In this document: piece by piece, positions 1 to 64,000 of the stretch
How positions within the stretch are numbered: the first letter of the stretch is position 1
Layout: every line of letters begins with the position of its first letter
Origin: Gossypium raimondii
Taxonomy: Eukaryota > Streptophyta > Magnoliopsida > Malvales > Malvaceae
DNA length: 64,000 nucleotides
Direction: 5' to 3'
NCBI RefSeq assembly: GCF_025698545.1
Contig: NC_068569.1
Location: 27,218,001-27,282,000, forward strand
Notes under the pieces: generated by a model
What the model saw: only the letters and a program-made list of their open reading frames with translations
What the model was told of the DNA's origin: nothing
Database searches by the model: none
Translations under genes and position numbers: made by a program

Positions 1-2879
1 TATCTCCAAAATCCGTTGAACAAGAATAGTATAATATCATCGTATTGTGCTCATTTTAAACTAATGTCACCTTCATGAATATGGTAAAAAAACAAGTTTG
101 CATAAACCCAACTAAGTGTCTTATTTTAGATTAATATCATATTCTCTAAAAATTGACAATTTTTAAACTATTACAAAATAATATTTTCTTATTTTAAAAT
201 ATATAGAGACCTAATCTTTCATGAAATTAAAAACCTTTAAAAAAAATTCGCCCTCCAAGTATCTTGGTCAAACAACCAAAGTCTTAAAGAATCTAGTCCA
301 AAAATTGAAAATATGAATTGATCTAAACTAAGGGAGATAATTTGAGTCAAGTCTTGTTTAGATCGAAGTAGTATTTAGATAAAAACCTTTTAACAATGTA
401 AATTCAAATGTTAAAAGAAGAAGGCCTCTTTCACTATTTCCAAACAACTTGTTGGTACATATTTTTATTAATAATATGCATTGAAGGATGTGTTATTGAG
501 AGGAGAGAGTCCCACTTGATGTACAAGTGTTAAGTTTGTAAAGGAAAGCCATGCATCTGAATAAGCTGGGCAAAGATTCTCATCAAAATGAAAATGAAAA
601 GGAGAGAGGGAAAATATCCCACTAAAATTATGACAAAACATATATTCCTTCAATAATCCAACAGAATATAAATTCTAGCAACTGCCAAAAACTTATTCCA
701 ACAAATCTTAATTGCATTTATAACTAGGATTGAAGTATCTTTTGGATTCTTTTTCAATAATTTCTCTTTCCAAATTTAATTTCATATTCAATTGGGATGG
801 TGAAAGCATTTGTTATAAAATGGATTAATTTAGTACAAAAATTTTAATAAATTTAATATTTGATATTTTAAAAAATTGGGATGAATTTTATTTGTCATTC
901 AATTCCCAACAAAATGTTTCATTTGTAAAATAATAAAAGTTTTAAAATATTATCTTTATTAATAAATTACAAATATTAACTTAGTTAAAATTTGTTCTTT
1001 TAATAATAGAGAGACTATAACCCAATCCATTTAATATTACATCCACTCTTTTTATTATACTATTACTAATTCCATATGATGCTTGCACTAATTTTATAAG
1101 GAAGGAATCCACTTATATCTATATATATACACTATAACAATGTGAGGTTACAAAAATGAAATAATAGTCTTGTTCACATTACAACTTTTTTGACACATGC
1201 CACTTTCTATTTGAAGTACTTATTTACAAATTGGGTAATAATTATTTTACTCCTCGTCCTTTTTTTAAGTTATTTCATGCCTTTTGTTTAAAGTTTTCTT
1301 TATAATTTTTACAAGTTAAATATAAAGTTGATTTTAAATAAATTATCTCTTTACTTTAAGATTTTACTTAATTGAAGTAACTTTTAATGTTGTCATATTA
1401 AATTTAAAGAATATTAATTGTTAAGCTTAAATTATAGTCTTTAAAAAGACACATATTAATATCATTTATCAATTTATATTTATATTTTTCAAATATAATA
1501 AGAGTTAATTACCGTCATTGATTAAAGTAGAGTAAAGGTAAATATAGAATTACAAAAATTAAGATATTAAAATTTTGATATTAAAACAAATTAGTTTAAC
1601 AATATATAAAATAAATAACATGTAAGAAATTGTTAATAAAATTATTTAAATCATAATATTAATATTCAAACCATGATGAATTTTTGTATTACTTTAATAT
1701 TAAATATTTTAAAATTAAATAATATTAATATAATTGGTTTTAAATTAGTTAAATATTTTTAAAATATTTTGAAATTATATTAATTTTTCAATTTATTAAA
1801 GAAAGTCACTAAAAGTTTAAACAAAGATTAATGTTATAAAAATATTATAAATTTAATATATACAACTGACTCATACAACGCACGAGAATACAAACTAATA
1901 TATGCTATAGCAATACGAGATTAAAAAGGAAACAGCTTCTATGTCGCATAGCTTATAAACTACCATTTGTCACGCAATAATTTGGCACATGTAAATATTG
2001 ACTATATTTAAAAACAATAATTAAAGGTAAATTTTTATAAAAATATGGCGACAAATTTGGAATAAAAATTCCATCTATTTTGTTAATATCTCTAGCATCA
2101 TATAATAAAAAAAATATTAGATTATATTTGGTATAAAATTTATTGCAAGAGTAAAAATTCCAAATTACAGTTATAATTTAATTTTATTTGATATAAAGTA
2201 AAATGGAAACTATATAATTTTAATAATTATAATAATACGAGATAACATAATATTAATATTATATGTTGCTTACTTAAAAAACCATACATGTTTTATTTAA
2301 TTCATTAGTTAATTTTAAAAATATTTACATTTATTGTTTACAATATCATAACTACATTTATTTTATTTTCGGTATATTATTATACGTTATATTTTCGTTG
2401 ATTAAAATCAACAATTTTCATATGAATACTAGATTATGTATATATAATTTTTAAAATTATTAATTAATTTAAACAAAACCAAATTTATAAAAATAATATT
2501 ATAATATTAATGCACACAAACAACCCGAAAATCCAAATTAATGTAAAACTACAAATTTTACATCATTTTCTAGCCCTTCATCACAATTAAATCTACGATT
2601 AAGATTAAACCATTATTCTAATTAAAACATACCTTTTTTATTTTTACATTTACAAAACAAAATTTTTCACTAACTTCCACCAAAATTTTATATTCACTAT
2701 TCATATAATACTTAAAACTATTTATAACTGCTCCCCAACCTTTGAATAAGAGAATAATAATACACTCCAGCGCACTTAAACTCAAGTCATTTTATATTGA
2801 CAAGAATATTAATACCAACTGAGTTGACTCAACCGACTAGAGAAGTCCACCTTTAAATCTCTATTTATCTGCTTTTACC

Positions 2880-3745
2880 ATCTTTTAATCCATATGAGAA
2901 TTTAATTTCACTTTTTACAAATTTCTTAAAATTTCACATTTTATTTAATTTAGTCCCTAAATCGAAACAATCATATCTTTCACATTTAAGCCATGTTTTA
3001 CAATCCGATTTTAGTAGCATCCTTTTGAAGTCCTCTAATATCTATAATTACAGAAATTTTATGTCAGTTTTGAAATATTTACACTTTAGTCTCTGTGTTC
3101 AAAATTAACAATTTTCACTTTACAAATTAGTCTTTTTTTCCATAACTAAGCTCAAAATCTCTCAATTTAGTACCAAAAGCTTCAAGATTCAATAAGGGCA
3201 ACATTTAAAATCTTTAAAAAAAATTTTGTGAAATAGTACTCGGATTAACTAAATCAAGCTGCAACGATCTCAAAAATATAAATTTTATTAAAAACAGACT
3301 TCAAAATTACTTACAGGGTTGAACTTTCGAAAACCTTCTTCAATGGAGGAAAAATGGGTGGAGAACATGAGAATGAAGTCCTTCTCTTTCCTTCCGCTTT
3401 TGTTTTCTTTTATCAATATATTAATTTTCATTGTCTTAACTTAATTTTAAACAAAACAAAGCTAAAATTTTATTCCAACCGTCCACCATAATAAAAAGTG
3501 GTATAATTTCCACCTAAATCCTTGAATAATTACTATTTAAACCTTTTTAATTAATAAAAATCAATAACGGTTAATTTTTACGATTTTTACAATTTAATCC
3601 ATATACATTAATTACTAATTGTTCAGTAAAATTACTAGACTCGTAATATTATATAATAATATTTACAAATTCGATTATCGAAAAATGGGATTCTGAAACC
3701 ACTTTTTCTGACATCATTGAAAACGGATTGTTACAACATTAATAC
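2880..3745. repeat. Possible LTR-retrotransposon-derived fragment
   Basis: The stretch carries phrases typical of plant Gypsy LTR ends, such as 'tttagtccctaaatcg' and a terminal 'ggattgttacaac'. I found no matching second LTR, primer site or coding remnant in the window. It is either a solo or truncated LTR, or unrelated AT-rich sequence. The call rests on recall of similar plant repeats. Confidence 0.25.
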
Positions 3746-5019
3746 TAATGGAACACTGAAACACAAAAATAATAGTGAGACTTACATAACTTAAGTGAGC
3801 ACAACATTACTAGTTGCTTTTTTTTTTTTGTAATTACAATATTGGAGAAGGGAAAAAAGTTAGAAGAGGATGACAATATTTGAATTAGTGTCATTTAGAT
3901 GACAAACAGGAATTTTAGCTGCTACTCCAAATAAGTCTTGTCGACATTACCGGTCCTAGAAATTAGATTCTAATGCTGATATATAATAAATTAGTAATAT
4001 TTGATCTATATGTACAAGAAAAATATTAATGTTTACTATATTATTCAAAAGAAGTGCTATATAAATATTTACTAAATATTGTATATAAAAAAATACTTTT
4101 TGTTTATGTATTATATAGTTTTTAAAATAAATATTTACAAAAATGTTAATTATTAAAGTGAAACATGTATGTAGAAAAAACATTGTTTTTATTTTTAAAT
4201 CTATTCTAATACTTTTTTAAGTTTTAAAAACTTGATTGTTTCTATTTTTTATTTTAAAATGAAAAAAAAAAGCTATACGAGGCTTTGACGTTTTTGGCAA
4301 AGATTAACGCCTCAATTTTTGAAGGTTTGGGTTTGAGTTTCACTATCTACATTTGTGATGTATATATGTTTTATGTGGTTTTTGTTCAATTTCTTTTAAG
4401 ATATTGTCTGGCTTTGTATGGTTCTTCATCCGTTGTGCATTGTATTAATCGAATATTCTACATATCATTGTAGTTGGTTGAACTTTTAATTATACTATCT
4501 TATATTAGTGAAACTTTCAAATAAAAAGTGTTACATAAATATCTACTAAACATTGTATATCAAAAAATTCTTTCACAATTTATATTTTCATATTTTTATA
4601 TCATCTTTAAATAAAATAATTAATAATCTAAGGATCAAACATGTGTTCAATAGCATTAAATATAATTTGTTACCACTCCATTTAAGTAAAATATACAAGA
4701 AAATATTTTATGTTTGAAATATTTCCTTCGTTCACATCATAAACGGGACAAAATCTAGTTATTATTTAAATCACTAATTGAACTACTGAATACCAATTCG
4801 ATTAGAGAAATTCTTAAACTACTCTTATTTAAAATAAGTTATATTCTTACCATCGTGCTTTTGTCTTTTTACATTTTAAATAATACCAATAAAAACTACA
4901 ATTGATGAGATTTGAACACATGTAATTAATATGCACAAAACCTCAACTTTATCACTACAATCAGAGCTTCATTTTTGTTCTTTTTGTGCATTTAATATTA
5001 TTACACAAAAATTTCACGT

Positions 5020-5595
5020 AGAGTTGTCCATGGGTCAAGTAAAAATTTTAGGCCCGGGCCCAAGCCAGCCCGAAAATGAGCCTAAAATTTTGCTCAAGCC
5101 TGGCTCACCTGTATTAAAATTTTTTATATTATTTTTATATAAAAAATTTAAAATACAATATATCAAATACACTAAAAACATTAAAATAAATGTTTCCCAA
5201 CAAATGGGAAAAATTTTAAAAATATATTTAAATAACATTAAGATAAATGCAACTTAGCAAGTAAATACCTCTAAAATAATAGCAAAATTAATAATAATAA
5301 TAATAGAAAGTTATACAATATTCAAACAATAACAACAAAATAGTAACAATATAATAGTGAAATTATAGTAAAACAATAAAAAATAGTGACAAAACAGTTA
5401 AAAAAAGCAACAGTTTTTTTGGGGCAAATTCAAGCCAAGTCCGAGCAAAAAAAAAAGCTTACTCGAGGCTTGACCCATTTAAAAAATTGGCATTATTTTT
5501 TTGTCCAAGCTCATTTTTCGAGCCTATATTTTTGTCCAAATCCTCTCACTTTTCGGGCAGACCTTCGAGCTAGGCCAGGACAAATATAGTTTCAC
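5020..5595. repeat. Degraded dispersed repeat with GGCCCGGGC-type ends
   Basis: GC-richer ends (around 5,030-5,110 and 5,440-5,590) flank an AT-rich middle. The ends are roughly inverted to each other, with 'gggcccaagccagcccg' on one side and phrases such as 'ttttcgggcagacc' on the other. A related but diverged copy lies at about 36,905-37,395. This looks like a non-autonomous DNA element or its relic. I could not fix exact ends or a target duplication. Confidence 0.4.
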
Positions 5596-7137
5596 CCACA
5601 TTATTAGTATATTGATAATGCCATTGATTAAGTTTATGTCACAAGTCAATATTCTTTATAACAAGATAACATCTTAACATTTTGATAACATGTTAAATAA
5701 TGCTACCTAACATGATAGCATTTTAATATGCTATATAAAAAAATGACAGTATGAGCTAGAAAGTAATTGGAGTACATTTAATATTTTTAATCACATGTAT
5801 TTACTTATTTAAATTTATTTTACTCACAATTTAAAATTACACTAATTTATTTTATTATAATTTCGTATATATTGCATTTGCATATATGTTATTATTAGTG
5901 TCAAACAATATGTTTCATTATTTATTAAATATTATTTTTAAATACATATTTGTATTCTAAATACGTGTACACTCATGGTAGAATTACTAGTAATATCTAT
6001 ACTTATTATAAAGCCCTTGTTAAGTTTGTGCCATGAGTTAACCAGATACTAACTTAGTTAGAAAAGACAAAAATGTTCTCATTTTACAAAATAGATTATA
6101 TTATTTTAAGGGTATATTTGTCATTTTATATATTTATATAGAAGAACAAAAAATAAACATAAAGTAGGTTTAAACTCATGCCTTTTAGGTTTTCACAATT
6201 ATAGTTTACGGTTGAACCAAAACTTCATTTATTATTAATATTAAATTTTTATAAATGTATTTATTACGTAAATTTATTTTTCACCCGCATCATAAATGTT
6301 TCGTAACCTAATTTTAATTATTCATGTGCAAAGAAATATGCTGAAAAAAAATTGTTTTCATTTTTAAATCAATTCAAATACCTTTTGTGTTTTATTTTTA
6401 AAAGCTTGGTTGTTTCTTAAAACCTTTTATTTTTATATTGGTTTTAATTTTAATTTTAGCCATGCTATTGTTAGACTTTCTCACAATAGTACGTAAGGAC
6501 AGTGTTTATAAAATAGGTTTCTAAATAATGAGGTGAAGGATAAGTTATCTCATTTATTATTTTTTGTACATCATTGATAATTAAAATTTTTAGCAGTAAA
6601 TTTTAATTGATCGGAGCTCATTGTCAAGTGGTCTAATGATAGTGAGTTAAGATGTAATTTTAACAATTTTAATCGATGGGATGCATTTTGGTTTATTTCT
6701 TTAATTCTTTTAGTGTTATCATTATTACGGATTTATTTTTCTATTTTTTGGGAGATTATTTAGTAAACATGATATTTGTACATTAATTTATTGTATTTTA
6801 TATTGTAGAAATTTCTTAAAATAATATGGATAAAATCGAAATGATATGTGAAATACACCAAAATATGAATACACCAAAAAAAAAGGAGATACAGATAATG
6901 TGAATCCTCTTATTTGAGTAACAATTATGTTTTTTTTTTTCCATCACAAATAATAATAGATGAGGAATGAGAATAATAATTAGGATTAAGAATATAATTA
7001 AATCTAAAGTAATAATAAAGTAAAGTTTAAATTGTAAGCAAAATCAAAATTAAAGACAGGGTTGTGTTTGTCGAGACTTGATTTTTATTGTTTACATAGA
7101 TTTGTCTGGAAATACAATGAAAACACTTCAAACAAAA

Positions 7138-7986
7138 CAGTGTTTCAGAGTCAAACATGTCCAAAGCACTCTCAAACAAATAAATTAACCCCCCCCCCCC
7201 CCCAAAAGAAATACCATTTTTGAAACTCAAAAAGTAGTACTTTCAACAAAGCTTCTATCTCTCTCCTCTTCTCCTTTTCGTGCTCTTCGCCTTTCCCAAC
7301 AGGTAATCCCCCCCCCCCTCCCTTTCTTTCTTCCTTTCTTTTGGTTTTTCTTTTTCCTTTTCTTTATATTCAAGACAAAACCCCAGATCTATTTGTCTTT
7401 ATTATTTTTCCCTTTCTCATGTTGATTCTTTCGTCTTCTTTTCTTTTTCTTTTTGTTTTAATTTTGCATAACAAAGTCAAAGATGGTGAGAAATGAAATG
7501 GGTATCCCTAAAAAGCTTGATTTCTGTGTTATTTTTGTTTCACATAGGACATTTTTGTTATGCATGAACAAGGATGGAGAAGAATGATATGGGTATTTGC
7601 TGGTTGTGGTGGTCTTTTGAGATGGGATTTGTTATATTAGGCTTTTGGGTTATGTTAGTTTATCAATGCCGGTTTCGGGTTTAGGGTTTGAAGAGCTTTG
7701 AATGTATGCATTTATTCTTGAAATCTGATCGTTTCAGTACTGACAAGTAGCGACTTATTTACTTTTGGTTCCATGTATCTTGTTGGACTGAAGTGAGTTG
7801 ATATGGATGGCCAGGTCTAATTCCAGGTTCTAATTTTCGGAGTTGGCTGGTGAAACTTCAAGCTGCAGCTGCGGTGGGTTTCAGGTGGACTTTAGGACTG
7901 ATATAGTTGTTTTCGTAGAGTTTTCTTTTCTTTTCTTTTTTTTCCAGAATTTGTGAAAATAAAGTGGCTTAAGTAAGAGCAACTAT
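7138..7986 (+). promoter_or_regulatory. bZIP leader: 5' UTR exon, leader intron, homologous to the SUVH leader
   Basis: A CT-rich untranslated first exon ends at 7,302 (CAG|GTAATC). Two acceptors fit. One is 'ttttgtttcacatag' ending at 7,547. The other is a strong pyrimidine tract and CAG ending at 7,947. Joining 7,302 to 7,948 gives a leader without upstream ATGs. Using 7,547 adds several upstream ATGs (for example near 7,560-7,590). The segment is collinear with 21,965-22,460 ahead of the SUVH gene. It contains a 15-C run (7,189-7,203) and an 11-C run just after the donor (7,308-7,318). Confidence 0.6.
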
Positions 7987-10295
7987 ATGGGAATTCAGAC
8001 AATGGGGTCCCAAGGTGACAGTGGTAGTAATGGCAAACAGTTGCAATGTCAGCCGATAACACGGCAAAATTCGATGTATAGTCTCACGCTGGATGAGGTC
8101 CAAAATCAATTGGGTGACTTGGGAAAACCTCTAAATAGCATGAACCTAGACGAGCTTCTCAAGAACGTATGGACCTTGGAGGCCAACCAGACCTTGGGTA
8201 TGGAAACTGAAGGAACTGCGGTGACCAATCAAACCTCTCTGCAACGTCAGGCGAGTTTGTCATTAACTAGTGCTTTGAGCAAGAAGACAGTTGATGAGGT
8301 TTGGAAAGATATTCAGCAGAATAAAATCGATGGGGAAAAGAAATCTAGAGAAAGGCAGCCTACCCTTGGAGAAATGACATTGGAGGATTTTCTTGTGAAA
8401 GCTGGAGTTGTCACCGAAGCTTCTACTGATGAAAATGCCGGACCTCCTATTGCTGGGGTCGATCTTAGTGTTGCACCGCAGTTTGCACAACAAGGTCAGT
8501 GGATGCAGTACCCGCAACAACCACAATATCATCATCCACAACAAAGTATAATGGGGGTTTATATGCCAGCCCAACCTATGCCACAGCCTTTAGCCATAGG
8601 GACTACTGGTGTAATGGATGTCTCTTACCCGGAAAACCAGTTGGCATTGCCTTCGCCTTTGATGGGGACATTATCGGATACTCAGGCGTCTGGAAGGAAA
8701 AGAGGTGCCCATGAGGACATAGTTGAAAAAACTGTTGAAAGGAGACAGAAAAGGATGATAAAGAACAGGGAATCTGCAGCACGTTCACGAGCTAGGAAGC
8801 AGGTCAAATTTCATTTGTTTTATCTCTCTCAACTTGACAATCACATTGTTCCATTTTGTATCTCTTTTTTTTCCTTGAAATGTTTTTTGATCTCGCTTTC
8901 TGAATTATCGAGTGAACCTGAAATGTATTTATAAACAGGCTTATACTAATGAACTGGAGAACAAAGTCTCACGTTTAGAAGAGGAAAACGAAAGGCTGAG
9001 GAAACAGAAGGTTAGTTCTGCCTTATGACCCATTTACATTCAATTCATAGATCTCAAAACATTTTATTTTTAAAGTATAATAGCTTCATTTATTTCAACT
9101 TGTTTTGTCAAAATTAGTGTTTTCGTGTATTTACTCGTGTCTTTATTTTGATGACCTGTATGCAGTATGTCCGTATATTCTATATAAAATTGTCATATTT
9201 CATTGAACCATTTTATTGCATTCAGTACTTTCATGTCCATGCCTCTTGCAAATACGTAAGATTTTGAACTTAAAATATGGCCAATGGTTGCTTTAATGCC
9301 ACGATTTTCAATTTTCCATGACTGATGGATGATAATTTAACACTCTAACAGCTTAGAGAATTGAGCCTTTTTATTCGTATATGATACCAGTTGTATCAAA
9401 TCATATGATTTGCAGCTGTTCCTTGTTTAAGTAGATCATATTGTTTACTTGTGTTGCTCCTAACATAACCTAAATGTAACAAAATATTCCAGTTAAATAA
9501 CTAAAAGCCTGCTTTTATCATATATTACCTCGCATGGCAACTACAGAGTCTACTCATTCACCAACACTCCCATTTAAGTCCCAAAATGATAATTGAGACA
9601 AATTGTGGGCTAAACTACTGGTAGACACCATTACCATAAGTTGCTTGAGGATGAACTGATTCTTAACGAAGTAGCTAGAGAGATGCTTAGATGAGTTTTA
9701 CCAGAAGATCAGTAAATGCATCTGCAGGATAGTTTTAGCATATTGTAGAATATAAACATTTACCATAAGAAAGAAATTTTGGACTATAAAATTGTCTATG
9801 GTAGTTGTTCAAGATTTTGGCGGTTGGGTAGCTTTATTTCTTTCTTTCTTCTGTATGCAAAGTTGTGTCCGGAAGTTTGATGGCTCTAAAATGAATTTTT
9901 GTTTGGTTTAGTCCTCTCGGTTACACTGTTGTTGTCAATGTGATCAGTATAGATCACAATATCTTAAATCAAGGTTTTTGAAAGGTACTGCTCATAGTCA
10001 ATAAAAGAAACATTCTGGAACCGTCATTGATATGATTCGTACCCTCTACCATGCTCAGCTGAACCTGCATGAACAGTTAATACTCTTGTATCAGTTATTT
10101 AACATTTCCTGACCTTTACCTTAATGGACCCCAAATCTCTCATCATCTTTTTATGCCTTGGTGCTTATGCATAAAATTCGTTTTCATTCTTGGTTTCTGA
10201 ATTTATATTCTTAGGAGCTCGATAAGATGCTGCCATCTGCACCACCGCCCGAGCCAAAATATCAGCTTCGTAGAACATCATCAGCCCCATTCTAA
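7987..10295 (+). CDS. AREB3: Group-A bZIP transcription factor, ABI5-like 2 / AREB3 (DPBF3) type
   Basis: Exons are 7987-8802, 8939-9010 and 10215-10295, all in phase 0, giving 322 residues. The conserved group-A blocks are in order. C1 is residues 26-62 (RQNSMYSLTLDEVQNQ). C2 is 86-110 (LQRQASLSLTSAL). C3 is 123-142 (RQPTLGEMTLEDFLVKAG). The basic region and leucine zipper are 252-296 (NRESAARSRARKQ and following heptads). The C4 tail ends QLRRTSSAPF. RQNS, RQAS, RQPT and RRTSS match RxxS/T sites that SnRK2 kinases phosphorylate in this family. By family knowledge it binds ACGT-core ABRE elements in the nucleus during ABA and seed responses. Reading on past 8,802 gives an open frame to 8,934, so intron retention would remove the zipper. 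The start could also be Met6. The symbol is by family, not confirmed orthology. Confidence 0.93.
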
Positions 10296-10299
10296 CAGT

Positions 10300-13113
10300 T
10301 CCCGCAGTGGGTAATGTGGAAGTTATTGCATATACAAACCAGCTGCTGGCTTCTGTTTCTAAGTTACAGTTGAGGCATAAGTTAAAAAACCGAGCACCAC
10401 AATCTGCAATGCATCGTCCGGAGGCTGTCATTGTTTCATACGCCGTTGATGGTTGATTCCAACTTGTAAGAGTTTACTTTTTTTTTTTTTTTGGTCTTGT
10501 ATCTACTTTTTTTACTATGAAAATCAATTCAAACTAGCAATTTCATGTTACCTTTGCTTACTGTCTCTAACCATTAAAGTTGGTAAGGTTTGTCCCCAAA
10601 TGTGTAGTTTTGTGCCCTTTTTTTCCTCTCTTGATATGAGCATATAGCCAAGTTTATGTTACAACATACAGACACACACGTGCATGTATGTATGTATGTT
10701 TGCATGCATAGTTGAGAAATACATGCAATTTGAAAATTTGTCCCCCAAAATGAATCATTTGTCGCTTTCTTAGAGCTATTTACCATCTAGCATTGCACTT
10801 AGAAAAAGAAATTAGGTTAAAAAGTTTATATCGTATTTTTATTTTTATTTTTAGGAATTTAGTCTTACTTTTCATATTTTAATATTTAGGTTTAATTATT
10901 AACATTATTAAAATTATTTTGTTAAATTCAGATTCATTAGAATATTACTTTTTAGTTATATGGCTATCAAGTGATTTTATTTTATTTCAAAATCTCATAT
11001 CAACAATTTTAATAAGTAGATTTGAATTTTGAAATTTGAAAAGTTAGAAGATTAAATTTTAAAAATAAAAATATAGGGATTGAATTTCGAATTTGTAAAA
11101 AGTATTAAGGATTTATTGGCTTGTTTACATAAATAATATAAAATAAATAAATAATTACCAAATAAAATTATAAAAATATCAAACCAAATTTAATACTCCA
11201 AACTATTTCTATTCTCGAGACAACTTCAAATTAATTGGCTCAAAGGTAAAAGTTAAATAACTTACAAAACAGTCTTTTGATCAAATAATTGACTCCTCAT
11301 CTCTTAGGAAACGAATGTATTTTTATTTTATTTTATCAAAGAAAAAGAAATAACTTTTAATTTAAAAGTTTTAAAAATATTGGTCTAATTATACTCTTTT
11401 ATATTTTTATCAACCTTTCTTCATTTCATTTTCTCAACATTTGAAAATTAGAGAAAGAAGCAACATAAAGTGAAACCCAAAGCTTTTAGGAAACAATTTT
11501 GCTGGTGGATCTAGAGTTTTTACTCTCTTTTTTTAGGGCTATTTTTTTTAACCTTAGTTTATTTTCTTTTATTTCCAATCAACTTTTTTATTTCCGCTGG
11601 TGTCGCCTGACACATAGGCGATACTATTAAAAAAATATTTTTTTGTAAAAAAATAATGATGACCAAATGATGGAGAGAAAGTGGGAGTGGTATCGCTAGT
11701 GTGTTAGACACACCGACAGGCACTATGTATTTTGCCTATCTTCGTATTTAATTTTTAACTTATCCCATGTTAATAATTTTTTATATTATTTATGTAAAAA
11801 AGTTAGATTTATTACAGAATAATAATTACATATTTTAACCTTTAAATAATACTATTGGAATATGTGGTTAGCTTTTAAAATCCAAAAGATAAATTTTCTC
11901 GTCTCGTTGGTAGATTGCATCATAAAAAGAATTTTGTTTACTTATTTAACAGTACTTTGCGAAAAAATTAAGAAAATAAAAGGTTTTTTCAATTTTCATG
12001 AAAACATTTATAGAACATAGAGTTGTTAAAGCTTAGCCTACTGTTTGTCATTTTCTTTCTGATTTTTATGTATAAAAGAAATCACATTCAATACTTTAGA
12101 AATTCTATCACACGCATATATATGTGAAAATTACAGATCTAGAATATAGGTGTATGTTTTATAATAGCATACAATAAATAATAAAACCGTATAGTTTGAA
12201 ACCAATTAATCATAATAACACATGAAATATGTACGATAATATATACAATTGGTGGAGCTAATAAAGTATGCATAATAAAATTAAAATGTCTAAATAAATC
12301 AAATTAAAATTTTTTTGTTGAGTGGTAAATTTAAAATTTTCTCAATATAATCGGCATGAGTTCAAATCCGTATATACATATTTTTATTGTATTTTTAGCT
12401 TAAAAGACTAAAGTGCTCTCGAATGATATAATTTATGTTAAATATGAAATAGCATTTCCGTAATTTTCTTAATTAAGTTAATGTCCGGTTAACTCATGAT
12501 ACCATATAGATTTTGATATTTGTGTTATACATCAATAACTACCAACCCGAATCTCAAATAGGATTCAAGTCACCTACTTGTACTGCGCTACACGTAATTT
12601 ACGCAATCAATTTTTATTAATTTTTAAATAATGTATATTTAATTATTATAATTAATTTTAATTTGTTATTCGACTTGTTAAATATAACTTATTTAACAAT
12701 TCAAATAGAATAAAAGAAATGTTTAAATACCATATTAAAATATTGATATTTTACATATCAATAAATTTTATATTAATATTTAAAATTTTTCAAATCATAA
12801 TTAAAATACTTGTACTATTTTCCACCTACAATATAATTTTTACATCATGTAATCATTATTTAAAATAATAACTAATAAGCGTTATTAAAATGTATTAATT
12901 ATTTTGATAATTCAAATATAGTATTAGTAAAAAATCATATTATTAAAGCATTTGTTAAAACAATAAGAAATTGATATATAGTAAAATAAACTCTTCACTA
13001 TTTAATTATATTTTTTAATTTTCTTAATAGTCAATAAATTGACTATAATTATTTATAATTAGTATATAATTAATATGTAGCAAAAATATAAAACCAAGTA
13101 AAATATTTAAAGA
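10300..13113. other. bZIP 3' flank and intergenic region
   Basis: The first few hundred bases are probably the bZIP 3' UTR. The rest is AT-rich and non-coding, with short microsatellite-like runs (ATGT repeats near 10,685-10,715). No gene is supported. Around 11,590-11,740, phrases such as 'gtggtatcgctagtg' recall the foldback element at 37-39 kb, but I could not delimit an element. Confidence 0.5.
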
Positions 13114-16100
13114 TGTTATAAAATAAATAAACAGAGAGTAAAGAACAAAAAAAATGGGAGAGCAAAAGAGAGCGTATTTTATTGATCAATCGGAATATTT
13201 ACAAAATTTCTCCAAAGTCTCTATTTATAGGCATAAGAAGTATAAATGAAGTAGAGATCTACTTCAATGACTATAAGAATTTAAAGTACATCAAAGCTTA
13301 TCTAGATCTTGATGGACATCCACTTCATAACACTCCCCATTGGATGTCCATTGGTGGATAATGTGCCTCGTTAAAACTTTATTAAGATAAAAACCCTGTG
13401 AGAAAGAAAAATCCTAATGAAGGAAAAATGGTACACATATCTATAATACGCATAATATGTTGACTCATTAAAACCTTACAAGGAAAATCCAATGGGATAA
13501 AACATCGGTTAAGGGAAAAAGAGTACAACGCGTATTTACTCCCTTTCATGAAAACATCACATGTTTTTTTATATTCTACGCATTCAATCTTGAATACTAG
13601 TATTTCAAATGACTATTTGAATGTATTTGCTAAACATTTATATTATCATTCTTTTTTTAAAGTCATGAGTGAGGAAAAATTTTGGGGGAAATATATTTTG
13701 ATCTCTTTAGGAGTTTCAACAATAATCATAGCAAACTTAATCATGATTCTTCTATAAAAACACAAATAGGTACTTTGGATCATTTTATAATCTTCCTTCA
13801 ACTACTATTTACCTCATATGTTCAAATAATTTCAATTCATATAAATGAACAATTTCGAGAATTTCAATATGCTTCTAGCATCCTAAATCCTTCAAGAATT
13901 TTAATATAAACTTTACTATATAGTGGTTCATAAAAGGTTGTAACAATAACCATTAGATGCAAATTAAATCTTTTATGAATTATCAAAATAATATATCTAA
14001 AGGTTATTGCATCCACCACAAAAGAATATTATATCTTTTCATAATCAATGCCAGGTCTTAGCGAAAAATTTCATATTTTTATTCCGCTTTTGCAAAATTA
14101 CTTCATTTGCACCCTCACTGGCTTTATATTTTTAAATATTTGGACTACTGGTCCAAAAACTCCACGAATTTAATTGTACTTGAGTTGTGTCTTTCTATTT
14201 TGATCAATTTATTCCATATCTATATTTCTCAATAGAATTATTCAAGATCCTCCTTTTATTTCATTATTTCAATAATAATATTGCATGCAAAATAATTGTC
14301 GACCACTTTTATTATTCGGTTCTAAATTTTCTCAAATTGACATAACTTATCGAGATATCTTATTCTCAATATTTTAATATTCAGTTTCAGGTATCTAAAT
14401 CTCTTCTGGAGTTTTACTTATTAGTTATGTCTTTGGTCTCTTCTGGAGCACCCGCCTTCACTATATGACTATCTAGATTTATTATTTCTTTTATGAGAAT
14501 TTTCATATTTGGAACTTGTAATGAATTATCATTGTTGAACTTCTGGTTCAAATTATTCTCTCCCTAACTCATTACAAGTTATTATTTCTCTTCCCCTAAC
14601 GCCGAGAAAACTATCAAAATCAAAATAGTAATAACAAATCATGTCATAATTGAATCTACAAAACATTCAAAACATAATATAAAGAGACTTATAATTAATA
14701 TATATTCCCAACTTTCTTTGAGGATTCACTCATCTTTATGTGTCGTGGTGGAGCAATTGGAACATATACGCAATACAAAAATTCAAAGATGAGAAATATT
14801 TCGCTTTTGATCAAAAACCAATTGTAATGGGTATTATTTATAACTTATTGGCTTAATGCGTATAACACGTAAATCAACATAATCTCATGTTGAAATAGGA
14901 AGTTTAGTTCTCATAAATAATAGTTTAGACATTAATCAAAGGCGTTCAATTAATAATTTCTCTAAACCATTATGCGCATAAATAACAAGCTTTTACAAAA
15001 CCTTTTCAAACTCAATCAATAAAAGATTGAATATAAACTCATCAGTATTAGTAAGATGAATTATCTTAATTGCATGATCTGGAATTAATTATTTAAACAA
15101 ACAATATTGCAAACGACAGGTTCCAAGTTGATAACACAAACATGATTATTTTGTAGATGCATCTACCAAAATTATATAATATCAAAACCATCTACATGAT
15201 AGATGAATGGGCCCATATTCATTTCAGAAATGTAAGGCATTGAATCTTAACTTTAGTTAGTGAGTTTCTAACAATCAATTTTTATTGGGAACAAGCAACA
15301 AATGATAATTCTTTAAATTAAAGCATCTTCTAGTTCTTTAATAAATGTTCATATGAATTTTCAATTAATTTTCGCATCATATATGATCCAGGGTGGTATA
15401 ACGGGTTACGCTAAGTATTAAATGCATTTGTATCAGCAAACTTCTGGTTCACTTTAACACGTGTTTCAATTGTACTAAATTGTAACAAATTGATAATTTT
15501 ACTATCATTCCTTTTACTTTGTATCCACATATAAGTATTATTGTGACATTTACTATTGGAAATTTCTAAATCAATGTGAAGTCTATAATACCACTAAGTC
15601 AATAAATATAATTTTTAAATAATTATATGCAATATTCGCTTCAGGGAACATGCCAAAATCTTCAAATGCAGGACATTTGGTCTAGTGGTATGATTAATCT
15701 CGCTTCGGATGCAAGAAGTCCCAAGTTCGATTCAAAATGCTTTTAAAACTCTTTTAGCAAGAGTTTTGCATAATCAGTTAACTATTAAGAATAACTGCCT
15801 AGGTAATGTATAGAAACAAACCTATATTAAATATATCAATAAAAGTCACATCTCAAACATAAAAATATGACATAATGAAAAACTAGTAATCTTTTTCATA
15901 ACCATCATCATAAACATGCATTAAATTTAATTCAAAATCCAACCATTCATACTCATAGAACTTTTCATTTACAATTGATCATGTCATTTCTCTAAATAAT
16001 TAACAAATGGAATAATATAAAATGTATGAACTACTACTTTTAATAATTCTTTGAACTAAATCAAATCCGAATAACCATAAAATTCATTGGTTTATTAACA

Positions 16101-18214
16101 CAAATTTGCATACTAGATATGTTTTAATAAAATATATTATTTAATTATAAAACCTACTATAGCAACATAAAAAATCAGTTAATATTCATTTTCATGAACA
16201 AATGAGATGCTTAAAACAATATGTAACCCATGTAACCAAAACTTAAAAGAAGACCATCTCATATATTTAAACCATATATCAAGTTGATTTAATATTTAAA
16301 GATATACCATTTTTTTCTCGTTGAGTCTTGACGATTTTATCAAGAAGTAAGAAAATTAAACTCCAGTAGTAGACTTTGAATCCAATCAAAAGCTATTAAA
16401 AGTAAACTTTGAGAGTGGATCTTATTTTCCAAGTGTACAATAGATACATAACCAATGACTCTTCATAAATAAATTATTTCTCTTCTTAAGAAGTTCTTGA
16501 AAATTCTTGTTCTTTTATTGCTTTCTTCATTTTTCCACTTTTGGTGGTGAAAAAAATTATTACGACAATCCCCCATGACTATTACTATAGTTCAATTTAC
16601 TACATTCACGCTAAAGATTAAGTCTTTCGAATTTTTTGACATATTGTTACATTCTCTTCAATGAATGATTAGGTTTCGTGGTTAAAAAACTTCTGTTCAA
16701 TCATAAGTACATTTTTTTCATGATATTGCTACCGTAGGAGCACATTTGAATCATGAAAAGTTGAATAAGTTTTTTCTTGCAATGTTCTCATCAATAATAT
16801 TTTTTTCACGTAATTTTAATTGAGAGCTTATTTTGAATACTTTAGAGTTATACTCACAATTTTAAAAAACTTGCAACTTCAGTTGCATCCAACCATAACG
16901 AGCTTTAGATAAATTTACCATATTCTATTACTCATAAATAGATTTTTCATAGTTAAATGCTTTGTTTTCAATCCCTTAATGGGGATGATGACAAAAGAAG
17001 ATTACAAAGATAGCCACAGTCAATTTAATTTAATAACAAGAATATCAATAACTCAATCCTCTCTTTTTTTTCATCCTTTCAGAATAGATATTTATCTTTA
17101 TTCACAATCTCAATTTGATATCCATTATAAATATATTTTAAAACTAATGGATTAACCATCACAATATATTAATATATTAGCTCTTCCGAGCTTTCGACTA
17201 ATTGTGTACTACCAAATATTGGAATAATATTGGTTTATATTTTCTTTTGCGTTCACGTCCCAAAAAATTCTTTATTTCATAATCACCATCGCAAACATGC
17301 GTGGATTTCAAATCAAAATCTATCTATTCATGTTGTCATGATTAGTCTTCAATTATAATAAATATGATATAATAAATAAATCATAGTAAAATATACCTGA
17401 AGATCTTTAACATCATCGTCATCACCCTAGCTATTATCACAAGCATTATTGCAGGTAGTAAAACAACTTTGTTTTCATAATAACATTTATGTGGTATTGA
17501 AATTTAGTACAATATGTATCGATAACTTTCAAGCATCGTACACGAAAATTTTGATTGTTGGTAGGTTAATAACACTTTCCACTATAATTTTAATCAAATT
17601 ACAAGAATATTTAATAAAAAATTTAATAACCAAATATTTAAACATCTAAATATTATGCAAACTATAATTTAATAAAAGAATCTTAGTTTAAAAGAAACCT
17701 TAAAATAATAATACTTTTCCATAAAATAATTTTACTAAAAATTCAATCAACAAAGGAGAAAAACATACCATGTAAAGATTATATAAATTTCTTTGCATAA
17801 AAGGGCATAAAAAATTTAGAGATTTATGTATACCTAAGTGGTTAAAGGCTCTAATGATTACCCATAGTGTACAGGCCTCAATTGAAATAGGAACAGCTCT
17901 ATGAGGCAATCGACAATAGTAAATTTTGAGATATTTTTGTGAATTATGGAGAAAAATAATTAAAAGAGAATTGTGCTAATAACGTGTTATAAAATAAATA
18001 GATAGAGAGTAAAAAACAAAGAAAATGGGAGAGCAAAAGAGAGCGTATTTTATTGATCAATCGGAATATTTACAAAGCTTCTCTAAAGTCTCTATTTATA
18101 GGCATAAAAAGTATAGATGAAGTAGAGATCTACTTTTAATGACTATTAGAATTTAAAGGACATCAAAATTTATATTGATCTTGATGGACATCCACTTAAT
18201 AAGATATCATAACA
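13114..18214 (-). mobile_element. Non-autonomous LTR retrotransposon, probably Copia-related, minus orientation
   Basis: Two direct repeats of about 220 bp, at 13,114-13,332 and about 17,987-18,214, match closely through 'gggagagcaaaagagagcg' and 'ttgatcaatcggaatattt'. Both begin TGTTATAAAA and end ATAACA. Orientation is minus. The LTRs contain a minus-strand TATA box (complement of 'tctatttatagg'). A purine tract (complement of 'ctccccattgg') lies beside the 13.3 kb LTR. The other LTR is followed on the minus strand by 'cgttattagcac', resembling the primer-site region of known plant Copia elements. The 4.6 kb interior has no gag or pol frame I can recognise, so it is a LARD-like or heavily decayed element. 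No clear target duplication was found. The right LTR carries a small insertion near its end. Confidence 0.75.
15671..15743 (+). pseudogene. tRNA-Pro-like sequence, degenerate (CGG anticodon position)
   Basis: The stretch resembles a plant tRNA-Pro gene. It starts 'ggacatttggtctagtgg', an intact A-box-like segment. An anticodon arm CTCGC-TTCGGAT-GCAAG places CGG at the anticodon. A B-box-like 'agttcgattc' follows. It is broken: the D-loop region has about three extra bases ('gattaatctcgc'), the anticodon stem has one mismatch, the 3' side of the T stem does not pair, and the acceptor stem is weak. It lies inside the LTR element, so it is probably a captured tRNA relic or a tRNA-derived SINE head. 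It is not likely to be functional. Confidence 0.6.
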
Positions 18215-21200
18215 CAAACTCATATTTTTATATATATATATATATTATAAATAAATGACTTAATGATTAAATTGTTGTGACTTTAAGGGTAAACTTTTGG
18301 CAATTCTACGGTGTTTTATATGAGGATGATTTGTAGAGATTGGTCACTATTCAAAGGGCATATAAAAGGGATTACAATCCTTGTAGTACACAACTTTGAG
18401 AGCACCAAATCCATGTTATAGGAGTTGTCTTGTCTGATGCATTAATGAGATTGTTTTCTTATTGAGAGAAGTGCTTACGCCCTTCAATAGGAAGGTGTAT
18501 GGAACTTGAGTGATGTGAACCCTGAAAAGGTCAATTTAAGTTCAAGAATGATACATGGATGAATAGAGTAAAAATTATTAAATTAAATTCACTAAATTTG
18601 ATGTTTTTAAAGTTTGGAATATCAGTTAACTTAACATATCAATCCAAGTTTAGAAGATCAGGTTATGATTGCTTTAGTGAATACTGCATTAGTAGAAATT
18701 TATGAATGAGTTTAATATAATTTTTTTAGTTGAAGATCTTGGATCAATATTTAAATCAAAGAATCCACATTTCAAGTCAAATTTGGCCTCAATGAGCCCA
18801 AAGAGTTGTGACACATAAGAGTTTTATTTACATAAGTATTTATATAAATAGGGACCTTAGGCCACCCTTTCTAAGCATAAAATACAATTGAGTAAGAGTT
18901 GAAGTTTTTTTTTTTTTTTTTTTACTTTGCATGAATTAAGCTTTCTTTGAGAGTTAATGATTATTCTCTTATTTACTTTTGGAATTTGTTATTTTCAAGT
19001 TTTCGGGGACTTATAAATTTTTAAGCTTCAAGTTCGATTACCGATGTTTCCAGGAATTCTTCTAAAGATTTCATAGGGGTTTGAGTTCAATCTTGACGTT
19101 TTCAGATACAAGATATCGAATGGTTCTATAAGACTAATTTATCTTTCTATTTTCTTTACTCTTTTATTTCAAATTTAACTTTGGTTTCTTATACTAAATC
19201 TTGGGTTTCCACGTCATTGAGGTTCATGTATAAGTATCCTTAGAAGTGTACAATAATCTTAGGATTGATTGGTAGTGGAGTCTTGATTTGGGTAGACGTA
19301 AATGTATTCCCCGAATTGAGGTTCATATATTTATTATTTTTCATTTCTATCTCAAAGTGTCTTAAAACAGCAACGTAAAATAATAAGAATATATAACTTC
19401 TTTTGTACATGTTGAGTCACCTTGTAGATTATTTCTTTTCCTTTTAAAATCTTTACTTCTTACCAACATACTAATGGTAATCAAATTAGAGGTTTTACCT
19501 AAGATTTTTTTTGATAAATAAAAATATTTACAGAGCTATAATCTATATCTATATATATTATAAAACCAACTTTTAAGGAGTCATTAGGAGTAAATAGGGT
19601 ATTGTAGTAATTTGTAATCATTGGGAATTAGTGGGGCAAAATGGGTAGCTTACCAACACTCTTTTGTTATGAATAAAGGCATTATGAAAATTTAAATATA
19701 ATAATATTTTAAATTATTATTAAATCACTAATCAAAATGCAACTATTTTTATATAATATCAAGCGAGACATACCATGGGCTAAAAGAGATTTCACTATGA
19801 TAAAAGGAGAATACAAGAGATAGAGGGAATTTTAAAAAAAAAAACCAGAAACTCACAAGAAAAACCCTTCAAAGCAAAGAACAAAATTCTCTCAACCTAA
19901 ATATTTCTGTTGTGTATCTAACCTAGAATAACTGTGACCTATTTATAGCCTAAAATTCGTAGGATAATTTGACTAGAATATCCTTAGGTTAATAAGAGTT
20001 TCGAATAACAATTTTATATTATAAATCATAAATGATGACAAGGAAATAATAACATAAAGATTGTTAAGTAAAGAATGATATACTTTTTTATTCATCCTTT
20101 TAGTAAGTAGATATGATTTAGTTAATTTGTTAACAATAAATTATAATTTTATCTTGATTCAATGTTTTAAAATTTCCTTTTAATTAATTAATAAATATTT
20201 CAACATATTTTTTATTACTTTCCAAACAACTATATTTTTTAAATGCTTGATAAATACTTTTATTTGTCCGTTGTTACATTTTTTTTAAAATTTATATTAT
20301 TAATTTCGATAGATGTTACAATATTTCTCCGTACATATATAAGTATAGGTGTTGCCCCAACGTGTTGAAGTTGACATTTAACCCTTTGTTTCAAGGTTTT
20401 GGGAGGGAAAGGGTGAGTGAGGAGGGAATCAACATGGTTGAAGAGCAATGGCTTACTATGCCCAAAGTTGAACCATTAGAGCTCCTTAATTTATAAAATT
20501 GTTTGCTATTTGTTAATTTCTTTATTTCAAGTTTGCTTTTTAGTTTTTATAATTCTTCGTAAAGAATGTTAGCCATGAGTTTCATTATTTTCTACAATAA
20601 AGAAACATGCATGGATGAAAGATTGTACATTGATATTCCTTGGGTTGGTGACAAATTTTATTAAGGAACTGAGTTAGGATATGAAAGCTCGTGTTATCGA
20701 GATTATGCTTCTTGGTGTTGTTTTCTAATCTATTTATGTAAGATATTGCATAAATATGTTATCATGAATAAAATAATATTTTCATTGTTTATATCTATCC
20801 ATGTCCTCTTTAGTTATTTGTAATGAAAAAAAAAAGCTTTAAATATTAATTTGAAAATCTAGATATAATTTAGGGCTAATTTGTAAATAAACCAAAATTG
20901 TACTACTAAAATAATATTACTATAAACATTAAACAACTATAAATTGATAGGTAATTATTTATGACGTTATCATCTATTTAGGATTTAATAGTGATGTTTT
21001 GAACTAAGTTAAAATTGACAATCAAAGCAATAAATATGTAATAACTTTTGTTATTACATATGATTTTATCATTTAATAATAAAAATAAAATTCATTATTA
21101 TATAATTAATATGAATTAACTAAAAATAAACAATTACATAAATATAAACTAAATATTGTCTAATAAATTCTTACCATTATTATTTCAAATTAAAACCAGT

Positions 21201-21960
21201 AACTTCGTAAGATAACTTCGCAAGATAAATCCATAATCAATAGGAAATAGACATGTTGCGATCTCTTCCCAACAAGTTCATGATCGAAGCCGGTGGAGAT
21301 CTAAATAAACGTATCAAAGAACTACCTGTATCAGCACATTTAGGCATGTGATAAGCAACACCGTCAATAGTTCTCGGAAAATGTCAGATACAAATATTCC
21401 ATTTTTGACGCAAAGCTTAGTGTAACAGCCGCAGTTCCACTAAACTACTACTAGCTCCTCCACCAGACAATAATTATTACTCAATATCTCTTACACATTA
21501 GTTTGCATAACGATAATTATTTCTCAATGTCTCTCATTAAACACTAATTATTTTGGTTCTTTTATTTAATATTAACATTTCAAATCTTTTCTATCTCAAC
21601 TAGTTTAGTAAAACATATCTTTATATAAATTATGATTTGATATATCGACAATTGAGTTTTTAATTCTATAAATGAAATTAAGAAACCGTCATGTATCCCA
21701 TTTATTTATTTCTTATTATTTTAAATATAAATTAAAGATATAAATTTTAAAAATAAACATAATGTTATAATATTAATTTTTCAAAATTTTAATTCGTTAA
21801 TTATAGCAAAAAAAATTGTGGTATTATTTTTGGATTTTGTGAAAAGAGAAATCACATTTCATTACATGCATAAATGGTATGCAGATTATATATGGTAATA
21901 AATATCCAGAGAGGATTTCTGTAGAAAGAGGAGCAAAAGCAGTTTTAATAATTGAAATAG
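18215..21960. other. Intergenic region with retroelement relics
   Basis: No gene is supported. About 18,590-19,500 looks like a decayed Copia LTR (listed separately). A block at 19,800-20,000 has a minus-strand TATA-like 'ctatttatag' and could be another LTR scrap. At about 21,190-21,460 base composition rises and the minus strand reads partly like protein (for example 'SSLIRLFRSPPASIMNLL') with stops. I do not recognise it; it may be a gene fragment. The last 100 bases are the SUVH promoter region. Confidence 0.45.
18590..19500 (+). mobile_element. Decayed Copia-like LTR with primer-binding-site relic
   Basis: A TATA-like 'tataaataggga' near 18,840 is followed by text typical of plant Copia leader regions ('gaggttcatgtataag', 'attgaggttcatatattt'). 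Near 19,473 comes 'aatggtaatcaaattagagg', a degraded form of the initiator-Met primer site TGGTATCAGAGC. No second LTR or coding part is present. The left end is uncertain. Confidence 0.35.
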
Positions 21961-21964
21961 AAAC

Positions 21965-23044
21965 ACAGTGGCAGTCAAACGTGTACAAAGCAGTGAACAC
22001 TTCTCCAAAAAAAAGACACATTTCGAAACTCATAAAGTTCATACATCAAACTTTCACTCTCTCTTTCTTTACTTTAGTTTCCTCTTCTCCCTTTCTTCTT
22101 TGCTCTTCTCCTTCCACCAGGTAATACTACGCGCCCCTTTTTTTTCTTACTTTTTTGGAACAATCATTTTCTTTTCATATGTTCAAAGAGAGAAGAATCT
22201 TAGATCTATTTTTATTTACTTTTTGTTTTCTGTTGATTTCTTTTATATAATTTGTTGGGTTTTTTTTTTTTTGCATAACTAAGTTCGAAGTTTGTGAAAA
22301 AAAAATGAAGTGGGTGTCACTTGGTTCTAATGAAGAATGGATTTTTGTTCCCAGAAGGCTTGATTTTTTTTTTGTGTAATTATGTTTCACATAGGGAATT
22401 GAATTTGTGCTTGAACAAATTAAGAATAAGGTTGGAGAAAAAATGGAATTGGTATTTTCTGGTTTTGAATAAAAGGGGGGAATTTTTAGTTTGAAACCCT
22501 AATTTTTGTTTAATTTTGGTTCAAACGGGAACTTAGTTTTGTGCATAAAAGAGGGTAAAGTGGAGTGACTTGAAGAAAAGGGGAAAAGGAAGTTGGTGGA
22601 AAAGTTTGATTTTTGTGTAATTTTGGTTCACACAGGACACTGGTTTTGTGCATCAACATGTCTAGGATTGAGCAAATTAAAATGGGTATGTCTTGTTTTT
22701 GAGGAAAAAGGGAAATTTTTGGTTAAAAATCCTGATTTCTGTGTAATTTTGGTTCATACAAGAGGTTGCTTCTGTGCATAAAAGAGGGGAAAATGGTGGA
22801 AAAGCTTGATTTTTGTGTAATTTTGTTTCACATAGGACATTGGTTTTGTGCCTAAACATGTCAAGGATTGAGTAAAATGAAATAGGTACGAGGTAAAAGG
22901 GAAAATTTTGGTTTAAAACCGTAATTGTTTTATTTTTGCTTTATACAGGAGCTTGGTTTTGTGCATAGAAGAGGGAAAACTGGATTGATTTAAAGAAAAA
23001 AGGGGGAAAAATACTTTGGCTGAAAAGCTTTAGTTTTGTTTGAA
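21965..23044 (+). promoter_or_regulatory. SUVH leader: 5' UTR exon, splice donor and tandemly repeated acceptor cassettes
   Basis: A CT-rich untranslated exon ends at 22,120 (CCACCAG|GTAATACT). From about 22,340 to 23,040 a unit recurs as three double units. Each has the order 'aaagcttgatttttgtgtaa', then a T-rich stretch, 'cacataggacat', 'tggttttgtg', and a purine-rich tail. Candidate acceptors end at 22,394, 22,635, 22,762, 22,835 and 22,948; the last ('tttatttttgctttatacag') looks best. Acceptor 22,948 gives a leader without upstream ATGs. Acceptor 22,835 adds two short upstream ORFs (22,858-22,875 and 22,877-22,885). The first part is homologous to the bZIP leader at 7,138-7,700. Confidence 0.6.
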
Positions 23045-25018
23045 ATGGAAGGAGGGTTAGGTGGAAACACCGGTCCAACAAATCCTAGTGATAAATCTAA
23101 AGTTTTGGATGTAAAGCCACTACGGACATTGGTTCCGTTATTCCCCGAGCCACCTGAGGGTCCTCCTTTTGTCTGTGTACCTCCTAATGGCCCTTTCCTG
23201 TCTGGGTTTTCACCATTTTTCCCTTTTAGTGGACAACAAGTATCCCAACCTACACCTGACCTTAACCAAAATTACTTAAATTCAACTGCTGTTCCGCTTC
23301 GGTCAGTTAGAGCCGAACCAGCACCAGCTTCTGGCAATGGCAGTCATAAACACAAGTCAGCCGGACCAAGTTCTGTGAAGAAGAAAGCAAAGAGGCGAAA
23401 AGATTCAGAGTCTGTATTAACTTCTCTTATGAATTTCAATCCTGGAATCAGTTTATCCGAACGAGATGATGGTAACAGGCAATTGGTCGAAAGTGTGCTT
23501 TTGAGGTTTGATGCACTTAGGAGAAAGCTTAGCCAAATGGAAGATGCTAAGGAATTACATTCCAGTATTATTAAGCGTTCAGACTTGAAAGCTGCCAACA
23601 TGATGTTGACCAAAGGGGTGCGGACTAACATGAAAAAGAGAATCGGGGTTGTTCCGGGTGTTGAAATCGGGGACATTTTCTTCTTCCGGATGGAGCTATC
23701 TTTAGTGGGGTTGCATTTTCCATCCATGGCTGGAATTGACTACATGGCTATCAAGAGCGGCGATTTAGAGGGTGAGCGAGTGGCTTTAAGCATCGTTTCA
23801 TCTGGAGGGTATGATGATGATGCTGAAGATCCTGATGTTTTGGTATATAGTGGTCAAGGTGGGAGTGCCAGTAGAGATAAAGAAGCATCCGATCAGCAGC
23901 TTGTAAGGGGCAATCTTGCTTTGGAAAGGAGCTTCCACCGAGGAAATGAAGTACGAGTCATTCGGGGTTTGAAAGATAATGTCCATCAAATGTCGAAGGT
24001 CTATGTGTATGACGGGCTTTACAAGATCCAAGAATCGTGGATGGAGAAAGGGAAATCGGGTTGCAACATGTTCAAGTATAAGTTGGGAAGGATCCCTGGG
24101 CAGCCAGCTGCTTTTGCCACATGGAAATCAATTCAGAAGTGGAAAGAAGGTCTTCCTTCGAGGGCCGGACTTATTATTCCCGACCTCACTTCAGGTGCAG
24201 AAAGCACACCTGTTTCACTCGTAAATGAGGTTGATGATGAAAAGGGGCCTGCTTACTTCACATATTCCCCAACTATCAAGTATTCAAAACCATTCAAGTT
24301 AGTGCAACCTTCTTATGCTTGCAGCTGCCATGATGCGTGTCAACCTGGAAATTCTAACTGCTCCTGCATTCAAAAGAACGGGGGCGATTTCCCTTACACC
24401 ACCAATGGGGTTCTAGCGTGTCGAAAACCCATGATTTATGAGTGTGGTCCCACTTGCCCTTGTATTCGGAACTGCAAAAACCGAGTTATACAAACTGGTT
24501 TGAAAGCTCACTTAGAAGTTTTCAAGACAAGAGATCGTGGTTGGGGTCTACGGTCATGGGACCCTATTCGAGCAGGTACATTTATTTGTGAATATGCAGG
24601 TGAAGTTATTGATGAAACCAAGGCAAGGCAGGAAAGTGGAGATGGTGAAAGCGAGTACATTTTTCATACGAACCGTCTCTACGAATCCTTCAAGTGGAAT
24701 TTCGAAGCCGAAAGTAGCGAAGATTTTGATATCCCGTCTCCCGTAATCATAAGTTCAAAGAACAGTGGAAATGTAGCTAGATTTATGAACCATAGTTGCA
24801 CCCCAAATGTTTTCTGGCAGCCAGTGATGTATGAACATAACAACGAAGCGTTTCTCCATATTGCTTTCTTTGCAAAGAAACACATCCCTCCTATGACAGA
24901 GTTGACGTTCGATTACGGTATTCCGCAATCAGGGGAGACCCAAGCCGACAACCCCCCGGCAAACGGAAGGAAGAAATGCTTATGCGGATCACCGAAATGC
25001 CGAGGCTATTTCTATTGA
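23045..25018 (+). CDS. SUVH3: Histone H3K9 methyltransferase, SUVH1/SUVH3 type
   Basis: Intronless, 657 residues from the ATG at 23,045; a frame opening at 23,036 begins with TTG and is not the start. The N-terminal part is Pro-rich, with a basic stretch near residue 110-120 (KKKAKRRK) that looks like a nuclear signal. The YDG/SRA domain, which recognises methylated cytosine in this family, is about 199-367. The Cys-rich pre-SET domain is about 425-479 (CSCHDACQPGNSNCSC, CGPTCPC). The SET domain is about 488-624, with the cofactor/catalytic motifs RFMNHSCTPN and LTFDYG. Post-SET is CLCGSPKCRGYFY at the end. All zinc and catalytic motifs appear intact. Lack of introns and length (Arabidopsis SUVH3 is about 669) fit the SUVH1/3 branch. 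Members of this branch can act as readers that support transcription of methylated promoters as well as silencers, so the direction of effect cannot be read here. Confidence 0.95.
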   Translation: MEGGLGGNTGPTNPSDKSKVLDVKPLRTLVPLFPEPPEGPPFVCVPPNGPFLSGFSPFFPFSGQQVSQPTPDLNQNYLNSTAVPLRSVRAEPAPASGNGSHKHKSAGPSSVKKKAKRRKDSESVLTSLMNFNPGISLSERDDGNRQLVESVLLRFDALRRKLSQMEDAKELHSSIIKRSDLKAANMMLTKGVRTNMKKRIGVVPGVEIGDIFFFRMELSLVGLHFPSMAGIDYMAIKSGDLEGERVALSIVSSGGYDDDAEDPDVLVYSGQGGSASRDKEASDQQLVRGNLALERSFHRGNEVRVIRGLKDNVHQMSKVYVYDGLYKIQESWMEKGKSGCNMFKYKLGRIPGQPAAFATWKSIQKWKEGLPSRAGLIIPDLTSGAESTPVSLVNEVDDEKGPAYFTYSPTIKYSKPFKLVQPSYACSCHDACQPGNSNCSCIQKNGGDFPYTTNGVLACRKPMIYECGPTCPCIRNCKNRVIQTGLKAHLEVFKTRDRGWGLRSWDPIRAGTFICEYAGEVIDETKARQESGDGESEYIFHTNRLYESFKWNFEAESSEDFDIPSPVIISSKNSGNVARFMNHSCTPNVFWQPVMYEHNNEAFLHIAFFAKKHIPPMTELTFDYGIPQSGETQADNPPANGRKKCLCGSPKCRGYFY

Positions 25019-25785
25019 GCTTCGGTTGCGAACTTTTTGGCCTCTGGAAGGAGGTATTGGATCTAGCTCATCTTTGTCTAAAAATCATGCAACTCTCTAT
25101 AGTGCATTATATATTTAAATGTTAATAGCTTGTTGTCATGCTATATGGCTGCCATTAAATTGCAGAAGAACTGGAAAACCATGTTTGATGGTGATTTTGT
25201 AGTCTATCTTGTAGAAATGGGAATCAGTCAATGGTTCAAGTTAAATGGCAAATTACTTGGTATTTAACTTGAACAAAATTAAGGTTTAATTTTTTGGTAA
25301 AGAAAGATGTGGTCCAAACTTGGCATTAAATATTTAATGAAGTGAAATGACAGTTACTTTGAATGTCGTATCATAACATTACTTTTTCTAGTTAGGAGAC
25401 AAATCAAAGTTTTGTTGACATACTTTCTGACCCTATCATCTTTAATGATGATTCAAGTGGTCCTATCCATTTTATATTAACATCAATTACAAAATTAACA
25501 CATGTTCAATTAAAATTTTGATGTGCCTCCAAATATTAGTCCAATTGCACTCCAATTTTAGTCTATCTACCTTAATTGGTTAGTCTCCTCTTTATTTCCA
25601 AGAATTTATCATTTTTTACTTTTTCAGATCTAATTATTAACACTCTTGAAATTATTTTATTAAATTCAAGTTTATTATAATGTCCTATTGTTAATTATAT
25701 TGTTACCAAGTGAACTTTTTATTTTAAAATGTCACATCAATAAATTTAACATTATGTATTTTTTAAGAAATAAACTATATTAGGA
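25019..25785. other. SUVH 3' flank, AT-rich intergenic
   Basis: The first 250 bases are the likely 3' UTR, including 'tatatttaaatgttaata' as a possible polyadenylation region. I see no gene or clear element in the rest. Confidence 0.5.
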
Positions 25786-25789
25786 TCAT

Positions 25790-26560
25790 CCTAAAAGTAT
25801 AGTTTTAGGCACCAATAAACGTCGTTAAATTTTAAAGATAACGAAGTATTATTATACGCTCATCTATATCTAATATTTTCTCTCACTTAATTTAATTTTA
25901 ATTAAATTACTTAAAATAATTAATTTTTAAATTATAAATGAATATTTTCTTCTTTTACAAATCTTAATCTTTTTTTTTCTGTAAGTTAATATTTTTTATT
26001 TTTGTGCAACCAATTTTTTTAAAAAAATAATAATTTTTATGCAATTTTTTTCATATCATTAACATATAATTTTAGTAATTATTTCAACTTGAATCCAGAA
26101 CCTCGAACCTTGAATCTTAAACCTTGAACCCCAAACCTTGAGGTTTCGGGTTTATGATTTAAGGTTTAGGGTTTGAGGCTCAAAGTTTAGATTTAGGGTT
26201 TAGTGATTTAGAGTTTAGGGTTCAGGTTCAAGGTTCAAGGGTTCAGTGTTACGAGTTACAAGTTCGAGATTCAGGATTCGGGTTCAAGGTTAAAGGGTCC
26301 AGGGTTACAGGTTCAGGTTTTGGGGTTCTATATTTTGAGTTCAAGGTTCGAGATTACCAAAATCATGTGTCAGTGACATGAAAAAGATTGTCTAAATGTA
26401 ATTAAATAATTAGAAAGGGACCATGAATAACGTGGTGGGAAGGGTTCATAAAATAATTTCTTTATGGATGGGTGTATAATAATAATTTCATGTCTTTAAA
26501 TTTGATGATATGACAAATTTTTATTGGTGCTTAAAAACCTTAGTTTTTAATATTTTTTTA
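25790..26560. mobile_element. Inverted-repeat element with telomere-like internal repeats
   Basis: The left arm (about 25,800-25,880: 'ggcaccaataaacgtcg', 'ttattatacgctcatc') is matched on the other strand by the right arm (about 26,455-26,540: complement of 'gatgggtgtataataataa' and 'attggtgcttaaaaac'). Between them, 26,095-26,350 is a run of degenerate GGTTYA/TTTAGGG-like units. The first 50 bases of that run face the rest in inverted orientation, so a hairpin is centred near 26,145. No transposase is present. It is a MULE- or MITE-like non-autonomous element. Target duplication was not resolved. Confidence 0.6.
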
Positions 26561-26864
26561 TTGTTAAATTTAACAATAAATTTAATTAAATTGAATGACA
26601 ACTGATCTATTACAGTAGCACATGTCAAACACTAACATCAACTTCTCCATTCTAACAATAACAAGATTCATTTGCAATTAAATTTAATCCTGTTATTATA
26701 ACATCCTTAGCAACCAAAGTGAAAATACTTCTTAATTCTTGCTTAATGAGACAGCTTCTAACTGTACCTACTATATAATAAAGCTCCAAATTTCGGACAC
26801 AAAACCAAAGCCCAATAAAGAAAACCCACTACTTCCTCCAAACATATTAATTAGACACGTTTTT

Positions 26865-27025
26865 AATAACTAGGCATTGACACGTGGCGTGCTACGTGTA
26901 TCTTATATTGATATATATAATGATTAATTTTTAATCGTAGAAATAAATTAAATTTTTAACAAAAGAATTAATTTGCTTTTAAATCTAACACATACAGATT
27001 AATTTATCTATTTTTTGAATAAAAG
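26865..27025. repeat. Dispersed repeat beside LINE relic (copy 1)
   Basis: The segment from 'gacacgtggcgtgctacgtg' through 'taatttatctattttttgaa' is repeated in diverged form at about 42,195-42,355. In both places it abuts a LINE ORF1 remnant, so it may be part of the same inserted unit. It contains a CACGTG-like core ('acacgtggcg'). Confidence 0.45.
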
Positions 27026-27029
27026 AGAT

Positions 27030-28115
27030 AAAATTCTGCCGGCCCCTTAAAAGCAGGATTAAAATGAGTTGCTGTCGATTGAATACCAGAAATCAAACTG
27101 ACTCCATCTCTCACTGCCGTAACATCACCAACGACGTCAGGAAGCTCTTATGATTTCCTCAACATCCACTAGCTGGGCTTGATGACTCCCACCAACCTTC
27201 ACAGCCTGATCCAACAAAGATGGATTCTCTCCCTCAAGAGCAACATTCGGCCCAAAAGATTGGCTTGGTTGTTTGTCCAAAAGAACTTTAGCATGTAGCG
27301 TTTCCTTCCTACGTTTACTCATCAAAGCAATATCCCCATTTGGTCCTAAAGACCCAACAGTAACACGACCTAATTTCTCCAATTGGCCTGATGAGCCAGC
27401 AGCACCCTTATAACCCAACGCGTTAAACTTCCCAATTTGGCCCCCATGACCCTCTCTGGCCAGTTTTCCCAAATTAAAACCCTCTCCTTGTGAGCCTCCT
27501 GTTAGGGTTTCTTTTCTATGGTTGTGCAGGGTTGAAACTCATCACCCAAGGCTGCATCGTTAGATACTATTCATAAATAATATAGGGGCCTTCAGAGAGC
27601 ACTTTATCCAAATCACTCTTGCTTTGAAACCTGGCCAAAAAGTACCTGTTTTCTATGTCCATCAATTAAAATGGTGAAGAAGGTTCCCAAAGGCTATAGA
27701 TTTTGTTTTGCAATGGTGAGTGTCTTATATTACGTCCCAGGAGCTCTAAAACCACTATAGTGCCCATATCCTTAATCAGAATCTGTTGAATCTTTTCAGA
27801 AGATTCAATGGAAGGGATAGCATTAACAAGCGATTTCTTGATATCCCCTTCCAATCAATCTAAATCTTCATCCGCATTAGCACCAAAAGGAGCAACCAAT
27901 CTCCTTGAATCTGGGTTTGAATTTCCTACAAGCAAATCTTTCCAAGAGACTGAGCGCATAGTAGGCCGATCCACTAGCAAATCCCTATCCAAGCCCTTGG
28001 TTTTATCCCTAAATCGGTTATTTTTCTTGGTGGTCAAACCTTCCGTAAAGGAATCGTCAGACCCAACACCTTTGCAGGGAGAAGTAGCCATTTCTTCTGA
28101 TTTTTGAGTTAAACA
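27030..28115 (-). pseudogene. LINE (L1-type) ORF1 relic with DUF4283 region
   Basis: Read on the minus strand from 28,091, the product starts MATSPCKGVGSDD and continues into a DUF4283-type segment (DMGTIVVLELLGRNIRHSPLQ, then IENRYFLARFQSKSDLDKVLSEGP). This is the nucleic-acid-binding ORF1 of plant L1 retrotransposons. It is dead. TGA at 27,855-27,857 interrupts the frame, TAA at 27,666-27,668 follows, and a further in-frame TAG lies after the GPYIIYE segment. The zinc-knuckle part is missing, and the Gly-rich tail (27,472-27,137) continues in another frame. No ORF2 (endonuclease or reverse transcriptase) is seen. Confidence 0.8.
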
Positions 28116-28709
28116 ATTTTTCTTTTTAAAACTATTTATGTGGAAGTAGATGTTTTATAATAATGGTTAAAGGAAATGATATCTACTTATCCCTAAATTC
28201 TGATTATTATCACAACTTAACATTTAAAATTATTATCATTATCTATTAAAATTAACACGATATTATAAGATTGGAGTATATTTATATATGATTTTTAAAA
28301 GTCAATCATCCCTCTTAGTAGTTACGAATTGATTAATCCAACTATCCGTTAATGCATGATTTATGTTAAAAAAATTAGTTTCTTAACTTGATTGATATAG
28401 ATATTAATGTTAATCGAGAATTTTTGAGTTATGGTAATTTGAAGCGGGAATTTAAAATAATTGGATAATTCACGGCAGAATGGCATATGCTATTAAATTT
28501 AAATTTCAATAGCGCCAGCTAGCTTTCAGAAACGCAGATGATAAAATTCAATAATGCAATTATTAAAAAAACTGTCTCTTCTTTTTCTTTTTTCTTGTCT
28601 TTTTCAGCGATTCATTCTTGAAGATAAAGAAAGTAAATCTTTGTTTTTTCTATCGACTCTTCCCATTCTTACGTTTATTTCCGCAAGAGGAAAAAAACCG
28701 TAAATTTCA
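28116..28709. other. Intergenic region and 5' UTR of the coiled-coil gene
   Basis: AT-rich promoter-like sequence with no gene or element recognised. From about 28,570 it becomes CT-rich ('ctcttctttttcttttttc'), typical of a plant 5' UTR, and contains no ATG before the start codon at 28,710. Confidence 0.45.
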
Positions 28710-31700
28710 ATGGTGGTGTCATCAACGTTTGAATCCTCTTTACGAAGAGGGAATCCGACCTCGAGAAAGGCTGCACCGTCATCGTCGGAATCTTCGAAAA
28801 GCGCTGCGGCAGCTCCTCCTCGTAGATCCAGAAGTGTAAGTGCCTTTTCAAGAACCTCTAGTTCTGACTTCTCCGGATTCTCCATTAAGCGAGACAACCC
28901 TCTCTTTGTCAACACCACCAACCACAATAACAGCAACAGCACTAGTAACGACGAAGACGACGACGATAGCGGAGCTTTGTTCCCAAATTCCGGCTTTAAA
29001 TCCGACCGAATCACTTCCAAAACGAAGCCCAAAGCTGTTGCTGCCGGCGATTATAATAATAGGAGAGGCAGACCTGTTTCCAGAACTGGCTCCGATGGAA
29101 AACAATGGTCGGGTTCGGGGAATAGCATTAGCAAGGAGTCGTCTCGGAGCTTGTCCGTTGTGGATACAAGGAGACGTGGGCGCTCCGTCTCCCGCACCCC
29201 GCTTTCAAGAACCAATGTCGCTACTTCTGAGGTTTTGCCAATTTTCATTTCCATTTTTTGAAATAAGATTCTCGTTCAATTTTATTTCATATAGAAGAAT
29301 CTGGAATGAATATTTTTCTTAGGGCTGAGGGGAAAATAATCAGAAAACCGAATATTGATTATAATTTCGGCTTTGACTCTAATTTTATTGAAATCATTTC
29401 GATTTTGATTCAAGTAAAAACATTGTTTCAGCTTTTGGTTGATAAGTTAAATACAGTTATTCAAACTGAACCTCAGTTAACTGAAATTTCTTTATTTTTA
29501 ATTTTTAATTTTTTTTGTAACATTTTAAATTACGAGTCGAACTAGTAGAATTTGTGTATATATGCTTCGATTAAAAAAAGAATGTGTATATATGCTGTGT
29601 TCATGTATTTATATGGATCTTGAAACATTTGTGCAATGTTCATGTCGTGTAATCCTCTTATGTGTAGTATTGTCCAGGTCTAAACTTTTTACTCAGTTTT
29701 TGCTCTCTTTTTTTTTTCTTTCTCATTGAAATGGAAAGGTAACTAGTAAAAGAAACAAATTACGTTTTAGGAATTAGTTCTAATGTAAGACTGATTAATG
29801 AAAGCCACTGTTTCCTTCAAAAAGCAGTGCTACATTTTCTATGTGAATGAAAAATCATACATTTTGCTTTTCATAAAGTTAAAATTTTGATTATTTGTAT
29901 GTGTCCATTTATTATTCAAGATATTCTTTGATTTTTGCTTGTTTATTATCTGTTTGAACTGATAATTGGGAATGGGTATTTATCTCTTTTAACTGATTTA
30001 ATCGGTCTATCAAATTTAATATTTCGTTTTGGTTAATTTGATTCTTTTAAAATTGATAACCTAATCTTAAATATATTTTTATATAATATATCATTTATAT
30101 TGCCTTATTATATTTTATACAATATGTCTATATGATTATACTGATTGAGCTGGCCAACTTAAGTTGGTTTGAGTTTTTATGGTTAATCATAAGCAACTTG
30201 ATTTTTCTTTAGTTTCTTTTTTTTTTTTTTTCCTTTTCTGTTTACTTCTTTTATACTGACATTTCTTGTTCTTGATTTGGGCAGAGTGAGGTGGAGCAAG
30301 AAGGTAATTCCTGGATGAAATCCAAGAACAAAGGTAATCTAAGTGCTACTTCGGGTAATGGTCAAAAGGGTAATTCAGCTCAAAGCAGATCTAGTTTGAC
30401 ACGGTCAGGTCATCGGAAGCCTACTGATCCTTTGGACGCTTCTCCTACAAGTTTGGTATTAACTCTACGGACCATTTTGTGTTTCTGAATCAAAATTTTT
30501 TGAAAGATTTGTTTGATATTGAGTGCAATAAGGAGGGATCTTTCTTTGTAATGATGTGATAAACTTTTTTTTGGTTTAGTCCCGTTTAGAAACTGCAAAA
30601 TGGAATGATTCGGTCTCGACGAGTTCTTTTTCAGAAGCTGAACTGATGGAGGTGAGATTTTGGGTAATTTGAATTGGTTTATAGTATGTGGAAGTTTTAA
30701 TCACAGCTAGAGCTGAGAAAACTGAAAACGAGCCATAGTGTTTGATTTCAAGTCTTGTTTTATTGAATTCTGTTCATTTTCAGTCTGGATAACATCTAAA
30801 CATATTTCGTTCGGTTTTTGACTGAGAAGTTAAAAAAACGAATGGACCAAATCTATCCTAGCCAGTGGAATTTGGTTACCTATGACATTCTATTAATTTT
30901 TGGTTCAGTTTTTTAACAGATCAAAAGTACTGAATGGTAACTCTAATTTCTTACCATAACCGAACCATTATTACTCTATCTCAGGCGAAGCATTTAGTTC
31001 CTAGTTTAAGAAGTGCTTGATTTTTTTTAATTTTGAAGCTGATCAATATTATTGTTTTACATGTGTAAATCTTCTGAAACACTTTGTTTGTCATGCTTTA
31101 TTTTTCAAGTCATTCCAAGGGGAGAATTTGGTCGGAGATGCTACTGCTGCTAGTGACATATACAGAACTGTTAAATCCGAAGTGAGGCGGGCTATTTCCG
31201 ATATCCAAAATGAGCTTCAGGGTGTAAGTTAATTTGGCTTCTTGGATTTGAAATTATCCCTTGGATCTCTAGATGAGTTAAGTCATTGGACATGAGGATA
31301 CCTTTGTCTTCAAAGCTGCTTTTTCCACATACCTGTATTTGACACTCGTATCTGGTCCAAGTAGCATAGTTTGTAAACAATCTGGAGAAGAAAGTAAATA
31401 CTTGATTTTGGTATTAGTTATTTTTCTCACAGCTTCTCTGACTGTGTTCTTCAGATTTACCTTGTAAAGAGGTTGAGCTGTATGCCAGTCAATGATTTGT
31501 TATTGCTTATGATTTCAGGCTATCAGGAGTAATGCAACCACCAATAGGGTTGAGCTAGCTTCAGACATACAGCATGAATATGCTACAAAGCTCGAGCAGG
31601 TAATTTTATTCTTTGAAACGTCTTTTTATGATCTAAATACGTTTTACCTTTATATGCTAGACACATGGACACATACGTGTTACTTATCTCTCTCCTGAAT

Positions 31701-33926
31701 CCCTGATCTACTTTTTTTCTCTCAAAAAGAAAATTGTGCCAATTCTTGACGGCCTGGTAGGTCCAAAGCAGATCAATGGCCCAATGGCTTTTGCTTCTCC
31801 TCTCCCTTCACTTACCCTCCCTTGCTCTCATTTTTTTTTTAGAAAAAATTTCCAGTTCATTTGTTTCAGTTTTTTTTTAAAGCAATTGATCCACAAGACA
31901 ATCTGGCGAAGACTAGGATTTTTTATACCATGTGTCCTGATTTGATTGGTTGTTCTGGCCACGTCAAGAATTAGTAACTGTCTTTAGTCCCAGAGCCTAA
32001 CTTTACAGAATGAAAGTTAAAGTTACATTAAGTACACATTTTAGCCTTCTAGGTACCAAATTTACTGATATGCGTATGCTGCAACGGCTAAATCAAATAT
32101 TTAATCGTATATTTTCCTATTTCCTTACATCTTCAGTCCCAAGAACGTGCTAGACAACTTCGAGCTGACCTAGCTGTAGAGGAACACCGGGGCATGGAGC
32201 TTAGTAGGATTCTGAAGGAAGTGCTTCCAGATGCAAAGACTCCTAGCACAAAGAAATCTCATCCACGTAGAAAAGTAAGCATTTATAGTTTACTAAGTTT
32301 CCCGACGCAGTTTTACATTTTACATATAAAAAGGCAATTTTTGTACTGATGCATGCCTATAATTGTTCAGATGAGGATTGTACCAGTCCTGTTGGAAGAG
32401 AACTTTTCAGATTCTTATATTCATTTCAAATAATATTCTTGCAGTTTATTGGGTTCTTTATCTGAGAGAATTTAATTCGTTCTGTTCTAGAACTACACAC
32501 TTTAATTTGTATAAATCTCATTTCCAGTTCAAGTAAGTTTCACTGCAGTTTACACATATTGCATCATTTAGGAAGTTTAGATGACCGTGTTTATGTAGGA
32601 TTTCCTATTTTGTTAAAGTGTTAATTCTAAAGGTACAATAATGAGTCCTTTCATTGCATTAATGTTCTATGTTATTCAGACTCAGATGTTAGTGTCCGAT
32701 ATGGATATGTGTCTAATATGAGTATGTTGAACTTTTTTCAAGTTTTTCCATGTATTTGAAGGACCATTTGAGGGTCTTATCCTCACGCCCATATCCAAAT
32801 ATGTATTGGACATGGATACTTCAAGCAAAATGAAGAATCAAAGTAGCATAGTTAGTGTTTGCAAAATATTATGCATGAAAGTTGTTTTGATTATTTCATT
32901 GATCCTATTGGAAATTTCCAGATAATTTGCATATATGTTGGTCTTTGAGTTTGCTTCTTCGCTTGCTCTCTTCTCTAAATAAATTCTACTTAAATATGGT
33001 GACAGACTAGTATTGAGAGAAGGAAGATATCAAAATGCCTGACAGATGATGCCCTTGCCTATTTCGATGAGTGTGTATCACTATCAACATTTGACGGCTC
33101 TGACTTCTCATCAATAGAAGATCCACCACTCAAATGCGTGGGCACTGTTGATGTTGATGGAGTATCGTTGCCTCATGCAAATTCAAGCATTCCGTCCACC
33201 AATTTCCCTAGCAGTTATCTCCATGATAAACAGGTTTGTTTTTCATATATTCATATTTCTCATAGTGTTTTTCTTTCATTATTTTTAAATCTAGATGCTA
33301 AAACTGATGGGCAAATCAAGTAACTTTAGGGCTTGTGGTTGTCAAAACTGGTATTATTCAGACTTGGGTCTAAGTGTTGGATACGGTATGCATCTGATGT
33401 GGGCATGTTCCTCTCTTTTAAGTTAAAAAGAATCTCGGAGTTGAGGCTTGATATGTACTAAGAAAATGCAGTTGAAATCATGCATGATTGAACTGTTGTC
33501 TATATCGTCCAAAAGAAGAAAAGTCAAATATTTCTATGTCTGCAGGAAGGTCCATTCACATACAACCATGATGTTTCGGGTTTAACCAGCGGTGACGGCA
33601 TCATGGAGCAGAACAGTATCGATTGCGAATGGAATCGGAAATTCCAGTTTTCCTTTTCTCCCAAACCAGGTTCACTATGCGAGCTCCAACAAGACATTAA
33701 AAAGTACGTCAAAGGTTTCGAGAAAGATACCGGGAAGATTGATGTTGATTCACGGATTAAACAAAGAAATAGTTATGATCGGGAAGAATATAATTTGCTG
33801 GGATCACAACAAAGCTTGTTGTTTGATCATGTGTTCCTCAAAAACAGGTTAGATACTGGAAGTTTGCATCTCTGCAACGGTGGATGTTTTTCAGCTTCAT
33901 TTTTGCCTTTTGCTTCTTTAATCTAA
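28710..33926 (+). CDS. Uncharacterised Ser/Arg-rich coiled-coil plant protein
   Basis: Eight exons in phase 0 fit together: 28710-29231, 30285-30455, 30580-30651, 31110-31223, 31519-31599, 32137-32274, 33006-33233 and 33546-33926, giving 568 residues. Residues 1-230 are low-complexity, Ser/Arg/Lys-rich, with recurring phrases (RRSRSVSAFSR, RRGRPVSR, RRGRSVSR) and an acidic DEDDDDS patch. A KRDNPLF motif stands near residue 60. Residues about 256-370 are heptad-like and charged (DIYRTVKSEVRRAISDIQNE; RARQLRADLAVEEHRGMEL), which predicts a coiled coil. The C-terminal third has no recognised domain. The RS-type repeats and coiled coil suggest a nuclear or cytoskeletal scaffold, but that is only a guess. 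Intron 1 is about 1 kb. Intron 6 carries a dispersed repeat copy. I am sure it is a gene, not of its function. Confidence 0.82.
32670..32860 (+). repeat. Dispersed short repeat, intronic copy
   Basis: The stretch includes 'gtccgatatggatatgtg', 'caagtttttccatgtatttg' and 'ggacatggatacttcaag'. Versions of the same text in either orientation occur at about 33,350-33,420, 50,345-50,540, 50,700-50,870, 51,190-51,300, 53,160-53,420, 53,870-53,990 and 59,985-60,115. It looks like a small non-autonomous family (SINE or MITE). Copies are diverged and mostly intronic. Confidence 0.55.
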
Positions 33927-34276
33927 ACCTAAGGGCTTTAAGCATAATAAATATAATATTATACAAGTATTTGTTTTCAAATGCACGAAAATACCGGGTT
34001 TATTTATTTATTTTTATACAAATTATTAATGTAAATATTAATTAAAATATGTATTGGTATGTAATTTGCTATTTCTTTTTTGTGCTAATCATGTCGAATT
34101 AAAATAAAGTTCATTGTTTTTATTCATGAAATTTTTGGTAAATTTAAATATAGAATAATATTTTAATATTGTTTTTTACACATTCTAAAATTTAATATTT
34201 GATGCATATCATCCATGCTTCAAATGTATTTTAATATTGTTTGTAGAAGAGGTAGGCAGTAGGCAAGTAGTTAAGG
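33927..34276. other. Short convergent intergenic gap
   Basis: This gap lies between the end of the coiled-coil gene (+) and the end of the HSP20-like gene (-). It is AT-rich and holds only the two 3' UTRs. Confidence 0.5.
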
Positions 34277-36686
34277 TTAATGACCTACTAAAGTATAAAG
34301 CATAGAAACACCCAGTCCCATGACGATAACAACTGCTAACCCCATATTCACTAACATTGTCTTATCATCTTCCTTCCTCGTTTCTTTATTTTCCTTCACT
34401 TTCTCCTCAACCTCCTTATTAGCAGATGATCCCTTGCTTTCATCCTTCTTCGCAGCACCCTCTCCTTTTCCATCGCCTTCCAACTTCCCTTCCTCGCTTT
34501 TATCTCTCACTGAACCCGTCTCTTCCATAGCGGTTGTTTCTGGTTCAGCTGCTTTTCCATCATCGGCCATCTTTTCATCGACGGAGTCCGCCGTTGTTTC
34601 TGGAGGGAGGTTGGGGGTTTCCTCCACCAACTCATTGGTAGATGGTTGTTGAGAAACGTCATTGGAAATTCTGGGGAATTTGAGGGTAAGAATCCCTCGT
34701 CCGAATACTTTCTCCATTTTAGACAAATGGAGTTCTGGTGGAATGTTGAAAACTTCATCGAGTGGCAAAGTTTTGTTATTAGGAAGCCGACGCTTTCCTT
34801 CTATTTTTAGAGTTGCCGTGGAAGAGTCGGGTGTTATTGTCAGTTGATCCACTGCGAATGCTGCAACATCAGGCACGGAAAGCAAAATGAATAACAAGCG
34901 AAAAGAGTAATACAAATATTCGAAAACAACCATATTCAACTAAATTGATGGTTCATTGACTTGTGTTTTAGAGTATAATATAGATCAATTTAGTAATTGT
35001 TATGGTGTATAAAACTACACAAACACAACATGAAACCATGAATTGTACGGATGTTGAAAAAGATAATATGATATGAAGTAAATAAATAAATGTAGCACGT
35101 CTATTCAAAAAAATAACATGGGTTATTAATGTGTCAAAACTTATATAAAATTAATGTTTTTAGAATTAGATTGGTGGTCAGACTAATTAGGTTACTAGTT
35201 TATTGATCTGATTAGCTCGATTGGTTCATTCAGTTTGATTAAATAAATTATTAAAAATAAAAGATATTAAAAATACAGTTCAACCATTCAATCCAAACAT
35301 CTAGTTCAATAAATTTTTTATCGGTTTGTGCTAATTACCAGTTCAACTTATTCAAAACTCCTCTTCAGACCACTATCTTGATCGATTCCTAATTCAATCG
35401 ATCTGACCGACCGATCCAATACAGTTCAAACAACCTTGCATAAAACCCTAAATATAATTAAGATATTGAAATGAAACACATTAAAAAAGAAAGACCAAAA
35501 GAATGCTATGAAAAAAAAAATTATGATGTCAAAACCAAATCAATAATATGAGTTATTAATATATAACTTGTATAAATACCAATGTTATTTGAACCAGATT
35601 AAATTAATCGGTCAAGATATTGGTTCGAAAAGTACTTTTGAACCAATTAGATTAGAAATCATTGAATTGATTAAAACCGATTGAATCAGATTTTTAATTT
35701 TTAATTTTTAATTAAATTGATTGGACTAACCAATTCGACCATTGGTCTAGTTTTAAAAATTGTAAAATACTAATGACAATGTGAATGAAAAAAATTATGT
35801 AATGATAAAGTTAGGATAATGAAAATTTTGATGATTTGGGTTCAAATCATATCATGTGTATGCATTTTAAAATTTTTATATAAAATATAAAAGACAAAAA
35901 TATCTTTAAAATAATATTTTCACTTTATAAAAATAGTAATTTTTTTTAGTAATATCATAATTGAATTGAGATTCAATTGTTGCATAACACCAGCTCAATC
36001 AAACTTTCAAATAATAGTATAGACGTAACACCCCTTTAAACTGACATAATATGACTGACCTCAAACAATAGTTAGTGTTGTTACAACATGCAAAAGGACA
36101 TAGGTTTGAACACGCTTAAACGTGTATAATCTTTTGATTTAAGAGTTTGAGGAGTTATGATAAAAATTGTTGAAACGATTTTTAATGTAAGATCGTTTGA
36201 ACTGAATTGGACTAATTAAGGTGTTTATTCGAAGAAGGACATTCGAGCCGATATGAGTATGTTGCACTGTATATTTAATAATTTTTTTGGTTGAATTATT
36301 GAAGCAACAAATAAAAACCCTGTTTTAAGGTTTATTTGATTTACACGTGGAAACCTTTGATCTGAAATCTCAATCCTCCTAAAAAGCTAAGCCTCAGGTA
36401 AACATGTTAGCCTTACAATGACAGGTTTTTTACGAATAAAATAATAATAATATATTTGTCTTTAGAAACTAAATTTGGTCGGCCCCATAAACAGAACTTA
36501 TAATAACACCCATAACCGTGTAAAAATAAATATAAAAAAAGGGGGGGAAATACCAGGAAGATAAATTAATAAAAAGCTAGCATCTTGTTGATGCTTCCAT
36601 TCAGATTTAGGCTTGAAATTCTGGGATGGCTGCTGCTGTGGAGCCGGTGGCACATATATCCCATTTGGTCTTGGCCCTCTATTCAT
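34277..36686 (-). CDS. HSP20-domain, C-terminally membrane-anchored protein, RTM2-like
   Basis: Exon 1 is 36686-36554 and exon 2 is 34860-34277. The intron is phase 1, with joint CTTCCTG|GTATTT to GTTGCAG|CATTCG, giving 238 residues. Residues about 29-110 form an alpha-crystallin (HSP20) domain: SEWKHQQDASFLLIYLP, then FAVDQLTITPDSSTATLKIEGKRRL, and GRGILTLKFP as the last strand. Residues 110-210 are Lys/Glu-rich and disordered. The final 25 or so (LAVVIVMGLGVSMLYTLVG) are one membrane span, so the protein is tail-anchored. This layout matches RESTRICTED TEV MOVEMENT 2 and its relatives, which act in phloem and limit systemic potyvirus movement in Arabidopsis; most relatives have no proven role. 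The 1.7 kb intron carries repeat sequence at about 35,150-35,450 and 35,580-35,770. The open frame upstream of 34,860 is intronic. Confidence 0.85.
35150..35770. repeat. Two diverged repeat blocks in the RTM2-like intron
   Basis: Blocks at about 35,150-35,450 and 35,580-35,770 share phrases such as 'taattaggttactag', 'gattaaattaatcggtca' and 'accgaccgatcc', rich in CGGTT/AACCG words. They resemble the ends of hAT-like non-autonomous elements seen elsewhere in the window. Exact ends were not found. Confidence 0.35.
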
Positions 36687-36904
36687 CTTTCTTTTCTTTT
36701 TTCTTCTTAAAATAATATTAAAAGTTTTAAGAAAATATGTAAATAAAAATAATGAAGTTCTGTGGGGTTCATTTTTGAAGGTTTATTTATAAAAGTGTGG
36801 GTTTAGGAATATGTGCTTTGGTTAGGTTATAAAGGAATAGGAGAGGTATATTCTTTGCCTAAATCCTAGGTAGTTTTATCATTTTAATATACCTTTTTAC
36901 GGGG

Positions 36905-37395
36905 TTTAAATAAAAATATTAAGTTCGAAAAATGAGTTTGGACAAAAAATTTTTGACCCGTCTAAAATATGAGTCGGGCTCAAACTTGAACATTCAAGGC
37001 CTATGCCCATCTTGGCCCGACCCCTTTTAAAGTTTATAATATTTTATATTATGTTATTTTTATATATTATGTAATTTAAAACATATTAAAAAAATAAACC
37101 TATACTAATATATAATATTACTCTAATATAAACATTAAAACAATGTTAAGATGACTGTATAAAAAATTTCATCAAATAAAAATATATACAATTATTAAAT
37201 AATAATATAATATAATATAATATAAAAAAAATTAAAATATAATATGGGTGGACCTAAAATGGGCTTGGGTTAATCTTTTGCAAATATGAGCGGATTTAGA
37301 CAAAATTTTAAACTCATATTTCAGGTTGGACTTGGATAAACATAAAGTGTGTTAATATCATGCTTAAGCCTAGCCCACAAGTACTTGTATCTTTT
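36905..37395. repeat. Degraded dispersed repeat, relative of 5,020-5,595
   Basis: Ends around 36,950-37,025 ('gacccgtctaaaatatgag', 'ttggcccgaccccttttaaa') and 37,245-37,390 ('atgggcttgggttaatc', 'ttaagcctagcccaca') flank an AT-rich middle. It has the same architecture and wording as the 5 kb copy. No coding capacity. Confidence 0.4.
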
Positions 37396-37404
37396 ACCAA
37401 AAAA

Positions 37405-38895
37405 ATAATACCATACTTTTGAAGTTGGAAAGCTTTTTTAGGAATCTGACCCTATATAAGTTTAAAAAATTATGAAAATGAATCAACTTCAAAATTAATT
37501 ATGGGAATGACCTGATTTCTACAGTAGAGTTGTGTGCAACCATTTTCCCAAGTGGCACCAACCTAAAAATAAAAATAAAAAAAATCTTTTTGGTGCTGCC
37601 TAGGGGTGTGCAAAATTCGAGTAAAACCGAAAAAATTCGGTTAACCGACCGAATTCGGTTAATCGGTCGGTTAACCGAATTTTTTCGGTCGGGGGTCGGT
37701 TAATTATTTTTTGATTTTTCGGTTAACGGTTAATTCGGTTCGAAACCGGTCGGTTAACCGAAAAAATTAATAAATAAAATTATAATATATAAATAGGCCC
37801 ACTATTCACCTAAACCTAATCTAAACTCAAGTATTCAACCCAACCCAACCCAATCATAAAATTAAATTACAAATAATTTAATAAATAAAAATAAAATTTT
37901 AAAACTAAGACTAAAACTAAAGTCTAAAAGTCTAAAAATAATTTAATTATGTAGTGATTCAATTTGGTTAATTTGGTTAATTCGGGTAATTCGGGTAATT
38001 CGGTTAATTTTTAACCAAAAATAAAAAAACATATAATTTTCGGTTAATTCGGTTAACCGACCGAATTAACCGAAAAAATTTCAGATCGGTTAACGGTTAA
38101 AGATTTTGAAAGGTCGGTTAATTCGGTTAATGTTATTTCGGGTCGGTTAACCGAATGAACACCCCTAGTGCTGCCTAACAAATTGGCTGCCCCAGACTGA
38201 AGTGTGTAGGGGCAAAACGTTCAGAGACCTGATGCAGTAAATTTTTTTTTAGATTGGCTGAAAAAAGAGAGCAACGTGAGAGTATGGCGACATCTAATTA
38301 AACTTTTGGTTTATTTGCGTATTAGGTCTGTCACAATTTGAATTAAATTTAAAATATGTTAGGGAATAAATTGAAAATGTTTAAATTTAGATACATTGAG
38401 GAGATTTTTTGAGGGACATATTGGATAATTTAAATAAGAACTCTATATAGTTTTTTAAGTTTATTGTTTTTTAAAAATAAAAATAAAAATGAGAAGAGCT
38501 TATTTTTGTTATTCTTATATCTTTTAAGAGCTATTTAAATTTAATTTCAAAATGGGACAAACCTAATATGCAAATAAATCAAAAGCTTAATTAGGTGTCG
38601 CCATACTCGCATGCTGCACTCTTTTTTCAGCAAATCTAAAAAGGGTAATTACTTCATCAGGTCTTTAAACATTTTGCCCCTGTATGCTTCAGTTTTGTAT
38701 CGCCAATTTGTTAGGGAGCACCACAAAAATTATTTTTTTAAAGATTTTTAGGGTGGTGCTGCCTAAAAAAATAGCGATACTCAATTCTACCGCAGAAATC
38801 AGGTCATTCTCATAATTAATCTTGAAACTAGGTTATTTTCATAATTTTTTAAATTTATAGTATTATATTCCTAAAAAGCCAAGTTGAAAAAAAAA
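37405..38895. mobile_element. Foldback element with long inverted arms, interrupted by an hAT insertion
   Basis: The left arm (37,425-37,600 continued at 38,176-38,350) is the reverse complement of the right arm (about 38,520-38,890). Matching phrases include 'gaatgacctgatttct', 'ctaacaaattggc', 'ggggcaaaa', 'gctgaaaaaagagagca' and 'agtatggcgaca'. With the 567 bp hAT insertion removed, each arm is several hundred bases and the loop is short. No transposase frame is present. It may be a MULE-like or foldback unit. The outer target duplication could not be identified. Confidence 0.7.
37601..38167. mobile_element. Non-autonomous hAT element with 8 bp target duplication
   Basis: It begins TAGGGGTGTG and ends CACCCCTA (inverted ends) and is flanked by direct 8 bp duplications GTGCTGCC (37,593-37,600 and 38,168-38,175). 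The 8 bp duplication and TAGGGGTGT ends are the hAT signature. The interior is packed with CGGTTAA/TTAACCG words in both orientations (37,620-37,770 and 38,040-38,160), which would fold on themselves. It inserted into the left arm of the foldback element, so it is the younger of the two. Confidence 0.85.
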
Positions 38896-40764
38896 AGGTT
38901 TAGTCTAATATTAATCTATCTGGTGTAAAGCAATGGAATTCATTGTTAGTACAAATCTCCAATGAGAAACATCTAGAACACACAAATGGAACTCGAATAG
39001 AAAAAAAAATAGGACAAGACTCCAAGGCGTGTATCAAGCCACTATCTTTAAGGTTATATTCGCCCCTACCTATCTTCGGTGTGCAAATGAGTTCCAAGCA
39101 AATTAACCTCGAGGATACAATGAAGCCAATGACTATTTGCGTTTTGCACTGACGAGAATAGTCTACTAAGCACTAAGCAATATATAGCAAGAAACTCAAT
39201 TTCTACAAAGAATTTCTGCAGTAACTCTTCATAGAACAATCTAATAATATTAGAAAGTGAGGAAGGATAGAAAGAACTTTTAGAACTTGTTGGTGTGATT
39301 TCCAAATGAAATCCTAATCCTATTTATAGAAATTTTCATGTCTCTTCATAGAGACATCTTTCAATAGGTGTCTTTATAAATAAATAGATGACTATTATTC
39401 ATTTAATTTTATAACTATTCAAATAATATTGTTTGAATATGCTATAATTTTTTCAAAAATCAAATGATATAACTTTTGACCAACGACCAAAAGATTTATC
39501 TTTTGATTAATTACACCATTCATTTATAATTATTGAAATACTATAAATATTTGAAAATGTTCCAACATTCATTAATATTTACTTTTTCCACACTTTGTTT
39601 TTTCTTGTTGCTTCTTCCGATTTCACTTAAGTCCTGTTTGTTCTTAATTTCATAAATTTCTTATTTATAAATCTTATATTTTAATATCATTAAAATGAAT
39701 CTCTATATGTCAATGATAAATGGATGTAGTTGTATATTTTACATAAAAATGTAAACGTCAAGAGTTAAATTTATAGTTAAATTTTGCTATTAGTCTCTAT
39801 ATTTTATGAAAGTTGTGGATTTAGTACTTTTCAAAACTTAAAATTTCAATCCTCACTAAATGATAACTATTAAATTTATTAATTTAAGTTCTCTGTTTCC
39901 AAAATTTGATGCAACAAACATATTATCGTATGTGTAATGTCATGTCGGACACTAAAATCCAATTGATAGATTAACAACTGTCATTTATGTCAATATTGAA
40001 ATTTTAAAATTTAAAAATATATAGGGACTTAAAATGATCCAATTGAAGAATATCTAGTAACTGAATTTAACTAAACAAATTTAATCATTACTATTTAGGT
40101 TAGGACTAAAAATCAAAATTGAAAAGTACAGAGATTGAAATTGAGCAATGCGAGAAGTATAGGGACTAAAATTGATCAAATTAAAGTATAGAGACTAAAT
40201 TCATAACTTTTTTAAAATATAGGCACTAATAACAGATTTAACCCTAAATTTGTTTTTTTCTTCTTAAAATATGAAATACCAAAATTGTTAAAAATCACTA
40301 AAGATGTTAAGAATAATTTAATACATTGTTAGATAATATTTTATTTTGACCCATAATAAACAATATATATCACACCATTAGTTAATAATAAATGACACGT
40401 TATCATATGTCTAAAATAAAAAATATTAAAGGGCTTAAAATAAATATTAATTATGATCATCAAACATAAATTTCAAAACTCAAGTTCAAAACCTCAAATC
40501 CGCAATTTGAAATTTAAAACTTCAAATCTAAAATTTGAAATTTAAAACTTAAAACCCAAAAAATTATAATTAATATTTAACTATAATTAATAAAATTAAT
40601 AGTATTTATTTTCAAGTCTTTCAATATTTTTATTTTATATAAATGATGATGTGTCATTTTATTATTAACCATTACTGCATGAGATTTATTTATTAACCGC
40701 GCATCAAGTATTAATCATTATTTTAAATATTTTAAACAATGTAAATTTTTTTTAAACTGGAGGT
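38896..40764. other. Intergenic region between elements
   Basis: There is no supportable gene. About 38,920-39,600 reads like the minus strand of an old LTR, with a TATA-like 'ctatttatag' near 39,320. 39,765-40,250 is an inverted-repeat MITE, listed separately. Around 40,460-40,560 is a run of short AAATTTGAAATTT-type repeats. Confidence 0.4.
39765..40250. mobile_element. MITE-like inverted-repeat element
   Basis: The left end reads 'gttaaattttgctattagt' then 'ctctatattttatgaaagtt'. The complement of the right end reads 'ggttaaatctgttattagtg' then 'cctatattttaaaaaagtt'. The arms continue for about 60 bases. 'tagggactaaaattgatc' and similar phrases are common plant MITE wording. There is no coding capacity. 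A short flanking duplication of TAAATTT is possible but not certain. Confidence 0.55.
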
Positions 40765-40774
40765 TAAATCTTGG

Positions 40775-41872
40775 GCTATTTTACCAAAAAAACCTTTTTT
40801 TTTCAATATTTACCGAAATGGGCCGGTTTTTTAATTATTTACCGGAATGGGCCATTTTCAGCGAAATCGCGTCCACGTAAGCGCGATGTCAGGGTACATG
40901 TCAGGACATCGCGTCCACGTCAGCGCGATTTGCTGACGTGGACACAAGTCGCGTCCTTGAGGGAGCGATTTGCTGACGTGGCATGAACAATTTATGTTTT
41001 TAAGCTTGGAAAACTTTGAAAGGCCATAACTTTTGGCTCGGTTGTCCGATTGAGACGATTTTTTTTTTTGATTTCGAATAAATTTTCGAGATCTACGCTG
41101 AAAACCGCTTAGAGATGAATATAGACTAATTTGTAAAGTATAATTTGTTAGTTACAGTATAGGGACTAAAGTGTAATTATTTCAAAATTAGCATGAAATT
41201 TTTATATTTAAGAATATTTGAATGTTATGGAAGGATGAAATTGAATTTGAATTGAAAAACGAAGCTTAGATTTGAAAATATGACTATTTAGGTTTTAGGG
41301 ACTAAATTGAATAAAATGGAAAATTTTAGGGAACTTCTCAAAAGTGGAATGAGCTGACTTATACCTATAACAGGATGATATAAGACAATTCTGTAAAAAA
41401 ATATCCGGTGTTTACTTCAAATAAATAAGGAAAATAATGATTTGAATGTTTCAAAATTCAATTTTAAACCGAAAAAATCAAAATTTAGGGGCAAAAAGGG
41501 ATCTTTTTCAACGAAAACTGCGGCAAACCGCCTTTGGCGATTTGTCAGCGCGTAGATCTCGAAAATTTATTCAAAATCAAAAAAAAAATCGTCTCAATCG
41601 GACAACCGAGCCAAAATTTATGGCCTTTCAAAGTTTTCCAAGCTTAAAAACATAAACTGTTCATGCCACGTCAGCAAATCGCTCCCTCAAGGACGCGATT
41701 TGTGTCCACGTAAGCAAATCGCGCTGACGTGGACGCGATGTCCTGACAGTACCCTGACATCGCGCTTACGTGGACGCGATTTCGCGGAAAATGGCCCATT
41801 CCGGTAAATAATTAAAAAACCGGCCCATTTTGGTAAATATTGAAAAAAAGGGCTTTTTTTGGTCATTTGCCC
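40775..41872. mobile_element. Non-autonomous Mutator-like element (MULE) with TIRs of about 330 bp
   Basis: Two inverted arms (about 40,775-41,105 and 41,545-41,872) match almost base for base through 'gggccggttttttaattatt', 'gcgatttgctgacgtgg', 'cttggaaaactttgaaaggc' and 'ttttcgagatct'. The element is flanked by a direct 10 bp duplication TAAATCTTGG (40,765-40,774 and 41,873-41,882). Long TIRs plus a 9-11 bp duplication indicate the Mutator superfamily. The 440 bp interior has no transposase. Each arm holds several ACGT-core sites (CCACGTAA, CCACGTCA, TGACGTGG). The near-identity of the arms suggests a fairly recent insertion. Confidence 0.88.
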
Positions 41873-41882
41873 TAAATCTTGG

Positions 41883-42430
41883 ACTAGCAAATTTTTAGAG
41901 TTTAATAAAGTGGGTTAAATCGAATTTAGAAAATATTTTATCAATCCTTCAACATGGTTAATTTAGTAATTTTCTTTCTACTTGAAAAAAAACCTTTCCA
42001 ACAAAAGTAATTGTATGGAAAGTTATGAGGTAAAAGTAAAAATCGAAGTTGATATGTTAGTTTTAGATGGTAGTTGTTTTATTTATTTATTTAAAATAAG
42101 TAAATTTGTTTTATATATTAAATTAAAGGATAAATTAGTTTTTTTTGGTTTAAAAATTTTATCTATTTGTACTGTTAAAAACTAGCGTGGTTGACGAAAT
42201 AAACAATGACACATGACATGCTACTTATATCTCATGTCGATGCGTAGAGATTAGTTTTTAATAATAGAAATAAATGAAAATTTTAACAAAAAAACCAATT
42301 TACTTTTTTAACTAATATGTAAGAATTAATTTATCTATTTTTTTATTAAAAGAAGCAAAATACAATCCAAAACATAATACAATTTCCATGGTACTTCTAC
42401 CAAAAATAGTGAAGTAAAAGAATCTATCAA
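41883..42430. repeat. Dispersed repeat beside LINE relic (copy 2) and flank
   Basis: 42,195-42,355 is the diverged second copy of the repeat at 26,865-27,025 ('gacacatgacatgctac', 'taatttatctattttttta'). The sequence before it is AT-rich with no gene seen. Confidence 0.4.
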
Positions 42431-42905
42431 CAAACCACCCCACAGTTGGTGGAAAGCCCGACGTAGGGAGGAGAAACCACCTGACATGGGGGATACGTAT
42501 GGTTCGCCTTAGGAGGTCATATGTCCTTTTAAGGATATTTTACCTAATACTATCAGAAACTCAAAATTTCCCGATATTCAAGAAGAAGAGTAGTATGGTT
42601 TTCATTTACAAGATGGAGATATGATTACTGATTTGATTGATGGAATTTCACCAATTAAATACTCGGATAGAATTGTGTCCCTCATGGAGAGTAGCATGGC
42701 CAAGACCATCATCGCCAAGCTGCTTGGGAGAAACTTTGGGTTTAATGCATTGCAGAAGACGATTTTCACTCTCTACAAACTTTTATGGACTTTTCAGCTC
42801 ATGGTCCTTGGGAAGGAGTACTACATAGCAAGCTTTTCCCTCAATGTTATGGTCCAACATATCATTTTCGTCGTAATGTTATTATGTAGTTTATCAAAGT
42901 CGAAA
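42430..42905 (+). pseudogene. Second LINE ORF1 relic (DUF4283 fragment)
   Basis: Plus-strand translation gives PPHSWWKARRREEKPPDMGD, a stop, then DLIDGISPIKYSDRI and SMAKTIIAKLLGRNFGFNALQ. This is the same DUF4283 start region as at 27.8 kb but from a different, diverged copy. Stop codons and loss of everything after the LLGRN-type motif show it is dead. It ends in AT-rich sequence near 42,905. Confidence 0.7.
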
Positions 42906-44661
42906 AGATTAAAAAAAAAAATCACTCATCACTACTAATAAATAATTTTTAAAAAGTTAAGGGTTAATAATTCATTTTAGAAATAAAAATTAATCATTCA
43001 CAACTACTAATAAATAATTTTTAAAAGTTAAGTATTAATAATTCATTTTAGAAATAAAATAGATTCAACAGATATACATACGCGAGGAAGGTAATAAAAA
43101 AGAAGAAGAAGATAAATTATTCTCTTTATTTGTAATATCGAGATTGAACACAAGTTATAAAATAATTACGTTATTATTTCCTGAATCTCAAATAAATTAA
43201 CATACAAATCAAATGTTTGTTGGAGTGGTAAAGTTCAAGTTTTATTTTGTTGATAGAACATGTTCAAACCTCATTATTTGTAACTTTTATTGGTTTTATT
43301 TAAAATGCAAAGATTAAGTACCGTGTAAGAATATAACTTATTTAAAATATATAATGGTAGTTTAGTAATTTCTCCAACTGAGTTTATGTTTGATTAGCTT
43401 ATGATACTTAGTTAAAGATTTAAATAATAATATAGATTCTTTTTAACCAAAAATTGATATTGTTTGAATAATATATAGTGAAGTAAGATAGGAGGACTGA
43501 AGCACGCTAATGCTACATTTGGTAGAGGTATTATTTTTGACACATGTTTTAGTATATGAGTTAACTATAAACTAATTTGATTGATAATATTTAGCCACTC
43601 TCATGAGTTATTTTTAGCAAAGAGAATGAAGAAATTTCGCTTATTTTGAAGAGGTTTTGTTTTTACAAGAGTTATTATTCATCTTTCGATTTCACATGTA
43701 TTAAATATCCTTTATTTGGTAGAGTGAAAAGAAAATTTAGAAAATTTAAGGGTAGAGAGAAAATTCATCTTTCCTTTCATTAAACACGTTTGAGATTTTT
43801 TTAACTAGCAAATAAATACATAATAAATTATATAGCAATTATATATATAGCTTCACTATAAATTAATAAAGATAAATATTACATGAAACATGTTTCATTA
43901 ATAAAATTATTATAAAAATAAAAATAAATTATTAATTTCATAGATATCAACTAGAACTAATTTTTTTTTCTGTTGTTGTTTATGTATAAACATAGTAATA
44001 AAAATAATGATAGTTGGCATTCAAAGAAAATGGGCAAAATAAAGACGATTGGATCAACTAATCCTTAGAGCCAATCAAGATTATGAAAGAAATGGAAACC
44101 CCCCACTTTTCAACTACACTCATTTACTCAGCTCTCACGTTTTTTAATTTTTTTTAAAATCTTAAAAATATAAAAATAAGAATACTACTGAAAAAATAAG
44201 TATTTTATTATTACAAATTGGTAAATTCAACGGATCCGATTTTTAATCCATATTTTTATCTATTTATTAATTTTTAAACTTTTTAATAAAAAGGAAAACC
44301 GTCCCTTTTAATAATTTATTGATTCTGTCTCCTCTTTCAAGTTTTCACCTTCAAATAAAAGAAAAAGCCAAAAACCAAAAATCTAGACTTTGTTGCATAA
44401 ATTAAAGCATTTCACTGATATATTACTTTCTTTCTCAGCTAAAAGGGGTATCATTATTTTGCTTTCATATGTAAGATTTCTTCATTCTTTTTTTCCCTTT
44501 TGTTTAAGGCAATGTAGTAGCTATCGTGTTCTTGGTTTCTTAACTTAAGATGCTAACCATGTTCCTACTCTTTCACCCATCCTGTTTGGATGCCGAGAAA
44601 ACTTCAAAAACTTTGGTGCTTATATCGTCTGAAATACTGGGTTTTTATTCTTTTTTTTTAG
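42906..44661. other. Upstream region and 5' UTR of the GH3 gene
   Basis: AT-rich, with a short direct repeat ('actactaataaataatttt', at about 42,932 and again at about 43,001). From about 44,320 the composition becomes CT/A-rich and UTR-like. A T-rich tract and AG directly abut the start codon ('tattctttttttttag' then ATG), which points to a 5' UTR intron ending at 44,661. I could not assign the donor. Confidence 0.45.
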
Positions 44662-47600
44662 ATGGGGATAAGTTTGGTGAAGCTGGTGGTGTGGGTTTCA
44701 TGGTTGGCAATGGCGGTGGGAGCTGAGTATGTAAAGTACAAAGATCCCAAGCAACCAGTAGCTGCTAGAATTAAGGATCTAATGTCCAAAATGACACTGG
44801 CTGAGAAGATTGGTCAAATGGCCCAGATTGATAGAAGTGTTGCTACTGAACAGATACTCAGAGATTACTCCGTTGGTAATAATAATTTTCACCATTTTTA
44901 TTTTTATTTTTGATCCTTTGTTTTAGTTCTGGTTACTGTTTTTGGCAATGATTTTCATCCCTTTTTTTGTGGGTTCTGATTATTGTTTGTTGATGGGGTG
45001 GTCTGCCACAGTTTGTATGTAGTAACCTTAAAATAGTAAAAATATTATGATACCACATTTTAGAAAGTAATGCTCATTATTATCTACTCATACTTTTATT
45101 GCTTAAAGTTATAGTTTGGGTATACTTGAATGTTGGTTCATTGTCAATCTTTTGATCTGATATGTTCGGATTTTTCTTTCTCTTTGATGATGTACACATG
45201 GTAGGGACATATTCGGGTGATCCTCTATATATATTAAAAAAATTGAGTATGCCTATACTTGGCAGTCAACCCGAAGGCCGGATAACATAGTTATATCAGT
45301 TTACAGTTAAGATTTGACAGCATTTGTTTCCTTCACAGGGAGTGTGTTAAGTGGTGGTGGAAGCGAACCGCTTCCAGAGGCTAAGGCTGAGGATTGGATC
45401 AATATGGTTAATGCTTTTCAGAACGGATCTCTGTCTAGTCGTTTAGGAATTCCTATGATTTATGGCATTGATGCTATTCATGGACATAACAATGTTTACA
45501 ATGCTACAATATTTCCACATAACGTGGGGCTCGGTGCAACCGGGTAAGCATAGATTTTGATTCAGTTTCTGCTGATATTTGTCGTAGAATCATTAAATTA
45601 CTGTACTTTTTCACTCTTTAACCTTCCATTCTTTAGTTGAAAGCTTAGAAACGATGTTGCCATCAAAAGAAACAAAGAGGATTACATTAGTAACAGTTTT
45701 GGGTCAATTAAATGATGTCACATTTATATCTTCATTCGAGGAACTTCACTATCATTTTCCTGAAAGGAAAGATAGAGTCAAGCTAATATTGCTCCTCAAT
45801 TCAACCATAAACTCCATTCAAATGAATATGCAGAGATCCTGAGCTGGTGAAGAAGATTGGTGCTGCAACTGCTCTTGAAGTGAGAGCTACCGGGATTCCT
45901 TATGTTTTTGCTCCATGCATTGCGGTATTTACATACTTTTAATAAGATCAGACAGTTGCGTCTAGTAATTTCAACTCTTCTGCATGCTTGCTGCATCTGA
46001 ATTCACCACGCTGCAATACAACCCTTTTTTCTTGGCGTTTTCTTTATAGGTATGTAGAGATCCAAGGTGGGGTCGGTGTTATGAAAGCTACAGTGAGGAT
46101 CATAAAGTTGTGGAACAGATGACTGATATCATACTTGGGTTGCAAGGAGATCCTCCTACGTCGCGCAAGGGGGTTCCATACGTTGGTGGGAAGTATGAAA
46201 CTTGTCCAAGTTAACATACTTTCATATTGTAGAATTGTATATACTCTTAGAATTCCTTTGATAATGGTTCTAACTCCAAGGAGCTACTCTTCTAAGTTTC
46301 TTTTTCTAATGCCATAGATTCACACTCCTCGTCATACTCTTCAAAGTCCAGTGATCTAGATAAGTACTAGATTCAATCTTGCATTGCTTTCCCTTTTCAT
46401 TTGCCTCGGATGCTCCCTGAATATCATGGTTTATATAGTCTTCTTGTTAGTCACGGATAGTACAATCTGCAGCTTATATTTGGTATGGCATCACTAATGA
46501 TGCCTCGATATCATATACTGTGTAAATAATATAGTGTGTGCCATCATGTTTATAGTGCTTGTTTTCCCTCTTTATTCTGTTCTTCCTTTCTGTCAGGGGC
46601 AAGGTTGCAGCTTGTGCGAAGCACTTTGTAGGTGATGGTGGGACAACTGGGGGCATCAACGAAAACAACACCGTGATTGACATGCATGGGTTGCTTAGCA
46701 TGTACATGCCTGCCTATTCTCAATCTATCATCAAGGGTGTTTCGACAGTCATGGTTTCCTACTCCAGCTGGAATGGGCAAAAGATGCATGCAAACCGTGA
46801 GCTGATTTCTGGTTTCCTTAAGAACACTCTTAAGTTTAAGGTTGAGCCTTGTTACAGATCTTTATCAGTAACAAAAATTTGCAAATTTAGAACATAATGG
46901 AAATCCCATTATTCTTTAAAATATTGGACCAAAATATTGATATATCCGTATTATCTTAAAGTAAGAACTGCTAATTTTGTACTATGATATTTTCCTGTTA
47001 ATGCAAATTGTTGTTTCCATGGATTTTCAGGGTTTTGTAATATCAGATTGGCAGGGAATAGACAGGATCACCTCACCACCACATGCAAACTATACATACT
47101 CTGTTCAAGCTGCGATTCAAGCTGGGATCGACATGGTTAGTAGCTTCTGCATAGACATGTTTCAAATAAAATCGAAGATAACTGCTTTCTTGCAATTATT
47201 TTGTTTAGTGTAAAACTTGGACGTTGACAGCATGTGGATGCATTCTAAGACTTGGAGCCTCTTGATCCGTGTTCTGCAGGTCATGGTCCCCTTCAACCTT
47301 ACCGAGTTCATAGACGATCTAACCTATCTAGTGGATAGCAAAGTTATTCTGATGGATCGTATTGATGATGCGGTGCAAAGAATTTTGCAAGTCAAATTCA
47401 CTATGGGACTCTTTGAGACACCTATGGCTGATTTTAGTCTAGTTAATGAGCTCGGAAGCCAGGTTGGTTAGTAAATTGTAACATGCGAGATTATTTTCAT
47501 CTCTGTCCAGTTTTCTTTGGTTGTATAAATCCAAAATTTAATATCCATTACCTTGTTTTCCGTAAATCAATCATTATATTTGTTGGTCTTTCTAATTTTC

Positions 47601-48833
47601 TGCAAACCATTGTCGAAATGCTCTTCTGTAAAAGTTGTATGCTTTAAATGATTTGATATCCCATACTTACTTAGGCACATAGAGACTTGGCAAGGGAAGC
47701 TGTGAGAAAATCACTTGTATTGCTGAAGAACGGGAAACCTGGAAGTACACCTCTACTGCCCCTTCCAAAGAAAGCTTCAAAGATCCTAGTTGCTGGCACC
47801 CATGCTGATAATTTGGGTTATCAATGTGGTGGATGGACAATTAATTGGCAAGGATTCACTGGCAATAACTCTACAAGGGGTATGCTTTACTTTATTTATC
47901 TATATGCTTTACTTTATTTATCTATCTTTCGAAACACCGCCAGCTCACAAGATTTCGACTGCAATAAATTTACTAATATTTCTTTCCATGACTAGGGACA
48001 ACAATCCTCGGTGCCATAAAATCTACTGTTGAACGGAGCACTGAAATTGTTTTCCGTGAGAGCCCTGATGCCAACTTTGTGAAATCTAACAAATTTGATT
48101 ATGCAATTGTTGTTGTTGGTGAGCCCCCTTACGCTGAGACTGCGGGGGATAGCACAAACCTTACGATGATAGACCCTGGCCCAAGTGCCATTAACAATGT
48201 CTGCGGAACTGTCAAGTGTGTGGTTGTTATCATTTCCGGCAGACCAATCGTGATTGAACCATATGTTTCTGCCATTGATGCTCTAGTGGCAGCATGGTTA
48301 CCTGGCACTGAAGGCCAAGGTGTGACTGATGTCCTTTACGGGGACTACAGATTCAGTGGAAAACTTCCGAGAACATGGTTCAAAACTGTAGATCAATTAC
48401 CGATGAATGTGGGAGATTCACACTATGATCCACTCTTCCCCTTGGGATTCGGACTTAAAACCGAGTCGGGCGCGAGCATTGTTTCGAGGTATTCACCATT
48501 AACTTATTTCGATAACTATTCATGCATGCATGTGAAAAACTTACTGCCTGTGGATGAAATGTCATGGATGCCATTAATTAGCGATGGTTTCGGAATGAAC
48601 TATCTGATTAATTGCATGTATGTTCCATACTTACATGGTTGATGGTGTTCTCGATAGGTCGACGTCATCTGCAACTCCGAGAAGGCCAGGCTTGTTTATC
48701 TTTATGATAACCGTAACTCTGAGTTTCTATATCACTGGTAATCTTCCATGCTTTTGAATGGATTTCACTTTTAAAGCCTTATATTCATTCGAGTTGTCGA
48801 TGAATCTGTTCGATAAATTTGGCAGGGAAATAG
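44662..48833 (+). CDS. GH3 family beta-glucosidase (exo-1,3/1,4-beta-glucanase type)
   Basis: Exons are 44662-44875, 45339-45543, 45834-45924, 46050-46192, 46597-46840, 47031-47135, 47280-47462, 47675-47879, 47996-48488, 48658-48737 and 48826-48833, giving 656 residues. Residues 1-20 are a signal peptide, so the enzyme is secreted. The GH3 core follows: [49 protein letters not shown], and FVISDW with the presumed nucleophile Asp305. The C-terminal sandwich domain has [13 protein letters not shown] and [14 protein letters not shown]. The last exons add a Ser-rich linker, RRPG and a hydrophobic tail ([16 protein letters not shown]), which resembles a GPI-anchor signal. By family knowledge it hydrolyses cell-wall beta-glucans or glucosides in the apoplast. 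Retention of intron 9 would end the protein at 48,642 without the tail. The final two exons are the least certain. Confidence 0.9.
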
Positions 48834-49552
48834 TTGCCGAATTACTGAGAGTTTTATGTTGAAGACGGCTGCACCCGAGGTGGTAGGAGTCATTCGGACC
48901 CGAGGCTGGACCAGTTTAGGCATTGCTCAACATTCTATCCAGTCGAAGTGATGTTAAATGAAGTTGGTAGTAGCAGTTTCAGCCCATTCTCTATTGTAGA
49001 AACCATTGGTACTTCGAACATCTTATCAATGTACTGAATCACCTTTATTTTTATTGCGATCTCATTTATTTAAATTATTTGCAATTTCTTGTCTTTTATT
49101 TTTTAGATAAATGTTAGGAAACAACTTAGGAGAAATTAAAGATTCTCATTATCTTCCCAAGTCTATAAAATATGATAATCTAATTTATGAATCGAAATTT
49201 TAATCCAACTATTTTTTTTAACCAAAATCAAAGAACTTATGATTAGCTTCTGAAAATTTTTCAAACCAACAATTTCAACGAAATCTTTCAATTTTTATTT
49301 ATATTTAACTGATATAACCGATTAATATTTTATAATATATAATAATTAAATATTAAATAGTAGGACAGTTAAAGTCAATCAGTTCGATTATGAAATTCAA
49401 TAACTGATAACCGACTGGCATAATAAAATTAACCAACCCTACACTCAATTTAACTGCCAAAACCATTTAAACTGAAACCGACCTAACCGAATTGATTGGT
49501 TAAGTCGGTTTTAACCAACTTATGCTCTCCCCTACCTGCTCAGGTAGCGGGC
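48834..49552. other. Convergent gap between GH3 and SPP genes
   Basis: 48,834 to about 49,060 is the likely GH3 3' UTR. From about 49,290 to 49,500 there is a degraded AACCG/CGGTT-rich repeat ('accgacctaaccgaattgat'), probably the end of an hAT-like element, running almost to the SPP stop codon. Confidence 0.45.
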
Positions 49553-52500
49553 TTAGAGAAACCAAACAATTCGGGGCTTTGTTTCCAAACCATCCAACCA
49601 TGTCTGATGTATGTGCATCCATGTGAAGCCTTCTTCAGCTTGCTGAAATCGAAGAGCATACAAAAATATCAGTTAATGACTGTTATCAAACCTGTTAACT
49701 ATTTATTTTTCTTGAAGTACTCAAATTTAACACTTGCATTCGATATATGGGCATAAAAACCTATGTTGGAGATGTATACAAGCCCGATTAAACCGATAAC
49801 TAGAAATGAATTAAGTTAATGCATGGGAGAGGGGATACCTTTGTATTCAGTAAGACTGTTGTAAGACAGCAATGTCTTTCCTCACCTGGAAAGATGATTA
49901 AGAAATAGCTCATGAGAAACATCTACAATTTTTCAATTTTTTATTTTTCTTAAAAAGAAGTTGGTTGGTAAAAGAGAATACAAAAAGAACTAAGAGGCCC
50001 CATTCATGCAGCTATCTTTAAGAGAATATATTTTAACAAATCTAGGTGTTGGATCACAACATTATGAATTGATAAAGCCGCCTTTAAGAGAAAGCATTCA
50101 ACAGGTCTAGGGTTTGAATCACAACCTCTGCTGTACTGGGAAAAAAAATGGTATACACGTAATGAATTGAACAGTAAGATGTTGGCCACTTAACAATTTT
50201 CATGAAAGCTATTTCCAGGAGGCTCTGCTTATGTGCTAGCTCCAAATCAAAATGTTGAGCTACTTTCTTGTTTTACAGGTTAGAGAGAATCACAAACAGA
50301 AGAAAACTATTTCCAGGAGACTCTGTTTATGTTATTTTGACTCCTGATTTTTCTTAAAGCACTTGTGTCCGACATTGATACCCGAACATTTTTGGGTATG
50401 AACCTTCAAGGACCTCTAAATACATGAAAAACTTTGAAAAAGATTAATTATATCCCTGTTGGATATATATCTGTATCCAACATGAATGGTATAGCAAAAA
50501 ATGCTAATATCCAACATGAATGCTAAAACGGTTCGAACTACTATTTGATACTCGAACTATGTCATTGATCAATTTGCATATTTGACCCAAAGAAGCCAAT
50601 GAACATGCACTGTTTCTAAAAAGCCACATTAGTTCCCAAAACAGAAAACTTATTATTTTTTAAATCAAACCTCAAAATAGAAAAGAAAAAAGAAGACCTG
50701 ATAAAATAGGGATTATAAAGACACCTGGGTTCGAGTAACATAGGTCATTCCTGTGTTTCAACATGTCAGATATTTTTTCTATTTTTTGTGGTCTTGTGTA
50801 TCCAGTACGTATCTTATCATGTCAGAACCATATTCATGTCTGACACTTCAACACTTCCCGGTCAAAGGTGTCGGTGGTTCATAAGGAAAAAGATGTGGGA
50901 TTATAAAGAGTAAAGATCAAACAAATCATACCAGTTGACTCCCATTTATCAAACTTCACAAGCCATGCATCTGAACCAATCTGTGATGTTGAAACGCGAT
51001 CCAGCCAAATACAATATTGTTTTCCTTGTTTATCCCCATATAATCTTTCCATCATATCTTTGCACTTGCTCATTGGTTGCTCAGTTCCAGAGGGATGGAC
51101 AAAAGTACCTAATGGATACTAAACAGAAAAGACTTGATCAATTAACTATCAGCTATTCGAGTTTTTTTTTTTTAAATGAACATAAATCTATGAACTCCTA
51201 AATATATGAAAATCTTTTAAAAAGTTTAACATACTTACGCTGATCACATATCCGTGTTCAACACTTACATCCAACTAGCATAGCTGGACAAGATCAAGCT
51301 ATGGACATATAGACATCCAAGCAGAGATTATCAGGTCATTGCAAATCTTAGTTAGAGATGACAATGGGTTGAATATCTATCTATCTATCTATATATTTTT
51401 GTAATATTTGAATTCACATTACTTTAAAAGTTGAATCCATTTATTATCCATATCAAATCCAAGTGTCACTATCCGAATTCAAATAGCATTAACCTATTAA
51501 ATATCCAAATTCATTAAATATCTAAATCTAACAAGTCAAAAATTAAAAATTAAAGTGGACTCAGATAATGGACATCCAAGAGTTAATATTTGCATCTGTT
51601 TTGGATAATATTAATTATAATATCTTAATCCAAATATTATTCAAATCTGTAAAGAGTTTTCATAAATATTTGAATCTGCACTATCCCATCCCTATTCATA
51701 GCAAAACAAATATTAAATCAATGAAAGAGAAGAGAAAAAAGACATACAAAGCTTGATTTAAGATTCTGCAAAATCTGATCAGACTTCTCAACTTCAGCAC
51801 GTCGCCATCGCTCGTAAAGCAAATAGAACTTCACAACTTCATAACCAGGACTCAAAACATTTACTCTGCATTTTCCCCAATCTTTGATATCTCTGGGAGA
51901 CACATTTGGACCAATAGAGAATTTCCCAATGGCTTGTATTATTCCAGATGCACATCTCTCAGTCGAATGGATTATGTTGGGATTGTTTCTCGCATTTTCA
52001 GCACACCACTGTAATAACTCTTCTTGTGCATTGCCAACCTGAAGAATGGAAACGATAATAGGTTGAAAGCTGCATAATAAGCAATGAAACTGTTCAGTTT
52101 AGTGCAATTTTGAAAGAATTTGTGGTTAATTAATGAAATATCCTAATCAAAGCAGCAAAACTGCTTTAAATTTTAATCCGATTATTATCTAGACTAAATT
52201 CGATTACTACCATCCAAATCCATTTTAAGTAACATCATCAACCTGATATCTGAATCTGCTAAATATCTGAATTTACAAAGTCAAGATAATTTTAGAAACA
52301 AAGTGGATAATAGACTTAGATATCCAAATTTGAATCCATTATCCACAATAGCATAATGGATTCAAATAGTCATTTCAGATATCTATATCCATTATCTGCA
52401 AAAATAAAGCGGATTCAGATAATGGATATTCACAAATTAATATCAGCATCCGCTGTAATTAGAATATCCGAATTTGGTTATTATACGAATCCACAAATAT

Positions 52501-55061
52501 CAAATCCACACCATCCATTGCCATCCCTAATTCAATACCATTAATAACTGAACCAACCAAAACCAAATTTCACTGATTTGGTCAGTTAAGTTCATTGGTA
52601 AACTATTTACATAGTATTTTAAATTTATTTTAACTAATTTAGAAATAAAATATTCATTTTTATATTATTAAACATTAAAAATTAAATATAAAATAAATTT
52701 TGATTCGGTTCGATTCAATTCAATTCGATTAATTGTAGTTTTTCAACTTATGAATTGCAAACAGAATCGAATGCATTCAAGTCATACCCAAATTGAAACT
52801 GAATCAAATTAAACAAAAATCTAATAAAAAACAAGCCAAACACTGAGATTTGATTTGATTTTTGCTTTTATAATTTTTTTTCTCAACCGTATGCTTACCA
52901 TCACACCATATACGTCAGGAACAGTGAAAAGTTCAGCATCATTTCCAGAGTCACCACAAACAAGTGAACTAAGTGGAACTCTTCCATTAGCTTTAAGCTT
53001 TCTCTGCAAATATGCAAGCGCTTGGCCTTTATCAGCACCTTTTGGTAATACATCCAATGCTGTCCCATGGCTATAAATTATTTTAACATCTAGCTGCCAA
53101 AAGAGGATATTAAGATCAAAAACCATTTATGAGACACCATTAAATATCTATGATGTCAAGCTTCTTCATTTTTCTTAAAGCATCCACGTGTGACATATTC
53201 AATATATCGGTGTAAGAACTAAGTTGCTTTGACTTGAGTGTCTATCAGATATGGATATCTGTTTGATACGGGTATCATAAAAATTTTCTAAGTTTTTCCA
53301 TATATTTAGAAGATCTTTGGAGGTTTTATTTCATATCCATATATTGGACATGAGTGTCAACTTTCAAATATTGTATGTCAAGAAAAATGAAAAGTAGAGT
53401 AACATAGTACAAGGTAGAAGTGTTCCCAGACCAGGCAGCCGCCCGAAAAATTTTCAAATCCCTTACCCAAACATGCTTTCTCATGCAAATTTTCTTATCT
53501 CATGAATAAGTATATTTCATTAAAAAGAAACACACAATCTCACCTTGTGTTTTTCTAGACTTTCTGAAAGTGCCTTGATTACTTCTAATGAATTAGGCTT
53601 CTCCAAGAAAAAGCTAACCTTGTGAGGTCGTTGCTCGGTGCCTGACTGCAAAGAAAACACGAAGTTGTTAGCTTTTGTAATGATTATCTATCTTTATATT
53701 ACTTGAACCTGGATGTGAGTGATAGGGCTACATATTCAACATGGGTACACTTAATTTTCAAAACCTTTTTCATGTGTTACATCCAGATATATAATATATA
53801 TATATCAGACAGAAGAATTTCAAGAAAAACAAAGAGTAAAAGCAAAATAGATTTTCGAACATACTCATATATGACTCTCCAAATACATGAAAAAACGTTA
53901 AAAATTTGAGCATACGCATACCATATACATGTCCATATCTGATATACCTGAATCCGAATAAAATAGGTGTGCACTCTAATATAATTACCATCTATAAACT
54001 AAAACTCTTACACTTTGTTATTCAAAATTGTCAAGAGTCACTTCCAATGAAATATTTTCTTTAAAGGAAAAACGAGTTTTGTTAGAAAAACCAAAAACAA
54101 GGAGTTTCAAAATAAAGGGGGGAGGGAACTGATACAAATAAAACTAATTCCAAAGACGAATTAGCCACTAGCAAAAACACCCAACCTGAGAAAGGTGCTC
54201 AAATCTCCTACAAGGAACAAGCTTAACCTATTTCGTTCAAGTTCGAATTCAAATTTTCAACACCTAATTAAGAATAAAAAATATATACTAAAAAGAACTC
54301 GATTAGGCTTTTAAAGCACTCCAGTCAAATATTATGATACTCGAATTGAACTCATTCGAGCTATTCGAACTTATTCGAGAAAGACTGAAACATATTTCTT
54401 TTTGAATCGAACTCGAATAGCTTATGAGCCCAGGTTCTCATTTAGAAGTAATTGTACCAAAATTCATGTTTGACAGGTAAGTGTCGATCTTTGAAAAGTT
54501 CGTATACTATTCGAGTCTGAGCTCGATCCTCAGCTGAACTAGAAACAAAAGCTAAATTGGCATTTTTTCTTGCGAAAATAAATAAATGAAGAGTAAAGAA
54601 ACATGCCTGAGGAATAAGCTGAGGAAACTTAGCAGTTTCCTGAGTAATAATATCTCTGTCCCAATTGAGATTCAAATGTTGCTCCCAATCATAATCAGGC
54701 ACCATTGGTTCACCATAAGCAATCTCGGTTCCCACGGACATTATGGTTATATCTGGGGTCAAAAGGGGCTTCTCATTCCTCAGCTGTTTATAAATCGTCG
54801 GCGACCTTCCAGTGGAATACACCAGCAAAGAATCGTGGCGATAATAGGCTTCCCAAAGAGCGTTGAATCGAAGAAGAGAAAGGTTCTCTGGGTCTTCATG
54901 ATCGACCTGGAAATTGAAAAAGAGAGATGAAAATCACTTGGAATTCAATGATTGATTTTAATTTATGAAACGTGGATTTTTTTTTTCCCTTTTTTGAATA
55001 CCATTGTGAAATCAAGATCTGAAACTATCATGAGGCGGGGAGGGCCATTGAGACGATCCAT
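49553..55061 (-). CDS. SPP: Sucrose-phosphate phosphatase
   Basis: Exons in transcript order: 55061-55002, 54906-54607, 53645-53544, 53093-52899, 52038-51748, 51118-50932, 49885-49839 and 49642-49553, giving 423 residues, the usual SPP length. It dephosphorylates sucrose-6-phosphate, the last step of cytosolic sucrose synthesis. HAD motifs: DLDFT (Asp15 nucleophile, Asp17 acid/base), STGRS, and [10 protein letters not shown] at 201-210. The plant C-terminal extension follows ([39 protein letters not shown], and [10 protein letters not shown] near the end). Two oddities stand out. Family members as I recall them have DLDHT where this one has DLDFT, and intron 2 starts with GC (CAG|GCATGT), because only that join keeps the frame. 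Nearly every intron is filled with repeat sequence. Confidence 0.95.
50345..50870 (-). repeat. Dispersed short repeat copies in SPP intron 6
   Basis: Two blocks (about 50,345-50,540 and 50,700-50,870) carry the 'cttaaagcacttgtgtccg', 'aaatacatgaaaaact' and 'tatccaacatgaatgg' wording, in the opposite orientation to the 32.7 kb copy. They are non-coding. Confidence 0.45.
51345..51715. repeat. Repeat in SPP intron 5 ('gatgacaatgggttg' family)
   Basis: It begins 'agagatgacaatgggttg' and ends near 'ctatcccatccctattcata'. In between are many ATCCAAAT/ATCCATTAT words and a short TATC microsatellite (51,376-51,395). A relative occupies about 52,160-52,540 in intron 4 and ends 'cattgccatccctaattc'. 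The ends resemble an hAT-like TAGGGATGGCAATGG terminus, but I could not pair both ends. Confidence 0.45.
52160..52835. repeat. Two repeat blocks in SPP intron 4
   Basis: 52,160-52,540 is a relative of the intron 5 repeat (ATCCAAAT/GGATTCA words, end 'ttgccatccctaattc'). 52,545-52,835 is a separate block rich in 'ttcggttcgattcaattc' and 'gaactgaatcaaatt' type words, again hAT-like. Neither has coding capacity. Confidence 0.4.
53160..53420 (+). repeat. Dispersed short repeat in SPP intron 3
   Basis: This copy belongs to the 32.7 kb family and lies in the same orientation. It shows 'ttcttaaagcatccacgtg', 'gtgtctatcagatatgg', 'aagtttttccatatattt' and 'tattggacatgagtgtc'. It is one of the longer copies and useful for defining the family. 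Confidence 0.5.
54190..54480. repeat. Repeat in SPP intron 2 (CTCGAAT/ATTCGAG type)
   Basis: The block is rich in 'ctcgaattgaactcattc' and 'gagctattcgaacttattcg' words. It resembles the interior of the 463 bp hAT element at 62,837-63,299, which also has AGCTCGA/TCGAGCT words. Ends and target duplication are not clear. Confidence 0.4.
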
Positions 55062-55299
55062 GGGTGGTGGTTTAAGTTAGTTGTTTCACTGCAAATTCAC
55101 CGTGTTTGATGAGAAATTTTGGTTTAAAATGGAAAAGAGAAAACAGAGAAGGGACAATGTGGGGAAGAAATTACCAGGCTATTTCAATGGAGATAGGTGG
55201 GTTGAGGACAGAAATTGCCATGAAAACGGAAGCAAACAGAGAGAAGACTCCACTATAGTCTCTATAATACTGTAGGGACGACTGAAAGGGACTACATTC

Positions 55300-56225
55300 C
55301 TCACTGTAAATGTTGGTTTACCTATTCGTCACTCAACCTTCATAAATTTTCATTTTGGATATTGAAAATAAAAATTTTACAGTATGATCACTGTTGTTAC
55401 ATACTTTTCTCATTTTAGTCAACCCTTGTTAATATGTCATTATATGCACACAATTTTAGTCACCCAGTTTTATTAATTTTTATTTTATCACTTATTTTCC
55501 TTTTAGAATTAAATTTATTTTTTCATAGAATTGAGTTATTTAGTTGTTGAGATGAAACTCAAGTTTTTCCTTTATAACTCAGTTTCTCTGTAAAACCCAA
55601 GTAATTCTTTATAAAGTTGTAAGTTTTCTACGAAAGAATTAAAATTAATTCTAAAATAAAAAATTAAAGGAAATTTAAAAATAAAAAGTTTTTCCTATAA
55701 AACCCAAGTAGTTTCTTACAAAACCTAAGTTTTCTCTATTAGTAAAAAATTAAAATCAATTCTGAAAAGGAAATGAAAAATAAATTAATTTTTCTTGTAA
55801 AATTCAAGTTTTTCTACAAAAACTCAAAGTAATTCCATGTAAAATCCAAAATTTTTCCCTTCCATTTTATTGAGAAAACAGAAATTAATTCTAAAAAATT
55901 AAAAAATGAATTTTCTAACCTAGATTTTCTCTGGGTTTCCTTATTGAAAAAAAACTAAATTTAATTCTTGAATAAAATAAAATAAATTAAAAAGATAAGA
56001 TAGTTACCAAAATGAAAATTCACTAAAGTTAGTTGACTAAAATGAGTGTATGTAATGACAAATTAACGGTAAGTGATTAAAATAATAAAAGTATATAAAC
56101 AGCAGCGATTAAAATAATAAAAGTATGTAATGACAATGCCCATATTGTAAACTTTTTATTTTCAATGTTCAAAATAAAAAATTATGAAAGTTGGATGATC
56201 AACTGGTGAGTTTATCCTTTTTTCT
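55300..56225. mobile_element. Inverted-repeat element with internal tandem repeats, in the SPP promoter
   Basis: The left arm (55,310-55,500: 'cattcataaattttcat'-type text, 'gaaaataaaaattttacag', 'ttttagtcaaccc') is matched on the other strand by 55,990-56,225 ('ttttattttcaatgttc', 'agttggatgatcaact', 'gttgactaaaatgag'). Between them about four units of roughly 110-120 bp repeat 'gtttttcctataaaaccc' and 'aaattaattctaaaa' phrases. It sits only about 240 bp upstream of the SPP start codon, so the SPP promoter must be short or lie within or beyond this element. Confidence 0.6.
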
Positions 56226-57590
56226 TAAAGGATTAATTGAATAAACACCTCAAACTAGGCTTTATTCGCGTTTTAGCCCCTAACATTTTTGGTCCAATTG
56301 CCTAACAATATTAAGACGAAAAAAAAAGAGCAAGGTGAATAGGACTTAGACATGTGTTTTATTTTATAATCGGTATTCAACTGAATAAAATTTACAATCA
56401 ACCAAATAATTGAATAGGTCCACTATGTTATTATGCCAACCAATCTTAATTCGAGTTGAAATCACTCGTTTATACTTAAATTTAATTCGACTCGAAATCT
56501 ACCTCTAACATATTATTGAAATTTATTTCGGATTATAAATGATTAATTTAAATATGGTTAATTGTACTCGTATTAATTAAGAATTAAAAATTTTTTAATC
56601 CACAAACAATTTTAAAATTTGACTTGTATTATTTTTAATTAATTTTATATTTTAAAAATACTATTAAAACGTGTTAGAAGTTTTAATGTTGTTTGAGAAG
56701 TTAAAAAACGTCACCGTGGCCGACATAACTATAGTTGGAGTAAAGTTATTGTAAATTAACATCAAAGATCAAGAATTTAATACCTTGTAACCCACCCCTC
56801 TTTAAATTATTTTTTTTTTCTTTTAAAGCATGAAGAAAATTTTGATCATCAATCTCGTGTGTTGGCTTAATAATTAGGGTGTTCACTATTCCAGGGCTGA
56901 CTTGAGTTTGAGTTGCGCTAGTAATTAAAACAATAATTTTAAAAATGTTGGCGATCATTTTGTAGCTTTTCACAATCGGATGACTAAAACAATAATTTGC
57001 ACATAGTTGATTGATCGGTGGTGTAATTTACTTTAAGGGTGTGTTTGAAAAAAGACCTAGTAATTAAATTTAGGTATAATTGCTTGTAATTACTTACACT
57101 GTGACATGTTTGGATAACATTGTAATTAGTGGATTCCATTGAATTAAGTGTAATTGAAACACCTCAATTACGATCTTCAATTCTTGAGGAGAAAATGAGA
57201 ATTGTGATAATTAAGCGAATTGTTATAAACAATTACACTCAAATTCAATTATCCTATGGCTTCCCAAACATGCCTATACTTGATTTAAGTTCAAAAAGTT
57301 GTTTTTATTTAATAATAATGTAAGTTAATTTTATAACATACATTATATTTTTTTTAAATATAAGTATATGTTGTTTACAATAGATAATTTGCCATACATT
57401 TTGACCTATGAAATATTTAACTAAATTACATCATATTTATTATTAGGCATGTTTAAAGGTCAGGCTACTCACTTGAAATTTAAAATGATTCGAACAAAAA
57501 AAATTAAACCCATTTAAAATATTAGTCAAACTCAAGCTTTGAATTTAGAGCCAAAGCCGCACAACTAGATTTCAAGTGCACGATATGTTG

Positions 57591-57592
<2 letters not shown>

Positions 57593-57630
<38 letters not shown>
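57593..57630. repeat. (TA)n microsatellite
   Basis: An uninterrupted run of about 19 TA units in intergenic DNA. Confidence 0.9.
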
Positions 57631-57637
<7 letters not shown>

Positions 57638-57964
57638 TTATATCCTAAGGAAAATTAAATATTCTATAATGTAAATATTGAAAATATGTTAAATTGTAGG
57701 GTTTGGCAAGGGCCCCGGTCCCCTTAAAATGGAAAAATTTTCATTCGAGTTCTTTATAATTGATAAATTTTTGAATTAGTAATAGTAAAATTACAATTTA
57801 GTCTCCCAAATGATAAAAACTTGATTTAATCTTTTAAAAAATATAAAGATATAGACTATTAAAATAGTAAATTTGCCTTTTTACTATTATAAAATATATA
57901 TAATTTAATTCCAACCTCTCAAAAAAAAATTTGACTTCGCCCTAATTAAACCCCTAATTTCAGA

Positions 57965-58750
57965 TTGCCGAAGATGAAGCCATGATCTACTTTGAGCTTT
58001 GTTTAACGAGGATGACCGGAAGGCAATATCCATGATTCCAATTGGAGGTGTTGATAAAAAAGGTAACACTCATATGGCATCACTCTTCGAATGGAAGTGA
58101 CATATCTCGTGCTTTCGATCATCCTCAACCAATGGGCTCTTGTGTGAAAACACCATGGAAGATCCATGAACTATATGAGACATAGAGCGGGTTGCAACAT
58201 ATCCTTTTCTTTTGCCCTTCTTCTCAAGGCGCCGTTTGGAAGGCTTCCTCCTTCCACTACACTCTGGCTTTCATGGGATTCGGATCCTTTGCAAGCTGGT
58301 GGATGAAGATTGACCAAAAGCTGCCCAAATTTGGAGCTTTCTATAGTATCAATCTTATTGATGCTACAACATTTGGAAATCTCGGAACCAGTCTTCCAAG
58401 ATATTAATGACAACCCGATTCACTTATAGAATGCTACTTTGGACGGCTTCCTCGTGTACATAGAAGCTACCTAGTCCCCAAGTTACAATGTAAATTGAAC
58501 TAGTGACAAAGATGTTGTTTGGTACCCAATACTATTAGGATTAATCGTCACACCTTTTTCTTGAATAGTTCGAACCCGGTTGGTCTTGTGATTGTTGCAA
58601 GGAATAGCAGCTATGATGTTGTTAACAGAACTAACATAAAAGTAAGGTCTTTAAATGTGCTTATGGCTTAAACCTTAACGCCAAGGATAAGCTTTTTGTT
58701 GATAAAATCGCAATGGATGGCAAAACATTACAGCCACAAGGTTATTAGCA
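57965..58750 (+). pseudogene. Possible decayed coding fragment, unrecognised
   Basis: The GC content is higher than the flanks, and the frame 58,192-58,407 (+) reads plausibly (CPSSQGAVWKASSFHYTLAF, then WWMKIDQKLPKFGAFYSINL). Stop codons lie on both sides of that frame and neighbouring frames also look protein-like in places, as in a frameshifted pseudogene. I could not match it to a family. It could be a transposon remnant or chance. Confidence 0.3.
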
Positions 58751-60601
58751 AGATCAGAGGCAATTTGAGTTAATTTGATTTATTTTGAACATGTTATTTG
58801 TGTTGGCCGATTGACTCTTGCCCCCTCTTCGGCAGCCCAACCTGTCCAAATGACTTATTTTACTCTGTAGCGTCAAAATATACCCTAAATAATAATACTC
58901 AAATTTGGTGTGCATGAAACATTAAAATTTTAATAGATTCTGCATAGGTAGTTTTTGATTGTGCATGTGTGTGCTATAAATTATTTAATAACAGCTTTAT
59001 CAACCATATATATATTTTTTGATATAGTTTGAAAGTGAATCTTTTTTAACTTTCACACATTATACATGAACAGAGGTTGAAGGAGTTTGGCTTTGTTTTG
59101 GGAGATGACAAAATTAACATCTCTATAAACATCAGTTGTTGGGCGATGAGTAAACCTATTCCAACATCCCATCCCAACTGAGATCTAGTTTCCATTATTA
59201 TTTATAATAACCTGTCCCAGCCACAATAAATATTGTTTCTTATTTGCAGTAAATCACAACTTTTAAAATATAACTCTTAAATATTGATCTTCAAATACTT
59301 TACCTATACCAATTTCTTTTAATTCTAAAGGCATCATACGTAACAAAATCCAATGTTTTGCTTCTGCTTAGGGCTTAACGCTAGTTTTTAAAAATTATTA
59401 AAATAACTTTTTCCTAAACATTATAAAACGATAATGCTTACAAATGCGCACAACATTTTAACCCAAAAATTTAATCCGACATTTTTTTTTTTTTTTTACA
59501 TGCTACTAAGTATTTTTTTAATTTAATTTAATTAAAAATTAACAACGTTAATAATTTAACATAAAATTTAAAATCTAAAAATAGAAAGATTAATTTTCTA
59601 AAATAAAAGGCTTAAATTTCAAATGCACGAAAAATACAATGACTTGAAACATATTTTAACCCTAAACAGAATTACTATTTAAAATATAAAAATTAATTTA
59701 TTAATTTTAATTATAAAACATACAAATACTAATATAAAAATATTTTCAATCTTTTAATATGAATTTCAAATTTCAGAATATTTCAAATTCATAATTTAAT
59801 TGAATTTTAAAAATAATCATCGATTCACACAACTTATATTTTAAAATCTGAATTCTTATTCTGAAATCCAAATTCTCAAACATCACCTTATAATCACATT
59901 TAAAAGCAATATATTGTTGCTTCTACTTTTCATTTTCTTGAAGCACAGCCATGCCAAAAATATTTTCAGCTACAAGTAGAGGAGATATATGACCCTCCAA
60001 ATACTCTCCAAATACATGAAAAAGAATTTTTTTTTTAAATAAAAAAATTGAACATACCGGCATCAAATATGTACTTATATCCAACACTCACATCCAAGTC
60101 TGAGTCTATGGTTCAAAACAAAATTTCCAGATTAAGACAACTAAAAACAGGTAGTGTAGTTGTAACTTCAATTGAACTGATTATAATTATTATTCCATAT
60201 ATCTGACTTTCATCAGCTCAAAAATGGATGACTTGGTAAGGCATTGAAAATGGATATGATCAACAATAATCATGTAGTAAACAAAGTTCATTCTTTCTAA
60301 AAACCCTAATTCCCAAATCCCCAAGTGAGAAATGGAGGAGAATAACTCTAAGATTCACATGCCAAAGTGACAGGTTAACTATAAAACCAAAACGGTATAG
60401 GGTGCCATTGTTCATACCTAAGGGCTGAAGCTCCATGCTCCCTTTAAATGATGGTCAAACCTCATCTCTTGAATTTGCAATGTCATTCACTGTGGAGCAG
60501 ACGCTGAAAAACAGAGCTAAATGGCTTTAACAACGGTATATTGAGTTTGATGAGAATCAAACATTTAGTACTATGAAAGTGTACCGATTCTGAACTGTAT
60601 G

Positions 60602-63600
60602 CTATGCAGCAGAAATTGCAGTATAGCCTTTCTCCTCGAGAACTTTAGCTAAGGAGCTATCTCCTGTCTTTATGATTCTTCCATTCTCCTGGAAATATCA
60701 CATTAGATCACAAACCAATCAGAGCAAAGATATTTTCTTATAGCACCACAACTAATTCCTTTTAAGATTAAATCAGAAGGATATAAAAGTTAGTAGTGGT
60801 GACTAAATAGAAAAAAACATGCGAAGAACAAAGCAGAACAAGTTCCCAACTAAATTACGTCCGATACTGTTTCAAAATGCACCCAATGCCTAATTAAAGC
60901 ATACATAGATGATCCTCATTACTAAATCTAGGAATCAAATCCAAATAGACTCATCCATTAGGCGTAACTTCATAAATAGCAGTTAGAAACAGAAGAGAAA
61001 GGTGGAACCATGAAACATAAGTTAACTTGCAGATCACTTGAAATCATGAATGTCGGCCAATCTTCACATAGTTTATAGTTCAGACAAAATCTCAGGTTGC
61101 TATAATGTTAGTCATTGGCCTATGTCAGAGTTTGATATCTTTCTAAGAAAATAATGGATATAAAAACAGACAAACCATACATGTTATCAGGAAAGCAAGC
61201 TATGCTATTTAGTGTGAGAGTTTCCCCCAAGGAGAAGCCACATTCACTAGTTTCAATGGAGAAGGCAATCAACAGGCATAAAATATACACTAGATCACTG
61301 CCTTGAATTTTTAAACAACTCACCATAATATGGATGAATGTCGGCTTTATAACTTCCAACAGTCGTCGATAATGAGTTATCATCAAAACTGAGTTTGTTG
61401 GAGTCAAAAGACCATTCACTGCTTTCGCTACATCTCGAAGGGCATCAACATCTAGCCCAGAATCAATCTCATCGAGTATAGCCAAGTCTGCTCCAAGAAC
61501 CTAAAAGTAAATATAGAGATTAGAAAAAAAATGGATTTTCTTAGCTTCGATGCATTAAATAACCAACAAACCTATAAATATTCCCTAGATTTCAGAACTA
61601 TAACTCACTATCTCTCTCTCATAGGGAGCAGCTCAGATTTGATCCCAGGGCATCCAAACCTAGCTGGCCAATATTCTATATTTTTGGCATGCAAGAAAAG
61701 ATCCATAGTACATGGTATGGTTCAGGGAGAAAACAGCAACAACTCAATAGAACTAAGGCTGAAAACGAGTAAGATAGAAGTTAAACTCTTGGGGGGGGGG
61801 GACCGTAGGGTTGAAAACCTCTAATTTCTTAAGTCTATTAATTAAAAGAAAACAATAAGGTGGCTGTAAATCTATTTTACAGCTAATTTATACCAGGATT
61901 CCAGACTTTAATCCTAGCCCTATATTAAAACTCTAAAGAAAACTTATAATCCTAGCCATTCATCCATATCTAATAATTATTAATAAAGCTGAAATATTAA
62001 AATAGCATATAGTAATAGCTCCTGCAATAGCATGTAAGCCATGAACAGCAATTCTAAGTTCAAACAAAAATCTTCCATTGCAACTATCAAATGAGGACAA
62101 AACAATTCCAAAATGAATTACAGAAGACATTATATCATATTACCGCAAGCTGCAAAATCTCATTGCGCTTCCTTTCACCTCCACTGAATCCTTCATTGAC
62201 ATTTCGGTTAAGGAAATCAGTCTTCATGTTCACAAGATCGAGTTTAGGATATATGTAAGCATAGAACTGCAAGAGTAAAATGACAGAAGTATTATAATCA
62301 ATAAGAAACTTAGCATGACTATTATGTTTTCCGTATATTTATCAGTTTACATATTTGAAGAATAACCGACTATGGCAACTTTTGATCTTTTCATTGTTAT
62401 TGATTAAACAGGGAGAACAAGAACATCTCAACAATGCACTAGAAAGTTCTTTCCTAAAAAGACGGGGAAGGCAGTTCATATACCTCAAGTGGACCAAGCT
62501 CGGGCTCACCAAGTTTTTTCCTTCGAGCATTATATGCCATGTGCAAAAAGTCGATATTGTTCACACCCGGGATCTCAACCGGGGACTGGAAACTCATAAA
62601 AAGTCCAGCAAGAGATCTTTCCTCCGGTTCCATGTCAAGCAAATTCTCTCCCTTGAAAACAACATCTCCTCCAGTCACCTCATAATCTGGATGACCGACA
62701 AGAACCTATAATACATAAATTAGATCAAGACCTTCCAAAAAATAATTCATAAACCAGTATGATTTCACCTAACTAGTTCAACAAATTCAAATATCTGTAT
62801 GATTAAACAAATATTACTAGGACTATTATTCAAGATTAGGGGTGTAATCGAGTTGAGTTGAGATCAAGTTGTGAGAATCTAGCGCTTGAGCATGACTTGA
62901 AATTCAAAGCAAAAAGCTTGGCCCAAGCTAGACTTGAAATTCAAGGCTCGAAGCTTAGCTTGAGCTCAATCAAGTTTCACTTTTAGAGCTCAAGCTCTAT
63001 CTAGGATAAAGATCGAATTACTCAAGCTCAGTTAGTTATGCTCGATTACTCAATTCTCATGCTCTACTTCAATCTGATTATTTATGCTCAAGCTCACATT
63101 ATTATTTTTTCAATACTAATTAAAAATAAAAAGGCTTGATTAGCCCCATGGCTCCTGAGCTATTCAAGTCAAATATTAGGATATTTAAGTTAAACTAGCT
63201 CGATATTTCGAGCTGAACTCGATAATGACTGAGCTCAATTTGAGGTATTTGAAGCCAAATCGAAGAAACTAGCTTGCACAAGCCTCCTTTACACCCCCAT
63301 TCAAGATAAAGGAAAAAGATTACTATAATCAACCTGGGATTTAATTCGGTTGATTTATACAGTCATCTCATCCTTTAGCCTATTCACAATCTATAAACTC
63401 CTTTATAAAAAAATAAATAATAATTTAAATTTAAATACATGTGAAAGAATACTAACCTTAGAAAACGTACTCTTCCCAGAGCCATTCTTTCCCATTATAG
63501 CATGAATCTAATAAAAATTAAACAAACAAAATATAATTGGAAAAAGAAAACAGAGTCTAATGTAACAAAATTCATTCATGCAAATTAAAGTAACAGAAAT

Positions 63601-63941
63601 ATATATATCTTCTAATTGACCTCTCCATGGTGAACGACGAGGTCCACGCCTTTGAGGATTTCCTGCTTGGTTTCAGCAATCACGGCAGTTAAACCTTTGA
63701 CTTCGAGAAGAGGCGTCTTGGAGTTGCCAAGACCGTCGGTGGAGGTGGTAGATTCAACGGCGGAGAAGGAAGCGGCGATGGGCCTAGGAGACGGCGCGTG
63801 AGTAGAGCGGAAGCGGGAAGAGCGAGTGAGAGGGAGAGGGAGAGGGAGAGGAAGAGAAATGGAAGAGGTAGATTTTAGAGTAAAAGGGGGAAAAGAAGGG
63901 AGTAGTGGTGGTGAAGCAGTGCACTGAATTTGCCAAGCCAT
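60602..63941 (-). CDS. ABCI6: Plastid SUF ATPase SufC (ABC transporter I family member 6)
   Basis: Exons in transcript order: 63941-63621, 63507-63457, 62705-62484, 62266-62144, 61500-61324 and 60688-60602, all phase 0, giving 326 residues. Residues 1 to about 60 are Ser/Pro/Leu/Arg-rich, a chloroplast transit peptide. The ABC ATPase follows: Walker [10 protein letters not shown] at 113-121, Q-loop in [12 protein letters not shown], signature FSGGERKR at 225-232, Walker B AILDEID at 246-252, and switch His282 in MITHY. It ends [20 protein letters not shown] plus a short tail. By family knowledge it is the soluble ATPase of the SufBCD scaffold that assembles Fe-S clusters in plastids and is essential in Arabidopsis. 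All catalytic motifs are intact. Intron 2 contains a 463 bp hAT insertion. A tandem CTCTCC run near 63,830-63,855 encodes the Leu-Pro repeat of the transit peptide. Confidence 0.96.
61791..61801. repeat. Poly-G run in SufC intron 4
   Basis: Eleven consecutive G residues in intronic DNA (C on the transcribed sense of the gene). It is a likely length-variable or sequencing-error site. Confidence 0.85.
62837..63299. mobile_element. Non-autonomous hAT element in SufC intron 2
   Basis: The ends TAGGGGTGTAA and TTTACACCCCCA are inverted, and TTCAAGAT is duplicated on both sides (62,829-62,836 and 63,300-63,307). The 8 bp duplication and end sequence mark it as hAT superfamily. The interior is rich in AGCTCGA/CAAGCTTGAGC words and non-coding. 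It is a different family from the CGGTTAA-rich hAT at 37.6 kb although both start TAGGGGTGT. Confidence 0.85.
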
Positions 63942-64000
63942 TTGCCCTGCGCGACAATAATTTTTGTTTTCCTTTATTCGGTCACTAAAAAGAAAATTGG

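Follow-up and report, generated by a model that had tools for sequence, protein, structure and literature searches.

The window analysed here, a stretch of 64,000 nucleotides of Gossypium raimondii (C5:27218001-27282000), contains a bZIP transcription factor gene, bZIP-b, which is probably a chimera generated by one tandem duplication, composed of a 5' end from the SUVH lineage and, from position 7610 onwards, of a duplicate of the gene bZIP-a. The promoter-proximal and exon-1 part of bZIP-b (approximately 165 bases), as well as the next 300 or so bases of its leader, would have been derived from the SUVH lineage, and bZIP-b would be transcribed from an SUVH-type start and leader. The original prediction stated that one of two unrelated genes had captured the leader and the proximal promoter of the other, or else that a promoter block had been duplicated. 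Capture of leader and proximal promoter is well supported. The direction of this capture, as we infer it, was likely from the SUVH lineage to bZIP-b.

The three genes in question follow one another on the forward strand in the order bZIP-a (C5:27190263), bZIP-b (27225987) and SUVH (27241045). bZIP-a, a tandem paralogue of bZIP-b on the same strand, lies outside the window, 36 kb upstream of bZIP-b, and SUVH, which encodes a histone methyltransferase, is located about 15 kb downstream of bZIP-b. The spliced product of bZIP-b is a protein of 322 aa, encoded by three exons and devoid of internal stops, and the gene is intact; bZIP-a is also intact, and the two proteins exhibit 89% amino acid identity across 321 aligned codons. 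The Pfam domain bZIP_1 scores 25.2 bits against a cut-off of 27.6 in the unspliced first open frame of bZIP-b, in which an intron splits the domain. Members of group A of the bZIP family (the ABA type) combine the bZIP domain with conserved N-terminal motifs and with the C-terminal LRRTSSAPF, and the bZIP of the window may belong to this group. The SUVH protein contains its Pfam domains in the expected order (SAD_SRA 200-353, Pre-SET 383-480, SET 499-625), and its best solved relatives are SUVH6, 9 and 4. The features of both genes are collected in Table 1.

Elsewhere in the window, positions 46559-48642 contain exons with the Pfam N- and C-terminal domains of glycosyl hydrolase family 3, and positions 40783-41098 and 41550-41863 form an inverted repeat of 316 bases (96% identical), perhaps a foldback or MITE-like element. 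A degenerate array with a 7-base period (AGGTTTA-like) occupies positions 26088-26311, downstream of SUVH, and resembles interstitial telomere-type repeats.

Table 1. Features of the bZIP-b and SUVH genes in the window (position 1 is its first base)
Feature	Positions	Strand	Remarks
Putatively SUVH-derived proximal promoter and untranslated exon 1 of bZIP-b	7138..7302	+	aligned to ~21960-22120
Putative first leader intron of bZIP-b, likely SUVH-derived	7303..7547	+	alignable with SUVH C5, C13, C4, C6b
Candidate untranslated cassette exon, a single leader unit of SUVH type	7548..7592	+	AG before, GG/GTATTT after
Final bases of likely SUVH origin, from the donor-like GTATTTGC of the unit	7593..7608	+
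Junction, SUVH homology to bZIP-a homology	7608..7610	+
bZIP-derived rest of leader intron and 5' UTR	7610..7986	+	7610-7666 88%, from 7784 81% to bZIP-a
bZIP-b coding exon 1	7987..8802	+
bZIP-b coding exon 2 (leucine zipper)	8939..9010	+
bZIP-b coding exon 3 with stop	10215..10295	+
bZIP-b 3' flank, homology to bZIP-a persists	10296..10624	+
SUVH proximal promoter and untranslated exon 1	21960..22120	+	donor GTAATAC at 22121
SUVH leader intron region, six degenerate unit copies, whole or partial	22121..23040	+
SUVH coding sequence, 657 aa, single exon	23045..25018	+	SRA, Pre-SET, SET

Leader homology and the junction

According to the global alignment, positions 7138-7608, before bZIP-b, are collinear with approximately 21960-22468, before SUVH. 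Comparison of the whole window with itself by BLAST aligned 7264-7509 with 22080-22321 (69%, E 4e-12) and 7511-7595 with 22800-22888 (79%, E 3e-13). The local score of 7138-7610 against 21940-22480 lies 19 SD above dinucleotide shuffles, none of which (0/500, under either of two scoring schemes) matched the real score, and neither did any of the 371 overlapping control windows taken from the surrounding 104 kb. Masking of the C/T and A tracts, which removes 27-30% of the bases of the leader block, left a score of 34, compared to a mean of 20.3 and a maximum of 31 in 500 shuffles. Thus, the pairwise alignment of both leaders that had been proposed as a check reveals a collinear match that is significant even with the low-complexity tracts masked, and the landmarks listed at the outset for the exon, the donor and the intron are carried by both places in identical order.

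The sharing upstream of the exon-1 donor is short, amounting to about 165 bases with exon 1 included, and positions 7130-7260 alone exhibit z 7.2 against the SUVH gene of the window (0/300 shuffles). Collinear homology 5' of 7138 was not found when 6900-7137, 6600-7137 and 6000-6600 were compared with 20900-21960 (z 0.2, -0.5 and 0.7, respectively). One non-collinear, A+T-rich match from an unmasked search (4519-4587 against 21124-21185, 75%, E 4e-6) was set aside. The bZIP-b leader contains C runs of 15 bases at 7189-7203 and of 11 bases at 7308-7318, which are missing where the SUVH leader aligns.

Exon 1 of bZIP-b ends with CAG at 7302, and the putative first leader intron begins with the donor GTAATC, carries GATCTATTT at intron position +84 and ends with TTTCACATAG. 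In the leader intron of SUVH, positions 22356-22980 constitute a degenerate array of one unit with splice-site-like ends; the units often begin with AG, similar to a 3' splice site, and end with GTATTT, similar to a 5' splice site. A profile search with a permissive cut-off (E up to 0.1) and six seed copies identified the unit 24 times, whole or partial, across seven leaders, with a copy number that differs among the SUVH paralogues and with several further copies lacking the AG or the second half. The copy in bZIP-b (7511-7607) matched the profile with E 2e-23, being itself one of the six seeds. In the alignment of five leaders, all five rows (5/5) keep AG/G where the first full unit starts and GGTAT where it ends, so that the unit resembles a putative untranslated cassette exon bounded by splice signals; the losses in the further copies argue against this.

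The homology to SUVH stops at 7608 and that to bZIP-a starts at 7610, i.e. 15-17 bases past the donor-like GT at 7593 that follows the candidate cassette exon. From there, the homology to bZIP-a comprises 7610-7666 and then continues in pieces from 7784 to 10624. On the 5' side of the junction, comparison of 7300-7606 with the corresponding stretch of bZIP-a yielded z -0.8, and on its 3' side, comparison of 7611-7800 with the SUVH leader past the block (22450-23044) yielded z 0.0. The shared block, which had been drawn as 7138-7700, therefore holds for 7138-7608, and its remainder belongs to a bZIP-derived stretch (7611-7800). Hence, the 5' part of bZIP-b is homologous to SUVH, the 3' part is homologous to bZIP-a, and the junction between them is sharp, as befits a chimera.

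In bZIP-a, the leader comprises a C/T-rich exon and an intron of its own, both unrelated to SUVH. In exact form, the intron-enhancement motif TTNGATYTG occurs once in the intron of bZIP-a and is absent from the leader intron of bZIP-b. Among the 37 genome matches to bZIP, 12 loci were cut out (bZIP-b and 11 others), and the SUVH-type leader was found in 0/11 of these others, bZIP-a included, each reaching 1.5 kb upstream of the coding match. The leaders of the more distant bZIP genes on C13 and C6 gave no usable match to either of the two bZIP leaders.

CACTA elements on C11, C10 and C3 contain in their interior, at 94-96% identity, a fragment of at most 0.76 kb from bZIP-a that covers its promoter, its first exon and the beginning of its intron (source stretch C5:27188779-27189541). 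The copy on C11 spans 6.8 kb and that on C10 6.2 kb, with the ends CACTACACCA...TGGTGTAGTG and 3-base flanking repeats CTT and GTG. These elements represent a Pack-CACTA-like capture followed by multiplication, and bZIP-a is probably the donor, because the fragment sits inside the elements on all three contigs. For this reason we rejected the explanation that the bZIP-a leader, which recurs at 93-96% on C11, C10 and C3, is a recent insertion. Pieces of a diverged relative from the same CACTA family (about 70-87%) are located between bZIP-a and bZIP-b, at C5:27200413-27206843 (window -17587 to -11157).

The SUVH leader across the genome

The genome searched comprises 750.8 Mb in 281 contigs; its large sequences are numbered up to C13, which suggests 13 chromosomes and, together with the size, presumably a diploid cotton. 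In the whole-genome DNA searches only the best candidates were scored and common words were skipped, which limits their sensitivity. The query from the bZIP-b leader (7138-7700) returned four matches, namely itself, the SUVH gene of the window, a place on C8, and bZIP-a, the last of which matches only positions 473-526 of the query, i.e. its bZIP-derived part. The query from the SUVH leader returned ten matches: one to itself, two to bZIP-b and seven to five other places, all of which (5/5) lie directly before an SUVH coding sequence or an SUVH remnant. Full-length SUVH genes with the leader (approximately 78% at the amino acid level) are present on C13 and C4, and remnants with the leader on C6 (two truncated N-terminal frames, 127 aa to the first stop) and C8 (a fragment). 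The possibility that the leader stands before many unrelated genes, which was raised together with the original prediction, is not borne out by the best-scored matches, all of which are to SUVH or to the bZIP genes of this locus, and the leader was accordingly rejected as a dispersed repeat.

Eight long matches to SUVH were obtained in the genome (C5, C13, C4, C11, C8:51.36 Mb, C12, C9 and C2), and the leader was found at those on C5, C13 and C4. Of the other five, the paralogue on C11 (62% at the amino acid level) was inspected directly: its 1.6 kb of fetched sequence is free of the leader, with 0 unit matches, and the sole notable matches upstream of this gene fall in a C/T tract about 1.4 kb away (E down to 3e-7, unmasked). 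The leader appears to belong to one SUVH subclade. The two truncated SUVH copies on C6 (C6:56046227 and C6:56305580) are very similar to each other and stand in opposite orientation, approximately 260 kb apart; their 10-kb loci contain the N-terminus only and nothing that matches residues 189-657, and the copy at C6:56305580 retains the SUVH-type exon 1 and the start of the intron.

With respect to the donor, the exon and mid-intron segments of the bZIP-b leader obtained their top scores against SUVH-C5 among the four SUVH leaders tested. The unit segment scored 93 against C13, 90 against C4 and 85 against the first unit of SUVH-C5, and a later unit of SUVH-C5 is 79% identical to the unit of bZIP-b. 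Compared to the other SUVH leaders, positions 7130-7260 exhibit z 2.9 with C4 (3/300), 0.2 with C13 and -0.3 with C6b. The distance between the leaders of bZIP-b and SUVH-C5 (0.36) is the lowest of the ten pairs among five leaders (0.39-0.44 for the others), and the tree of these leaders groups SUVH-C5 with C6b (support 58) and C13 with C4 (support 74), with no clade of bZIP-b and SUVH-C5.

The dS value is 0.45 (0.33-0.58) for the pair of bZIP genes and 0.60-0.74 for three pairs of SUVH genes, with two of the three intervals overlapping that of the bZIP pair. Because the SUVH values are higher, the leader seems to have spread among the SUVH genes before bZIP was duplicated. With dN of 0.048 and dN/dS of approximately 0.11 (0.048/0.446), both bZIP proteins are intact and constrained by purifying selection. 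The leader distance (0.36-0.38) falls within the range of the non-coding distances between bZIP-a and bZIP-b (0.19-0.48) and near their synonymous difference (0.34), which fits, without proving, a scenario in which the leader and the bZIP copies would have parted in one event.

Proposed tandem duplication and its alternatives

The most economical origin of bZIP-b would be one tandem duplication of a segment with one end in the leader intron of bZIP and the other in that of SUVH. At the new junction, the end of the bZIP intron would be fused to the promoter, the first exon and the beginning of the intron of SUVH, and the outer copies, bZIP-a and SUVH, would remain whole. Because both breakpoints would be situated in leader introns, the fused transcript could still be spliced and the coding sequence would be untouched. 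The observed order and strand of bZIP-a, bZIP-b and SUVH, with both intact parents flanking the chimera, are what the model requires. We infer the single duplication, the start site, the splicing and the change of expression. The model also predicts duplicated spacers, and none was detected past the 3' flank of bZIP: z was 0.8 for 10625-10900 and 1.0 for 11300-12000, a weak signal (z 3.1, 2/150) came from 10625-11300, a stretch that holds a repeat also present at 25606-25749, and a blastp comparison of 107 spacer-2 frames (at least 35 aa) with 325 spacer-1 frames returned one marginal match (E 0.009). Unconstrained A+T-rich DNA need not stay alignable at dS 0.45.

An identical junction would be produced if a second SUVH copy had once existed upstream of bZIP-b and a deletion that took away both its coding sequence and the promoter of bZIP-b had fused the two, and SUVH remnants are indeed known elsewhere (C6, C8). 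We regard this history as rather unlikely, since it requires separate duplications of bZIP and SUVH in addition to the deletion, and since tblastn searches of the 104-kb region revealed no remnant of an SUVH coding sequence in the interval between the two bZIP genes, the matches beyond the SUVH gene itself being three fragments with E 1.7, 2.1 and 7.4. Delivery of the SUVH leader by a transposable element in the style of Pack-CACTA or Pack-MULE, with no tandem duplication, is in our opinion unlikely, even if the CACTA family with its 0.76 kb of bZIP-a and the diverged relative between the two bZIP genes demonstrate that such capture does occur at the locus. An element carrying the SUVH leader was not found in the whole-genome DNA searches (best candidates scored), no CACTA match falls near 7138-7610 among the best 15 matches for each of three elements, and the bZIP-a promoter was not found 5' of bZIP-b, save for the A+T-rich 5129-5190 (E 6e-5). 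Moreover, an insertion fails to explain why the bZIP homology starts exactly where the SUVH homology ends, and why this happens beside the donor gene.

The opposite direction, in which the leader originally belonged to bZIP, was taken by an SUVH ancestor and was later lost by bZIP-a, might draw on the view, given in the passages of PMC3063831, that the coding regions of most SUVH genes contain no introns, that these genes are considered retrogenes and that some of them acquired regulatory elements, as well as on the C11 paralogue, in which the 1.6 kb fetched contain no leader. Nonetheless, we deem it very improbable, given that dS is higher for the leader-bearing SUVH pairs (0.60-0.74) than for the bZIP pair (0.45), albeit with partly overlapping intervals, that the leader matches 0/11 other bZIP loci, and that the promoter segment of bZIP-b is clearly similar to one SUVH rather than to all of them equally. 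Finally, composition alone, i.e. convergence of C/T-rich exons, T-rich introns and the enhancer-like motifs of plant leader introns, has a negligible chance of accounting for the similarity. Low-complexity tracts do make up 27-30% of the block, but the shuffles, the control windows and the unrelated bZIP-a leader all score far lower, the masked leader still scores over all 500 shuffles, the complex unit is 73-79% identical to the SUVH leaders (67% to the collinear SUVH-C5 copy), and the bZIP-b intron is devoid of exact copies of TTNGATYTG. The low-complexity reading is thus refuted by the shuffles, the control windows and the masked comparison.

On a more speculative reading, to which we assign a fairly low probability, an old promoter swap would have placed an ABA-type bZIP under an SUVH start and spliced leader and, judging from dS, would probably have been kept for tens of millions of years; the two genes could share alternative untranslated cassette exons and be co-regulated thereby. 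We hypothesize, in line with the original prediction, that an ABA-pathway factor may in this way be coupled to a chromatin modifier. The donor, the chimera and the paralogue with the native promoter are found together within about 51 kb after dS of approximately 0.45, and the natural pair of bZIP proteins, 89% identical and with two different leaders to their genes, makes a direct comparison possible.

Comparison with known systems

Pack-type transposons (Pack-MULE, Pack-CACTA) carry promoter and exon fragments between genes. Capture of this type occurs beside the bZIP locus, whereas the SUVH leader was found without element borders or dispersed copies. In the open-licence PMC literature, no report of a bZIP-SUVH chimera occurs among the matches listed, as judged by titles and the starts of abstracts. 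The bZIP family of upland cotton includes seven tandem pairs (PMC9736030), and the SET genes of Gossypium raimondii include the single-exon triplet GrKMT1A;4b/4c/4d (PMC5013442); 5' UTRs go unmentioned in the passages of these two articles that we consulted.

The mechanism as such, promoter exchange by tandem duplication, is known, with precedents in maize Bif3 and in Drosophila yakuba; what differs here is that an old copy has been kept. In the maize Barren inflorescence3 allele (ZmWUS1-B), a tandem duplication puts three elements of the neighbouring gene, its promoter, its first exon and a portion of its first intron, before the second copy of a transcription factor gene (PMC8062686), and bZIP-b would resemble it in all these elements. 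On the other hand, Bif3 is a mutant allele absent from a panel of inbred lines, while the bZIP-b event is old; Bif3 retains 444 bp of the native promoter, with a junction sequence of 119 bp, whereas the native promoter of bZIP-b was not found; and bZIP-b, unlike Bif3, would have both breakpoints in leader introns (PMC8062686). In Drosophila yakuba, tandem duplications with internal breakpoints shuffle 5' ends and alter expression (PMC5460883), and the likeness to bZIP-b would consist in the shuffling of UTRs by this very type of event. These variants are young and polymorphic, in contrast to bZIP-b, an old duplicate in which both proteins are under purifying selection (PMC5460883). Thus, compared to the cases described in the passages of PMC8062686 and PMC5460883, which concern a mutant allele or young polymorphisms, bZIP-b would provide an old, retained example, which makes it possible to trace across related species what becomes of a promoter after its capture.
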